A stretch of 64,000 nucleotides of DNA from Apoderus coryli (taxonomy: Eukaryota; Arthropoda; Insecta; Coleoptera; Attelabidae), in the NCBI GenBank assembly GCA_911728435.2, contig OU452211.1, positions 5,642,001-5,706,000 on the forward strand, written 5' to 3'. Below are positions 1 through 64,000 of this stretch, piece after piece (position 1 is the stretch's first letter; each line of letters starts with the position of its first letter). The translations under genes and the position numbers were made by a program. The notes below the pieces were generated by a model, which saw nothing but the letters and a program-made list of their open reading frames with translations, did not search any database and was not told the origin of the DNA.

Positions 1-49
1 TTTTTCAATATTAAATCAAAGTTTTTCCCGTCTCAGAAAAAAATAGTGT

Positions 50-141
50 ATCATACACGGGAAAAAAGTTAGATTTTAGCTCTCGGTTTTTTGTCACACA
101 ACCTCGAGCTAAAATCTAGTACTTTTTTCCCTTGTATAATA
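50..141. repeat. Imperfect inverted repeat, arms ~38 bp
   Basis: Arms at about 50-86 and 102-141 are near-complementary around GGGAAAAAAGT and AGATTTTAGCTC, with a 15-base spacer. It looks like a small foldback or the tip of a palindromic element. No coding content. Confidence 0.6.
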
Positions 142-525
142 AATAACTATATTTTAAATGGAAAAAACAAGGCCGCAAGAGTCATACGGGTTGGTCTTCG
201 TCTTGCACAGCGCGGTTGTTCTGGTCTTGGTCTGGTTCTTGCAAGTTTTTAACCAGTGTCGACCATCATTACCAATGGTAGGCTTTATTTGTTTTCTATA
301 GATATGTCAAATTTTAATTCGACTTTCGTTTAATCAACCAACTTCAAAAGACACTGTTTACGACCTGTTTCGCTGCGCGAGCGGTGTAGGTCCAAAATGT
401 TGATGGTTTGCGGCTCACAATATTATTTTATTGATTTATTTATTTTATTGATTTACTTATTTGCGTTACATAAATGAAATTTCTTCATAACAACAAAGTA
501 CAAACTTATAACAATACAAATTAAA

Positions 526-1238
526 AAATGATTCCCTAACAAAAAGCGATTTAATTTTCCCGAGAAACAATTTAGGCGAAATTTCCGGTCTGCATTGGTT
601 CTTCATCCACAATTTCATCTGAATCATCAACTTCCTCGTAGGTTTTTTCTTCCACATTGGAGCATGTTTCAGAACCATGACAATTTGAGCATAAATTTGT
701 GCATTTTAAACCATGTTTTCGGCAGCCAGATTTTAAACTTTTACATCCAGTTATCTTCATAACAAGTAAATACAAACTTATATCTAATGTTGGCCTATAA
801 GTAATTACCTATTGCAATTTGATTTGAAGTTTATCCGGAATACATTTTAGATTTTAAGGTTTTTAGGTTAGTTTTCTTTTTGTACTTAGTTTTCTTTTTG
901 TACTAGCATAAGCTCTACCACCCATGAGGGTCTCTAATTCTCTTACGTTGCATTTTATTTTTTTATTGTTACAGTTGTAATTTCAGTTTTTTGAGCGAAT
1001 AAAGTATTATTTATCTATAACAATACAAATCAAAAAGTTCAAAATATAACAACACTAATTATTTATAAAACAAAAACAATCAAATGTATATTTAAAAAAA
1101 GAAATTCATGTAATAAAATTTACAAGCACACACAAAATATTACAAAAAAAAATTTAGAGCACATTCGAAATATTCTTCCATAGAATAAAATGATTCCCTA
1201 ACAAAAAGCGATTTAATTTTCCCAAGAAACTATTTAGG
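526..1238. repeat. Direct repeat pair (~50 bp) about 660 bp apart
   Basis: The segment at 526-575 recurs with few changes at 1188-1238, including ATTCCCTAACAAAAAGCG and TTTAATTTTCCC. The first copy overlaps the 3' end of the Cys-rich fragment on the - strand, so both are probably pieces of one transposon 3' end. Confidence 0.6.
572..775 (-). pseudogene. Cys-rich C-terminal fragment, probably transposon-derived
   Basis: The - strand reads KSGCRKHGLKCTNLCSNCHG, then CSN and an acidic tail (EEVDDSDEIVDEEP), then stop. This CxC-like cluster with an acidic tail resembles the C-termini of uncharacterised insect transposon-derived proteins. No upstream domain is present, so it is a fragment. The family assignment is inference. 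Confidence 0.4.
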
Positions 1239-2179
1239 TGAAAGCTCTCTCTCATGGCAAGCAAATATTGCTCTATCTACTCGATGCCTGTCCAGTTTAT
1301 GACTAGTGGAGTACTGATGAACAGCCGAATGTGGCGTGTACATATTGAACATAATATATCGTTGTTTTCTTCCTTTAAGAAGTTAATGTGAATGTTGTTC
1401 CTAAGGAGAACACTAGCTATGCTGTAGTAGGGCTTTACTTTGACACTTTTTCCCTTCGTGTCACTTAGTGTAATGTATTGACGATGTGTTAAGTAGTCGA
1501 TGGTAATGAACAAAAAAAACACGATAGCCTAACTAATGGAGGGTTGACAAATGCAAATGAACAATCTATATGGCTATTCGCATTTACTTTTATCATTTCA
1601 TTCATATATTTATTATTATTCGCCGTTTTCTGTGCTTATAATTTCCATTAGTATTTGATAAAATTCACTGTGACTGTTATACGCCACTGTAACCGTAGAA
1701 GGTAGAAACAGCGCGCTATCTTTGTTACATGGTAAGGCACTCTCAACAGGTAAATAATAACGGCAAGCTAATCAAATACAAAAGGACTGTTTCTTTGAAA
1801 AAACAATTTGGTTGGTTGTATATTGAGGCTCGGGATTGTTTGTCATATTTTTTTTTTATTTTTGATTCTGTTTTGTTTGCTTTTCTTTGCTAATTCGTTT
1901 ATTTTTTGTGCGGATAATTTAGATAGACAGTCTTCTTGGGAATACATTTTAGGTCGAGAAGAAACGCGCATGCATATTTAAGTTGAAAGGAATGTTGTTC
2001 AAATGACTAATGATTCAATGTTTGATATTTGTGTAATTTATGCTGTCATAGAAAACAAATAGATACCTACTAATGGTGTTTGGTAGGAGATCTGAAATTA
2101 CCACCAATGCATTGCTAATAATATGTCAAATGGAACACCCAATATATTTTTTGATTTTCGAAATGTTCATGTAATTATA

Positions 2180-3440
2180 CGAGGGTTGCCTTTTATATTT
2201 CGAGATTTGGCAACCCTGGTGTTGCAATATGGCAACTGACAGCTCTATCGTAAAGTTGGACATTTTTGAGGTTACTTATACGTACTCAGAACGTTTTGAC
2301 ATACGAGCTCTATTTGTATTGTTTACAGTAACTTAAAAGATTCATCTCGGCCCAAAAATGGAATTAAATCGTGAACATTTTCGTGCGATTATTTTTTACA
2401 ACTTTCGACGTGGATTAACTCAGCAACAGTGCATGGATGAACTTAATTCAATTTTTAGCGATGAAGCTCTATCAAGGACCAGTGTTTATCGATGGTATGG
2501 TGAATTCAATCGTGGTCGTAGTTCACTCCAAGACGAATTTCGTGAAGGTCGTCCAAAATCAGTTGTTCCGAAAACCATTGATGCTGTGCGCGAACTGATA
2601 TTGCAAGATCGTCATGTGACCTATCAAGAGGTTGAGACAACATTAGGCATTAGTGGGACCAGCATACATTCAATATTGCATAAACATTTGACTGTCAAAA
2701 AAAATTTGATCGCGTTGGATGCCACACAATTTGTCAATCGCTCAAAAAAATGCTCGTGTCGATTGGTCGAAAGAAATGCTCAAAAAATACGATCGCGGTG
2801 CTTAGAAACACGTCTATGACATCGTGACAGCTGATGAATCGTGGATTTACCCGTATGAGCCCGAAAGTAAACAGCAGTCGACTGTATGGGTGTTTCAAGA
2901 TGAGCCAAATCCAACAAAAGTTGTGCGCGCACGAAGCACTTCCAACCAAATGGTCGCCTGTTTTTTCGGAAAAACTGGACATGCCGCAACCGTACCACTA
3001 GAACAACGCAGAACAGTCAATTCTGAGTGGTACACAACCATTTGTTTGCCAGTTGTCTTCCAAGAAATCAGGAAAACCAACCGCCGAAGACGGATCACTC
3101 TTCACCACGACAATGCGAGCTCTCACACCTCGGCTCAAACAACTGCATTTTTGAGCACCCAAAACATCGATTTGATGAGTCATCCGCCGTATTGTCCTGA
3201 CTTGGCACCGAATGACTTCTTTTTATTCTCTTCTTCACCTGAAGAAGCGGTTGCTGCATTCAGAATGCATGTTTTGGAGATGCCTCAATCCGCGTGGCAA
3301 AAGTGCTTCAACAATTGGTTCAAACGCATGCAAAAGTGTATAGATCTTCATGGGGAATATTTTGAAAAACAATAAAGTGATTTTCGATGATTAATATTTG
3401 TTTTTGTTCTCTAATCCCGAAATATAAAAGGCAACCCTCG
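2180..3440 (+). mobile_element. mariner element with intact TIRs and broken transposase
   Basis: Terminal inverted repeats are 23 bp perfect (2180-2202 and 3418-3440, starting CGAGGGTTGCCTTTTA) and continue imperfectly. The element is 1261 bp and is bounded by TA at 2178-2179 and 3441-3442, the mariner target duplication. Length and TIR type fit a normal ~1.3-kb mariner. It cannot move itself but has termini that could be recognised in trans. The subfamily is not assigned. Confidence 0.93.
2358..3375 (+). pseudogene. mariner transposase (D,D34D), frameshifted
   Basis: Cut-and-paste transposase acting in the nucleus on the flanking TIRs. The N-terminal helix-turn-helix part is open from ATG 2358. 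A frameshift in the A-run near 2697-2706 and in-frame stops (TGA near 2708, TAG near 2811 in the restored frame) break it. The catalytic part follows in the frame of 2824-3375. The triad is visible as TADESW, HHDNAS and PNDFF, with 34 residues between the last two Asp. The family signature YSPDLAP has become YCPDLAP. A segment after DFFLF is deleted before PEEAV. The C-terminus MQKCIDLHGEYFEKQ is intact. Confidence 0.92.
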
Positions 3441-3442
3441 TA

Positions 3443-3748
3443 TATTTGCTTAAGTCGCGCACTTTGGGAGTGGTTTAGAATTCTAAAAATATAGTTAAGG
3501 GCAGAAAAATTAAAACTGCTCTTGCCCCTTGGAACATAATGAAAAAATCATTAATAAAAATAATAAATAATAAAATATATATTTGTCAAAAAATTAAAAA
3601 TAATTTGTAGACATAGGTATCAACAAACAAAACATATAAAACATAAGAATAATAATTAATACATACAGGTACATCGTCAAATAAATAAATAAATCAATTA
3701 AGATGCTTAAAGTAAATTAATTAAGTAAATATTCTACAGTTCAATATA
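3443..3748. other. Spacer between two transposons, no gene
   Basis: AT-rich, with short A/T runs and an AATAAATAAAT tract. Nothing recognisable. Confidence 0.6.
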
Positions 3749-3750
3749 TA

Positions 3751-4090
3751 CAGGGTGGTCCAACGAAAAGTTTGCACCTAGCTTTTCTCTTTTTTTTGTA
3801 GTCGAATGCGAAAATGCTCGGACACGTCGATTTTGCTTTTGAGGGGGACACATTTTAAACATATTTTTCGATCTGCGCCTTTAACCCCCTAGCGGGGGTG
3901 AGTAACAACCCTAAAATTTTAAATGGAAAGAGGGGTCTAATGACATATCATTTGAAAGGACACAAAATTGTCTTTCTAATGATACCCTATTTGTCGAATT
4001 TTACTAAAACAGTTAATACGAAAACGACTTTAAAGACATTAAGCCGATAATTTTGGTATTAATGAGAAATACAAATAAGTTTTAATTATT
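3751..4090 (+). repeat. Left ~340-bp TIR of D,D41D copy 1
   Basis: Pairs with 5498-5837. Differences seen include A/T in GGGGGACACA versus its partner and one base in the ACACAAAATTGTC segment. Copy 2 is perfect at both of these sites. Confidence 0.9.
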
Positions 4091-4319
4091 ACGACTGAAA
4101 ACAACTACAATCATTTCTAAATTATTTACTTTGAAGAAAAACGGGATTTCAAAAACACTATCTTATTTATCAGAACTAAATTCCTCACTAATCGTTTGCG
4201 TTTTTTGTTGAAATAAAAACTGCAGATACGTGTAGGAAAAGAATTTACACCGTTTATTTTAGTCTTTTCATTCATTCAGTTTGGTTGCTTCTCAAGTTAT
4301 TTTACTTTTACCGTACAAA

Positions 4320-5393
4320 ATGATTTATTCCATTCTAGAACGAGTTGAAATTGTTAAACTTTATTTTCAAAATAATAGTAGTGCTAGACTTACGGCTCGC
4401 TTATTTAATGAGAGACATCCCGATAAAAATGTGAATGATGTGTACGTTGGCAAGTTAGTTAAAAAGTTTGTAGATACCGGATCTGTCTGTAATGTAAAAC
4501 ACCATCCGCAGAAACCGATCAGAAATGAAGCTGTGGAAGTCGCTGTTTTAGGGCATGTTGAAATGGATCATAGTCAAAGTACCCGTCAACTAGCTGAAGC
4601 CTCAGGTGTCTCCCGTTCGTCCATAATACGAATTTTAAAAGCGTACAAATTTCATCCGTACAAAATCAAATTAGTACAGGAACTAAATGAGGATGATCCT
4701 GATAGAAGGCTGCAATTTTGTGAAGCAATGAGCCAGCGTTTAATTGAAGATCCGCAATTATTATTTAACATTTGTTTTTCCGACGAATGCACATTTTATT
4801 TGAATGGAGCTGTAAATAGGCACAATTGCCGTTACTGGGATGACAGTAACCCACATTTATTCCGTGAGGTTCATACCCAGTATCCTCAAAAAATAAACGT
4901 CTGGTGTGGCATATTAGGAAATCATATTATAGGACCACTTTTTATTCCTGGAAATTTAACTGGTGAAGTGTACCTAAACATGCTTGAAGACACAATTGAT
5001 CCTTTAATAACACAAATAATAGAAGATGACCAAAATCATACTGCTGATCGGCTTTATTTCCAGCAAGATGGAGCACCTCCGCACTATGTGGCTCCTGTAA
5101 GACAGTTCTTAGATGACCGGTTCCCTGGACGGTGGATTGGAAGGAGGGGCCCAATTGAATGGCCTGCCAGGTCACCGGATTTATCGCCTTTAGACTTTTT
5201 TCTTTGGGGGCACTTAAAAAATAAATGTTTTGCCACGAAGCCCGAGTCCATAGAAGATCTTCGCCAACGCATTACAGAAGAGTGCAGAAACATAACACCT
5301 GATATGCTACAAAATGTTAGAAATAGATTTGAACAAAATCTGTATTATTGTATGGAATCAAATGGGTCACATTTTCAACATTTGTTAATGTAA
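4320..5393 (+). CDS. D,D41D transposase, intact (357 aa)
   Basis: Cut-and-paste DNA transposase of the Tc1/mariner superfamily. The reading frame is open further upstream from a TTG at 4281, but the first ATG is 4320 (MIYSILERVEIVKLYF), which I take as the start. N-terminal half: helix-turn-helix DNA-binding region (residues ~1-115, with RQLAEASGVSRSS). Catalytic Asp residues are D155 (FSDECTF), D250 (FQQDGAPPHY) and D292 (LSPLDFFLWG), with 41 residues between the last two. This spacing is known for the insect rosa/D,D41D group. No stop or frameshift. It differs from copy 2 at only three residues (H/Q, A/T, P/L). Potentially functional. Confidence 0.93.
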   Translation: MIYSILERVEIVKLYFQNNSSARLTARLFNERHPDKNVNDVYVGKLVKKFVDTGSVCNVKHHPQKPIRNEAVEVAVLGHVEMDHSQSTRQLAEASGVSRSSIIRILKAYKFHPYKIKLVQELNEDDPDRRLQFCEAMSQRLIEDPQLLFNICFSDECTFYLNGAVNRHNCRYWDDSNPHLFREVHTQYPQKINVWCGILGNHIIGPLFIPGNLTGEVYLNMLEDTIDPLITQIIEDDQNHTADRLYFQQDGAPPHYVAPVRQFLDDRFPGRWIGRRGPIEWPARSPDLSPLDFFLWGHLKNKCFATKPESIEDLRQRITEECRNITPDMLQNVRNRFEQNLYYCMESNGSHFQHLLM

Positions 5394-5497
5394 CGTTTTA
5401 ATAAATCAATTTAACAGCTTGTTTACTTTTTTTACAAAGCAATGTTAAAACTAACAAACATTGGAATGTACTAACGATTGCAGGTGTTTTCACTCGC

Positions 5498-5837
5498 AAT
5501 AATTAAAACTTATTTGTATTTCTCATTAATACCAAAATTATCGGCTTAATGTCTTTAAAGTCGTTTTCGTATTAACTGTTTTAGTAAAATTCGACAAATA
5601 GGGTATCATTAGAAAGACAATTGTGTGTCCTTTCAAATGATATGTCATTAGACCCCTCTTTCCATTTAAAATTTTAGGGTTGTTACTCACCCCCGCTAGG
5701 GGGTTAAAGGCGCAGATCGAAAAATATGTTTAAAATGTGACCCCCTCAAAAGCAAAATCGACGTGTCCGAGCATTTTCGCATTCGACTACAAAAAAAAGA
5801 GAAAAGCTAGGTGCAAACTTTTCGTTGGACCACCCTG
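5498..5837 (-). repeat. Right ~340-bp TIR of D,D41D copy 1
   Basis: Reverse complement of 3751-4090, ending CACCCTG before TA. Confidence 0.9.
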
Positions 5838-5944
5838 TATATACAAAACACACAATACAAACTACTATCCAGTGTGTAAATCGCTCAAAAATTAACGCAC
5901 GTCACCTACTGTATAAAAAGCTTTTTCTAACAAATACGTTTTTA

Positions 5945-7100
5945 GAGCTTTACGGAATCGACGAAGGGATGATAGCAATTTGATTTCCATTGACAGATGG
6001 TTTTTGCATTTTTTTTGCATTGTATATAATCGAGCTTTTGATTAATTCGGAGGATGGGGCTGGCAGATAAAGATCATGTTCAGCGTTTCTAAGCAGATAG
6101 TTATGGAATGGTCTTTCAGAGACATCTGACAGGTGTTTGCAGATTAAGCAGACCGATTCCAATATGAATAAGGAAGGTAGTGTTAGTATTTTAAATTTTC
6201 TGAAGAAGTCCTGGCAATCTCAGAGAGTATCGAATAGCTCTTTTTTGTAATATAAAAATACGCCCAAATTGCGTTGCACAGCATGTATCCCAGAATGGGA
6301 GGGCGTATCGAAGATGGGATTCGAAGAGTGAAAAGTAGACTGTTATGGAAGTTGACAAGTTAAGTTCTTTGGAAACTAATATTAACGCAAAACAGGCAGA
6401 GCTTAATTTTTTTGATAACGCATCAATGTGCAACTTCCACTTCAGGGAGCTGTCAACAACAAGGCCCAGAAACTTCACAGAAGAAACGACGTCAATAGTG
6501 GAATTATTAAGTTCAAAAGACTGCAGCGCACCTTTATATGATACAGATTTTGTTTTCGCAGTGTTCAAGCACAACAGGTTAGAGTCACACCATGATTTGA
6601 TGGTGATTAAGTCTTTGGATACGGTACTATGAAGAGCCACACTATCCGGGCCGCACCAAGTGAAACTAGTATCATCAGCAAAGATACATACTTTACCGCT
6701 GATGTCTAGGCACGTAATGTCGTTGATAAATAGCAAAAACAAAATAGGACCCAACGCCGAACCCTGTGGAACTCCACAATACATCGGCCTGCAAGAAGAC
6801 ACATCCACATTGACCCGCACACACTGACTTCTGTTGCTAAGGTACGACCTCAACCATCCCAGTGGAACCCCCCGAATTCCGTAGTGCTGTATCTTGTTAA
6901 TTAGGATGTTATGACTTACACAGTCGAATGCTTTGGAGAAATCACAGAAAACTGATGCTGTAAAGTGGAGATTGTTCAAGTTGGAGTAAACATTGTTGAA
7001 GACGGAGAATATAGCATCATTAGTGCATTTGTTAGCTAAAAATCCAAATTGGTGGCTAGTTAATACTTCATATCTGTGCAGAAATGATAGAAGTCTCCTT
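5945..7100 (-). pseudogene. LINE reverse transcriptase fragment
   Basis: The - strand encodes the RT of a non-LTR retrotransposon: VFCDFSKAFDCV, CGVPQGSALGPILF, CIFADDTSF, VKFLGLVVDSSLKWK, then the C-terminal region. The main open part is 6979-6191. The rest of the C-terminus follows in another frame (6162-5950). Upstream coding (HQFGFLANKC, SVFNNVY) extends to about 7100, where homology stops. The missing endonuclease part fits 5' truncation during target-primed insertion. A Jockey/CR1-type lineage is likely but not resolved. Inactive. Confidence 0.85.
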
Positions 7101-7918
7101 TAAATAAATGGCCCTAAGGCCCTGTTCTAGACGGAACATGAATTCCAATTAAGAATTAAAAATCAATGTTCATCTCAAGTTAAGTTGTTTACATTCAGTT
7201 CCATTAAAAATAACATCTCTGCTGTAATCAGAATTAAATTGTCTGTCGCACATGTAGTTATTTTATAGGTACCCAGTATACATAATATTATGTATTGTGA
7301 TGTTATTAGGTACACTAATCCATTTAAACTATAATAGGAAGTCCTACTACAACTTCCTTTGAACAAAATGTTTGCTGAACCATAAACCGGCAACAATAAT
7401 GGTATTTACCACCTAGACCATATTTTACGTTACACACTATTATTATTATTATTACATACAAACATAATAATATTGGAAGTCTTAAAACCTGTTTCCGTTC
7501 TTTATACAGTAGATACATTATTGTTATTATTTAAGCGCAATGTTTGAAGTAAGGCAATTATCGGGTTACGGTAAATTTTTTTTTAATTGTTGTTCTTTCG
7601 GATGTTTGTTTCTTATATATTTTGTTCATACTCTGTTGCAGCTTCTAAAGTGATTTTCATTAATGGATTTTAAACAAACTTAAAGTGCGTTGTTTACATA
7701 AATACAGTCGAACCTCTATACAGGGTTATTCACGCTTTATGGCGCGGAATATTGTGGCCAAACTACTTGACTTTCATTTGTTGGACGTGTGGGCATCTAC
7801 TATGGCTACTTTTTAAAATTTCATATTACAATATATTGAATGTACAAAACCAGCCCAATAAGTCGAGTGTGCGTGATGAGATATCTGAATTCGTGTTTTC
7901 TATCTTAATATCAGAAAT
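7101..7918. other. Non-coding spacer
   Basis: AT-rich with a short ATT run near 7439-7454. A possible transposon end (CAGGGTTATTCACGC) lies near 7721. No gene seen. Confidence 0.5.
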
Positions 7919-8475
7919 ATGCGTTCAAAAACTGTTGAACTTGACTTATTGCTGATGCAACAACAGTATTCGGATGTTGTTTGCCTATCAGAAACGTGGT
8001 GTAAGTCCAATGAAATTGAAGCACTGAAACTTAGTCAATATAAATTGATTAGTTATTTTTCACGGCGGCGGAGTCTCCATTTTTGTGAGATTAGATTTGA
8101 TTTCTTACACCAGAGATATTTTAGTGAGGGCATCGGAGAGTATTTTTGAGATATGCTGTTCAGAACTTCAGATGTCTGGTAAGCGCTATTATATTGTGTG
8201 CTTATATCGAGCACCTCATTCAAATTTAAGTGAATTTAAGTTGGAATTGGAAATATTTTTAAACAATCTTCAATTTCAAGATAGACATCAATTTCAAAAG
8301 AGACTTTCTTTTATTGTGTGGAGATTTTAATATTGATTTTGCAAATAAGGATACGAGATATGTTGCTGAGGTTTTGAACCTTTTAAGAAGTTTCAATCTG
8401 TCTCAATGTGTTTTCGACTATACTCGTGTACAGGGTGAATCGAAGAGCATAATAGATAACATTTTCTAGGTCTTT
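7919..8475 (+). pseudogene. LINE apurinic-like endonuclease fragment
   Basis: Pieces of the endonuclease/exonuclease/phosphatase domain of a non-LTR retrotransposon: VVCLSETWC (7974-8000), a shifted frame with SIFVRLDLISYTRDILV and YYIVCLYRAPHSNLSEF, then CGDFNIDFAN, LSQCVFDYTRVQGESKS and IIDNIF, then stop. At least two frameshifts. It ends about 100 bp before the BAMBI exon 2 acceptor, so it lies in BAMBI's upstream intron. Confidence 0.82.
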
Positions 8476-8577
8476 GTGAATAATTCAAATTTAGGGTTTT
8501 CGCTTTGTTTCCTACTTATTGTTTTTGTATGAAATCGAAATTTCGTGTTCGATCTAACATATCTTTTTTAATTCCAG

Positions 8578-8731
8578 ACGATGTGCGATGCTTTTGTAAT
8601 CTACCGACATGTGTCAGCACCGGCTACATGTGCAAATCGACTGAAGGTGGCTGTTTTTCCGATCTTTTGGACCATTCACATCGTTTTACAATTTATAAAG
8701 GGCGGCATGGATGCATCGAATTACTAACAGA
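8578..8731 (+). CDS. BAMBI: BAMBI exon: N-terminal extracellular cysteines
   Basis: Acceptor TTTTTTAATTCCAG ends at 8577 and donor GTAAGT starts at 8732. The exon begins with the last two bases of a codon (upstream phase 1) and ends with two bases of one. It encodes six cysteines in the BAMBI/type I receptor pattern. Confidence 0.93.
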
Positions 8732-11700
8732 GTAAGTTATAAATTACACATGCCTTGAGCAACATTTATAATTATAATTGTGTGCATAATCTACAACAAC
8801 ATATTGTTGTAGATTTGAACGTTGATTTTGATTTAATGTAGGGAATAGGGAATAAACCTGCCAGTGGCGGCTAGTCGGGGTAGGCAAGGCCTACCTTTAA
8901 AACTTCGCCCTAAATTAAATACTCAATTTATTATTATTGACTCCATAATTAAAAAAAATTTACAATTTAAAAAAAATTCGCACCATTTTCTTCATATCCA
9001 TTTTTTACTTAGTGCCTACCTAATAAAATTACCCACGAGCCGCCACTGCTTAACACCAAAAGTGCGAGATTTCTTCCAAAAAATCGTCCTTCAAATTTTA
9101 TCGAATTTATGCGTATTTTTGGTCGTCAATGTATAAAAAATAATTAATACCAAAAATACCTGTAGCTGTCAAAGTTAACGATTCAGATCTTCAGATTCAG
9201 ATAAATTTATAATATAAAATATTAAATCAGGACATTACTCTTAAAAGTGCGAAAATACCTCCAATTAAATTGTTGTGTAATACATTTTTATTATTCGAAA
9301 ATAATAAACTTAATAAGCATGCTGGTTTTACAACAATATTTTAATGCATAATTCAAAAATGAGCGGTAAAAGGGTGCGAGAACTTTGTGTCCTACTTATC
9401 GACATGTTTTTTATTATGTGGTCATTATTTAATTCTTTATAGTAATATTAACGTACAGCAACGACTTTTGCACCTGCAAGTAGAGATCGTTGCGCAACAA
9501 TAAATTATTAAAGTACCGACCGACATTAGGTATATTATCTTTACGTATGGTTTGGTAGATATAAAAAACATTTAATACGGACAGTGGGGAAAGAGCATGG
9601 ACGATATACACGTATAATCAAGATCCTGGATATATTCCTAGGTAATTACTATTACAATTTTTTTGTAATATGAAAAGAAATGTATTGGTATCTAATCTTT
9701 GAAATCAGATGATGCATGACGCTTCCATCTGCATGACATTGTTGTTCTAAATGAAAGTAATGAAATAATTATTAAGATTATTGAAGATTCTAGAAATAGT
9801 TCTAGAAGGGGCATTTTTAATGCCGCGGAATAGGGGATAAGGATAGAAAATAAAAATGCAATACAGTATAGTCTTTCTAATCTTAATTTAAAATATATAA
9901 ATATAACGATTCTACTGGGGCTATGCGTTCCCATGCCTCTTTACATTAGAAATGGGCATCGAATGCAGCGTTTTTTTTATACATTTCTCCCTCGTATATA
10001 AGACTTATAATAAATCATGCCTGTCAAAAGATACCGACAGTAATAAAAGTAACTACAGTGACTGAAAAAAGTTGGGTTAATGACTTTGCAAATAAATATA
10101 ATAATAATAATAATGACTTTATTGCAATATATATCATATTACAACAGGCGAAGTTGAAGCTTAGCTTCCTATCTTAACCTAAGTATTTTACCTACGGCAA
10201 TACATTGGAATTTATTGTATTTGAGATACGTATAAACAAAAATAAAAATTTTTACTTTGAAACCTTGGGTATCAGTAACGAGCTCTTTCATAGATTAGGG
10301 AACGTATGTGTCTATACAACTATTGACGAGATGCAGAATAACTGGGACAATATATGGATAACAGTTGCAGTTTGTTTGTATGCCAGTTTTCAGGGGTTTT
10401 GGTTTTTTTATACTTATTAAGGGCTTTATTTCTCAGGGCCATTTTGTTTTTTATATCCTACGTCAACCAGGCTGCCGTGAATATGAATGAAACAAATAAT
10501 TTTTGGCAACGTGTTATTTTCTCTGTTCTGAAACGTAGGAGGATGGACTTCACTTACGAACGGTTTTAATGGTCATGGTGAGTTTAGCAAAATATTATTA
10601 TCTAGCTACTCTAACTACTTAAAAAACCTATCATTTTCATTCTTTATTTTGAAAAATGTATGTTGTTATTGCCTTATTTCCGCCTTGTTGTGTCCCACCT
10701 CTTTCAGACCTCACGAGCCGCCACTGAAGTAGTCTATATAAATATAATAATAAATACATATTTATTAATAAATAATGAGTGATAAAATCAAACTTTGGCG
10801 CCGTACAAGAGCTGATGCTTTTAAAACAACCGGGAAATATTGTAACATAAATTGTTTTTCCATATATACAGCTTCCCAGTCATTAGCATTCCCCTCCGTC
10901 CTCGGTTCCAAACTAATCAAGAGATGAAATTGATAAATAATTATCAATAATTTATGTCTACGCATTTTTCCGCTATTTATAGTACTTATAGGGTTGCCAG
11001 GCATCATTTTTTAAGTTCTTCATTAGTTATCATTATTATTATTTTAATGTTAATGTATTTAGTAATTTTTATCTGCCCTTTAATTGGATCTTTATCTGTC
11101 TGGGGAGTTAAATAAATAAAAATAACTTTCGTTCTTACTTTCCGTATTCGATGTGCGCGCGATTCCTTGGTTCTGCCAGTAACACCCTATATGTGTCACC
11201 TATTGATGAGCTGGAGGTTGTTAAGATCATAGAGAGTATGTCTCGGAGCGTCGCGAAGGATGTATTCGGCTTGAGCAATAGTCTCATCAAAAAAATTAAT
11301 TATGGAATTTGTGTACCTTTAAAAATAATTATAAATAAATGTTTTAGTGATGGAAAATTTCCACAAAAACTAAAACTTACTAAAGGATGATCCTGGAGAG
11401 GTTAGCAATTATCGACCTATTTCTATAATACCAATCCTCTCTAAGCCAATAACAGGTTATACGAATTTTTGGAGAAATACCAACTTATCTCAGAATCACA
11501 GTATGGTTATCGAAGGCGAAGTTCTCCAAAACAAGCAATCCTAAGGTTGGTGCGGTCTATTGTTGATGCAATGGAGAGGGGTGAGACTCTTACACCAATA
11601 TTCTGTGATCTTAGCAGAGCATTTGATTCTGTGATCCATACAATTCTTTTAGCAAAATTGCCTCTGTATGGTGTGAGAGGGCTTGCTTTGAACTTCATTG

Positions 11701-14700
11701 AGTCCTGAGCGATCGACAGCAGATAGTGGAGTGCGAGGGAGAGAGGTCTGATGCACGGGATGTAACCATAGGGGTACCCCAAGGTTCGATATTTGGTCCT
11801 CTTTTGTTTTTGTCTATGTCAATGACTTCTCCGCTTTTGTTAGAGATACTCAAATCATTCAGTATGCGGATGATACTACTTTGTATGAGTCTAACAAAAA
11901 TAACAACAAACAACTCGATAATAAATTTGTCATGGCAGAAAAATGGTTCGAGTTCAATAGACTGTGCCTTAATATTACAAAAACAGAGCGGATTGATTTT
12001 TCAGTTAGGGGTCAATACGTTAACGATAAGGTTGTTAAATTTCTTGGAGTCTATGTGGACTCGCGTTTAACATGGAATTCCCAGATTGATAACCTTTCTA
12101 AAAGATTGTCGAGTGTTAATTACCTTTTGAGGAGACTGGCGAGAACATGCTCTGAGAGCGTTGTTCGTTGCGCGTATATGGCGTACTTTCAGGGACTTAT
12201 TAACTATAGCGTTCTGTTCTGGGGTAATATGCATCTCACGGCGAAAAAATATTTAAAATACAGAAAACAGCAATACGCATAGTAGCAAAAGCGAATTACA
12301 AGGATTCATGCAAGCCGTTGTTTAAAAAACTAAATATTTTCACTGTTCCTGCTTTATATATTTGGCAATGTATTTTATATGTCAGAGATAATGTAGAGGG
12401 TTTAAATAGACACAGTAATATGCATGAACATAACACAAGAAAAAAGATAGGATATGCTTACCTCAGCACAGACTGGCCCTGACTGATAAACAGTGTTTCA
12501 TCATGGGAATCAGATTTTACAACCACTTACCACTTTCTCTCCAAAACTTGAAAGACAATGGAAGGTTTAAGCAAGGGGTAAAACTGCATCTTCCTGAAAT
12601 AGTTCCGTATACTTGCGCTGACTTTCTTACTTACAAATTTTAAATGTATATAGATTACGAGTTTTGTTTCTGTATGATTTGTTATTTTACACTTAATTGT
12701 GTTGATGTTGTTTTGTTTGTTTACTTACGGTAATGTTTTTTATTTTGTGTTTTTTATATTATTTATACTACTTATAGTAGTTTTCGTATAATATGTATGA
12801 CGATGCAGATAACTAATACGGTTAAAAAGCAAATAAAGAATTATTATTATTATAAGGGCATTGACCTTGAAACCTAAACAAATTTTCACCTGCGGCCATT
12901 ATTTTGCCCTTCAAATCTACTTTTTCCCGCTATTTTAAATTTCAAACCTGGCAACTCTAATTACTAAGTATTATTATTTACTACAATTAATAATAATTAT
13001 TAAAGATAAAATACGAGACCTCACAAAATGCTAGACCACTGCACTGCATGCAAATTTTGCAGTCAAGAACGAAACATGTACGTACTAGGTACTTACTAAT
13101 AATTTATAACATAAAAATACGAATTGAAAATAAATGTTAAAACAATATCTAACATGTCTTTGTTATTATGTATCATGTTGTTGATAAAATGCAAAACAAG
13201 ACAAGCCACTAAAAAAAATTAATTAAAATTCTGCGCCCGGCGTTTTCAAAACTCATAAAGGATGTCGTCGGGTTTTGTGTAAAAAAAAAATGTTATTTAA
13301 ATAAATAAATAATGTGACTGGCGCCAAATTAAAATATCTATATACATACATTCGACAAGTACATAATATCATTTTATTGTAATGTTTTCTATTGAAACAA
13401 TGCGAAATAAAAATGCCGATGTGTTTATTAATGCATACATGTTTTACATATTTAGGCAGGATATGATACCGTTTTTCTATATGGTAGCTTAAGTGGATCT
13501 TGTATACAGTGTGTATCAGCCAAATGGAATAAAACCTTTTTTTTTTATTTGCTGAAATCATCAATGCAGTTTTCGGCGAAATCGACAGTCGCTGATTTCT
13601 AGCCTTCAGCTTATTTCTTAAAAGATTTTGCTAGAGGTTAAAAACACAGAAATATTATATTATAATATATATATATATACTCTAGAATGATAATCCCGTA
13701 GTACAAAAATGTAACCAAAAGTGTAGAGCTGTCCATAATGCGCATGATCACCAGTAACTTATTTTTCAACAGGACCCCCTTTGATTAAATGTAATATTAC
13801 TGTTATAGGTATATTTAAAATTAAATTTTACCATTTGGTAAAATTCAAATAAAAAAATGGAATAAAGGAATTTAAGAAATAAAAAATTACATTAAATATC
13901 TAAATACTTTATTGTCTAACAGGTACAACCCAATAATAATAAATCTAAGCAGAAACGAGAAATAAGTAAAAATTCTAATACTGGAAAATATCTTAAGGAC
14001 TTGAGCATTCTAATTATTTATTTTATTATTATATAATATTTGTTTGTTTATACAACCACCTTAGGCGTCTTACCTCTCTACAGCCTTCAAAGAAGGGGTG
14101 CAAGAAACAGTGACTTCACAAATATTTTCCGTGTCCATGTAAACCACTTCCATATCATCCTTACTACTCGCAATAGTATTTTGTGACAAAACATGGTTGG
14201 TAGAACTTTTATTCTCAGCAATTTCATGGAGGATTCTATAATTAAGTATATTCCAGTTTAACAACAGAATTCAAACGAACTTTGTATACCTACACAACGT
14301 AAGAAATATATAATAACAACTTTTTCCAATAGTTATTATTATTGTTATTAAAAATCACCCAATCATGTCAACATTTAACTGATAACACCACTCAAGGTTG
14401 TTTTCAATCACTATGACACACCACAAATATTTCTGAAATTGACAGCGATATTATTATGTACTTAAATATTTTTACAAAAATAAAAATACAGTACTGTGGT
14501 TAGAAACCAAAAACTATAATTATTCTTAGTCAGGACCTGACTTGTAACCCAAAATGGCGGCATCTTACGTCACAGTTTTTTTCAAAGTGCGAACGTGGAG
14601 TCGGAATGCTGTACTTATTAATGCTGTGACATCGTCAACATTGAAACGATGTCCATTGTCAAAGTGGTGCAGTTTTTTCAGTTTTAAATTGATTGACATT

Positions 14701-17700
14701 TCTACAGTCATACTTAGGTATGTTGCTTAATTCTGTTGTTTAAAAAATATTGTTTGTTCTGTCCTATATAGAACTTTCCACACTCACATGGAATTCTGTA
14801 CACCAAATTGCACACAAACAGTGTGGTGGTATTTTAATTTAGTTGGAATTGATCAGTAGTTGTAGGTATATAGTACCATTCTATAATCCTGTATTTGTAT
14901 ATACAAATGGCATCTAACTTTTTTAATTGTACATTCTACTTTATTCTGATTTTGTCTTTGAATTGTTTGTGATTTTGTTGGCTGTCTCCGTGTTTCCAAA
15001 ATTTTATGATTATAAAAGAAGAAAAATACTTTTTCAGCTTGAAAAAAGCGGAAATAAAGCCGCGAAACGTCGCTGACAACTAATTCAGTGTACTTTCTTA
15101 CGAAATCCTAAAACCCACTATCCGAAAAAAAACTCATATTGTTATTTCATTTTAGATTGAATACTGAGAGTGATAATTGTTTGCAAGTACTTAAATGGTA
15201 ATTAAATGGCAATTATTGTTGCTGTTGTTAATATGACAAAGTAATTGACCCAGCTCATCACATAGTATGTGTGATTTTAAATTATCAAATCATAGAAGTT
15301 TACACGCTGCCGCTGTCACATAGGATTGCCCGCTACTGTGTTTTAATTATATTTCTGCATATTTTATTCTACTTCCAATTTATTTACGAAAAGCATATAA
15401 AGAAATTTCCATAATCCATATTTATATCGTTAAAACCAGCTTTTCGATACCGTTGCATTAATTATACAGAATGTAATCTCCAATAAATACATTGGCAATG
15501 ATATAATTTAAAACGCATGTACTGCTGCACTTAACTCAACTTGCAGTAATAATGATAACATTTCCGCATTCATCAATAAAATTATTCCTCTCTCTGCACC
15601 TTCTTTATTATTTTTTGTGTCTTTGCCAACTTGATTATTATACTGATATATTTTATAAATAGTGTATTTATAAATAAAATATATATCTAACAGGTACCTG
15701 TACGAAGAGGCAATTTAAACATCCTGCCTTTTTAAGTCTATGGTATTTATAATGCCTGGTAACACGTTCCATAATTCCTATGATATTGCAAATTATTTGT
15801 TTTTGTATCTAGAGTGATTTTCTTTCTTGTTATAGTCGTCTTTCTGAATATTTATTCAAATACATATCTTCAGCATTCGAGTCATATCTGCGACAAAATA
15901 AAACACTCCAACATAATATCGTATTTATGGTTATTTGAAATAGAGTTGCCACGAGACGAGATAGGGCCGTGGGTAAACCTTCGTTTAGCCGAAATTAATC
16001 CTTATAATATCTGATAGTGCTGTCTTTTTAATCCTTATAATTTCTGATAGTGCTGTCTTTGTCGTCGAAAATCTGCATAAAAAGGACCGCTAACTATGTG
16101 ACTTAACTTAAAGCTGCACCGAAGGTGCAGCCGCAGGTCTGTCTATATGGAAAATTTGTTTTTTGCTGCATCCCAACGGGTACTTTTCAAGGGGATTTAA
16201 TGCGCCCACACTATTTTATTAATTAATTTAGTTACATCTGCAAAAGTTCATTTTGTGTGCGACGCAGAGGGAGATTACAACTATTTCCCATCCATCAAAC
16301 TTAGGTTATTGAAAAATATATGATCACATCCATCCATCTGACGGCTCTCATGACACTGTCACTTTAGGTTAATATCACTTTTTCAGTAATATTACTTCAA
16401 ATACACAATGACAACTTCTAAATTTACTACAACTATATGGAATACGCATTTTATAACACTACAATATACAACATGTTGATAGAAATTGATCTTAAACATA
16501 AAAATAATGCCGAAAACTCTTAGGCTATTAATGTAAACAAAGAAAATAATAATAAACTATTTGACACAAGCAATTGGTCTGTCTTACCAAAACCAAATTA
16601 TGACGTGAACTAGAAGTGTCAACTAAACCAAAATAAGTGACACCAACGTTAGAAAAAAATACTACCAAATTATGACAAACCAACGAACCATAATAGAGAG
16701 ATATGGTAGTCCTAAATATAACGTCCGCCGCTATTAACGTTAACGTTAATTTAACACCAACGATTTTCAAATAGAGATATGTGGTAGGTTTAAAAAATAA
16801 CGTCACTTATGATGATAATCATATTATAGGCAGCTATTTTTAGGCTAGCAGATTTAAAATACCTATCTAATATATTTATAGTAGGTATTTAGTATAAAAT
16901 TTTACAAAATAAATCTAATATTAACCATGATATGGTTTTTTAAGGAAGCATAAAGGGATTCGTCCCAGCTTTTAGAACTGACTGAGAATCCATCACAACT
17001 GTGATACCTTTAAACTTATCGTCATATCACCATTTCAAAGCTCATTCAATTGCGACCGCCTCAGCTGTGACAATGGAGAAGTATCCTTGTAGTCGATACA
17101 TCTGACTATACGTCGTCGTAGAAATATTGGCATACATTTGTAAAACACCTTGTAGAATATGTTTTGCACACACGCTCTTCCTCGCGAAGTACCTACCCTG
17201 TACTTAAAGTGAATAAAAACCACAAGAATCTTATTTAATAAAATATTTCTCGACGATCCAGTTGGAATTGCTGAATAAAATACATACCATATAATAACTA
17301 AATACATACTTGTCTTGTGTAACAGTAACATCCATTAAGTTATGATTATTAGATGCTGTTTGCTCTCATTATAAATAATAATCTTTATATTATTTATTTT
17401 ATAATAGTAAAAATAAATGGGAATCTGGCTTATAGCGACATATTAATCCATTATATAACTACATGATTTGCTGTGTAATTATTTTTAACTGGAATTGAAC
17501 TTTTTTTTTATTAACAAAGAACGACGACAATGAATATCAAATATTTGTGAAATTACTGATTAATTTCCTTACATACGTAGCGTTTTGATTTTGCTTGATT
17601 ATTTATCCGCCAATGACTCTAATTTTGTTCGAAAAATATTGTAACACTAATTAGAATATTAAGGGCGCGAATAACAAGTTTGAACAATGCGTTCCATATA

Positions 17701-20700
17701 AATCCAAACGGCATAGACGATTTCCAGTCTGGTACTCTGCTGAGTTAATTGTAAATATTTTTAATAAAGAAAACATTTATAGAAAGTTTGGATCTGATTA
17801 TTACAGGTCTAAGCATGCTCAGGCTTTGTCGGATGCCATTGGCAGTAATTATGATCCGGGGTGTATTCATCGAGTGACGGCTGAGGACATTATCAATGCA
17901 AGTAAAAAACTTAAGCCTAAACTTACGTCTGGAGCGGACGGTGTGCCCAGTTTTGTTGTAAAGGACTGTATTTATCCTTTATCTAATCCCTTGTGTCATA
18001 TTTTTAATTTAATTCTACTAGAAGGGAGACTCTAGTATCATTACTAATTATAGACTTATTTTGTGTAATTTTTCTAAATTGTTTGAAATAGTGTTGTATC
18101 AATATATGTTCTCCACTGTCAAAAATTCTATTACAACTAAACAACATGGCTTTTTCTCAGACAGATCATGCGATCAAACTTGGCTTGCTTTTCACAGCAT
18201 GTTTGTCATGTCTTGGACTCGTGTGGTCAAATTGATGTAGCGTATACGGATTTCAGATCGACCACTATATTCTATTGAGAAAGCTTGAAAATTTTGGTTT
18301 TTCGTCGGGGTTGGTCGGCCTACTTAAATATTATCTATTGGACCGTCGCGTCGCCAGTTTGTGAAATATGAGTCATTCAAGTTTGTGCCTACATAATAAT
18401 AATTTTTATTGTTGCCCCTGACACTGGATTTAATAATTTTGATCTTGTTAGTAGTTAGGGCTATATAAGCTCCCTATTTCTAGCAACAACGCTCAACTCC
18501 ACAAACTGTCTGCGACGAGAAAGATAAGATTCAAAAAACAAAATGAACTCTTTTACGAGCGAAATTCAGTTAGTTTCTGTTTTAAACTTCCGTGGTCCAG
18601 CTTATCAAATTCTTCTGAGAACTATGTATAAACAACATCGACCTGAAGACCTTCACCAATAGCTGGATCATCAAGAAGTTGGGCAATGTGGAAACGGGAC
18701 GATAACTTGGTATTTTGTCAGTATCACCATTTTAACTTATTTCATCACTGATCTGATTTATTGAAAATAATCTGTAGTGGCTTGGCCAGACAATAAGCAC
18801 AATCTCTTACAATAAATACGGAAATCCCGTCGTCACCAGCAGAAGTCATCCGCGGCTTAATTGTTTTCAGCGCACCATACACATCCATCTTAGCAATAAG
18901 CTATTCTTTCATTAAACTTTGCCGGTAATGTCATGCACATTTTAATTAAATATACTTTGTTTTAATGGGACATTGTTAATATTTGTAGGCTTTGTTTAAA
19001 GCGTCTTTGTGGTGCTTTTGCGCTAATATGGTTATCTATTTAATTTTGCAAGTTTCATTCAAGATGAAAATCGGCTTGAAATAAAGGTAAAGGAATAAAT
19101 ATAAAAATTGTGTAGGTTTAATTATAAGTGCATAAAATAAGTGGACATAACTACTACCTTATTATGAGGAATATTAAAATTTAACTATTTAAATAAAGTA
19201 GGTATCTTATTTTTCGCCAAGTTACCTTCATTAGAAATACATGAAATACATCAGAGGGGAAGCTTCTTGATCCTGTCTCTGAAGATAAAAGGCGGCTGCT
19301 CCAAAATCTTGCTCACCTACTGTTCGACCGCACTGTTGTCTACATACATACGACCTGGAACGAAAGGCGGGGGCAAGAAAGGATATTGAGGAAAAAAGTC
19401 AACCTCCACGAAATAAAACCAATATATTGCTCTAGGAGCGGATATCGAACCATACATGTTTCGGGGCATCAATCCCCATCATCAGTGGTCGAATAATCTT
19501 AAAAAACTAAGGTGCACAGTACATGAATGATCAACCTCGACAATAAGAGAATCGTAGTATTAGTGTCTGGAACAAGAACGCACAATCATGTATTGTTGTA
19601 ATAACTATGATATAATTCAAAACTTACCATTTCGTGAAAACAAACAAAAACTGAACTATAATTTATTTAAAATTAGATTATTCTATCGAATTTGTCAAAA
19701 AACCAAAATAACTATTAATAAAAACATTGTTATGTTGTTGAGTCTTTTTATTTTTATTTCAAAAAACATTGATTCGTCAGTTCTCAATTAAATAATATGA
19801 AAGAAGCACCAGAGATTACAGAACACGTGCTGTGGAATGGTACTCAGCTACGCCTTGAGTGGTACTACAACTGTAACTGACTATTACCATGCTCACTCTT
19901 CAACATTTTCCAACGCCTATTTAAAGAACGAAATGCATCTAATTTTTAGTCTGTCTAACCAATTGAGCTAAATTTTGATTTATGAGTTTGGGGCAGTCCT
20001 AGGATGAAGCCATTAGATTTCGGTTGAAATCGCTTAAGCCCTCTGATAGGGGTGGACACAACCACTAAATTTTTATATATCAGTAGGGGTCGAGTGATAC
20101 ATAATTTCAAAGCATTTTTTATCTGGTTTACAGATACGCGATACGATAGCACTTAAACGCTTCAACCAATTAAACACATAATCGATTTTCTGGAACCTTT
20201 CGTTGATCCTATTTCACAAATTTGTAATTCTGGACACGCTGTTTCTTTATGTTTCTCCTTTGAATCTATTGAATTTATTTAGTTTCATATTACAATCTTC
20301 TCGTACTATGGTATAATCTGCGATACATGATGTAGCTATATTAAATTATGAAATACCTACTTATTTAAAGTATAAAATGCATCAGTAACTAGTAATAGCC
20401 TGTTTTATCTGTAAGACCGAAGAATTTCCTGCTACATTATAATATATTATACCGTTATACAAGGAAGTAAATCGCAGCTTGAAAAAATATGTATAAGTAA
20501 TAACCAATATATTTATAAGTTTTGAGGTAACTTATTTTAGTAGCATGGCAGCCCATAAGCGTAACTAAGATGCACCAATCGGGAGTTACCCCTGTAATAT
20601 GTATATTATGGGGTTCATCCTCCAGATTCGCGAGATATTTTGAATGAAAACCAACTCAGATGTTTATTTATAAAATTTATATTTCAATCAACTACTATAA

Positions 20701-23700
20701 AACGTGATAGCTCTTATTCACTCTAATTTTCAACGAAAACAGGGTAAAGTGCGGCACGGATTTCTGACAATCAAAACAAAAATATGCCATGTGTCTTAAC
20801 ATACGTTAAGTAGTCAGTGCAGGGAAACGTTTAACTTTGTTGAGGCTTCTTTGAAGGAAAACATTTTTAAAATAGTTCCCAAATCGACACTTTTTTTCAT
20901 TAAAGTAAAGAAGAGTTAGAAAAGAAAACAGATTTGTGTGTTATTCTTATGGAATCTACTCGCTTAAACAACATACTAACTTAAAATGCACTGCTGCCAG
21001 AATGTCTTTCAAATTATCTTTTTCCTACACCTCGTACTTATTATTTCCGCAATAGCGTAATTAATCCGAAATCTATTTACACCCGAAACACGTTCAGATG
21101 CTTATTTAAACATAAACTCAATTTCACCAAGTTTATTTTATCTTTGCTAAAATAATTTCGTTGTAGAAAAAATTCCATATTAATTATATTTCATTCAATT
21201 CATTCAAAATCTGGCAACAATCAAGAAAAGATGGGAAATTCGGTGATGCCACACTTTATTTGAAGATTTTCACCATAAACATATTCCACTACATTTTCTT
21301 CAATAAATCCACACATTACACAATAGATTTACACATGGAACATTATTAGATACTTGATTTTCCAATAAATATAATTTACTCAACTCCCACAATAATATAA
21401 CAAATATTAAAACATTATTTGATCTAAAAAAAACTACTAATTTATACTTATTTTTATTTTACTACTATTCACATGAACTAAATCTGGCAGAATTGTTTTT
21501 AAATGACACATTTGGCTTTCGAATATTGGTTTTTTACCGTCCTCACCAGACGGGCTACAATTTCAATAATAATAAAAAAAGTTGAATGAACTGTGTCATA
21601 GAGATGCAAGAAATGTATCGATATAATCTTGCTTCCATTATGATGATGATCTTTCATTATGATTCTGCTTCGTTACCCAGGTCATGTATTTTAGATCTTA
21701 CCGGGAAAGTTTTGCAGTGACACAACCTAAGAGCCCTCTGTTTAATATTATTTTCTTTGATTTACTGTAATTTACATACTTCAGGGTATTTGTCTAGTGT
21801 TTTATCGAAATATGCTGTCATTAAATCAAGCTACATTTCCTAGAAGTCCTTATTCGTTTATCCGTCTCTGTAAGAGCCACAAAACAGAAGGCATTAAAAT
21901 ATTTTATGATGACAATTATTTATGAACCGCGAAGTTTTTCAACAACAAACAACAATAAATAAATGCAGACATACATATACGTATTGGAGGAAGTCAATTA
22001 AGTATTCGAGTACATTTTATTGCTATCGATAATGGCAGGCAGTGCTATTACATTATTATATGTGCATATTAAATTAATGTAATATATTATAATATGTCTA
22101 TGCGATATTAATAATGAAGATAACTGCAAACAACTTTGGGATATATTGCGAAGTAATAAAAAAAATAATAATTAATTTTTGTTACAAAAATCGAAGCAAT
22201 TATTCCCGAAAACTGTGGGAAGTCTCTCGGGTGCCGATAGCCGCATGCGAAGCAATTCAATTCAATTTACTTACCAATAACTCAACAGAGAGTTTTAATG
22301 AATAATGTATTTTATTTGATATACTCTTTTCCAGAATTTAGAGTAAATAATGTTTAATGATTGTTTTGAAATACGTTTAAGAAAACGAAAAATATACATG
22401 AAGGATGCAAATTATATTTGTAATAATACTGTACCCTTGCTGGAACAGTTAATGTGAAAACCAGTTTATAAAACCTCAACCCTGAAGTCTTGATATTAAT
22501 GATTGTTTCTTTTTTTTTTCAGCTCACAAATATTGCGGTGTCAAATTAACAATTCATCAAAAAAATCAACATTTAAATCAAAAGAACGACGTCAACGCCA
22601 ATCAATGTTTTGTTGCTACAGAGATCTCTGCAACCATATCGATAGTCCCCAAACTAGAATGTTATTTAACAACAGTTTAATAGGTAAGTTACAAGACTAA
22701 GCAGAAAAGAACTAATTTCTTTCCTGCTTTCTTTAATTAATTACTCCAAACTAAATGATCCTTGCGATTATTTATCTTGCAACTCTGACCAAACAGCTCA
22801 AGGATATCCTGGCAGACTTTAAGCTAACATGCGCGTGCAAGATGCAAACTCGTCAGAAAGCTTCTTCGCGATCCCAACGAGAATATTACAAAAAATATCG
22901 TGATTGATTTAAGTTTTATTTCAATTGAATTGGCAGATCATTTTGGGTTTTGGTTGGTCCGCGGGTGATGTGTAGTGATTTTGCAAAACATCGTCCAGGA
23001 TGAACCAAGCAGGACTTCCTGATACAGTCGGTTATGTTTGAAGTTTGGTTGAAAGTTAATTCTGCGAGAAGAGACAAAGAAAAAGTTGATTTAATGCTGC
23101 CGTCCAATGAACAAAATTATTTAAGATACTCACAGTCGAATATTAAAAAGGTCAAATTCCATAGTATTATTAAATTAATGATCTTTTCATTTGCAGATGA
23201 TACTGATGAATCGGAAGACAATCCAGTTTTACACAGTCGAAAAGAAACACACCTGTATTCAAATTCTGAAGTATGGTTCCGAGCAGCGACGATTGCTGTT
23301 CCAATTTGTGGTGCTGTGATATTATTAGTTTTAATTGGTTTGGCTGTGAAAATTTTGAAAAACGAAAGTCAACATTCTATCAATTTACATAAATTAGGGT
23401 AAGTAGAAATAAAAATAAAGATTCTATTCCATCAACTATTGATATAGTCATCTCTGCATCACATGATTTTCAACAAGTCACTTTCTCAGATGACTACTGA
23501 AGAATTTTGCATCATGATCTTCACCTAAAAGCTTCCAAAATTCAGATTATTCAAGAGCTCAAACATGTCAATCAAAACAAAATGTTAGAATTTCACGCGC
23601 AATAAAAACAAACAAGTATTGCTTCAAACACGTTGAATCCCAAGCACCTTTTGGCAAATGTATTCCCCCTTCCGTCCAACGACCTCCGATAACTACGCTG

Positions 23701-25769
23701 GTTTCCTTATTGGTTTGTTGTTTTTTATAATATTCACCTTTATAATTAATACACTTTTGCATGCGTTCGACTTTAAATGCATCAACGGTTTCTGTCGACG
23801 AAAATTCTTGATGTTTGGGAATCAAATCATGACTTTTTTTTTCTTATTTATTATTCTTTATCCTTGACCTTTCTTTTAATTTACTTCTTGGGTTGAGATT
23901 CACAATTATTATACACAAACAATTTTTGGAACTATTTTCTTATTAATAGATTCATGTCGATTTTTTTTTCCTCCAACGTTTCGTCAAGACTTAGCTTGTC
24001 TTTTTCAAGGATTTCTATTAACAATTCACAAGCATTTACATTCTCGTTTCTTCCTGCGGTTTTTTTTTTTATTTTATGCAAGTATAAACGAAGCCTTGCT
24101 CTACATGCTAACTCCCTACCTAACAAACATTTAGTCAGCATGTAGAGCAAGATTTCGCTTAAGGTACTTGCAAAAAATAAAAAAAACCACAGGAAGAAAT
24201 GAGAATTTAAATGTTCGTGGATTTTTAAAAGAAATCCTTGAAAAAGACAAGCTAAGTCTTGTCGAAACGTTGGAGGAAAAAAAATCGACATGGAACTATT
24301 AATAAAAAATAGTTCCAAAAAATGTTTGTGTATAATTGTGAACCTCAACCCAAGAAGTAACGTAAAACTAATCATGACTGTACGGTGAATACACCCATCA
24401 ATTCGAAATTTCAGGGTTCAAATAGTCAATTGTTTGAAAACATGTGTGAGAGCTCGCATTGTCTTAATGAAGAACGATCCATAACGACGAGTGTTTGTTT
24501 TCCGGTAAACAAATTGATGTGTATCCATCAGAATTGACCGTTCTACGTTTCTATAAAGGTACAATTGCTATATATGACCAGATTTTCTGAAAAAACATGC
24601 CATTTGCTTTCAACTGCTTGGAGAACCTCTTTTGTTGGATTAGCTTCATCTTGTTGAAACACCCGTACAGTCGGTTGCTGTTTACGTCACCTGTTACAAT
24701 ATTATCAGCGTCTTTTGTATAGCGCAATTGACACGCTCATCTTTTTGAGCTTTCGTCAAATTCTCTCTTTTTCACAGATAAATGTTTATGTAATAATTTA
24801 TGTATGTTGGTGGAACTTATGCCTAAAATTACCTGAACCTCACAGTATGTTACATGACGATCCTGCATGGTCAGCACAATGGCAAACGATGATGCTTCAT
24901 CGCTAAACGTAGAAATTAGTTGATCAATACACTGTCATCCACGTAGAAAGTCGTAATAAACATCGCTCTAAAATATTCATGAGTTATATCCAATTTTTAC
25001 GCTGACACAAAATTGTAAACAACACAAATATTGCTCTAATGACAAAATGTTTGGTGTATCTGAAAGTCAACAACGTAAACTTCTAAAGTCTGACAATATA
25101 AATAGTTGCCTTCGTACATAAAAATTAAAAAACGCAATGACATGATTTGATTCTTGGAGGGGCGTCCTCCCTCACTAGCCGCCATTGATTGTATGGCCTG
25201 ATTTTGTCACCCTTTCTAATCAAAATGACCTTAGAGTGAAGTATTTTCATGACATTCTGACTAAATCATCCATATATTCTTTCAGGCCTACAATGTACGT
25301 GCAAGATATCCCAGAAAAAACACGGAACAACCGGTACAATAAATACCGTTACGACACAATTTTACCACCACGATACCCTGCATCCACCAACTCATCATCA
25401 ATATCCACATCACGTTTTCATACACCAAACTACACACTGACTCCTCATGAACATCAACAAAGGAATAATACAACATCAAGTACTTCACTCGATGATACTC
25501 AACTAAATGTGGTTCAAAGCACGTCCAACATAGTTCTACAACATGTCGGACAAAATGGTCCAATTATATTGCAAAGCATAGATGCAATCTATACAGACAA
25601 TGAGCAGAAGAATCAGACAAATGCAGTACTTAACATATTGAATCAGTGTAATACTGACAGCAGAGCTGGACAAATTTTGTTGGAGTATAAGAAAGAATCT
25701 GAGCCAGAGTGCGCTGAAGTGAATATTTTGGAGAACGATGAATGTAGAGAGGATAAAATTAGCAAGTAG
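8578..25769 (+). CDS. BAMBI: BAMBI homologue (BMP and activin membrane-bound inhibitor), 5' exon not seen
   Basis: Type I membrane pseudoreceptor that damps BMP/activin/TGF-beta signalling at the cell surface because it lacks a kinase domain. Coding exons: 8578-8731, 22523-22683, 23197-23398, 25286-25769. Each has good AG acceptors and GTAAGT donors, and the phases join without a break (1, 2, 1, 2). The extracellular part has DVRCFCN, CVSTGYMCKS, GGCFSDLLD and HGCIEL, and ends in the three-finger signature FCCYRDLCNH. Then SEVWFRAATIAVP leads into the membrane helix (GAVILLVLIGLAVKIL). These match vertebrate BAMBI closely. The 160-residue tail is polar and lacks a kinase. The first exon, with the signal peptide, must end in phase 1 and was not found. 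Visible introns are 13791, 513 and 1887 bp, with transposon debris in the first and last. Known in beetles and vertebrates, absent from Drosophila. Confidence 0.93.
8862..9048. mobile_element. 187-bp MITE with CAGTGGCGGCT termini
   Basis: Starts CAGTGGCGGCTAGTCGGGGT and ends with the inverse (GAGCCGCCACTG). The subterminal AGGTAGGC is also inverted. The interior is A/T rich and non-coding. No target duplication is clear. Lone copies of the same terminus lie at 10711-10726 and, altered, near 25171-25186. hAT-like by terminus type (inference). It lies in BAMBI's large intron. Confidence 0.65.
9049..11150. other. BAMBI intron DNA without a gene
   Basis: Holds a dispersed repeat (9983-10100), short ATA and ATT microsatellites (near 10100 and 11031), and a lone TCACGAGCCGCCACTG terminus at 10711-10726. 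Open frames here are not supported as exons. Confidence 0.5.
9983..10100 (+). repeat. Dispersed repeat, inverted copy near 58620-58770
   Basis: The stretch with TTTCTCCCTCGTATATAAGA, AATAAATCATGCCTG, ACCGACAGTAATAAAA and CTACAGTGACTG recurs as reverse complement at about 58620-58770 with modest divergence. No coding potential or visible termini. Confidence 0.7.
11151..12855 (+). pseudogene. LINE ORF2 remnant (reverse transcriptase to 3' end)
   Basis: Non-LTR retrotransposon pieces in order: pre-RT (ELEVVKIIESMS, VFGLSNSLIKKINYG), NYRPISIIP-like, SQYGYRRRSS, IFCDLSRAFDSV, IGVPQGSIFGPLLF, IQYADDTTLY, VVKFLGVYVDSRLTWN and the C-terminal region down to TCADFLTYKF, then stop near 12642. Several frameshifts. 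The 3' UTR ends in AATAAAGAATTATTATTAT at about 12855, a simple-repeat tail typical of LINEs. It lies in the BAMBI intron, same strand. Confidence 0.85.
12856..14073. other. BAMBI intron DNA, nothing recognised
   Basis: AT-rich non-coding DNA with an AT microsatellite near 13658-13680. The only open frame on - (13253-13564) has no recognisable motif. Confidence 0.5.
14074..14235 (-). CDS. Candidate internal exon of an unknown gene
   Basis: On the - strand a 162-nt segment is open throughout, preceded by an AG acceptor (TTAATTATAG) and followed by a strong donor (AGAG|GTAAGA). It starts with one base and ends with two bases of split codons. The encoded peptide is polar and acidic (SSKDDMEVVYMDTENICEV) and I do not recognise it. 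It lies inside the BAMBI intron on the opposite strand and no partner exon was found. It could be chance or part of an old element. Confidence 0.3.
14590..14818 (-). pseudogene. Penelope-like element, GIY-YIG endonuclease fragment
   Basis: The - strand reads CNLVYRIPCECGKFYIGQN, the start of the GIY-YIG nuclease of Penelope-like retroelements with its CxC cluster. After a frameshift and stops comes LHHFDNGHRFNVDDVTAL, matching the later part of the same domain. Non-functional fragment in the BAMBI intron. Confidence 0.72.
15034..15076 (+). ncRNA. Degenerate hammerhead-like motif (Penelope type)
   Basis: Helix I TCAGC/GCTGA (15034-15038 and 15072-15076), helix II GCGG/CCGC (15048-15051 and 15060-15063), then GAAACGTC as in Penelope hammerheads. 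The CTGATGA half of the core is replaced by TTGAAAAAA, so self-cleavage is unlikely. It lies about 220 bp from the GIY-YIG fragment, on the other strand. Confidence 0.4.
15077..17690. other. BAMBI intron DNA without a gene
   Basis: AT-rich. Contains a 35-bp tandem duplication (15997-16062), a perfect small hairpin GCTGCACC-GAA-GGTGCAGC (16113-16131), and the palindromic string TTAACGTTAACGTTAA near 16736. No exon seen. Confidence 0.5.
15997..16062 (+). repeat. Tandem duplication, ~33-35 bp x2
   Basis: TTAATCCTTATAAT and TCTGATAGTGCTGTCTTT occur twice in direct succession with one or two changes. Confidence 0.75.
17690..18380 (+). pseudogene. LINE ORF2 fragment with internal deletions
   Basis: Reads RRFPVWYSAELI, YRKFGSDYYRSKHAQ, then KLKPKLTSGADGVPSFVVKD and PLSNPLCHIFNLIL, the linker before RT in non-LTR elements. 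After a deletion come NYRLILCNFSKLFE, TTKQHGFF and scattered RT pieces. Multiple frameshifts and deletions. A different copy from the LINE at 11151-12855. In the BAMBI intron. Confidence 0.78.
18381..19445. other. BAMBI intron DNA without a gene
   Basis: No coding motif. The last part (about 19360-19445) probably belongs to the Penelope-type remnant that carries the hammerhead motif at 19446-19492. Confidence 0.4.
19446..19492 (-). ncRNA. Hammerhead ribozyme motif (Penelope type)
   Basis: On the - strand: helix I with CCA/TGG plus CGA/TCG around a one-base bulge, core CTGATGA (19479-19485), one extra T, helix II GGGG/CCCC, GAAA (19459-19462), a minimal helix III (ACATGT) and cleavage site GTA before 19452. 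Both conserved core halves are intact. This layout with a tiny helix III is known from Penelope-like elements. Activity is uncertain because of the extra T and short helices. Confidence 0.6.
19950..20190 (+). repeat. Dispersed repeat, direct copy at 33960-34190
   Basis: Shares AACCAATTGAG, TGATAGGGGTGGACACAAC and TATCAGTAGGGGTCGAGTGA with 33960-34190 in the same order. At its right end the starting motif recurs (GATAGCACTTAAACGCTT, AACCAATT), so the unit can be tandem. Non-coding; possibly a Helitron or SINE-like family (inference). Confidence 0.75.
20191..22522. other. BAMBI intron DNA without a gene
   Basis: AT-rich. No coding motif, transposon terminus or RNA structure recognised, apart from the polypyrimidine tract before the exon at 22523. 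Confidence 0.5.
22523..22683 (+). CDS. BAMBI: BAMBI exon: end of the extracellular domain
   Basis: Long polypyrimidine tract and AG at 22521-22522; donor GTAAGT at 22684. Starts with one base completing the codon left by the exon at 8578-8731 and ends with one base. Carries FCCYRDLCNH, the CC...CN motif of TGF-beta type I receptor-like ectodomains. A basic insert (KSKERRQRQ) precedes it. Confidence 0.93.
23197..23398 (+). CDS. BAMBI: BAMBI exon: juxtamembrane and transmembrane segment
   Basis: Acceptor TTTGCAG ends at 23196; donor GTAAGT starts at 23399. Acidic stalk DDTDESEDN, then EVWFRAATIAVPICG and the hydrophobic helix, followed by KILKNES. EVWFRAATIAVP is nearly the same as in vertebrate BAMBI and is the strongest single identifier. 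Confidence 0.95.
23640..24960 (-). mobile_element. Old mariner copy in BAMBI's last intron, split by an insertion
   Basis: The - strand carries transposase pieces: KQQPTVRVFQQDEANPTKE, then RTVNSDGYTSICLPENKHS-like, then DNASSHTC with the HH before D lost to a stop, and the C-terminus VERMQKCINYKGEYYKKQ near 23700-23770. It is close to the mariner at 2180-3440 but far more decayed. The 23835-24369 insertion separates C-terminus from catalytic region. The outer ends are approximate; no clear TIR was seen. Confidence 0.75.
23835..24369. mobile_element. 535-bp inverted-repeat insertion with 10-bp target duplication
   Basis: Flanked by identical AATCATGACT (23825-23834 and 24370-24379). Arms of ~170 bp or more are inverted copies of each other (about 23877-24070 and 24175-24365) and contain CTTGTCGAAACGTTGG-type Penelope hammerhead remnants facing opposite ways. 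Probably two Penelope-like termini in inverted orientation. Inserted into the mariner remnant, hence younger than it. Confidence 0.7.
25286..25769 (+). CDS. BAMBI: BAMBI terminal exon: cytoplasmic tail
   Basis: Acceptor TATTCTTTCAG ends at 25285. The first base completes the codon of the previous exon, and the stop TAG is at 25767-25769. Encodes PTMYVQDIPEKTRNNRY, a Ser/Thr/Asn-rich region, then an acidic C-terminus (SEPECAEVN, NDECREDKISK). No kinase motif, as expected for a pseudoreceptor. Confidence 0.9.
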
Positions 25770-25979
25770 GAGTATTGTATTTAAAAATATTACTTAATAT
25801 ATCGCAATAGAAATACAGAATATATTTTATAAGAATTTATAAACATTATAAGTTCTAATGTATATAAGAAATGTTAGATTATGTTTTATATTTGTTTAAG
25901 TTATTATGTTTATAGTTTTGATAATCCTGTATTTTATGTTGACCTGTTTTTGAACAATGAGATTTTTGAGTGGTCATTG

Positions 25980-25985
25980 AATAAA
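25980..25985 (+). terminator. BAMBI: Candidate BAMBI polyadenylation signal
   Basis: AATAAA about 210 bases after the stop codon, followed by T-rich DNA. Position is plausible; usage not shown. Confidence 0.45.
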
Positions 25986-26347
25986 AAATAGTTTGAAAGC
26001 TAACAGTAGTTAAATAGTTTTTAATAGAAAAATAGATAAAATACAGTCCACTATAGTAATAGAATTAACATTTGGTTGGAGCTTGGAGCCGAACAATCAC
26101 GAGGTAGTTCCATGCATAAATAGATTTCCGAGTAAATTTCTAAAAGAGCGTCCAAACTAATCGCAACAACACGATACCTTCAACGGTGTGTGTCTTAAAT
26201 GATGATTAGTTTTTTAATGGTCTGTTCGACAGAAGCTCCCGGTTTCACTGCAGCCTCAAGGGGTATTGTGAAAAGTCCACGAATTTTCATCAACCATGTA
26301 CCCTCCATTAGCCTGTGGAATTCAGTAATGTGTTAATTTTCTATATC
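25986..26347. other. Start of the BAMBI-Dcp1 intergenic region
   Basis: Non-coding, and from about 26240 possibly the 3' part of the LINE fragment that follows. Nothing else recognised. Confidence 0.4.
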
Positions 26348-26690
26348 TGCCGGCGCAATAAACGCATGTCAAAAAAATAGCACGTCGTTTGTAAGGCTGC
26401 ACACTCACATATTACATGGTAAGCAAACTGCCCATTGCACATTCTACACTGCAGCACCCTGTTAAACAGTCCCATTTTATTAAGGTTGTCCCAGCTATAG
26501 GTCATGTTCCTGTTTAGGAACGTGGTGCTCGTTTTTGGACCAGCATTTCAGAGCTTCCACACAATTCTTTCAGACAAGTGCAGTGCAGACTCCAAGCCAG
26601 TAAATGAGCTTTCAATGGCCTTTCTAGCTAGCCACTTCGCCTTCTCATTGCCATCAATTACCGAGGCTCAATCTGGTTAACCGTGTTATG
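26348..26690 (-). pseudogene. LINE RNase H and C-terminal fragment
   Basis: The - strand reads IDGNEKAKWLARKAIESS, the last RNase H motif of I/R1/Loa-type non-LTR elements, then SWDNLNKMGLFNRVLQ and the CxxC-H-C region CRMCNGQFAYHVICEC, stop near 26348. One in-frame stop (WKL*NAG). The lysine in EKAKWLA replaces the usual Asp of EKADxLA. Fragment only. Confidence 0.72.
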
Positions 26691-26727
26691 GTGCCCTAAG
26701 TTTCACACCAGTTTAGAGATTAAATGT

Positions 26728-27110
26728 AAATTTAGCAGAATGTGGCTCTCCTAATACATTAAATTCACCTCTTCAAACTTATGTGTTCCTGGTACGAAAT
26801 CGTGATTTTAGAAAATGCAAATTTAGCAGAATGTGGCTCTCCTAATACATTGATTCACCTCTTCAAACTTATGTGTTCCTGGTACGAAATCGTGATTTTA
26901 GAAAATGCAAATTTAGCAGAATGTGGCTCTCCTAATACATTAAATTCACCTCTTCAAACTTATGTGTCTCCTGATACTTTAAATTCACCTCTTCAAACTT
27001 ATGTGTCTCCTGATACTTTAAATTCACCTCTTCAAACTTATGTGTTCATGGTACGAAATCGAGATTTTTAGAAAACACAAATTTTGTAGAATGTGTCTCC
27101 TGATACTTTA
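26728..27110 (+). repeat. Nested tandem repeat (~91-bp and ~39-bp units)
   Basis: A unit of about 91 bp beginning AAATTTAGCAGAATGTGG starts at about 26728, 26819 and 26909. Inside the third copy the 39-bp piece with TTCACCTCTTCAAACTTATG repeats at about 26944, 26983 and 27022. Two levels of tandem expansion; the open frame across it is a by-product. Confidence 0.85.
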
Positions 27111-27481
27111 ATCTATTAGAGAAGATTTGCAGAGCCTTTAAAGCTGCCTGGCTGTCTGAGCATAATATATTATGAGCTTCTTGGTATAACCACCAAACCA
27201 TGGACGATTATGTTATCATAGGTCCGACTACCACAGTGTACAATTTTACTGCACGAGATTTTGTCAAATAATGGGTGGCACCAACTTGAGTAGCATAAGA
27301 AAACAGATTTATAGGATGTGAATAAATTATGATATTTCTTGAAGTAATCAATTACGAAGAGTTCAATGTATATGTAAATCAAAGAATGTCTACTCCGCAA
27401 AATTATTTATATTATTTCAGTACACAATTTCTCGTCCCACCATATATACATTTTAATTTAAAAAAAAAGTAAAAAATTTAA

Positions 27482-27659
27482 GAATTGCTTGTTACATAAA
27501 GCAACAAGACTTTAAGTTATGTTGGAAATTTATTTCACACTACCATGCTTCCACCAGACGGCCGTTTCGTCGATCCACGACTCATCAGTGGTGATCGGCA
27601 GGCAGTGTGACCTAAACTTCCAACATTTACAAAGAGCTTATACTAGCACGAGAATTGAT
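27482..27659 (-). repeat. Hammerhead-bearing repeat, copy B
   Basis: The - strand runs CGTGCTAGTATAAG, CACTGCCTGCCGATC, the ribozyme, GCATGGT, AAATTTCCAACATAACTT, AGTCTTGTTGC, ATGTAACAAGCAATT. The same order occurs at 30860-30982 (+) and in both arms of the element at 38430-38890. It abuts the palindrome at 27660-27760, whose arm is also the terminus of the 38430-38890 element. Confidence 0.8.
27552..27594 (-). ncRNA. Type I hammerhead ribozyme, copy B
   Basis: Read on -: helix I CACCA/TGGTG (plus a T-G pair), core CTGATGA, helix II GTCG-TGGAT-CGAC, GAAA, very short helix III (AC/GT), cleavage site GTC. Compared with the copy at 30891-30935 the third helix II pair is C-G instead of T-A: both sides changed together, which supports a selected RNA fold. 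Embedded in a repeat, not in a gene. Confidence 0.85.
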
Positions 27660-27760
27660 TGAGAAAGAGATGTTTGTGGCGACACCTAGCGTGAACAGGC
27701 AATATGCAATATGCATATTGCCTGTTCACGCTAGGTGTCGCCACAAACATCTCTTTCTCA
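27660..27760. repeat. Perfect 48-bp palindrome with 5-base loop
   Basis: Arms 27660-27707 and 27713-27760 are exact reverse complements around AATAT. The arm contains TGTTTGTGGCGACACCTAGC, related to both termini of the foldback at 38430-38890. It reads as two element ends joined head to head. Confidence 0.92.
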
Positions 27761-28148
27761 AAGTAAAAAATTTTGGTTCTGGTTTTGTATAGACCTGTCT
27801 GTATTTTGACCTTCCTAAATTCTATGCAGATATAGACTGGTAAACGAAATAAATTAATAATAAATGCTGACCACAACCATTAGAAACTCAAAATCTTTGT
27901 TATTGTTCTCTGCTTTTAACTTAATTTTTAATCTGAATGTGTAATGTCTTTGCGCGTTGTTTATATGTAATTATATAAGTTTAAAACAAAAAATAATAAT
28001 AAAATATAGCATCTCTGCCAATAATAATTAGAAACAAAAAAGAAAATGTTTTATATAACAAGGATTTAAAATCTACATGTTGAAGCAAATAAGTTTTTGT
28101 TATTGTTTTTCTGACTGATATCTCTACCACGATCTTTAATCTCTTTTG

Positions 28149-28192
28149 TTGACTTGAAAAAGATTTGAACATATCAGTCGAAACGTTGTCAA
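28149..28192 (+). ncRNA. Degenerate hammerhead-like motif
   Basis: Helix I TTGAC/GTCAA (28149-28153 and 28188-28192), then TTGAAAAAG where CTGATGA would be, and GAAACGTT. Same decayed pattern as at 15034 and near 24231. Probably a Penelope-like relic without activity. Confidence 0.35.
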
Positions 28193-28341
28193 TAATAAAT
28201 AAATTTGTAATGGAATAAGTAAAACTTGATGTTTGCTTAATTACTCTGGACTTCAACTCAAGAAACCTCAATTTCAACAATATACTTTCATTCCAAGTCC
28301 AAGAAAAGAATGTACAACTTAATATATGTATATATAACATA

Positions 28342-28556
28342 TATAGGGAGAGAAAATATTCACTTAAAGTGAGTCAACTTGTAGTTGAATAATAACTGCA
28401 CAGCTTTGGTAGCTTCGTGGGTTCGATTCCCACCTGAAGCGAATGTTTTTTCCAGCTTACACACGTTCGTTTTCTTCATTGAGTTTCTATATAATATATA
28501 TAGTTATTATTCAACTACAAGTTGACTCACTTTAAGTGAATATTTTCTCTCCTATA
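28342..28556. repeat. Inverted repeat (~54-bp arms) enclosing a tRNA-like half
   Basis: Arms at about 28342-28397 and 28502-28556 (GAGAGAAAATATTCACTT, AAGTGAGTCAACTTG, TTGAATAATAACT) match with one extra G. The enclosed 100 bases hold a shortened tRNA-like unit (28403-28440). Confidence 0.88.
28403..28440 (+). repeat. tRNA-like unit, internally deleted
   Basis: Acceptor 5' strand GCTTTGG and TAGCTT, then directly the T arm GTGGGTTCGATTCCCAC and acceptor 3' strand CTGAAGC. The D loop, anticodon arm and variable loop are missing. Confidence 0.7.
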
Positions 28557-28620
28557 GGGAGTTGGAGGAGACATTGGTATAATAGTATCGCGTTTATGCA
28601 CTAGCACTACTATCACCAGT

Positions 28621-28691
28621 GCTTCGGTAGCTTAATGGTAAAAGCAAATTCCCGGAAAGCGTGAGACGTGGGTTCGATTCCCACCTGAAGC
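28621..28691 (+). tRNA. tRNA-like sequence (71 nt), probably tRNA-derived repeat
   Basis: Cloverleaf parts: acceptor GCTTCGG/CTGAAGC (7 bp, one G-T), D stem GCTT/AAGC, T arm GTGGG-TTCGATT-CCCAC. Pol III A box TAGCTTAATGG (28628-28638) and B box GGTTCGATTCC (28671-28681) are intact. The anticodon stem is poor and the loop is CCGGAAA (GGA in anticodon position, but C instead of the invariant T33). A short variable loop does not fit a Ser tRNA. More likely a tRNA-derived repeat than a working tRNA. Confidence 0.5.
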
Positions 28692-28713
28692 GAATGTTTT
28701 TTCCAACTTACAG

Positions 28714-28860
28714 TTCGAAGACATCAAAAACACAGATTACGTCGCAGTGTTTCTTCTATTGCATGTCCTGCACGTCGTATTAAATATAGTTTAATACGAC
28801 GTGCAGGACATGCAATAGAATAAACACTGCGACGTGGTCTGTGTTTTTGATGCCTTCGAA
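28714..28860. repeat. Long hairpin: 71-bp arms, 5-base loop
   Basis: Arms 28714-28784 and 28790-28860 pair at 67 of 71 positions around TATAG, with two of the remaining able to form G-U pairs in RNA. Lies between two tRNA-like units. If transcribed it would give a near-perfect double-stranded RNA. Confidence 0.92.
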
Positions 28861-28963
28861 CTCAAGGTCGACACAACAGCAGAACCACAAAATAGCATAG
28901 CGTTTGTGAGTTGGAGGGGACATTGGTATAATAGCATCGCGTTTATGCACTACTATCACCAGT

Positions 28964-29034
28964 GCTTCGGTAGCTTAATGGTAAACGCAAATGCCCGGAA
29001 AGCGTGAGAGGTGGGTTTGATTCCCACCTGAAGC
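28964..29034 (+). tRNA. tRNA-like sequence (71 nt), second full copy
   Basis: Same layout as 28621-28691, with a better anticodon stem (ATGC/GCGT) but a changed D stem and TTTGATT in the T loop. The preceding ~45 bases (ACATTGGTATAATAG, ATCGCGTTTATGCAC, TATCACCAGT) also match the 5' flank of the first copy, and the 3' flank (GAATGTTTTTTCCAACTTACAG) is shared. So the repeated unit is larger than the tRNA-like core. Confidence 0.5.
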
Positions 29035-29094
29035 GAATGTTTTTTCCAACTTACAGACGTTCGTTTTCTTCATTGGGTTTCTATATATATTTTA

Positions 29095-30084
29095 TGGAGT
29101 GACGTTGTTTGATTTACATAATTATGATATTATTGTTCCTGATACAACTACTTAATAATAGTGACAATAAAATTTAAAAGATACACTGTGTGTCCCAAAA
29201 CCAAACGTCGCCTATTGTTGAGTTTATCAGCCCTCAAGGGATGACGTTGGCTTTTAGGAGACACTGTAAATAAACTAGGTAATAGTTAAGGCATATAGAT
29301 ATAGATAGATATAGGGTATCTTCAATTATACATAATCACAATCACATACCGACTGATAATATTAATAAATCATAATATTGTTGTGTTTCATTAATGAAAA
29401 TTAAACTTACTTACTCTGAACTGTTTGAGGAGTTTTAGCTGTGATAGGTAGTATTTAAAATGTAAAAATTATACAAAAAACAATAATTTTTGTTTCACTT
29501 TTGAGTAACTAAAAGATTTTATATTGAAAAGTAAATTTGGAAATCCAAAACTATAATCTTTCAGCAAATGTATCGTCTAGAATTGTAGCAGTAGATAACT
29601 GTTTCCTAACTTTTATAATATGATTGAAACACAAACTCTCTAATGGTGTTTTGATATCAACATATCAAAGTGTAAATGATATATATGCAATTTATAGTTA
29701 TTTATTTTATTTGGATTTATCCTAATTAAAACAGAGTACAATCATTTTATTCGGACGATAGCAAATTCAACTTTACGTCATGTTTTATAGTTTAGAATTT
29801 GTTCACTGTTGACATTGATTAAAAAATGTTCCATTCACAGAAACCGATGTGTTGAATGTAAAATTTGGTTATATTTAGGTTGGTCTCTGGTAAATGATTG
29901 AGAAAAATTATTTTCAAAAAAAATCTGCTCAATTGAAATATATTAGTTTATAAGATCTTTTGTAAATAGCTATTTGATCTGAGTATTTTTTATAATTAAT
30001 ATATGAGATGTATATGTTGTTTGGAAATTTATATTGATTTTTGAGAATTTTTAAAGAAATAAAGGTGTAGAAACAACCATTCGC
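29095..30084. other. Intergenic DNA without a gene
   Basis: AT-rich. No coding motif, terminus or strong structure recognised. Confidence 0.5.
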
Positions 30085-30301
30085 GTGCAGCATAGTACAC
30101 GTGATAGAAGTGAATATTTCTTTCACGATAGAGAGAGGGAGAGAGACGCCGCTATATACATAAATAATAAATATCTCTGTCTCTCTCTCCATCATATTTG
30201 TTATATGCTTCATCTCTTTTGCGGGACAAAAATTTTATGAATCCTGTCATGACGCGACCTTGAAAAATCACTCTCATGCTGCCAAAGAAGTATTCACTTC
30301 A
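30085..30301 (+). repeat. Dispersed repeat, second copy at 39787-39890
   Basis: Begins CGTGCAGCATAGTACACGTG, GAAGTGAATATTTCTTTCACGA and ends with inverted AAAGAAGTATTCACTT, enclosing GA-rich DNA. The copy at 39787-39890 has the same start and end with a different middle. Looks like a short foldback MITE family. Confidence 0.65.
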
Positions 30302-30859
30302 AAAAAATTTTTTAACACTCAATTTTATTTATGTGAATATTATACAATGGTGACCAGACCAAAGAAGCATATACGCCTAGAGCGCACCATAGAGTTGTAA
30401 AGAGTTAAGGGACACTTGGTGTTTGTAAAATTTTTTGGGATCTGAATAATTCTCAGTGAATTCAAAGTAATTTTCTGAGAAATGGTAACTAAAGGTTAAG
30501 TCGCTGTCACCAAACCTCCATGCCTTTACCTTTTAAGATTTTCCGTAAATTATACATTAATATAGAGGCGTGACGCCAATTTGTTTGTAAGTACGGGCCT
30601 GCCTACTCCTTACAATTGACAGACTACGAATGTTGTTTACATTTCAGCGCTGTAAATTTGCCATTTTGTCGATTATGCTTTGCGTGACAATACATCAGTA
30701 AAGAAGTGCAAAATGCACATTTTGCATTTATGCATTTTAGTGTTTTTCTGCATATGCACTATAGTGCAGATAATGAAGTATATTCAGGCAAAAAAAATTA
30801 CATCAATAATTGTTAGAAATTCCTAATTATATACGTAACAAACATCTTGTTGTCTTTCA

Positions 30860-30982
30860 ACTCTCGTGCTAGTATAAGACTGCCTGCCGATCACCACTGA
30901 TGAGTTGTGGATCAACGAAACGGCCCGTCTGGTGACAGCATGGTGGTGTGAACCAAATTTCCAACATAACTGAACCTAAATA
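30860..30982 (+). repeat. Hammerhead-bearing repeat, copy C
   Basis: CGTGCTAGTATAAG, CTGCCTGCCGATC, ribozyme, GCATGGTGGTGTGAACC, AAATTTCCAACATAACT. It lacks ~30 bp found in copy B between the first two motifs and lacks the terminal palindrome arm. It sits between A/T-rich DNA with TGCAT motifs and the hAT fragment. Confidence 0.8.
30891..30935 (+). ncRNA. Type I hammerhead ribozyme, copy C (canonical core)
   Basis: Helix I TCACCA/TGGTGA (30891-30896 and 30930-30935, perfect), CTGATGA (30897-30903), helix II GTTG/CAAC (30904-30907 and 30913-30916) with loop TGGAT, GAAA (30917-30920), helix III ACG/CGT with three-base loop, cleavage after GTC at 30929. Every conserved core position of the family is present, so self-cleavage of a + strand transcript is expected. 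Type I topology with minimal helix III is known from Penelope-like elements and animal retrozymes. Confidence 0.9.
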
Positions 30983-31034
30983 CTAATATAAATAGCCGGG
31001 AAAAACCAACCCTAATAAAAGATGGTAAACAGAC

Positions 31035-31640
31035 CCTTGTCTGTTAATTTTGTTGTCGGATGCAGCACCTTACATGGTAGAGGCGGGTCAAAATTTAAAA
31101 ATATTTTACCAACAACTAATACATGAAACATGTTTAGCACATGGCCTAAACAGGGATGCCGAAGAGATTAGAAAAAAAAATCCACTTGTTAATGTTTTAA
31201 TTTCCAGTGTAAAAAAAAAGTATTTCTTAAAGCACCTACTCGAGTGCAGTATTTTAAAGAAACCCATCCAAACACTTCAATTCCACCTCAGCCCGTTTTT
31301 ACAAGATGGGGAACTTGGCTGGAAGCTGGAAATTATTATGCAGAGAACTTTGTCAGATTAAAGAGGTAATCTCAGATTTGTCAAATGATTCTTGTCAATC
31401 ACTTTTAGATGCAAAAGAAATCTGTGGAAATAAACAAATTATGCAACAGACTACATGTTTTGTGTCTAAATCTCTGACTGAATTAGAGGCATGTAATTCA
31501 CCATTAACAGAAAGCACGCAATTAGTAAGAGACTCAGAAATGTTCAGGGTAAAATTGGGGTAGAAATACTTGAAAATTTTACAAAAATTTTGGCAAAAAA
31601 TAACGGTTACCAATTTATGTCTAAAGCAGCAAACATTTCT
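31035..31640 (+). pseudogene. hAT transposase fragment
   Basis: [18 protein letters not shown], then [29 protein letters not shown] and (after a frameshift near 31300) [17 protein letters not shown], then QTTCFVSKSLTELEA. These are characteristic of an insect hAT transposase group whose product often appears as a CGG-binding-like protein. The N-terminal BED finger and first catalytic Asp are absent. A/T-rich DNA with repeated TGCATAT flanks both sides (30700-30760, 31680-31770) and may be its subterminal regions. Confidence 0.8.
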
Positions 31641-32198
31641 CATTAATAATATTGTAAATAATGTTTTTTTAATATCCCTTTTTGCATATATTTCAATTTT
31701 TTTGCATATTATATTGAATAAAGTACATGCATATTTATCTCAAATGTTTGTGCATATTTGCCCTTCTTTATACATCAGATATAGGGATTTTTGGGATCGC
31801 AAAACCATGAAGAATAATTAAATATACAAATTATAGCTGCATCAATATGGACAGTTTATTTTATAGTCCAAGTCACATTATTCGGAATTAAAAAAAAATA
31901 AATACAATTAAAATATCTAGTACCAGACACCCGGAAATTGTAGAAGATATCGATGTTTTCACTGTATCTTTTTTCTTTAAATACTAACAATAAATTAATT
32001 ATTTTAGTTACAAAAAAATAACAAAGTACACATAAATATCTTCGAAATGCATGCGTAAACACATGACACATTTCTAAATTGATTAGTTCACTACACTTTT
32101 CATAATTGTATGTTTTTCTTTCCTTAATCTGTCGCCAAATACAATATAAAAACAAAAGTAATAGATACAAAACATTATCACAATTTGCGAATTCGCGT
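31641..32198. other. Region downstream of Dcp1
   Basis: No gene. It holds the possible hAT 3' end and the presumed Dcp1 3' UTR on the - strand. TTTATT at 31855-31860 is AATAAA on - and lies about 340 bases beyond the Dcp1 stop, a plausible polyadenylation signal. Confidence 0.4.
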
Positions 32199-32411
32199 CT
32201 ATCTGCTGCCTGATAGACCTGAGGATGTGCTACCTCTATTCACTCGTTCCAAAATTGAGTTGACGTACGCCTCATGTATTTGTTTGGTGAACTCTGTATT
32301 GTGTTTCAACAGATATATTAGAGCTTGGGCTAATTGTTTTTCGGTTAGCATTTCGACACTATCGCAATGCTGCCCATCATCAAACGTTGTCGAAGTTGTG
32401 CTAGGAATATC
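32199..32411 (-). CDS. Dcp1: Dcp1 exon 5: trimerisation domain
   Basis: Acceptor TCATTTTCAG is at 32412-32413 on -; stop TAG is at 32199-32201. 70 residues with the amphipathic helices that let metazoan DCP1 trimerise. Confidence 0.95.
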   Translation of the reverse strand, partial: DIPSTTSTTFDDGQHCDSVEMLTEKQLAQALIYLLKHNTEFTKQIHEAYVNSILERVNRGSTSSGLSGSR

Positions 32412-35400
32412 CTGAAAATGATAAACAGATTTCGACTTAGTAAAATTATTATATTGTAACAAATGTAATAGTATATTAAGTATCAAGGGCGGTAAAGCAT
32501 AAGCATAAGATTTTACCGCCAGTGGTGCTTTCGCCTGCCTCTTCATAAATTAGAAATACAATATTAAACCAAAAGAACTTTATTTTAATAATTAATTATA
32601 ACTGATATAACCCACACAAATTGCTCTCAATAATTGTTATTAATATTTATTATGCCTTAAGCATAACTATTGATAATTATGCTAGATGGTAAGTTTAGAT
32701 TTGAATTATTAATACATTGATTATTACTGTTAAAATTACAGTTTTCGGTATTATTTACTGTGAGCAAATTATCACTTTCTACATAAGAAAATACCGATGT
32801 CATTGGATCTTTTCGGAATATTTTATTTGCCACATTTTTCTTATTCTCTAGTGAGTTGTCCACATAACTTTCTGCTACTGGAGATGATTGCCATCCACCA
32901 CGTTTTTTTACCGCTGGCAAGTTTGCACCTGAGTCGGCGAGTAGCATGGCTGATGTGCGTCGGAAACAGTGACCGGTGTATAGGCGCGCATTAAGCTTGC
33001 TTCCCACATCACAGGCCTGCACAAGACGCGCCGGTTTGTGCGCGCCCGCTCGCCCCAAGGCGAGCTCGAATGTATCCCTTCACACGGCGCGTGTTCGCCC
33101 GTGCTACGAATTGTGTGTTTCAAGATTTTTCATGAAACAGCAGTCACTTTGAAAATGTGGCCAGAAGAGGAAAGTACTCTTGCTGCTTTTGTAGTTATTA
33201 GTGGTTTGAATTTAATAAATAGTGACAAAAATAAGAAAAACAAAAGGCGATGGTGGATGTTTAAAAATATTACCTTACACTCTGTCATCTGTTTCTCCTT
33301 ACTAGATAAGCTCTCCCCAACACCTGCTATAAACATTTTCGGTGTCATCAGTTGTGGCTTTTGAGCATTCTCCAAAAATTGCGCAAAAGGTGACGTGCCC
33401 AACACTTTCGGATGAGATTCCGGTGGCTGGATTATATTCGCATCTGTTTTTTGAATATTATTACTCTGCATAAGAAATGCTAACGGAGATGGAGAGGTAA
33501 CGGCAGTTAATGTATGAGCTGTGCTTGAATGTGGCTGTTGGTTGTTTGGAGATCTTGATAACCGGAGATTTATTGTCGCAGGATCCTGGAAAATATTGAT
33601 ACATTAAATTAAATAAATAGTGTAGTTAGTAATTATGCTAAAGTTATACTTGTGGACATAATGTGATTTTTGATTTGATATATTTTCTTTTCACAGTTTC
33701 AATACAATCTGAAAAGTACAATTTAAAATTAAGGACTTCAAAATTCCAAATATTTCGCGCTACATTAAAAAGCGACTCTGACATTTCGAGTCAAGAATAT
33801 CTACAGTGGTTCCCAACCTCTAAGTAATGGCGGACCACTACATCAAAACTTGCATCCTCGAAGGACCACACGCTAAAAACAATTGAGATAAAGACGGATA
33901 TAAACATTTTGAAGTTCCTTGAGACGATTAAGACAATTTCCAGATGGAAGTCTGTCTGTCTGTGAGTGTGTGTGTATGTATTCTTCCACGATAGCGCCTA
34001 AACGCTTTAACCAATTGAGGTAAATTTTGGTGTATGAGTTTGGAGGAGTCCTACGATGAACCCATTAGTTTTTGGTTGCAATCACTTTAGCCCTGTGATA
34101 GGGGTGGACACAACTGCTAAATTTTCATATATCAGTAGGGGTCGAGTGATACATCATTTTAAAGCATTTTTATCTGCTTTACAGCGATAGGTTACTTTTG
34201 ATATTTGCTCCCATAATTCTCGACAAAATTGCGTTTAAAATTTCACCAGGACAGCTTTTCAAAATAGTCACAGATTATTTTGAAGACATCCACACCTTTC
34301 GAGGTGGTATGAAGTTCAAGGGAGAGTAACATCTCTTCTATAATATTGTCATAATCTAAAACTCGAAGAAAAACAAATAACTTGCATAGAATGAATGCAT
34401 AGATGAAAAAGCAAAGAATACCGTAGAATGTATCGCACATCTCCTTCACGGACCCGATCAGTAAAAGATCCCACGAAACATACCCAAGGACCGCTGACAA
34501 CAAATTGTAATCACCTAATTCGAAATCATAAAAGAAGCCCTGAGGTTCCGAGCTATTCTGAAATCATATCTAAATATAAATTTAAGAGCCGACGATAACT
34601 ATCAGGATGAAACAAAATGTCCCTAGTAACATACACAAAAATTGACTCATGCCGCACGAATATCCAAGTCCAAAAGACTTCCGTTGGAATTCATAACATT
34701 GTTAATCTGGAATAAATTGTTTATAGTACACATATTTGAAATACTTTAAATCACTTGTCTTTCCGCAGGAAGGGCTCCAGGATATACCTCAGCAGTCGAA
34801 CACGTAAGTTCATTCGTCTAATACACCCTCGGAACATTAAAATCGCCCAACAAAAAATGTCCGCGCCAGGAAACCGGTCTGCACCGAACACAGTACCCCG
34901 TTTACCCGGCCCAACACGCAAAAATATCTGTTCTAACGTATAATTAGAATCCCGAATCATCAGTAATTGAGCAGATATCGGCGTTCACCAAGGTAACACA
35001 CTGGGACCACTTTTTATATTGTCTATTTGCAACTTCTCGGCTGAAATAAAATCCACCAAGCACACAACGCTTTTTGCTGATGACAGTTGAGTGCAACTTG
35101 AAACGAATGCTTGCAAAAAATGAAAGGTTATTGTTATTGGAATCAAAATGATTTAGTTTTGAACGTTGAATAAACTAACCACATGCATTTCTCGGCAAAA
35201 GAAGATGATTATAGTGTGGGAATCCGAAATGCAGAATTATTGTCACCTTGTCCAAAAAGCTGCTGTAAAGCTCCTGGGTCTCGAGGCCGACTCACTTCTA
35301 AATTTGGTACTCACAAGTTTTCATTTTTGATGTGGAAGCTGAGAAGTTTTGTTTCCGTTGGTGTATTGCGATCCTTTTATTTTGCACATGAAAACTTTGT

Positions 35401-38400
35401 GTTGTGCTATTCTATTGTGTTGTGGGGTAACTCAAGACGCATGGATGAAGTACCGATTTTGCAAAAAATTATCATTGGAACAATGATGTTTAAATTGACA
35501 AGATTTTCTTGTCGGCAGTTGTATAGATCTCAACATTTTAACAGTCAATTTATGTGTGTTCTATGTCCATTCCAACATAAATAAGTTCTCAAGCACAAAC
35601 CCAAGTATCCAACTATGAATTAAGACATGGATTAAATTTAAAATTACCTATACACACGACTCTTTCTTTCAGCTAATAATTCACTTATAATGCCTATAAA
35701 AATTTATAATAATTTCAATTTTATTACGGCCCAGGTGAAGTTTAAAATTTTAGTAAACTGAAAATAAAAGAAAATATACTGGATAAAATAAAAGTTACCT
35801 TTTGCTCAACAGGGCCGCTACCACCTGGGAATACGATAGGTACACTTCGTCTTTCTGCACTTGAACTTGGTGCAGATGTACCGTACCTAACCTGCAATTA
35901 AAAAAGGTTTTGTTTTATTTTTGTGTTGAGTCCATTCATGTGCTCGTTTATTATAACTTGACCAGATCGGCCATGAAACTTGCAACAGAACAGAAAAAGT
36001 TTTTATGCCCAATTCGTAACAAAAGAATCGGCAATAAACTGTCCCTTTTTGTTTATCTTTGTTAGACACGAGTATTTGAAGAGAGAGAACCTTTTTCTAA
36101 ATAATAGGTAGGGTACCTATAATAAATAAATACCTACTCTTAAAATTAATATCAGTACCTATTGGAAACAGCCCTACATTACGTCTTTATTTTACTGGTA
36201 TAAAATTCATGGAAATATTTCTAATTTCATTTGTCTAAATAGCAAAATGGCCAATGTGGTCAAATTATAATAAGCGGAGTATATTTTCAAATCGACAACA
36301 CCACTATAATGCTGCGACGGTGGTTCTTTCTGCACGTTAAGCATACCAGAGGGCGCGGACGTTTTTAATCCAGAAAAAAATGGTGGAGATAGAAGTTAGT
36401 GCTCAGGACATGTTCTGTGCCTCATCATTAAAATAAATACCAAGTTTTATATTATTCGGGGGTCATTAATCTTTGAATTAATGCAACTAAATCTGGAAGA
36501 AAATTAAAGATATGGTGAAAATCGACATCTGGTTGCAGTTAATCCTTGTTCTACTAGTCTGGAGGAACGGAATGCTCTCCACAAAGCCTTTAAAATATTT
36601 GATAAATACAAATTTTCCTTAGGGAAAACCAGTTTAAGGATTTTCTGACGTGATGGCATACTACAAAAGAACAACAATGTTTTAGTAATAATTTCCTATT
36701 TTAAAATATTTTTGAAACTAAAAATCATTATCAGCATTCACTCGCTACCGAGTATGGATTACTCCAACTCAGGGATTTCTGTTGTGAACCCTAAGAGGGC
36801 TAAACAGACCGATCCTCGGGCCGCAAATCCTGTCACAAAATTCGCACAACCAATCACCACCATTCATTCGCTGTTGTAGGTGTGCTGCCCCATCGATGCG
36901 TTTTCTCTCCTTTCGATTTTCGATGCTGTCTCTTCGCATCCTCATGTCGTCAACACTGCTCTTCAAGAACTTGATGGCCCTCGTAAATGGTACGCCTCCA
37001 CCTCGATCTGTCATTGGCGATCTGCTCCCACTTGTTCTTCACATCTTAGCCACACTTCTCCATGTTGGTCTTAAAAACATCCTTGTACTTCTTTTGATGC
37101 CCTCCCTGATTTCGTGAGCCGACCTTAAGCTATGAATGAATCTTTGGAAGGCGTTCCGTTGGCATGCGGATTACGTGGCCAGTCCATCGCAGCTGGTCCT
37201 TGTCAATCATCGTCTCAATGCCAGTTGTTTCAGCTTGTTCTAAAACGCTGTTTGTTCGTCTGTCCTGCCATTTAAATCCAAAAATTCTTCTACGACATTG
37301 TTGATGGTATTTCTCTAGGGTTTTTAAATGCCTCCGATAAGTTGTCCAAGACGCACAGCTATACGTAAGCGTAGGAACTACAATAGCATTATACACTCGC
37401 AACTGGGTTCGTCGATGTTATGATTATCGAAGACTCTATTCCTCAGACGGCCAAAAGATGTGCTTGCCCACCTTATACGATGCTGAATTTCATCATCGAT
37501 ATTTGCGTTCGCCGCAGAAGTCGTGCAGGAGTCGATGTATCCGGATGAATTTCTGGGGACATCCGTTGAGCTTCAATATCCTCCACAGTGCCTCAAGGTT
37601 AACACAATCGAATGCCTTGACAAGGTCTACAAAAACCCATGTATAGAGGACGATTTTAAACAGTAATGCCTATGGAAACTTGCTCATCCATAGACGACGC
37701 CATAAAAAATAATAATTGCAAAAATAAATGAGATATACAATAACAATCGACAATTTTTATTTAATAAAACACTCGAACGAAATACAAGCAAATCAACTTA
37801 ACACTATATATTATATTTTCCATGGAGTAAGAAAGTTTTTAAATGAACAAGAATCATCTGAGAGACATTATAGTAACAAAAGACAAGCTCCCGTCACTAT
37901 AACGCTTTCTATGTCTATGTCTAGCACTCTTAAAAGATTTCGACAATGCTTGGGTTCATTCCCGATAAATTTTTGAGATTCTGTTGTTAAACTGTACAGT
38001 TCTGCCACCATCGAAATTACCTACATATTTTTTTTAAATGGGTGGACAACGGGTTATTAATTCCGGCTTTTAGGGACACCAAAAATGTTTACAAAAAAAG
38101 GTTCGGTAGCAAAAATACAAATTTTGTTGTTAAAAAAATATGTTTTTAAGGTTTTTATTTTTTTACAAAGTATAACACAAAACCTTTACAAAACTATACC
38201 TAACGTAAAAACATGCTTCCTGAAACTTGTAAGAACATAAACTAAGTAACAAAATCAAACTAAGATTATTAATGCAATAAATAGAATACCTACAAAAACA
38301 ATATAATAAAAAGACATTCATATCGAAAGGAACTAAAAAGAAAGACTCTGCCAGACGAAAAATATATGTAAACAAATTTTATTATTTTATGGGATTAAAC

Positions 38401-39887
38401 TAGCATAAATCCCCACTAGATTTATATAACAAGATGTTTGTGGCGACATCTAGTGTGAGCAGGCAATATTCACAAACGATGGCCGGACGAGAAGCAACAA
38501 CTCCATCATATCCTATTGACAACGAATTCCCTGGCGGGAGGCTTTATTTATAAATTGCTTGTTACATAAAGTAACAAGACTTTTAGTTATGTTGGCAATT
38601 TGTTTCACACTACCAGACGGCAGTTTCGTTGATCCACACCTCATCAGCCTACCGATCACCGATGATGTGTTGTGGATCAACAAAACGGCCCGTTTGGTGA
38701 ATGCATGGTGGTGTGAACCAAATTTCTAACATAACTAAAAGTCTTGTTACTTTATGTAACAAGCAATTTACAAATAAAGCCTCCCCCCAGAAAATTGGGG
38801 CGCATCTAGTGTTGGCAATATAATCTGAAGGAGTTGTTGCTTCTCGTTTGTGAACTGTTCACACTAGATGTCGCCAAAACCATTTTTATATATATATTTA
38901 TATATCGATCGATAGGTCTTTTTAGCATTTTTCACAAAAAATATCAAATACAAGGTGTTCCATTTAAAAAAAATTGGGACAACCTGCCACAGATCGTTAG
39001 AAGGGGGCTTTTTAAAGTTATTGGTAAAATTTTATGATATAATCTTAACTAGCGACCGCACAAGACATTTTTTGCTGAGAACATAAATTTTTAAAATTTA
39101 ATTTCTGTCCAAATTACACAAAATTCGATTACGCAGTTGCTATGAAACTTATCTTTAATTATTGCAAGCAATCTAAAAATGTAAAAATATGTGGGGTGAC
39201 CCATTTGAAATTCTGGAGTTAAGATCGGTGCGGCACTTTTCGGACGATCTGTATTATTAACACTTAAAATAATTTTAGATTTCTTTAAAACCAAATAAAC
39301 TTTTGTATTAACATTTTTTGTTCTAAAGTCAGTAGTTTCTGAGAAAAGGTACTGTCCCCTAATAAAGTGCCCACCCTGTACAATCCTCCATCTAAGACCA
39401 AATATCCCGAAATTTCTTAAACTATCAGTGGACACACATCGAAAACAACTAACCAGCAGAGGAACCTCAGTGCAAATTGAAGTAGAAATATCATGTCCAA
39501 GCCATTTTACAGACCACGGTTAGAATATGCCAATAGTATTGGGTCTCCGTATTTTGCTAACGATAAACCTAGAAGCCTTTAAAAAAAGGTCCAAAGGAGA
39601 TTTACGACGAACATGTTCTATGAAGATCGGCAAAGAAGAGAAATTAAACAACGCTTTACAATAAGCCCTGGACGCCACGGGATATGCAAGGTCGTAGCGG
39701 GTCCTATTATATAAATATGGATCTGTATCACCTTTGTAGAAATCCAAACCAACGTGGAGACACTAAGAAACTGTATAAAAAAATACTCGTGCAGCACAGT
39801 ACACGTGATGAAGTGAATACTTCTTTCACGAGAGAGGAAGGGAATACGAATGACGGTACAAAAGGGACAACCAAAGAAGTATTCACT

Positions 39888-39928
<41 letters not shown>

Positions 39929-42900
39929 AATTTTATCAGGAAATCCAATTGATCCATTACTCGTTATAGAGAGTCGTCACATTGTGAATGCTGGGCTGAT
40001 TAATTTGTGGTCTGATTGTTGGCGAAATGGGCGACAATATAATCGGTTTTTACCGTTTACTGTCTCAAATAGCGCCTGTTAGTTTAATTACAAATTTTTC
40101 TCAATACTTAATGTATATTCTCATAATTGGCAAGCTCTATTTGATAAAATACTTTTTTCCTTTCGATAACATCAAGTTTTATTTAATAGATTATGATAGT
40201 ACCTGCTCCTGAGGAGTAATCGACCGCTGTTGTTTCTCTATATGTTCCACGCTATGAGCCGGATTCGACATCAGTCGTTGCAGTACATGAGCACCATTGT
40301 CAGCAGCCGATACCAGCGGTTGTTTCGTCGATTTCGTTTTGGAGCTACTGCCTGCTTTGGCAAAGAAATCCATAACACTTTGCGAGGTTACATCTGGCAC
40401 ACGAGGCGTTGATGAAAACGTTGGGGGGAAAGTCGTATCTTGTTTCGTTGGTGTTTTGTTGAAGTCTTCTTGGGCTTTTGACAGCATGCTGAAGATGTCA
40501 GCACCCGATTCACGCTGAAATTTTATAATCAAAAATAGAAATAAATGGTGTCCCAAACTTAACGCAAGATTTGAATTTGCCGCCATTTATGCAGTAAATA
40601 AATAAGTAAGCATTTATTGCCCAACAGAATAAATCCCTTTACAGAGCAACATATAATACAACATTATAAATAATAAACAATAATAAAGATAATAAATCAA
40701 ATTACAGCAAATTAAGTACATCCCAATCAATCAAATCAAACAAACTAAAATCAATCACAATCAAGAAACTAAACGGAATAACATTGAACAAAATGCCAAA
40801 TTAAATTCAGATGTAGACATTTACTTTCATTACATTATATTACTATTACATTAATATTACATCACACCCTAAAAAAACTACGAGCAGTCTCCATTAAGTC
40901 GTCCACCGAACAATCAAATATGTCGCAATCGTTACAGATCATATTAAAATTATTGCACATCACAAAAACTGGCGATTTCGTGTATAGATTAGTAACAGGA
41001 CGTTTGCAGTAAAACATCAATCCGTTACGACTCCCCAGGCGCTGAACATTTATATCAATCTCAGCCAGCAACTCAGAGCAATCGATTTTACCATTTAAAA
41101 GACCGTACAAAAATTGGAAAGAAGCAAGGATTCTACGGAACTCCAAACTACTGATGTTAAATCTATTCCAGAGCATCGAACTATCCCCCCCCTTTCTGGA
41201 TAGACGCCATCAGATTTATATATGAGATATTTAAGGAATTTCCTTTGAATTTTTTCAATGGCGTACTTATGGACCTCATAAATAGGATACCAGATAATTG
41301 AACGAACGTAAGAGAAATATAATGTTTTCAATGCGTTAATATTTTTAAAGTTAATATGAGGAACGAAAGACAATCTCGAGTCAAACGTAACACCCAAATC
41401 GGTAGAAGTTACACATCTCGCGAGAACATTAAATTAAAAGCCGTTTTCCTTCTCGAATAAGACATAGTTTTACACTTCTTAGCATTTAGATATAGCTTGT
41501 TATTGTTACACCAACTCTCCATCGCCTCAAGCTCCATTTGAAGACCTATGCAGTCCTCGTACGACACGATAGTGGCGAACAGCTTGACATCGTCAGCGAA
41601 ATACCACCTGTTAACTTGCAGACACTCGTTAAGATCGTTAATGAAAAGCAGGGGACCCAAGTTTGAACCCTGAGGCACACCAGAGGATGCTTTATATTTT
41701 TTGGAATTGTAGGCATTATAAACTACATACTGTAGTCTGTTCTGAAGATATGAAATAAACAACGATTTCAGGTTATTGACAAACCCATAGCTGTCCAGCT
41801 TCCGAATTAGCACCCTATGATCCAACCTGTCGAAAGCCTTGGCTAAGTCGGTATAAATAACACCCACTAGTATTGTAAAGCTCTCAATAAACGAAACAGC
41901 GTCAGCACTTTCACATATTATGTGATATGGAATATTTCCTGATCCTGAAAGTTATGACAACTATAGGCCAATTAGTTTATTACCGAATTTTTCCAAGCTG
42001 TTTGAACTGGCGATGGTCAACAGATTAACCGATTTTTTTAAGAGCTGTGATATTATCTCAAAGCGTCAACATGGGTATCTTAAAGGAAAATCTACACAAC
42101 CAGCTATATATGAGTACATTCAAGAAATCAATAAGCATTTGGAACACGGGTCTGTGGCACTTGGAATGTTTTTGGACTTGTCAAAAGCTTATGACTGTGT
42201 AAATAGAAGCTTGCTTATAAAAAAATTGGATATGTACGGTATACGCGGAAATGCTATTAAATGGTTTGATTCATACCTTAATAACAGAGAGCAACAGGTC
42301 ATAATATCCAGCTTTCGAGCCATAAGTAAATCCAGTATTGTTACTACAAATTATGGGATAGCTCAGGGAAGTGTACTGGGACCAATGCTGTTTAATGTAT
42401 TTCCTAATGATCTACATTATCGAACATCGGATAACCAGGCACTGATTATTCAGTATGCGGATGACACTAATCTATTGATTGGTGGCAAAGATGTACATCA
42501 GCTCATTTTAGACGGTACGCATTTTTTCTTAGATGTCAAGAACTGGTTTTTAAACAACGGATTAGTATTGAACGAAGGAAAAACCAAAATTCTGTTATTC
42601 AGAACCAAACCGTCATCGGTAAATAGGCCAGAAAGTACGAGTGTCCAAGGATGCACGGTTACAATCACTGATCATTGTAAGTTATTGAGATTGATAAATG
42701 GATGAGTGTTTGGATTGGTCACATCACATAAATTACGTGGTAAATAAGTTAAGTTCGGTGTGCTATGCAGTCCGGACGATCCGTAAATATTTGGATATCT
42801 GTACGCTGAAGATTCTTTATTTTGCAAACATTTTCTGGGGCGCAAGTAGCAATATTGGTTCGCATTGTGAAGAACATAAAATATGGTGAATCATGTAGAT

Positions 42901-44935
42901 CAATATTCAAGACGGAAAGAAAATGCTATTGGAATTAGAACCATATAGTCTGTATGATTATTTAAGTATGTGATCTGTATTCTTCTTGACGTCATTTTAT
43001 ATCATGCTTTGTAAACATGTATTGAAATAAAGTTATTATTAATATTATTCAGCATCAACAAATGGGTGCTGATTTTTCGAGCAAAATCATCCTAAGCGAC
43101 AGAGCACATTTTCACCTCGATGGGTTTGTTGGGGTCCTGAGAACCCACATGTGATTGTCGAAAAACAAATGCATCCACAACGTGTCACTCTTTGGTGTGG
43201 ATTTTAGGCTGGAGGCATAATTGGACCATACTTTTTTTGAGAATGAGGCTGGTCAAGCAGTGACTGGTACTAGTGCTTGATATCGCGACATGATAACACA
43301 GTTCTATTTGCCGAAATTGGATGATATTGATGTGGCCAATATGTTGTTTTGAACAAGGCGGTGCCACATGTCATACAGCCCGTGAAACACTTCAATGACT
43401 GCATGAGACACTTCCAGGTCGGTGCACTCTCTCGTTTCGGAGATCAGAATTGTGATTTAACACCATTAGATTTCTTTTTATGGGGATATAGGTCTATATC
43501 AACAAGCCCCCAACCACGCGTTCATTAAAGGAGGAGATTCAACGCTGCATCAACGAAATTCACCTACATTTATGCAAAATGCTCATGGGAAATTTCGACA
43601 AACGAGTGCGTATGTGTATGCAAAGCCGTGGAGGCCTTTTGCCCGATGTGTTATTCCCTAAATAACCCTATCCTATGTCCTTTATGATTCAATAAAAAAA
43701 GTTACAATCAAAAGACTAAAAACTGTGTATTCTATTTCATTCAAATCTTGCATTAATTTTGGGACACCCTCTATTAGATCAACTTGAGTGGAAGTGTAGA
43801 GGCGTTAGGACTCAAAATCGGCACAAATTTGGTTTCGCATGAACTTGAATTAATGGAGGTTGTGGATCATGGTTGTCAGCTGGATTCGGTGTATACCGAT
43901 TACGCAAAGGCATTTGACGTTAATACATTATACAGGATAAAATACCAACTTTGACGCCAATCTCACAAACGGTGCCCCAAAAAAATATTTTGTGTACGAC
44001 ACTGAATTCCGCGTAAAAAAATTTATCAAAAACAGTTTTCACATTTTTAGTATCTTACATGGGATGTGATATAATGATAACACTCCAAAAGGTGAACATT
44101 TTCGTTTTCACCCTGTATCTCACGAACAAAAGCTTGATCAATTCTGTTTGCCGCATTAAAAATACTCAAAAAAGTTCCACAGGGTCGCGAAAACCGCAAA
44201 TTTCTATCTTTATTAACAGCTGACACACCCTGCAGTCTCAACCAAAATAGGACACAGTGTACTATAATCACTTGGATTATTGTATGCTACACAGTTTGTT
44301 TTTAAAATTTAAAAATATTAGTCAAAAGTTATAATAGCCTCATGCGGGGACAAACAAATTATACTATACACTTAAATTAACCAATAAAAACTAGCTCTGC
44401 AAAAAAAGTTGCATGTTAACTTTTAACATAACATAAAAAAAGTGTAAGTACCAAATAAATTCTTTAGGAATTTTTCAATAATTTATACACTTACTCCATT
44501 CTGTCTCTTATCCAAAATCCGTCTGGGGCCCTGTTTATCTTCACTCTTATCTCTCGAACCCTCCATGATAGATTCGATTAGGAAGGCGATTCTTATGCAC
44601 TCCTCTCTATTGAAAAACCATATACCAAATATTTTGTTCTTAGAATTTCTATATAAAAGAAATGGAACTTGCATCTGATAGTCAAAATCTTTCACAATTG
44701 GCTCTATGAAATTGTCCTTGTTCAGTCTATTCAACACCATCAGGCTGTTGTATGGTTCACCATTACGGCTGTAAAGGAATAGGGCGCCTTCTTTGTCAGT
44801 TTTCTCCCATTCATTGGTTGCTAAATTAAACTTATATAAGGCAACTTGTGTCGCGGTGGCAATTAAGTCTTTCACGTAAGGATCTACTCTTTTAATACAG
44901 GTCACACTTGCACGCAACTCAATCGAATCAGCCAT
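32199..44935 (-). CDS. Dcp1: mRNA-decapping enzyme 1 (Dcp1), five exons, 456 aa
   Basis: Co-activator of the DCP2 decapping enzyme in cytoplasmic P-bodies. Exons on -: 44935-44495, 40514-40203, 35891-35799, 33585-33274, 32411-32199. Residues ~1-135 form the EVH1 domain (DPYVKDLIATATQVALYKF, NEWEKTDKEGALFLYSR, VPFLLYRNS, IFGIWFFNREEC). Residues ~151-165 (GADIFSMLSKAQEDF) resemble the helical Leu-rich motif of metazoan DCP1. LMTPKMF at ~361-367 resembles its short motif I. The C-terminal trimerisation helix region is ~408-439 (LTEKQLAQALIYLLK, IHEAYVNSI). All splice sites are GT-AG and all introns are phase 0. Introns (3980, 4311, 2213 and 862 bp) are filled with transposon remnants. Start is the first ATG, directly before the EVH1 fold. 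Confidence 0.97.
32660..33020 (-). pseudogene. Tyrosine recombinase C-terminal fragment (Crypton-like)
   Basis: The - strand reads LYTGHCFRRTSAMLLADSG, then LPAVKKRGGWQSS and PVAESYVDNSLENKK. HxxR (HCFR), the later Trp and the Tyr nucleophile (ESYVD) fit the end of a tyrosine recombinase as in animal Cryptons. Only this end remains; the upstream GC-rich part is unrelated. Lies in Dcp1 intron 4, same strand. Confidence 0.65.
33128..33262 (+). pseudogene. PIF/Harbinger-like N-terminal fragment
   Basis: The + strand reads MWPEEESTLAAFVVISG, then NKKNKRRWWM, like the start of PIF/Harbinger transposases (acidic/hydrophobic start, then KRRWW). It breaks off just before Dcp1 exon 4 begins on the other strand. 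Very short, so tentative. Confidence 0.35.
33274..33585 (-). CDS. Dcp1: Dcp1 exon 4
   Basis: 312 nt; acceptor ATTTTCCAG and donor GTAATA on -. Low-complexity linker rich in Ser, Thr, Pro, Asn with SPFAQFLENAQKPQLMTPKMF near its end. Confidence 0.93.
33960..34190 (+). repeat. Dispersed repeat with TCTG-rich start, copy of 19950-20190
   Basis: Starts with TCTGTCTGTCTGTGAGTGTG, CACGATAGCGCCTAAACGC, then the shared core (GTAGGGGTCGAGTGATACAT). In Dcp1 intron 3. The start resembles that of the array at 46261. Confidence 0.75.
34240..34553 (-). pseudogene. Possible insect chemoreceptor (odorant receptor-like) exon fragment
   Basis: On - an AG acceptor (ATGATTTCAG) is followed by an open segment: YDFELGDYNLLSAVLGY, a hydrophobic stretch FYGILCFFIYAFILCKLF, DYDNIIEEMLLSLELHTTSK, then stop. 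Two membrane-like segments and the IEEM region look like the N-terminal part of an insect odorant receptor, but the match is weak. It lies in Dcp1 intron 3. Confidence 0.3.
34930..35640 (+). pseudogene. LINE reverse transcriptase remnant
   Basis: Decayed pieces on +: IGVHQGNTLGPLF, TTLFADDS, ISRQKKMII, AAVKLLGLEADS, then RSFYFAHENFVLCYSIVLWG and MDEVPILQKI. Many stops and frameshifts. In Dcp1 intron 3, opposite strand. Confidence 0.7.
35799..35891 (-). CDS. Dcp1: Dcp1 exon 3
   Basis: 93 nt, phase 0 on both sides; acceptor TTTTTAATTGCAG, donor GTAACT. Encodes VRYGTSAPSSSAERR and VPIVFPGGSG, a linker segment. Confidence 0.88.
35892..36739. other. Dcp1 intron 2, first part, no gene
   Basis: AT-rich, no domain recognised. 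Confidence 0.5.
36740..37660 (-). pseudogene. LINE with C-terminal C2H2 motif, truncated
   Basis: The - strand begins with RT motif FVDLVKAFDCVNLEAL (near 37620), is interrupted, and resumes with VYNAIVVPTLTYSCASW, LRWTGHVIRMPTERLPK, NQGGHQKKYKDVFK, NDRSRWRRTIYEG and the terminal zinc finger FCDRICGPRIGLFSPLRVH. This tail is typical of a LINE group widespread in animals. Internal deletion, frameshifts and stops. In Dcp1 intron 2, same strand. Confidence 0.82.
37680..38429. other. Dcp1 intron 2, no gene
   Basis: AT-rich. The open frame 37728-37976 on + has no recognisable motif. Confidence 0.5.
38430..38890. mobile_element. Foldback element of the hammerhead repeat family, copy D
   Basis: A ~460-bp inverted repeat. 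Outer termini carry GGCGACATCTAGTGTGA and its inverse (near 38442 and 38858-38873). Inner arms (about 38530-38650 and 38690-38795) carry TTGCTTGTTACATAAAGTAA and its inverse. Each inner arm contains a decayed hammerhead, one per strand, head to head near the centre. The - strand one keeps CTGATGA and GAAA but loses helix I pairing. The + strand one has GATGATG and a CAAAAC change. Non-autonomous; no ORF. Confidence 0.85.
38891..39504. other. Dcp1 intron 2, no gene
   Basis: Contains CAAGGTGTTCC near 38953 and CCACCCTG near 39371, possible ends of a decayed ~425-bp transposon. No coding motif. Confidence 0.35.
39505..39640 (+). pseudogene. LINE C-terminal fragment
   Basis: YRPRLEYANSIGSPYFAND, a shift, then KVQRRFT and YEDRQRRE: the region after RT in CR1/L2-like elements. 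Short and decayed. Confidence 0.5.
39787..39925 (+). repeat. Copy of the 30085-30301 repeat, ending in an (AG)n microsatellite
   Basis: CGTGCAGCACAGTACACGTG, GAAGTGAATACTTCTTTCACGA and inverted AAAGAAGTATTCACTT. AG dinucleotides run from about 39890 to 39925. Confidence 0.75.
40203..40514 (-). CDS. Dcp1: Dcp1 exon 2
   Basis: 312 nt, phase 0 on both sides; acceptor AAATTTCAG, donor GTACTA. Begins RESGADIFSMLSKAQEDF, then a Ser/Thr/Pro-rich linker (QSVMDFFAKAGSSSK, VLQRLMSNPAH). Confidence 0.95.
40592..41880 (-). pseudogene. LINE reverse transcriptase and 3' end
   Basis: The - strand reads IYTDLAKAFDRLDHRVL, SGVPQGSNLGPLLF, WYFADDVKLF and ESWCNNNKLYLNAKKC, then in other frames VTFDSRLSFVPHINF, KIQRKFLKYLIY and the C-terminus to stop near 40862. 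A ~270-bp 3' UTR ends with a TAAATAAATAAGTAAG-type tail at about 40592. Frameshifts near 41400 and 41180 and an RT lacking part of the FLLFIND region. 5' truncated. Confidence 0.87.
41930..43045 (+). pseudogene. LINE reverse transcriptase and 3' end
   Basis: NYRPISLLPNFSKLFE, KRQHGYLKGKST, MFLDLSKAYDCVN, YGIAQGSVLGPMLF and IQYADDTNLL lie in one long frame (42013-42705). After a frameshift come DECLDWSHHINYVVNKLSS and AVRTIRKYLDI. Ends with an AATAAAGTTATTATTAAT tail near 43045. 5' truncated, placed head to head with the LINE at 40592-41880. RT core nearly intact. Confidence 0.88.
43050..43664 (+). pseudogene. Decayed D,D41D-type transposase
   Basis: KIILSDRAHFHLDGFV (first Asp region), NPHVIVEKQMHPQRVTLWCG, GIIGPYFFENEAGQAVT, DMITQFYLPKLDDID, EQGGATCHTARETLQ (second catalytic Asp replaced by G), CDLTPLDFFLWG-like segment, end GGLLPDVLFPK. 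Multiple frameshifts and stops. Related to, but well diverged from, the intact family at 4320-5393. Confidence 0.78.
43850..43925 (+). pseudogene. Short LINE RT scrap
   Basis: ELMEVVDHGCQLDSVYTDYAK... through AFDV: one RT motif only. In Dcp1 intron 1; the rest up to 44494 shows no gene. Confidence 0.45.
44495..44935 (-). CDS. Dcp1: Dcp1 exon 1: EVH1 domain
   Basis: 147 codons from ATG at 44933-44935 to the donor GTAAGT after QNG. Holds the whole EVH1-like fold, very close to vertebrate DCP1 (QVALYKF, EWEKTDKEG, PFLLYRN, IWFFNREEC). Confidence 0.97.
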
Positions 44936-45499
44936 GATTTGATTTTGATTTTTTTTTATTTAATGTTATGATTCAATATGTCATGTGCCAACTGCCAACA
45001 TAGAATAGAATACCAAAATGAACGATATTGATATCTCCGGTCCTTTTGCAAATTTGATTGACAGTTAAGTGAGAAATCAACCTCAAAATGCTTACGCTGC
45101 TTTTGTGCGAGAGCGATTTGGAATTTTGAACGGAGATTCACCGCATTGGTGGGTGACGATCACGTGATGCCAGGGCGTAGCGGTAAATCTCGAATTCACC
45201 AAATATCTAAAAGTTGGTTAAAGTAAGTAAGCAAGTGAGGTGAGTTGCAGATAATCATATCACATAAGCCCAACTGAACAGTTCTACAAGGTTAAATTCT
45301 GACAAAACTACAATGTAGAGTTAAAATACAGAGAAGCAACCTTAACTTCTTGTCTTTTTGTTGACATTGACATTAAAGAACTACAAAGAAGTTGATATGT
45401 TTGGTCGAGTGCTAATACCATTGTGTTTATTATTATAATAAACACAATGCTAATACCATCATAATGTGATAAGGTAAGAATGTAAAGATAAGCTTTATA
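44936..45499. other. Dcp1: Dcp1 5' flank
   Basis: The presumed 5' UTR and promoter on - lie here. No TATA-like box stands out at a set distance. The section 45085-45180 is less AT-rich (TGACGATCACGTGATGCC). No other gene. Confidence 0.35.
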
Positions 45500-46114
45500 T
45501 TAGGGAGTTAAGGCAAAGCCAGTGACGTATACGTAAACGTATCTTTTGACATCTACGCATGCGCTCTTTAAATTTATGATACGTTTAACGATACGAAAGC
45601 CGTAAACATATGCACCTCTACGCGTATCGTAAACTTAAACGTATTGAACCGATTGTTGTCGGAATTACATGAACTTGTACGAATATCTAGCATAGAACAT
45701 TAAAAACTCAATCTAAATTGAAAATTAAGCTAAGGTAATTTGCAATAAATACTTTATTATTATTATTAGTAGTAGTAGTTTATTTTGTAACAATTATAAA
45801 CATTTGTCTGTTATTGTTTATAGGTATACATAATAAAATATATACGTATTTGGTTAATAATTAAAAAAAACAATAATATTAACAACATAGTAAATGGTAG
45901 TAGAAAAATCTAAAATAGTATTTTTCTAAAGTAGTGTTATCTCTACCTTCCGCATATACGATACGTATTGGATGGCACCTTAACTCTATTTTGAATGACT
46001 GCTTATCTAGTGTAAACATAACCAAAATCTCACGTTTACGTATGGAGATACGTATACGTCTTTGGTTTTGCCATTGTCTTTTAAAGACAATGGTTTTGCC
46101 TTAACTCCCTAATA
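45500..46114. mobile_element. 615-bp MITE with TTAGGGAGTTAAGGC termini
   Basis: Inverted termini TTAGGGAGTTAAGGCAAA at both ends, bounded by TA (45498-45499 and 46115-46116). ACGTATACG/ACGTAAACG-type motifs recur just inside both ends. A small palindrome (CCATTGTCTTT/AAAGACAATGG) lies in the right end. No ORF. Confidence 0.82.
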
Positions 46115-46137
46115 ATATTTTCGTTGTTACTTATTAG

Positions 46138-47995
46138 CTCTCCATATCATATATGTATATATGGAGACTATTAGTTTCATGAAAAAATTTTTTTTTTTAA
46201 TTTCACCGGAAATACTTCTTTTTGGTCATTTTATACATAAATAAGTAGTTTTAAAAAAATGTCTGTCTGTCTGTATCCACGAAAACGCAAAAACCGCTTA
46301 ACAGATTTTAACCAAATTTGGTACAAAAATACTATTGGACATGGCAAGGAGCTGATTAGATTTTGGGAAACAGTGAGCGTAGGCAAAGGGTTTAAAAGAG
46401 GGTTCAAAAATTAAAAAAATTCATAGTTCTTAAACTTATCTGAAATACTGCATAATTTTTTACGCATTTAATTGAATATAACCTAAAATATTAGACCACA
46501 TTGGCGTTCGAAAATAGTGTAAAATGGGGTAAAAAAGATTTAAAAAAAAAACGTATTTCTTAAAAATAGCAGAAATATTAACTAGTTATTTATAGTTTTG
46601 ATAGAATATAACCTATAAAATGTGTCATGAATAACTTACTCTCATAGGCGTTCGTAAATAGTGGAAAAGGGGTCAAAACATAAAAAAATATATATTTCCT
46701 AAACTTATTCGAAATATGGAATAATTTTTCATAGTTGTGATACAATATAAGCTAAAAAATATTCCATAAAAGAATTGATTCACACAGGCGATCGAAAATA
46801 GTTTAAAAAAAAGGGTCAAAAACGAAAAAAAAATGTTTCTCAAATATACCAGAAAAATTGGCTAATTATATATAGCTTTGATATAAGATAACCTAAAAAA
46901 TGCAGCATAAAATTTTTATTTACATAGGCGTTCGTAAATAGTAGAAGAAGGGGTAAAATAAAAAAAAATTAAAATGTAAAAATTTTTATATTTAACTAGA
47001 TGAATTGGTGTTAAAAATACACGACAAAAATTAATGTACCATAGGCGTCCGTGAAAATTCTATAAAAGGGTCAGAAAAAATTTGTATCCGTGATAACTTT
47101 TTAACGGATTTTAACCACATTTGGTACGAAAATACTACAGGATATTTATAGGTGGTGATTAACATTGAGCGTAGGCAAGGGGTTTAAAAGAGGGGTCAAA
47201 AATTTAAAAAATCATAGTTCTTAAACTTATCCGAAATATTGAATAATTTTTTGTGCGTTTAATTAAATATATATCCTAAAATATTTAACCTAAACAATTA
47301 GACCACATTGACATGCGAAAAAAGTGTAAAATGGGGTAAAAAGGTTAGAAAAAACGTATTTCTTAAACATAGCAGAAATATTGACTACTTATTTATAGCT
47401 TTGATAGAATATAACCTAAAAAATGTGTTATAAATAACTTGTTTTCATAGGCGCTCGTAAATAGTGTAAAAGGGGTCAAAATAAAAACATATATACTTCC
47501 TAAACTTATTCGGAATACGGAATAATTTTTCGTAGTTGTGATAGAATATAACCTAAAAAATGTTACATAAATGAACTGGTTCACACAGCCGTTCGAAAAA
47601 GGTTCAAAAACGAAAAAAAAAAAATGTTTTTCCAAATATAACAGAAAAATTGGCTACTTATATATACTTATATAGCTTTGATACAAGATAACCTACAACA
47701 TACAGCATAACAATTTTGTTTACATAGGGGTTCGTAAATAGTAGAAAAAGGGGGCAAAATAAATGTTATAATAAAACCAAAAAAATCAATTTATTTTGCG
47801 TACAAGAACTTGGCCTAGAAGATCTGAAATTAAAATATGTACGTATAAATAGTGCCTCCAAAGAGACGAAAAATGTACAAAACCCGATACTTCAAAAAAA
47901 TAGCTGATGTCTAAAATAAAACAAAAATTTATTAAATTTAGATAAATGACAAAAGGTCATAAAATTATTACTTTTACACTTAAATATGGAGAGCT
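46138..47995. mobile_element. 1.86-kb element made of higher-order tandem repeats
   Basis: Bounded by AGCTCTCCATAT (46138-46149) and its inverse (47984-47995). The inside is a ~830-bp block present twice (about 46270-47090 and 47090-47790). Each block opens with a TGTATCC...ACGG/AACAGATTTTAACCA segment and holds several ~130-bp subunits with ATAACCTAAAA, CATAGGCGTTCG, AAATAGTG and GGGGTCAAAA. No coding potential. Confidence 0.72.
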
Positions 47996-48636
47996 ATTCG
48001 TGCCTCAAGGGCAACAGTTTATTTTTTTTCTGTTTTACATTTTAAAGAAGTATATTTTTTCGGTGTAATAATAATTACTAACCCAACTACCCTTCACAAG
48101 GTCGAATTATTTTGATGATAATATGGACAATTTATCCAAATCATGAATAGCACAATCATAGAATAATAAATACTATAAGAAGGTACACTAGACTCTCAAA
48201 ATGGCATCAACTCGTCGCATTCCCAGCTACATTTCAATAATAAAAAACTAACCAGAAAAATCAGAAAGGCCTATGGGTAGGTTACTACAAATAATACTCT
48301 TATTTACAAATAATCTACATTTGTTTTTTTATTAATAAAGCTTACATTGTTCAGAAGTATTTCAAAATAATATACAAGTAGGTTACTACAAATAATACTT
48401 TTATATACAAATAATCTCATACTTATGTGTGGTTTACAATTTTATCAGGTGCCAAAGAGCTACTCAATTGTATACTGTGTTGTCAGTTATCAATACATAA
48501 ATAGCAACCCTTGTAACCCCTTTACGAAAGAATAATTTTTATCCAACATTAAACTATAAGGCAATATACGTAATATATGCAAAAATAATATATAAAACTT
48601 TTAAACAATTATATAATAGTTATTTACGTAATTAGT
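47996..48636. other. Spacer, no gene
   Basis: AT-rich. One ~40-bp direct repeat (TAGGTTACTACAAATAATAC at about 48279 and 48379). Confidence 0.5.
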
Positions 48637-48740
48637 GGGATATGGACATTATTAACGCATGCATGTGAAGTTTGCAAGACGAGGCCGTAGGCCGAGTCGT
48701 GTATTCACATAAGTGCGTTGATAATTCCTATCCCACGTGT
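48637..48740. repeat. Short foldback with GTGGGAT termini
   Basis: GTGGGATATGG...TATTAACGCA and its approximate inverse (TGCGTTGATAA...CTATCCCAC) flank an inner imperfect palindrome GACGAGGCCGTAGGCCGAGTC. Likely a tiny MITE. Confidence 0.6.
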
Positions 48741-48809
48741 TACGTACAAAATTTTATCTACAACTGTTTATTAGTATTATTAACAATACCTATCATAAGA
48801 TTTTATATA

Positions 48810-50896
48810 CAGGGTGGTCCAACGAAAAGTTTGCACCTAGCTTTTCTCTTTTTTTTGTAGTCGAATGCGAAAATGCTCGGACACGTCGATTTTGCTTTTG
48901 AGGGGGACACATTTTAAACATATTTTTCGATCTGCGCCTTTAACCCCCTAGCGGGGGTGAGTAACAACCCTAAAATTTTAAATGGAAAGAGGGGTCTAAT
49001 GACATATCATTTGAAAGGACACAAAATTGTCTTTCTAATGATACCCTATTTGTCGAATTTTACTAAAACAGTTAATACGAAAACGACTTTAAAGACATTA
49101 AGCCGATAATTTTGGTATTAATGAGAAATACAAATAAGTTTTAATTATTGCGAGTGAAAACACCTGCAATCGTTAGTACATTCCAATGTTTGTTAGTTTT
49201 AACATTGCTTTGTAAAAAAAGTAAACAAGCTGTTAAATTGAACTATTAAAACGTTACATTAACAAATGTTGAAAATGTGACCCATTTGATTCCATACAAT
49301 AATACAGATTTTGTTCAAATCTATTTCTAACATTTTGTAGCATATCAGGTGTTATGTTTCTGCACTCTTCTGTAATGCGTTGGCGAAGATCTTCTATGGA
49401 CTCGGGCTTCGTGGCAAAACATTTATTTTTTAAGTGCCCCCAAAGAAAAAAGTCTAAAGGCGATAAATCCGGTGACCTGGCAGGCCATTCAATTGGGCCC
49501 CTCCTTCCAATCCACCGTCCAGGGAACCGGTCATCTAAGAACTGTCTTACAGGAGCCACATAGTGCGGAGGTGCTCCATCTTGCTGGAAATAAAGCCGAT
49601 CAGCAGTATGATTTTGGTCATCTTCTATTATTTGTGTTATTAAAGGATCAATTGTGTCTTCAAGCATGTTTAGGTACACTTCACCAGTTAAATTTCCAGG
49701 AATAAAAAGTGGTCCTATAATATGATTTCCTAATATGCCACACCAGACGTTTATTTTTTGAGGATACTGGGTATGAACCTCACGGAATAAATGTGGGTTA
49801 CTGTCATCCCAGTAACGGCAATTGTGCCTATTTACAGCTCCATTCAAATAAAATGTGCATTCGTCGGAAAAACAAATGTTAAATAATAATTGCGGATCTT
49901 CAATTAAACGCTGGCTCATTGCTTCACAAAATTGCAGCCTTCTATCAAGATCATCCTCATTTAGTTCCTGTACTAATTTGATTTTGTACGGATGAAATTT
50001 GTACGTTTTTAAAATTCGTATTATGGACGAACGGGAGACACCTGAGGCTTCAGCTAGTTGACGGGTACTTTGACTATGATCCATTTCAACATGCCCTAAA
50101 ACAGCGACTTCCACAGCTTCATTTCTGATCGGTTTCTGCGGCTGGTGTTTTACATTACAGACAGATCCGGTATCTACAAACTTTTTAACTAACTTGCCAA
50201 CGTACACATCATTCACATTTTTATCGGGATGTCTCTCATTAAATAAGCGAGCCGTAAGTCTAGCACTACTATTATTTTGAAAATAAAGTTTAACAATTTC
50301 AACTCGTTCTAGAATGGAATAAATCATTTTGTACGGTAAAAGTAAAATAACTTGAGAAGCAACCAAACTGAATCAATGAAAAGACTAAAATAAACCGTGT
50401 AAATTCTTTTCCTACACGTATCTGCAGTTTTTATTTCAACAAAAAACGCAAACGATTAGTGAGGAATTTAGTTCTGATAAATAAGATAGTGTTTTTGAAA
50501 TCCCGTTTTTCTTCAAAGTAAATAATTTAGAAATGATTGTAGTTGTTTTCAGTCGTAATAATTAAAACTTATTTGTATTTCTCATTAATACCAAAATTAT
50601 CGGCTTAATGTCTTTAAAGTCGTTTTCGTATTAACTGTTTTAGTAAAATTCGACAAATAGGGTATCATTAGAAAGACAATTTTGTGTCCTTTCAAATGAT
50701 ATGTCATTAGACCCCTCTTTCCATTTAAAATTTTAGGGTTGTTACTCACCCCCGCTAGGGGGTTAAAGGCGCAGATCGAAAAATATGTTTAAAATGTGTC
50801 CCCCTCAAAAGCAAAATCGACGTGTCCGAGCATTTTCGCATTCGACTACAAAAAAAAGAGAAAAGCTAGGTGCAAACTTTTCGTTGGACCACCCTG
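48810..50896 (-). mobile_element. Full-length D,D41D (rosa-like) transposon, copy 2
   Basis: 2087 bp, same length as copy 1 and opposite orientation; TA at 48808-48809 and 50897-50898. TIRs of ~340 bp agree even at positions where copy 1 TIRs differ. Carries an uninterrupted transposase, so probably a recent and possibly mobile copy. Confidence 0.95.
49254..50327 (-). CDS. D,D41D transposase, intact (357 aa), copy 2
   Basis: Same protein as 4320-5393 apart from three substitutions: Q for H in NVKHxPQ, T for A in ILKxYKF, L for P in NEDDxDRR. ATG at 50325-50327; catalytic D155, D250 and D292 with 41-residue spacing. No disabling change. Confidence 0.93.
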   Translation of the reverse strand: MIYSILERVEIVKLYFQNNSSARLTARLFNERHPDKNVNDVYVGKLVKKFVDTGSVCNVKHQPQKPIRNEAVEVAVLGHVEMDHSQSTRQLAEASGVSRSSIIRILKTYKFHPYKIKLVQELNEDDLDRRLQFCEAMSQRLIEDPQLLFNICFSDECTFYLNGAVNRHNCRYWDDSNPHLFREVHTQYPQKINVWCGILGNHIIGPLFIPGNLTGEVYLNMLEDTIDPLITQIIEDDQNHTADRLYFQQDGAPPHYVAPVRQFLDDRFPGRWIGRRGPIEWPARSPDLSPLDFFLWGHLKNKCFATKPESIEDLRQRITEECRNITPDMLQNVRNRFEQNLYYCMESNGSHFQHLLM

Positions 50897-50898
50897 TA

Positions 50899-51390
50899 TA
50901 AAAAAAAATATTTCAATTCAACGTATTGTTAATATTGTCTCACAACACAAGTTACCGGTGACCATATTTTGTGACCATAACAACAAAGATAAACAACATT
51001 CTCATTACAGCACTAGTGCGGTAATTCAAAAACGTATTAGTGCGGTAATATACGTCATTATGGCATTGAAAATAGTGTCAAATCGTAGCTATTACATGGC
51101 AGTTGTAGATAAATCATATTATGATCCTTGGGACAATGTTTTACTTGGTAATGATGTAAAAAAACTTGGATCTGTTCTATAACTCAATGTATGACATGTT
51201 AGGTATAATACAGTTCACGAAAAATGGTTTTGATAAAAGTTGCAAAAATGCTACAGGGTCGAACGAAACAATTTACCTACACTACATGTTGCAGATTTGA
51301 GTAATGCGTGACTACCCGATAAAACACTACAGACTAATTAATACCTAGGCATGCATAATACTGAAAACTAAAAAAGAATTCCAAAAAAAA
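50899..51390. other. Spacer, no gene
   Basis: The open frame running out of the right TIR to 51180 has no motif. TAGTGCGGTAAT occurs twice near 51015-51055. Nothing else. Confidence 0.45.
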
Positions 51391-51600
51391 CAGTAAACAA
51401 AATAAAATAAAAATTCACTCCAAACTTAATAATGAAAACAAAAAAATATATCCAATAAAAAAGGAAAAACCAGTACAGAAAATAAATTAAAAATTCACTC
51501 CAAACTTAATACTGTAATGAAAACAAAAAAAATATATCAAAAAAAAAAAAAAAGAGAAACCAGTAAACAAAATAAAATAAAAATTCATTCCAAACTTACA
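51391..51600 (+). repeat. A-rich tandem repeat, ~80-90-bp unit, 2.5 copies
   Basis: Units start CAGTAAAC/CAGTACAG at about 51391, 51471 and 51561 and share AAAATTCACTCCAAACTTAA. Followed by a TA microsatellite. Confidence 0.82.
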
Positions 51601-51624
51601 ATATATATATATATATACAAAAAA

Positions 51625-52681
51625 CGCCTCAGGGGCCTGGTAAGTTTTGCTTCCAGGTACGGGTGTGGCAATCCCAAGGTACCCTAGCTCATCACCTACT
51701 GGGGTCAACAGCGAGAAGGATGCCGCCTTGCACTCGAGGTACCGGGGGGCAACCGGATCCCTCGTCCGGGGTCCCGCGAGGGTGAGTCGACTCCACGGAT
51801 TCCTGCCCAGTAGACATAGTCCTAAAGGAGTCGGTGGTTGTTGAGAAAGTACTCCTTAAGGGTGGGGGCTTACATTAATTGGTCGGCCAAGTGGAAGAAA
51901 ACCACAATACAAATTACCCCAAGTCAAGGTGGAACATCACAGGCCAAGGACTGCATGGCCAAAGGGGAGTTTGGTCGCTACTGTGCGAACTCACGGGTCA
52001 TGGCGCGCCACCTGTTTAATTAGCCTTCCTGTGGCATACAGGCACTACCACGGGTGACCGTTTATTTCCTGATTTCTCGTGGAAAACCCCGAAGGGAGTG
52101 GTGACTCCCCAAAAACACCAAACAACGAAGCAGAGGACCGAAATATGGACCTCGAGGGCGAAGGGGCTGACCAAGGCCCTAATGAAGAAGCTCTCTTAAA
52201 AAGCAGCGACGAAGAGGTCGACAAAGGCTTAAAGGCTCTCAAAATAGAAGGACCAAACAAGCCTAGACTCTGCGGCGCTGCAAAAAAGAGGTTAAAATAC
52301 CTCGTTAAAGAGGGCATACCTTTTGAGGTAGCCAGACAACAGGCTATACAGTCTATAGAAAAGGAGCAACCTCATAAGAAAGGGCCGACTAAGGCACAGG
52401 GGGACACAAAAAGCCTCAGGGATAAACAAATCCCAAAAGGTAAATCCCTAAAAGGCCAATCCGCGGATAAAGGACCGAAAAGGCCCCGATCCGCGGAAAC
52501 AACACCGGAGGGACAACCAAATAAGAAGAGGCCAAAGGGGGAACAACCCCCAAAGAAAAACGCCTCTAAACCCACATTCAGCCAGGTAACTGGCGGGATA
52601 AGGGTGGGTATTTTACACAGAAAATACCCAGAAGAGTTTCTTTCAGCGGCACAACAATCGGCCGTGCAAGAAGCAGTTATA
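51625..52681 (+). mobile_element. 5' region and ORF1 of a GC-rich retroelement, cut by a mariner
   Basis: Base composition jumps from about 20% to over 50% GC at ~51625. A GC-rich leader (TCGTCCGGGGTCCCGCGAGG) precedes ORF1 and is probably an untranslated 5' region. The element ends abruptly at the mariner insertion at 52682; no continuation was recognised beyond 53703. Confidence 0.6.
52145..52681 (+). pseudogene. Retroelement ORF1 protein, 3'-truncated
   Basis: The frame is open from 52073; the first ATG is 52145. Acidic start (MDLEGEGADQGPNEE), a short helical motif CGAAKKRLKYLVKEG, a long Lys/Pro/Gln-rich linker (KKRPKGEQPPKKN), then IRVGILHRKYPEEF, AAQQSAVQEAVI. The end resembles the DUF4780-like region of ORF1 proteins in insect non-LTR elements. 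Probably nucleic-acid binding (inference). The frame runs into the mariner TIR after EAVI. Confidence 0.55.
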
Positions 52682-52780
52682 CGAGGCATGTTTTTTAAGT
52701 AAGTACCGTTTTGGAATTAAAAAAAGACGTGCAAAGACATCGCAATAATTTTATTTTTACATGAAAGCCTGTACCTTAAT

Positions 52781-53464
52781 CTACTTTTCTACATAATTTC
52801 CGTGAATATTGATGCACTTGTCATAACGTGGCACCAGTTTTTGAATACCCTCCTCATAAAATTCTGCCGCCTGACTTGTTAACCACTGTATCACAAATGT
52901 TTTGACTTCGTTATCGTCTTGAAGACGCTGACCACCCAGGTGTTTCTTCAAGTGCAGGATCAAATGGTAGTCGCTGGGCGCCAGATCAGGGCTGTATGGA
53001 GGATGATCTAGAGTTTCCCATTTAAAAGATTTGATAAGATCTTTGGTCCGATTAGCCACATGTGGACGGGCATTGTCATGCAGCAAAACGATACCCTTAC
53101 TCAACTTGCCACGTCTTTTGTTCTGGATTGCACGACGCAGATTGTTCAATGTCTCACAATAAGACGCTGCATTGATTGTCTCATTACGAGGCAGAAACTC
53201 CACTAGCAATATTCCTTTTCTGTCCCAAAAAACTGGGCACATGATTTTCCGGGCAGAAATTGTTTGCTTAAACTTCACTCTTTTGGGTGATGATGAATGT
53301 CGCCATTCCATGGATTGTTGTTTCGATTCTGGTGTGACGTAGGCCACCCATGTTTCGTCACCAGTAACAATTTGGTCTAAAAAATCTTCACCTTCATTGT
53401 GGTACCGCTCAAGGAAAGTCAATGCACTGCCTAAACGTTGGGTTTTGTGCAAATCCGTCAACAT
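52781..53464 (-). pseudogene. mariner transposase, N-terminus missing (227 codons)
   Basis: Open from MLTDLHKTQ to stop. Motifs: TGDETWVAY (first Asp), LLHDNARPHVANR, PPYSPDLAPSDYHL (D,D34D), C-terminus YDKCINIHGNYVEK. The catalytic domain is complete but the DNA-binding domain was lost at the duplication breakpoint (53465-53480). A different mariner subfamily from 2180-3440. Confidence 0.9.
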
Positions 53465-53480
53465 TTTTGGAACCCAAGGT

Positions 53481-53604
53481 CAAAACATTTGTGATACAGT
53501 GGTTAACAAGTCAGGCGGCAGAATTTTATGAGGAGGGTATTCAAAAACTGGTGCCACGTTATGACAAGTGCCTCAATATTCACGGAAATTATGTAGAAAA
53601 GTAG
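53481..53604 (+). pseudogene. Inverted second copy of the mariner C-terminus
   Basis: VKTFVIQWLTSQAAEFYEEG through YDKCLNIHGNYVEK, stop at 53602-53604. Differs from the - copy by I/L. Part of the inverted duplication. Confidence 0.9.
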
Positions 53605-53705
53605 ATTAAGGTACAGGCTTTCATGTAAAAATAAAATTATTGCGATATCTTTGCACGTCTTTTTTTAATTCCAAAACGGTACTTACTTAAAAAACATGTC
53701 TCGTA

Positions 53706-54289
53706 TATAAAATTGTATGCGCCGATATACTATCGATTGAGTTTATTGGATCACAATTGCAGTGTGGAGCGCCCTCTAACGGCCACAGTTAAACGGTGTC
53801 CATATTCGGGTTTCGCACGCCAAAAACCCAATTTTTAAGATACAATTTTGACATACATTTAAGGCGTTGTGGGTAGGTACTACAGAAACCAAAAACATAC
53901 CAATTTTTCATGTCAAATCCTTTTGAATTCTCTTGTATTCTCCATTTTACTGGATTTCATTGACCACTGATTTGTAATTTTTCAGTGTGGTCACATTTTT
54001 TAAAATGTTAAATGGGACACCGTATAAATCTGATTAAATTCGAGAAATCCCTTTCCTATACTTTTTGTTGATATCATATTTTATGACTTAAGGCTAACCA
54101 TTTTTTCATAAAATTTAATTTTTGTCATTTTTATTTTTTTCTAATACAAAAAATAAATAAAGTAGAGTTTATTTTAAGAATTTACAATAACTTCTTTGTT
54201 TTTAAATATAAAAAAAAATAATTAAAATGACAAAACATTGCGACATTATTTGTTGGCAATTTTTTCTTCTTTTATTTTTCAAGTTATAA
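53706..54289. other. Spacer, no gene recognised
   Basis: Could include more of the GC-rich retroelement, but I see no matching motif. GGGACACCGTATA near 54013 resembles a transposon terminus. Confidence 0.4.
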
Positions 54290-55499
54290 CGATCTGCGCC
54301 CAATTAGCATACTTCCCGCAGTGTCCAAGATATTTGAGCGCATCATTGGTAGTCAAATTATGAATTACGTACGGGACCATAATATTTTGCCATCTATACA
54401 GTCGGGTTTTCGCGCTAAGCATAGTACTGCAACTGCACTTTTGAGTGTCACCAATGACCTTGCTACAGCTCTGGACGACTCGAGATTGACAGTACTTGCT
54501 GTGCTGGATCAGAGTAAGGCGTTTGATCTAGTCAATTTTGAGTTGTTACTCGCCAAACTTAGGTACCTCGGGTTTGATGAATCGTCACTGAGCTGGTTTA
54601 CAGGATACTTATATGGTCGAAAGCAGAGAGTAAAGTTACATCGAGAGTTCTCGGGATGGTCACAAACCAGAAGTGGTGTCCCACAAGGAAGCATTCTTGG
54701 ACCGCTTTTGTTCTCTGTTTACATCTTTGACATTTTAAAATCATTTCAGCACTCCAATATACACATGTATGCAGATGATATACAAGTATATTCGTTCTTT
54801 ACTTCCGCTAACGCAGGGACTCTCTTGAATATTATAAATAGGGAACTAACACAGTTTTCTGGTTGGTGCGCTGATAACGGATTGCGCTTGAATCCTAAAA
54901 AGACCGTGGCCTTGTGCATTGGTAATGCGCGTCATAGCAGTGCGATTACTGAGCAGTTTAGCGTTCGAATTGGCAGCGATATTATCTCTTGGGTTCAAAA
55001 AGTTCGTGATTTAGGTGTTGTGATTGATTCTCATTTGAATTTCAACGAGCATTGCGCAGCAGTGTATGCAAGAATTCCCTTTTTAAATTACGCTCTATAT
55101 ATCATCTGAAACATCTCGTGGATGAGTCTAATAAGCTCAAATTAATTAAACCTTTAATTTACCCACAACTTGATTATTGTTCTTCTGTTTATTTTTTGTT
55201 CGAGTATAATAGGTTGAAGTTGCAGAGACTGCAGAACTCATGTGTTCGGTTTGTGTGCACAGGTCCTTTTGCGGCATATGTCACTCCTTTTTATGAGAGA
55301 TTGGGGGTACCGAAGTTGAATGCCAGAGTCGAGTACCTATACACCTCATTACTACATAAAATCTACCATTCCGGAGAGCCTCAGTATTTGTATAGTTTGT
55401 TGTGTAGACGTTCGAGTGTGCATGATGTTAATATACGGGTTAATACATTTACAATCCCTAAGCATCACACATCAAAATTTCAGGGTTCTTTTTCATATA
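54290..55499 (+). pseudogene. LINE reverse transcriptase, one frameshift, cut by D,D41D copy 3
   Basis: One long frame: RPISILPAVSKIFERII, QSGFRAKHSTATALL, VLDQSKAFDLVNFELL, SGVPQGSILGPLLF, MYADDIQVY, LRLNPKKTVALCIGN, VRDLGVVIDSHLNF. A frameshift near 55070 leads to the frame with LIKPLIYPQLDYCSSVYF, LQRLQNSCVRFV and YLYTSLLHKIY. CR1-like domain order. Interrupted at 55499 by the transposon; the 3' end was not found. Confidence 0.9.
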
Positions 55500-56759
55500 C
55501 AGGGTGGTCCAACGAAAAGTTTGCACCTAGCTTTTCTCTTTTTTTTGTAGTCGAATGCGAAAATGCTCGGACACGTCGATTTTGCTTTTGAGGGGGACAC
55601 ATTTTAAACATATTTTTCGATCTGCGCCTTTAACCCCCTAGCGGGGGTGAGTAACAACCCTAAAATTTTAAATGGAAAGAGGGGTCTAATGACATATCAT
55701 TTGAAAGGACACAAAATTGTCTTTCTAATGATACCCTATTTGTCGAATTTTACTAAAACAGTTAATACGAAAACGACTTTAAAGACATTAAGCCGATAAT
55801 TTTGGTATTAATGAGAAATACAAATAAGTTTTAATTATTGCGAGTGAAAACACCTGCAATCGTTAGTACATTCCAATGTTTGTTAGTTTTAACATTGCTT
55901 TGTAAAAAAAGTAAACAAGCTGTTAAATTGATTTATTAAAACGTTACATTAACAAATGTTGAAAATGTGACCCATTTGATTCCATACAATAATACAGATT
56001 TTGTTCAAATCTATTTCTAACATTTTGTAGCATATCAGGTGTTATGTTTCTGCACTCTTCTGTAATGCGTTGGCGAAGATCTTCTATGGACTCGGGCTTC
56101 GTGGCAAAACATTTATTTTTTAAGTGCCCCCAAAGAAAAAAGTCTAAAGGCGATAAATCCGGTGACCTGGCAGGCCATTCAATTGGGCCCCTCCTTCCAA
56201 TCCACCGTCCAGGGAACCGGTCATCTAAGAATTGTCTTACTGGAGCCACATAGTGCGGAGGTGCTCCATCTTGCTGGAAATAAAGCCGATCAGCAGTATG
56301 ATTTTGGTCATCTTCTATTATTTGTGTTATTAAAGGATCAATTGTGTCTTCAAGCATGTTTAGGTACACTTCACCAGTTAAATTTCCAGGAATAAAAAGT
56401 GGTCCTATAATATGATTTCCTAATATGCCACACCAGACGTTTATTTTTTGAGGATACTGGGTATGAACCTCACGGAATAAATGTGGGTTACTGTCATCCC
56501 AGTAACGGCAATTGTGCCTATTTACAGCTCCATTCAAATAAAATGTGCATTCGTCGGAAAAACAAATGTTAAATAATAATTGCGGATCTTCAATTAAACG
56601 CTGGCTCATTGCTTCACAAAATTGCAGCCTTCTATCAGGATCATCCTCATTTAGTTCCTGTACTAATTTGATTTTGTACGGATGAAATTTGTACGCTTTT
56701 AAAATTCGTATTATGGACGAACGGGAGACACCTGAGGCTTCAGCTAGTTGACGGGTACT
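55500..56759 (-). mobile_element. D,D41D transposon copy 3, truncated
   Basis: The end at 55500 matches copy 2 (48810), but homology stops at 56759, inside the transposase N-terminal region, so the other TIR and 530-bp 5' part are missing. The 16-bp palindrome AGAAAGCTAGCTTTCT lies directly at the breakpoint. Confidence 0.93.
55944..56759 (-). pseudogene. D,D41D transposase, N-terminally truncated
   Basis: Starts within STRQLAEASGVSRSS and is open to the same stop as copies 1 and 2. All three catalytic Asp are kept. Carries A and P at the positions where copy 2 has T and L, thus closer to copy 1 there. Confidence 0.93.
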
Positions 56760-56776
56760 AAGAAAGCTAGCTTTCT

Positions 56777-57099
56777 TATTCTATGTTTTGACTCAATAAA
56801 ATACTAGGTAAATATAAACAAATTATAATTGCAACTTAATAAAAAAAAGAGAGAATAAAATTATAAATCATACGGTTAAGTAATACAGTATGAAATAGCA
56901 AGAAATTCCCAAGGAAAATCCATATAATATTTTAAATACCCCTCCTTCTGTACGTCTACAAACAATTGATACCGAGTTGCACGCATCATATATCCACTGA
57001 AACTGCATTGACGTATCGATGCTGGACGATTGTGTCCTATGTTATGTAACACAAAATCTAATATACATTGAACAGTTTTATTGTTAAAAGTGTTGTGTA
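56777..57099. other. Spacer, no gene
   Basis: AT-rich. Nothing recognised. Confidence 0.5.
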
Positions 57100-57219
57100 C
57101 AGTTTCGATACCGATACCTAAGAGTATCGATACTTTTTAGACAAGTATCGGTAGGAATCGATACTTGACAAAAAGTATCGGTATCGATATTTTTATTTTT
57201 TTAGCATCCCTATTTGTAG
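57100..57219. repeat. hAT-like MITE remnant with TATCGATAC motifs
   Basis: GTATCGATAC-type motifs occur at least five times on both strands and the right end is TTAGCATCCCTA (inverse TAGGGATGCTAA), a hAT-like end. The left end is unclear. Confidence 0.5.
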
Positions 57220-57234
57220 GAAATATCAAAATAT

Positions 57235-57669
57235 TAGGGTTATTCTTTCGTACTGAACTAAGTGAACAATCTGAAAGTTGTCAGTTCGTTCACGATTGTG
57301 CGTATTCTTTAGACATCGGTCACTTGTACCAAACTGATTAAAATTCCTACCCCCCTTGCCGCTTACTGATCAACCTCTAACAGTTAACCTCTAAAAGTAT
57401 TGAACATTGAGAGATAATAATTGGAATATGATTTCGAATCAAACCAATATATTGTAAAAGTTTAAAACATGGATAATAATATAATGGAAGAAATAATTTT
57501 CCAGTTTTCAGAGCAGATTTGGTCGTTTTCACAAGTTTTCGAGGTTAAGTGAAAGAAAATCACAAAAAAGATGATCTTTCGGTTTCGCCAAATATTCAGT
57601 TCAGTATAATCACATTCAGTTTAATCACATTCACTTGTTCAGATCAATCATTACGAAAGAATAACCCTA
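57235..57669. mobile_element. 435-bp MITE with TAGGGTTATTCTTTCG termini
   Basis: Inverted ends TAGGGTTATTCTTTCGTA (57235-57252) and its inverse at 57652-57669, with CACTTGTTCAGA/AAGTGAACAATCTG just inside. No ORF. Confidence 0.8.
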
Positions 57670-59588
57670 TTTTAAACCTAAAATAGGGGGATGTTTTGTG
57701 ATTTTAAAACGAAACGTAGTAGAACAGACATTTTCTTCAATTTTCGTTTGCAGCGCCTCTCGTGACTGTTCGCATAGTTAAAAACAGTGTCCCACCATAG
57801 AATAATAACTACACTAAAAACGGCATCGACTAGTCGCAATCCCAGCCACAATTCTGGCCCGCTACTATGTTATACTATATCTATATATACTATAAGATAC
57901 TATACTACAATTGTAAGTGCGGCGAATTGCTTTGTCGACAGAGAGATAAAAGGTTCCGACACGAAGTGAAGTATCTGTATATTAAACTGTGGTCGCACTC
58001 TCTGCCATTTAAGTTAACCCTATAAGGGGGTATGTTTTGTTGCGCAGAATCCTGACTGATTCTGACGCTTGCGAAAACAAACCTATAATTTATTATGTAT
58101 TTTTATTTGTTCCATTTCTGTTACTTTTTAAACATAAATCTATTACGTTTATTACAATTACACACCATTTTCTATTACTCAAATTTTTTTTCCAGCAACA
58201 ACACTGATGGATATATTAAATCATGGTGCGGAAGGTGTAGGTTAAAGCTATATGCTCCTTTATTGCGAGCATTTTCTGCATTTCTCATTTACGTTTGTTT
58301 GAATAACTACCCATCTGGATGTATCCTCGTAGGGGTTGGGTTTTTTATTTTCCTAATGAATGTGTCTGATACAGTCACGGCAAAAAGTTTCATCCACTTG
58401 AGGTTTTATTAGAAATTATTATGTAATTTCATAGATCTTCTTTAATTTTATTAATCTAAGAAAAACTATTGAACAGATCATGGTTACAATATTCTGCCAT
58501 CGTGTTTTACTGTCGGACACAAATTTTCTGGTTTAAATTCGATACCATGTGATGTCCATCCGATTATATTTAGATTAATCTGATACGTTGCCAAAAATTA
58601 TTTGTTTCATTCATATATTTATTTGCAAACTCTAATCCTTTTTTTTTTATTTGATTAATCATTAACCCAATACGTTTTCCAGTCACTGTAGTTATTTTTA
58701 TTACTGTCGGTATTCTTTGGCAGGTATGATTTATTATACGTCTTATATACGAGGGAGAAATGTATCAAAAGTGTGAAACATCCAATACATTAGGTAAATT
58801 AATAGCATGTGAGTATGTGAGTGCGATTCAGTAAGTAATCTAATCAAGAATAAAAGTAAAACTTAAAAAAATCACAAATTTTATTCGCGTACTATGTACC
58901 CTTAAACCTAACAAAGTTTTGTACATTGACTCTTATTTTTATAAGTTTTACATTAATTATATTATTAAAGAAATCACTTAAATACATAATATTAATCATA
59001 TTAAACATTACGGAATTATAAACAAAAAAAATTTATAATGAAAAAAGAGGACCTACAAGATAATATTCTACATACAATATTACATAGCTACAAGTAATGT
59101 CATTAGATAATTAAGTATTAGGTAAATTATTTATAAGTACGTAATTAATTATAATTAAAACATAGACCATTTATTAAATTTACAAATTAATCAGTCAGTT
59201 ACAACAATATAGTATAATCATACATTAAATTTAATAATATAATTGGTACGTATTAAATCATTTTCTGTACTTTTTGTAATAATTTTGTAATTTAATTATT
59301 ATTAAGAAGTAGTGCCACCTATAAATTTCGGGTGACAAAATTACAACATAGAAATAGACTACACAAAAAATGAAGGAAGAAAATACTTTTTAACTCATTT
59401 TGTATCCATAACATCATATTTATAAATAAATAATTTAGGTATTTGGGTGTCTGATACAACAAACTGAAATTGTTTTTAATAGTCCGTACGAGCGACCATT
59501 CGAAATATTTGCGTTTGAAATAATCATTTTAAAATGGTATTTTTGACAATTATTACCAAAATTATCTCTTAAAATATGTTTAGGTGTA
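57670..59588. other. Spacer with a dispersed repeat; no supported gene
   Basis: 58620-58770 is the inverted partner of 9983-10100. An open frame at 58095-58412 (+), preceded by a TTTTTTTTCCAG acceptor-like site at ~58195, encodes two hydrophobic stretches (CILVGVGFFIFLM) but has no recognisable family. The rest is AT-rich. Confidence 0.4.
58620..58770 (-). repeat. Dispersed repeat, inverted copy of 9983-10100
   Basis: Shares CCAGTCACTGTAGTTATTTT-type and TATACGAGGGAGAAATGTAT segments with the first copy in reverse complement. Confidence 0.7.
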
Positions 59589-59596
59589 CTGGTGGT

Positions 59597-60299
59597 CAGA
59601 CTTGGGTAGTATTCGAATACTCCGTATTCTGAATCCTATGCAGAATACATTTGGCTGGTATTCGATTACTATTCGAATACATTTGTGTATTTGGTATTTA
59701 GTATTCGACTGAATACTTTTTTGTCAGTATTCGGTATTCTGAATACCGTTTTTGATTCCCAGTATTCGAATACCCACATTGTTCCTATTTTTTTATTTAA
59801 AATAAAAAGATTTAAAATTTTATTATTTAAGATATTTTTCAAGGATAGCGTTTTTTGCTAAACAAATTATTTTGTACTTATACTGTAAATGTCTAGTGTG
59901 CTCTAATAAATCTCCACTATAAATAGGTACTAACATTAACAAATAAAAATCAAGGAATGTTTTTTCATTAAACCATTATTTTGTCTAACTACACTGTGAC
60001 ACTGTGTATCAAAAAATGTTATTTTTAATTTTAATTTAGTTACTCAAGTATTTTATTTTTTTTTTATATATTTGTATAGCTTAAGTAGGTACGTAAATAA
60101 AAATCAAGCATAAAGTTTTTTTTACTTGGAATATTCAAAAAGTACTCATAGTTAAATGAATCCCGGTATTCGAATACAGCGGTAATCAAATACTTTTTTT
60201 TCTTTGTATTCGAATCTTGTGTATTCGAATACAATTTAGAATACAGTATTCAGGATTCGTATTCGTATACCTGATTTCACTATATTCGACCCAACACTA
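59597..60299. mobile_element. 703-bp hAT-like MITE with subterminal TATTCGAATAC repeats
   Basis: Termini CAGACTTGGGTAGTATTCGA and inverse of TAGTGTTGGGTCGAATA. Flanking 8-bp duplication CTGGTGGT/CTGGTTGT (7 of 8), as hAT elements make. Many GTATTCGAATAC-type repeats lie inside both ends, the usual place for transposase binding in hAT. No ORF. Confidence 0.82.
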
Positions 60300-60307
60300 C
60301 TGGTTGT

Positions 60308-61894
60308 GTAAGTTAACGAGAATATATTTAGTCAAAGGATTTTGATTAAACTGACTGCACTGATGATTGGATGAAAGAATCAAATGCATTGTTGTAACAA
60401 AGTTTATTTTAACAATGGTGTTATTGTCAATTAGTTAATATTTTTAACGTTGTTATTTAGAATATTATGCAATTAAAACGAGCCATGATGATGTACTAGT
60501 AAACAGTGCAAAACATTGGCAAGTTCTGTTCAGTTATTGGTAACGGAAAGGTCATAATAATAATAACGTCTGGTTTGAATTTTTTAAATAATTCAATTTT
60601 GGGACCATTTCAACGAAGTCCACAGCGTAATGTTTCACAGTTTTTTAGATTTTGATTGAGCAAGAATTTCCTCGTTCAGAGACACTAAAATAGCTCAAAG
60701 AACTCAAAATTCACAACGGTAAGGATACTTTATGGCAAAATGAATATAGAGACTATATAACAACTGGAAATTGTTAAATATTAGGCTCTCTACAATCAAG
60801 AGCCAAACTAAGATAAAATTTGAATTTGTCGTATCAAAAAGTCCTCAGATATTAAAGCAAAGTCAATATGTATAGTTGTAATTTTGTCAAGAACCCTTCG
60901 GCATATTTCAACCTAGCCGTACATCCATAACTCGAATTTAGAACAATCCTCGCATTTTTTATCAATCTAGAGCAGCAGTTTTATGCTAAACAATTGGTCC
61001 GCTCTAGCCTCCAATAAAAATCCGACTTATAGAGATTATAGAGATTTCCGAGCTAGGAAAATTTGAGTTACGGAGGTTTCAAATTAAAATTATTGAGGTG
61101 AAAGTGTGTTATATATTCATCGTTTTCTTAATTAAAGCCCTGTTCTTTGAACAGTCAGAAACATTCCGACACATGTGTACTCTATATTGTTCCAATACTA
61201 AAAAGAAAATACATACGTGTTAGTTTGTGGTTCGTTCTGATTCTTCAAAGAAGAGAGATTACAACAGCCAAATTTATACTATATACCTACCGTTCGTACA
61301 AAAATGATTGAGGTTTTTGGAATTTTGTGCATTAGAGAAATTTTACAATAATTTACATAAAAATAAATCTTAATATTTAGACAAATGACAGATAAAATAC
61401 CTTGTTGATAAAACGGTTGAAACTATTAGGAAACCAATACGACCGATAATACTCTGTATATTTTGAGACGACACGATGTTAGAGGACTTACGACGATTTA
61501 AAGGCCGGTTTAAGCGACCAACAAAGTCTTTCGCTGTTTTGTATTGATGTAGGGGGAGATTATGCGAAACATAAATAAACTGATTTCCTAAAACGACTTG
61601 TATCTCGAAATATATAGCGTGACCCTCGGAATCATTTAAAAGTGAACGATCTAAGACTCACATTGGTTCCGTAATATCGTCAACTGATCTCAATTAGATC
61701 TATATTATCACAATAGCATGGAATTTTGAAACTTAAAAAATCAATTTGTTTTTAAATAAAAATATGATTGGCCCTAAAATTTTTATTTTAACTACAATGT
61801 CAGAGCTTTACTAATGAACTTTTAATTTGTAGGCTCACTCAGGTGGCTAAATTACAATTAAATAATGGAAATTGAAATATTCTTGGTTAATATA
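60308..61894. other. Spacer, no gene
   Basis: AT-rich. The stretch 60920-61080 has CCATAACTCGAATTT and AAAATTTGAGTTACGGAGG in inverted order, perhaps a pogo-like MITE. No exon seen. Confidence 0.4.
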
Positions 61895-62670
61895 CAAGGT
61901 GTTTCTAAAATAAGTGGTCAGAATTTGTGAGCGACGTCTAATCATGAAAAAAACCTAAATTGTAATTTTCCGAATAGGCTTTATTTACAAAGATACAGGG
62001 TGTTAAAGATGACTGCTTGAGGACGATTTTTTTTGAAATATTTTCGAAACGAGTAAAGCATATTTATTCACCTAGTTAAATGTCGTAAACTAACATGAAA
62101 TTGAATAAAAAAGGATGGCCATAGGCGGGTAAACGGGGGGGACCCTTGCCTTAATTATAACCCAACTTTTTTTTCTTGTGACTTTTATTCCATTTGTCTC
62201 AAAAACCTGATAAAATAAAGTTTTATACATAAAAAAGGCATACTTGTTTTTTCTCGAAAGTTCGAGTTTGAAAATTTTAGGACAAAACTGTTCGTTAGCA
62301 AACTGTATTTCAATATCAAAATAAACTCAAGAAAGAGATGGATACTGAAATTTTCTAACTCGAATTTCTCGAAAACCTTTTTCGAGAAAAAACAAGTATG
62401 CCCTTTTTATGTATAAAACTTTATTTTATCACATTTTTGACACAAATGGAATAAAAGTCACAAGGAAAAAAGTTAGGTTATAATTAAGACAAGGGTCCCC
62501 CCGTGTACCCGCCTATGGTCATCCTTTTTTAATCAATTTCATGTCAGTTTACGACATTTAACTAGGTGAACAAATATGCTACATTTGATTAATTCATCTT
62601 TACTGGTTTCGAAAAATTACAATTTATGTTTTTTTCATGATTTAGACGTCCCCAAATTTTGACCACCTAG
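61895..62670. mobile_element. ~780-bp foldback element
   Basis: Large inverted repeat: the left arm (about 61895-62285) and right arm (about 62330-62670) share GACGTCTAA.TCATGAAAAAA, AAATTGTAATTTT, ACCTAGTTAAATGTCGTAAA, CCATAGGCGGGTA, AAGGGTCCCCC (inverse) and AAAACAAGTATGCC (inverse). Flanked by TA. No ORF. Confidence 0.82.
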
Positions 62671-63117
62671 TATAACAACCTATATAGTTATACAGGGTGT
62701 CCTACGGTGGCAACCCATTAGATTATTTCAGAAACTTCTTCGAATTGAATTTTGAAAATTTCAGTGTCTATATTGTCAAATATGCTCTACTCAAATAATA
62801 TAATAGCAACGGCATAGCACTTCCGGTTATACCGGAAGTTAATGGCAACTTTGTTATTTTAAATGGAACACCCTATATATTATTACATTTTTGGATTTTA
62901 AATAAGATTTCAGACATATTTCATGTATCATGTCCTATACCTAACGTCAGTTGTTTTTGACTTATATCAAGATTTATGTCAAAATTGACAGTTTAGGGCT
63001 CCTAAAGAATTCCGTTTTTCTTTGTAAATCAGTATTTAATAATTACTTTGCAGGTATTTTCTTATCAAGTGGGATCTTCTTTTTCGAATTGACAAGACGT
63101 TTTCTGATTAGTTTATA
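62671..63117. other. Spacer, no gene
   Basis: Starts with another CAGGGTGTCC-type terminus at 62694 and has GGAACACCCTATATA at 62864, probably the two ends of a decayed ~180-bp MITE. No coding motif. Confidence 0.4.
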
Positions 63118-64000
63118 CAGGGTGGTCAAAAAATTATATTGAAAACGGTTCAAGAAAAACAGTTGAAAGTCAATTTTTTCAAATGGAATGGGTATATTAT
63201 TATTATTTTATCTTCCTGAGCATTAAAAAATAATGCAATTTTGTAATAGGTTATCATTTTCTAAAATGCATTGTTTTCGAAATATCGTCATTTTAAATTT
63301 TTCTGCAGCGCCTACCGTTGTCCCTCTGGAAGCTAGCTAATTTAATTTAGTTAAGACTAAATGGGGGTCATATCGAACAATTAAATTAGTTTTATTTAAG
63401 AATTTCTTAATTTCTTGGTGTTTTAGGTTCTCAAAAAACAAAACATTCTAGTTAGGCATTCATGGAAAATAGGTGGCTCAAAAATTTAAGATCAATTCCA
63501 ACTGCAACAGAAAGATTTTAATTTAGTTTTGTTATCGTTAGTTGATTAACTTTTTTTAGTTGAAAATTTATTTAGTTTAATCCTCTGTTCATTTCTGCTG
63601 TATTATTTAAAATTCGTTGTAATACTTGATTTGTATACCTCCCAACCTGCTCTAAATGATTTCTCAAAATTCTTCCTAATTTCTCTAGTCATCGTTAGCA
63701 AATGGGGGTTTCTCTCGTTAAATACTCTACAGGTGATATTAATCACTTTATTTTATTCTCTATGAATTAATAATAAATTTATAATATCAATAAGTATTTT
63801 TCATTTTTATTAATTTGACGTTTAGTTTGACGTTTGACAATAATTTCATGGCTAACTAAATTAATTAGCTAGCGTCCAGAGAGACAACGGTAGACGCTGC
63901 AGGAAAATTTAAAATTACGATATTTCGAAAACTATGCATTTTAGAAAATGATAACCTATAACAAAATTGCATTATTTTTTAATGCTAAGGAAGATAAAAT
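63118..64000. mobile_element. Foldback element running off the window end
   Basis: Begins CAGGGTGGTCAAAAAATTA at 63118 after TA. Positions about 63195-63350 are inverted at about 63838-64000 (TGCATTTTAGAAAATGATAACC, GACAACGGTAG, CTAGCTAATT). The right terminus lies beyond the window. No ORF. Confidence 0.8.

Follow-up and report, generated by a model that had tools for sequence, protein, structure and literature searches.

The window analysed here, a 64,000-nt stretch of the Apoderus coryli genome, carries copies of a repeat that we interpret as a non-autonomous, retrozyme-like retroelement of ~335 nt with a type I hammerhead ribozyme at the tip of a long helix I, mobilized by Penelope-like elements (PLEs), a reading to which we assign a probability of about two in three. 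The ribozyme anatomy, the unit, the family, the insertion ends, the target-site duplications and the polarity were all observed in the sampled copies, and the same scars occur in the PLEs of this genome.

The copy from which the analysis started, copy A, contains a complete type I hammerhead core at 30891..30935 on the plus strand, found in the sequence, by the Rfam model RF00163 and in a motif scan, and a check of the letters confirmed that all ribozyme parts named in the initial annotation are present there in register. Helix I is formed by TCACCA (30891-30896) and TGGTGA (30930-30935), the core comprises CTGATGA (30897-30903) and a GAAA between helices II and III, helix II is GTTG/CAAC with the loop TGGAT, and helix III is ACG/CGT, i.e., 3 bp closed by the 3-nt loop GCC. 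The last base of the cleavage triplet GTC is 30929, and the cut is predicted between 30929 and 30930. With the core CUGANGA...GAAA...NUH, helices I, II and III, and an open helix I, copy A is a type I hammerhead. A scan of both strands for the core together with a helix II of ≥4 bp, a helix III of ≥3 bp (loop of 2-8 nt) and a helix I of ≥4 bp yielded two sites in the window, at 30897 (+) and 27588 (-), and the full motif was found at no site in 200 dinucleotide shuffles of the window (each at least 98% of its length).

Copy A is a truncated fragment of the repeat (30838..30974, +; unit positions ~264 to 332 and 1 to 93) that lacks ~30 nt on the 5′ side compared with copy B, and no target-site duplication was found around it. 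It lies downstream of the host gene for the decapping protein DCP1 (32238..44935, -), ~1.3 kb beyond the last recognized DCP1 stretch. The site at 27588 belongs to copy B, a second type I hammerhead (27551..27594, -) supported by RF00163, the alignment and the motif scan. Its insertion (27480..27759, -) consists of a hammerhead unit and a short inverted arm, arranged head-to-head between 14 bp target-site duplications at 27466..27479 and 27760..27773, and a repeat search revealed a perfect palindrome with 50-nt arms and a 3-nt centre at the junction (27659..27761). The two copies are 90.6% identical over 96 nt and 85.4% identical over a further 41 nt; a helix II U-A pair of copy A is C-G in copy B, a compensatory change, and helix III of copy B is most plausibly 2 bp closed by a GGCC tetraloop. 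A third insertion, C3 (38417..38900, the start being approximate), is made of two units head-to-head whose arms are 71% alike and sits between recognized DCP1 exons. Both of its ribozymes are degenerate; in unit C (38616..38647, -) the core letters are intact, and helices I, II and III are broken. We rejected an 8-bp 'duplication' of C3 since its letters fall inside the element.

The covariance-model search proposed in the initial annotation did return copy A, with an RF00163 match at 30891-30935 (+) of 28.0 bits (E = 4e-5 in a search space of 251 bases), but this score is below the curated cut-off of 34 bits, and copy A was not listed when the whole window was scanned with Rfam at E ≤ 1. Copy B scored 32.3 bits, likewise below the 34-bit cut-off. 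No hammerhead was matched in 20 repeat loci at the gathering cut-off, nor in 19 further repeat loci at E ≤ 1; this is a multicopy hammerhead family whose sampled copies, where scanned, all fall below the curated Rfam cut-off. MicroRNA matches on the palindromes were discarded, as they were below the curated cut-offs and were read as hairpin artefacts. In a nearest-neighbour model that includes neither tertiary contacts nor dimers, the minimum-energy fold of the 45 nt of copy A is a hairpin of -14.7 kcal/mol compared with -7.1 kcal/mol for the hammerhead fold; the hairpin blocks the core by pairing GAUG with CGUC, leaving hammerhead helix II a probability of 0.001, and a competing hairpin is likewise preferred in copy B. 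This core-blocking GAUG/CGUC hairpin of copies A and B could act as an off-switch. The predicted fold also pairs the strands flanking the copy B ribozyme, extending helix I to 33 bp with interruptions. When three units were folded as circles, all three were only mildly better than their shuffles (z -1.5 to -2.4). Hammerheads of axolotl retrozymes, which have a weak helix III, are reported to be active as dimers in the available part of PMC7229834, and by analogy with them the short helix III (3 bp in copy A, 2 bp in copy B) suggests that a dimer would be the likelier route to activity than a monomer. This refines the comparison made in the initial annotation: helix III of the repeat exceeds the minimal form of PLEs, which usually lack helix III in what we could consult of PMC7761336, and resembles the weak helix III of the axolotl retrozymes.

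In the species' own genome assembly (428 Mb, 129 contigs), we found at least 44 matches to the repeat at no fewer than 40 loci, the copy in the window included, a lower bound with 40 of 1764 first-look candidates scored. The unit measures 332-338 nt with a GC content of 43-45%, as derived from L010, L017 and L020, the three of the first 20 loci in which two same-strand ribozymes lie one unit apart, in no case with both complete. The longest stop-free stretches in the doubled units (139, 115 and 55 aa) are not common to the units, and the unit holds no reading frame for reverse transcriptase (RT) and GIY-YIG endonuclease, for which 332-338 nt are too short. The core letters are kept in 21 of the 34 ribozyme units from the first 20 loci and the window, and 31 of 43 core matches were complete by a stricter motif applied to 39 loci and the window (2-nt helix III loop allowed). 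By this strict motif, neither the window nor any of these loci has two complete hammerheads of the same family on one strand one unit apart. The release of unit-length or circular RNA that the initial annotation expected from the copy A locus is therefore unsupported, the locus itself being a truncated fragment with one ribozyme. Only L019 has two complete same-strand ribozymes; they are 1.15 kb apart, and one comes from a divergent relative of the repeat. This relative, present at L019 (1336-1420) and L064 (587-650), has a different outer helix I that is still paired in L019 and perhaps represents a second, older hammerhead family. Pattern scans of IMG/VR for the ribozyme and for the repeat motif GGCGACA gave 0 matches each in a collection from which records of this genome are possibly excluded.

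Covariation was analysed in 26 of the 34 ribozyme units, an alignment that omits L016, L017:2651, L018:2526, L022 and L025 (alike to the L015 row), the degenerate L018:2908 and the two C3 units. Across these 26 copies, 92.3% of 672 cells were paired, compared with 24-50% when the partners were slid, and three pairs were changed on both sides, including the helix II pair, for which U-A is replaced by C-G in 4 of the 26 copies. None of 500 shuffles matched the number of cells changed on both sides, and 2 of 500 matched the covariation score; the number of pairs changed on both sides was reached by 50 of 500 and the further pair types by 491 of 500. Because the shuffles equal these last two measures so often, we consider the covariation signal in the sequences to be modest.

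In the first 25 insertions, on which the windows for 3′ ends were chosen, 32 of 37 sense 3′ ends cluster at unit positions 105-135 or 271-284. In a second set of 19 further loci, for which the predictions had been written beforehand, these windows again took in 22 of 25 counted 3′ ends (22 of 26 if one dropped fragment is counted, namely the L064 fragment at unit 12-56, which derives from the divergent relative); L063 was counted as two insertions, and a 45-nt piece of L061 was skipped when duplications and ends were read. Pooled, 54 of 62 3′ ends lie in the windows versus 3 of 28 5′ ends, which are scattered; since the copies share ancestry, we do not express these counts as binomial probabilities. 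In the first set, 9 of 25 insertions are flanked by target-site duplications of 9-14 bp, as are 5 of 19 in the second (14/44 in total, four of them with one mismatch and that of L011 overlapping the element's own letters), and none was found in the other 30 of 44. Head-to-head inverted insertions make up 17 of 45 (12/25 and 5/20). Both outer ends lie in the 3′ windows in 12 of these 17 (9/12 and 3/5), 10 of the 17 have one end of each kind (7/12 and 3/5), and the arms overlap in several. Against the predicted head-to-head rule, L063 consists of two copies tail-to-tail, 13 nt apart and without a shared duplication; in L064 a copy and the divergent fragment are tail-to-tail with 44 nt between them. 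The combination of internally fixed 3′ ends, 5′ ends that scatter, and duplications points to target-primed reverse transcription, and the fact that both arms of the palindromes mostly end in the 3′ windows suggests that synthesis usually starts there on each cut strand. We also noticed that, in the second set, 6 of 15 5′ ends (L055, L059, L063, L066, L067 and L072) fall at unit 303-328. These positions belong to the long helix I, on its 5′ strand, and the pattern looks as though this stem had halted reverse transcription.

The PLEs of the same genome bear comparable scars. The GIY-YIG domain (PF01541) gave 150 scored matches among 1260 candidates, and a head-to-head arrangement was seen in all 19 pairs of neighbours within 8 kb, one of which, with 6.8 kb between its members, possibly represents two distinct elements. 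Five PLE insertions, picked as close inverted pairs, were read. Their inverted arms are 98.3-99.9% identical, all five have target-site duplications (12, 12, 12, 14 and 12 bp), and in four of the five one end carries an extra 33-36 nt that the other end does not, a stretch resembling the 'tail' of PLEs in the accessible portion of PMC3846280. L049, L051, L052 and L053 form head-to-head palindromes, nearly perfect and 1.5-2.7 kb long, that have duplications of 12-14 bp. RT and GIY-YIG domains are present in both frames of L052, and Pfam recognized GIY-YIG alone in the L046 frame, the relatives of which have RT, HTH and in some cases GIY-YIG. One PLE frame has 1022 relatives, of which 120 were listed; the named entries among these 120 belong to Diabrotica, Callosobruchus, Sitophilus, Cylas and Coccinella and, in addition, to mosquitoes. 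A minimal hammerhead-like string was seen near a 3′ end in all five insertions read; we treat these strings as matches of motif letters, because Rfam at E ≤ 1 gave no hammerhead in 20 GIY-YIG loci or in L049-L053. The repeat unit showed no similarity above chance to the 20 GIY-YIG loci (lowest E 0.21 for the real unit and 0.005 among 30 shuffled units), so that no particular PLE is tied to the repeat. A dispersed multicopy family together with many GIY-YIG/RT elements of the PLE type bears out the initial annotation in assigning the type I hammerhead to an intergenic repeat with ties to retrozymes and Penelope elements.

These observations can be combined in a tentative scenario, whose steps of RNA cleavage, circularization and help from one PLE family are our inference. 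The copies would be transcribed by read-through, and the intact ribozymes, possibly in dimeric form, may cleave the transcripts 3′ of GTC. Linear or circular RNA would then be taken by the RT/GIY-YIG endonuclease of a PLE, which would make a staggered cut of ~12 bp in AT-rich DNA. Reverse transcription would be initiated within the unit, at ~105-135 or 271-284, in many cases on each of the two cut strands, and the two cDNAs would meet head-to-head while the stagger becomes a duplication of 9-14 bp. In vitro, a PLE protein is reported to cleave the two target strands and to extend each of them, with synthesis starting inside its RNA, and a mutated ribozyme left insertion unaffected in that system, in what is available to us of PMC11167929. 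The role of the ribozyme might then be trimming or circle formation, as the accessible part of PMC7229834 would suggest. A PLE enzyme that copies the RNA of the repeat is the simplest reading, and the scars common to the repeat and the PLEs of this genome provide genomic evidence for a partnership of retrozymes and PLEs. We lean slightly towards the wider view that animal retrozymes are passengers of PLEs, with two fixed internal 3′ starts (one for each cut strand), head-to-head arms and ~12-bp duplications as the scar, the ribozyme making the template and the PLE cutting and copying. As polarity, duplication length and dual 3′ ends are common to both kinds of element, the question of the mobilizing enzyme could be put to a direct test by combining a single retrozyme RNA with a single purified PLE protein.

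Other origins have to be weighed against this scenario. If the unit were a pseudo-LTR (pLTR) of an autonomous PLE, the copies would be its solo or inverted pLTRs, and the architecture is indeed similar to that of rotifer PLEs, for which the available text of PMC3846280 describes inverted pLTRs, a junction palindrome, partial tandems and duplications of 8-10 bp. The absence of similarity to the unit in the 20 GIY-YIG loci compared (of the 150 scored), and the presence of a helix III, which the minimal ribozymes of PLEs usually lack (PMC7761336, as far as available), speak against it, and we consider this origin unlikely. Mobilization by a LINE, through L1-type target-primed reverse transcription with twin priming, has in its favour that target-primed reverse transcription generally leaves fixed 3′ ends together with variable 5′ ends and duplications. 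Inverted 5′ parts can likewise arise from twin priming; however, it does not predict overlapping arms or two arms ending at preferred 3′ sites. With arms overlapping in several head-to-head insertions, with both outer ends in the 3′ windows in most of them, and with PLE copies of the same genome looking alike (the comparison having been made with PLEs alone), LINE mobilization is quite improbable.

A palindromic DNA transposon (MITE) that acquired its hammerhead by capture or chance would match the long inverted repeats of C3, and further palindromic repeats occur in the window. We rejected this reading on the basis of insertion ends and duplications: 28 of 45 insertions are not inverted, and the length of the duplications varies from 9 to 14 bp, which leaves it with very little credibility. 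Equally hard to believe is a mere hammerhead look-alike without any ribozyme activity. Scores below the curated Rfam cut-off and a competing fold that is more stable in a simple model would fit such a look-alike, but the motif did not appear in any of the 200 shuffles, the compensatory change in helix II recurs in 4 of 26 copies, and 31 of 43 core matches carry the complete motif in the 39 loci and the window.

The preferred interpretation, a retrozyme-like element mobilized by PLEs, builds on published ground, as type I hammerhead retrozymes of animals, including insects, and their mobilization by PLEs have been described and proposed, respectively, in the accessible parts of PMC7229834 and PMC7761336; the former names both LINEs and PLEs as mobilizing enzymes, with PLEs as a strong candidate. 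Like the metazoan non-LTR retrozymes of Cervera and de la Pena 2020 (PMC7229834, available portion), the repeat is a dispersed multicopy element with a type I hammerhead, and its unit length and GC content fall within their ~170-400 nt and <50%; duplications of more than 4 bp, PLEs in the same genome and, as in the axolotl retrozymes, a weak helix III are further common traits. Unlike what is described there, most copies here comprise one unit or part of one, their 3′ ends have two preferred positions, and head-to-head arrangement is frequent (17 of 45); our sample contained neither long direct arrays nor tandem pairs of intact ribozymes. With PLEs and their pseudo-LTRs (PMC3846280, PMC11167929, both in part), the repeat shares head-to-head copies, a palindromic junction, short duplications, AT-rich sites, an optional extra 3′ 'tail' and a hammerhead near the end; unlike PLEs, its unit is too short for RT and endonuclease, lacks similarity to the 20 GIY-YIG loci and has a helix III. 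Another insect hammerhead repeat with compensatory stem changes is pDo500 of Dolichopoda cave crickets, suggested in the available text of PMC2837043 to cut in single or double form; it is a satellite of ~500 bp, whereas the present repeat is dispersed, and the likeness is one of description and not of sequence. We found no report of head-to-head retrozyme insertions in the full-text collection searched, which covers a minority of subscription papers, or in the available parts of PMC7229834 or PMC7761336.

Regarding the host context, the recognized DCP1 stretches are 44935-44486, 40517-40200 and 32366-32238 (-), supported by a Pfam DCP1 match at 44483-44959 and, for the other two stretches, by tblastn of relatives. 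Three of the 16 relatives are named (Asbolus verrucosus, Diabrotica balteata and Daphnia pulex), the first two of which we take to be beetles. A neighbouring host gene is indicated by a BAMBI C-terminal match of 43 bits in the frame 23004-23402 (+), and the frame 32657-33079 (-), close to DCP1, has a weak Pfam match to phage integrase (tyrosine recombinase) of 21 bits (cut-off 27.1). The frames 4263-5393, 49254-50372 and 55944-56780 look nearly identical, and matches of 4263-5393 to the DUF4817 and Tc3-type helix-turn-helix models suggest a recently active DNA transposon. Furthermore, tRNA-like repeats at 28347-28862 and 28908-29087, with Rfam tRNA matches at 28621 and 28964, adjoin palindromes with 73-nt arms 5 nt apart and 51-nt arms 104 nt apart, and are perhaps tRNA-derived SINEs with palindromic insertions.
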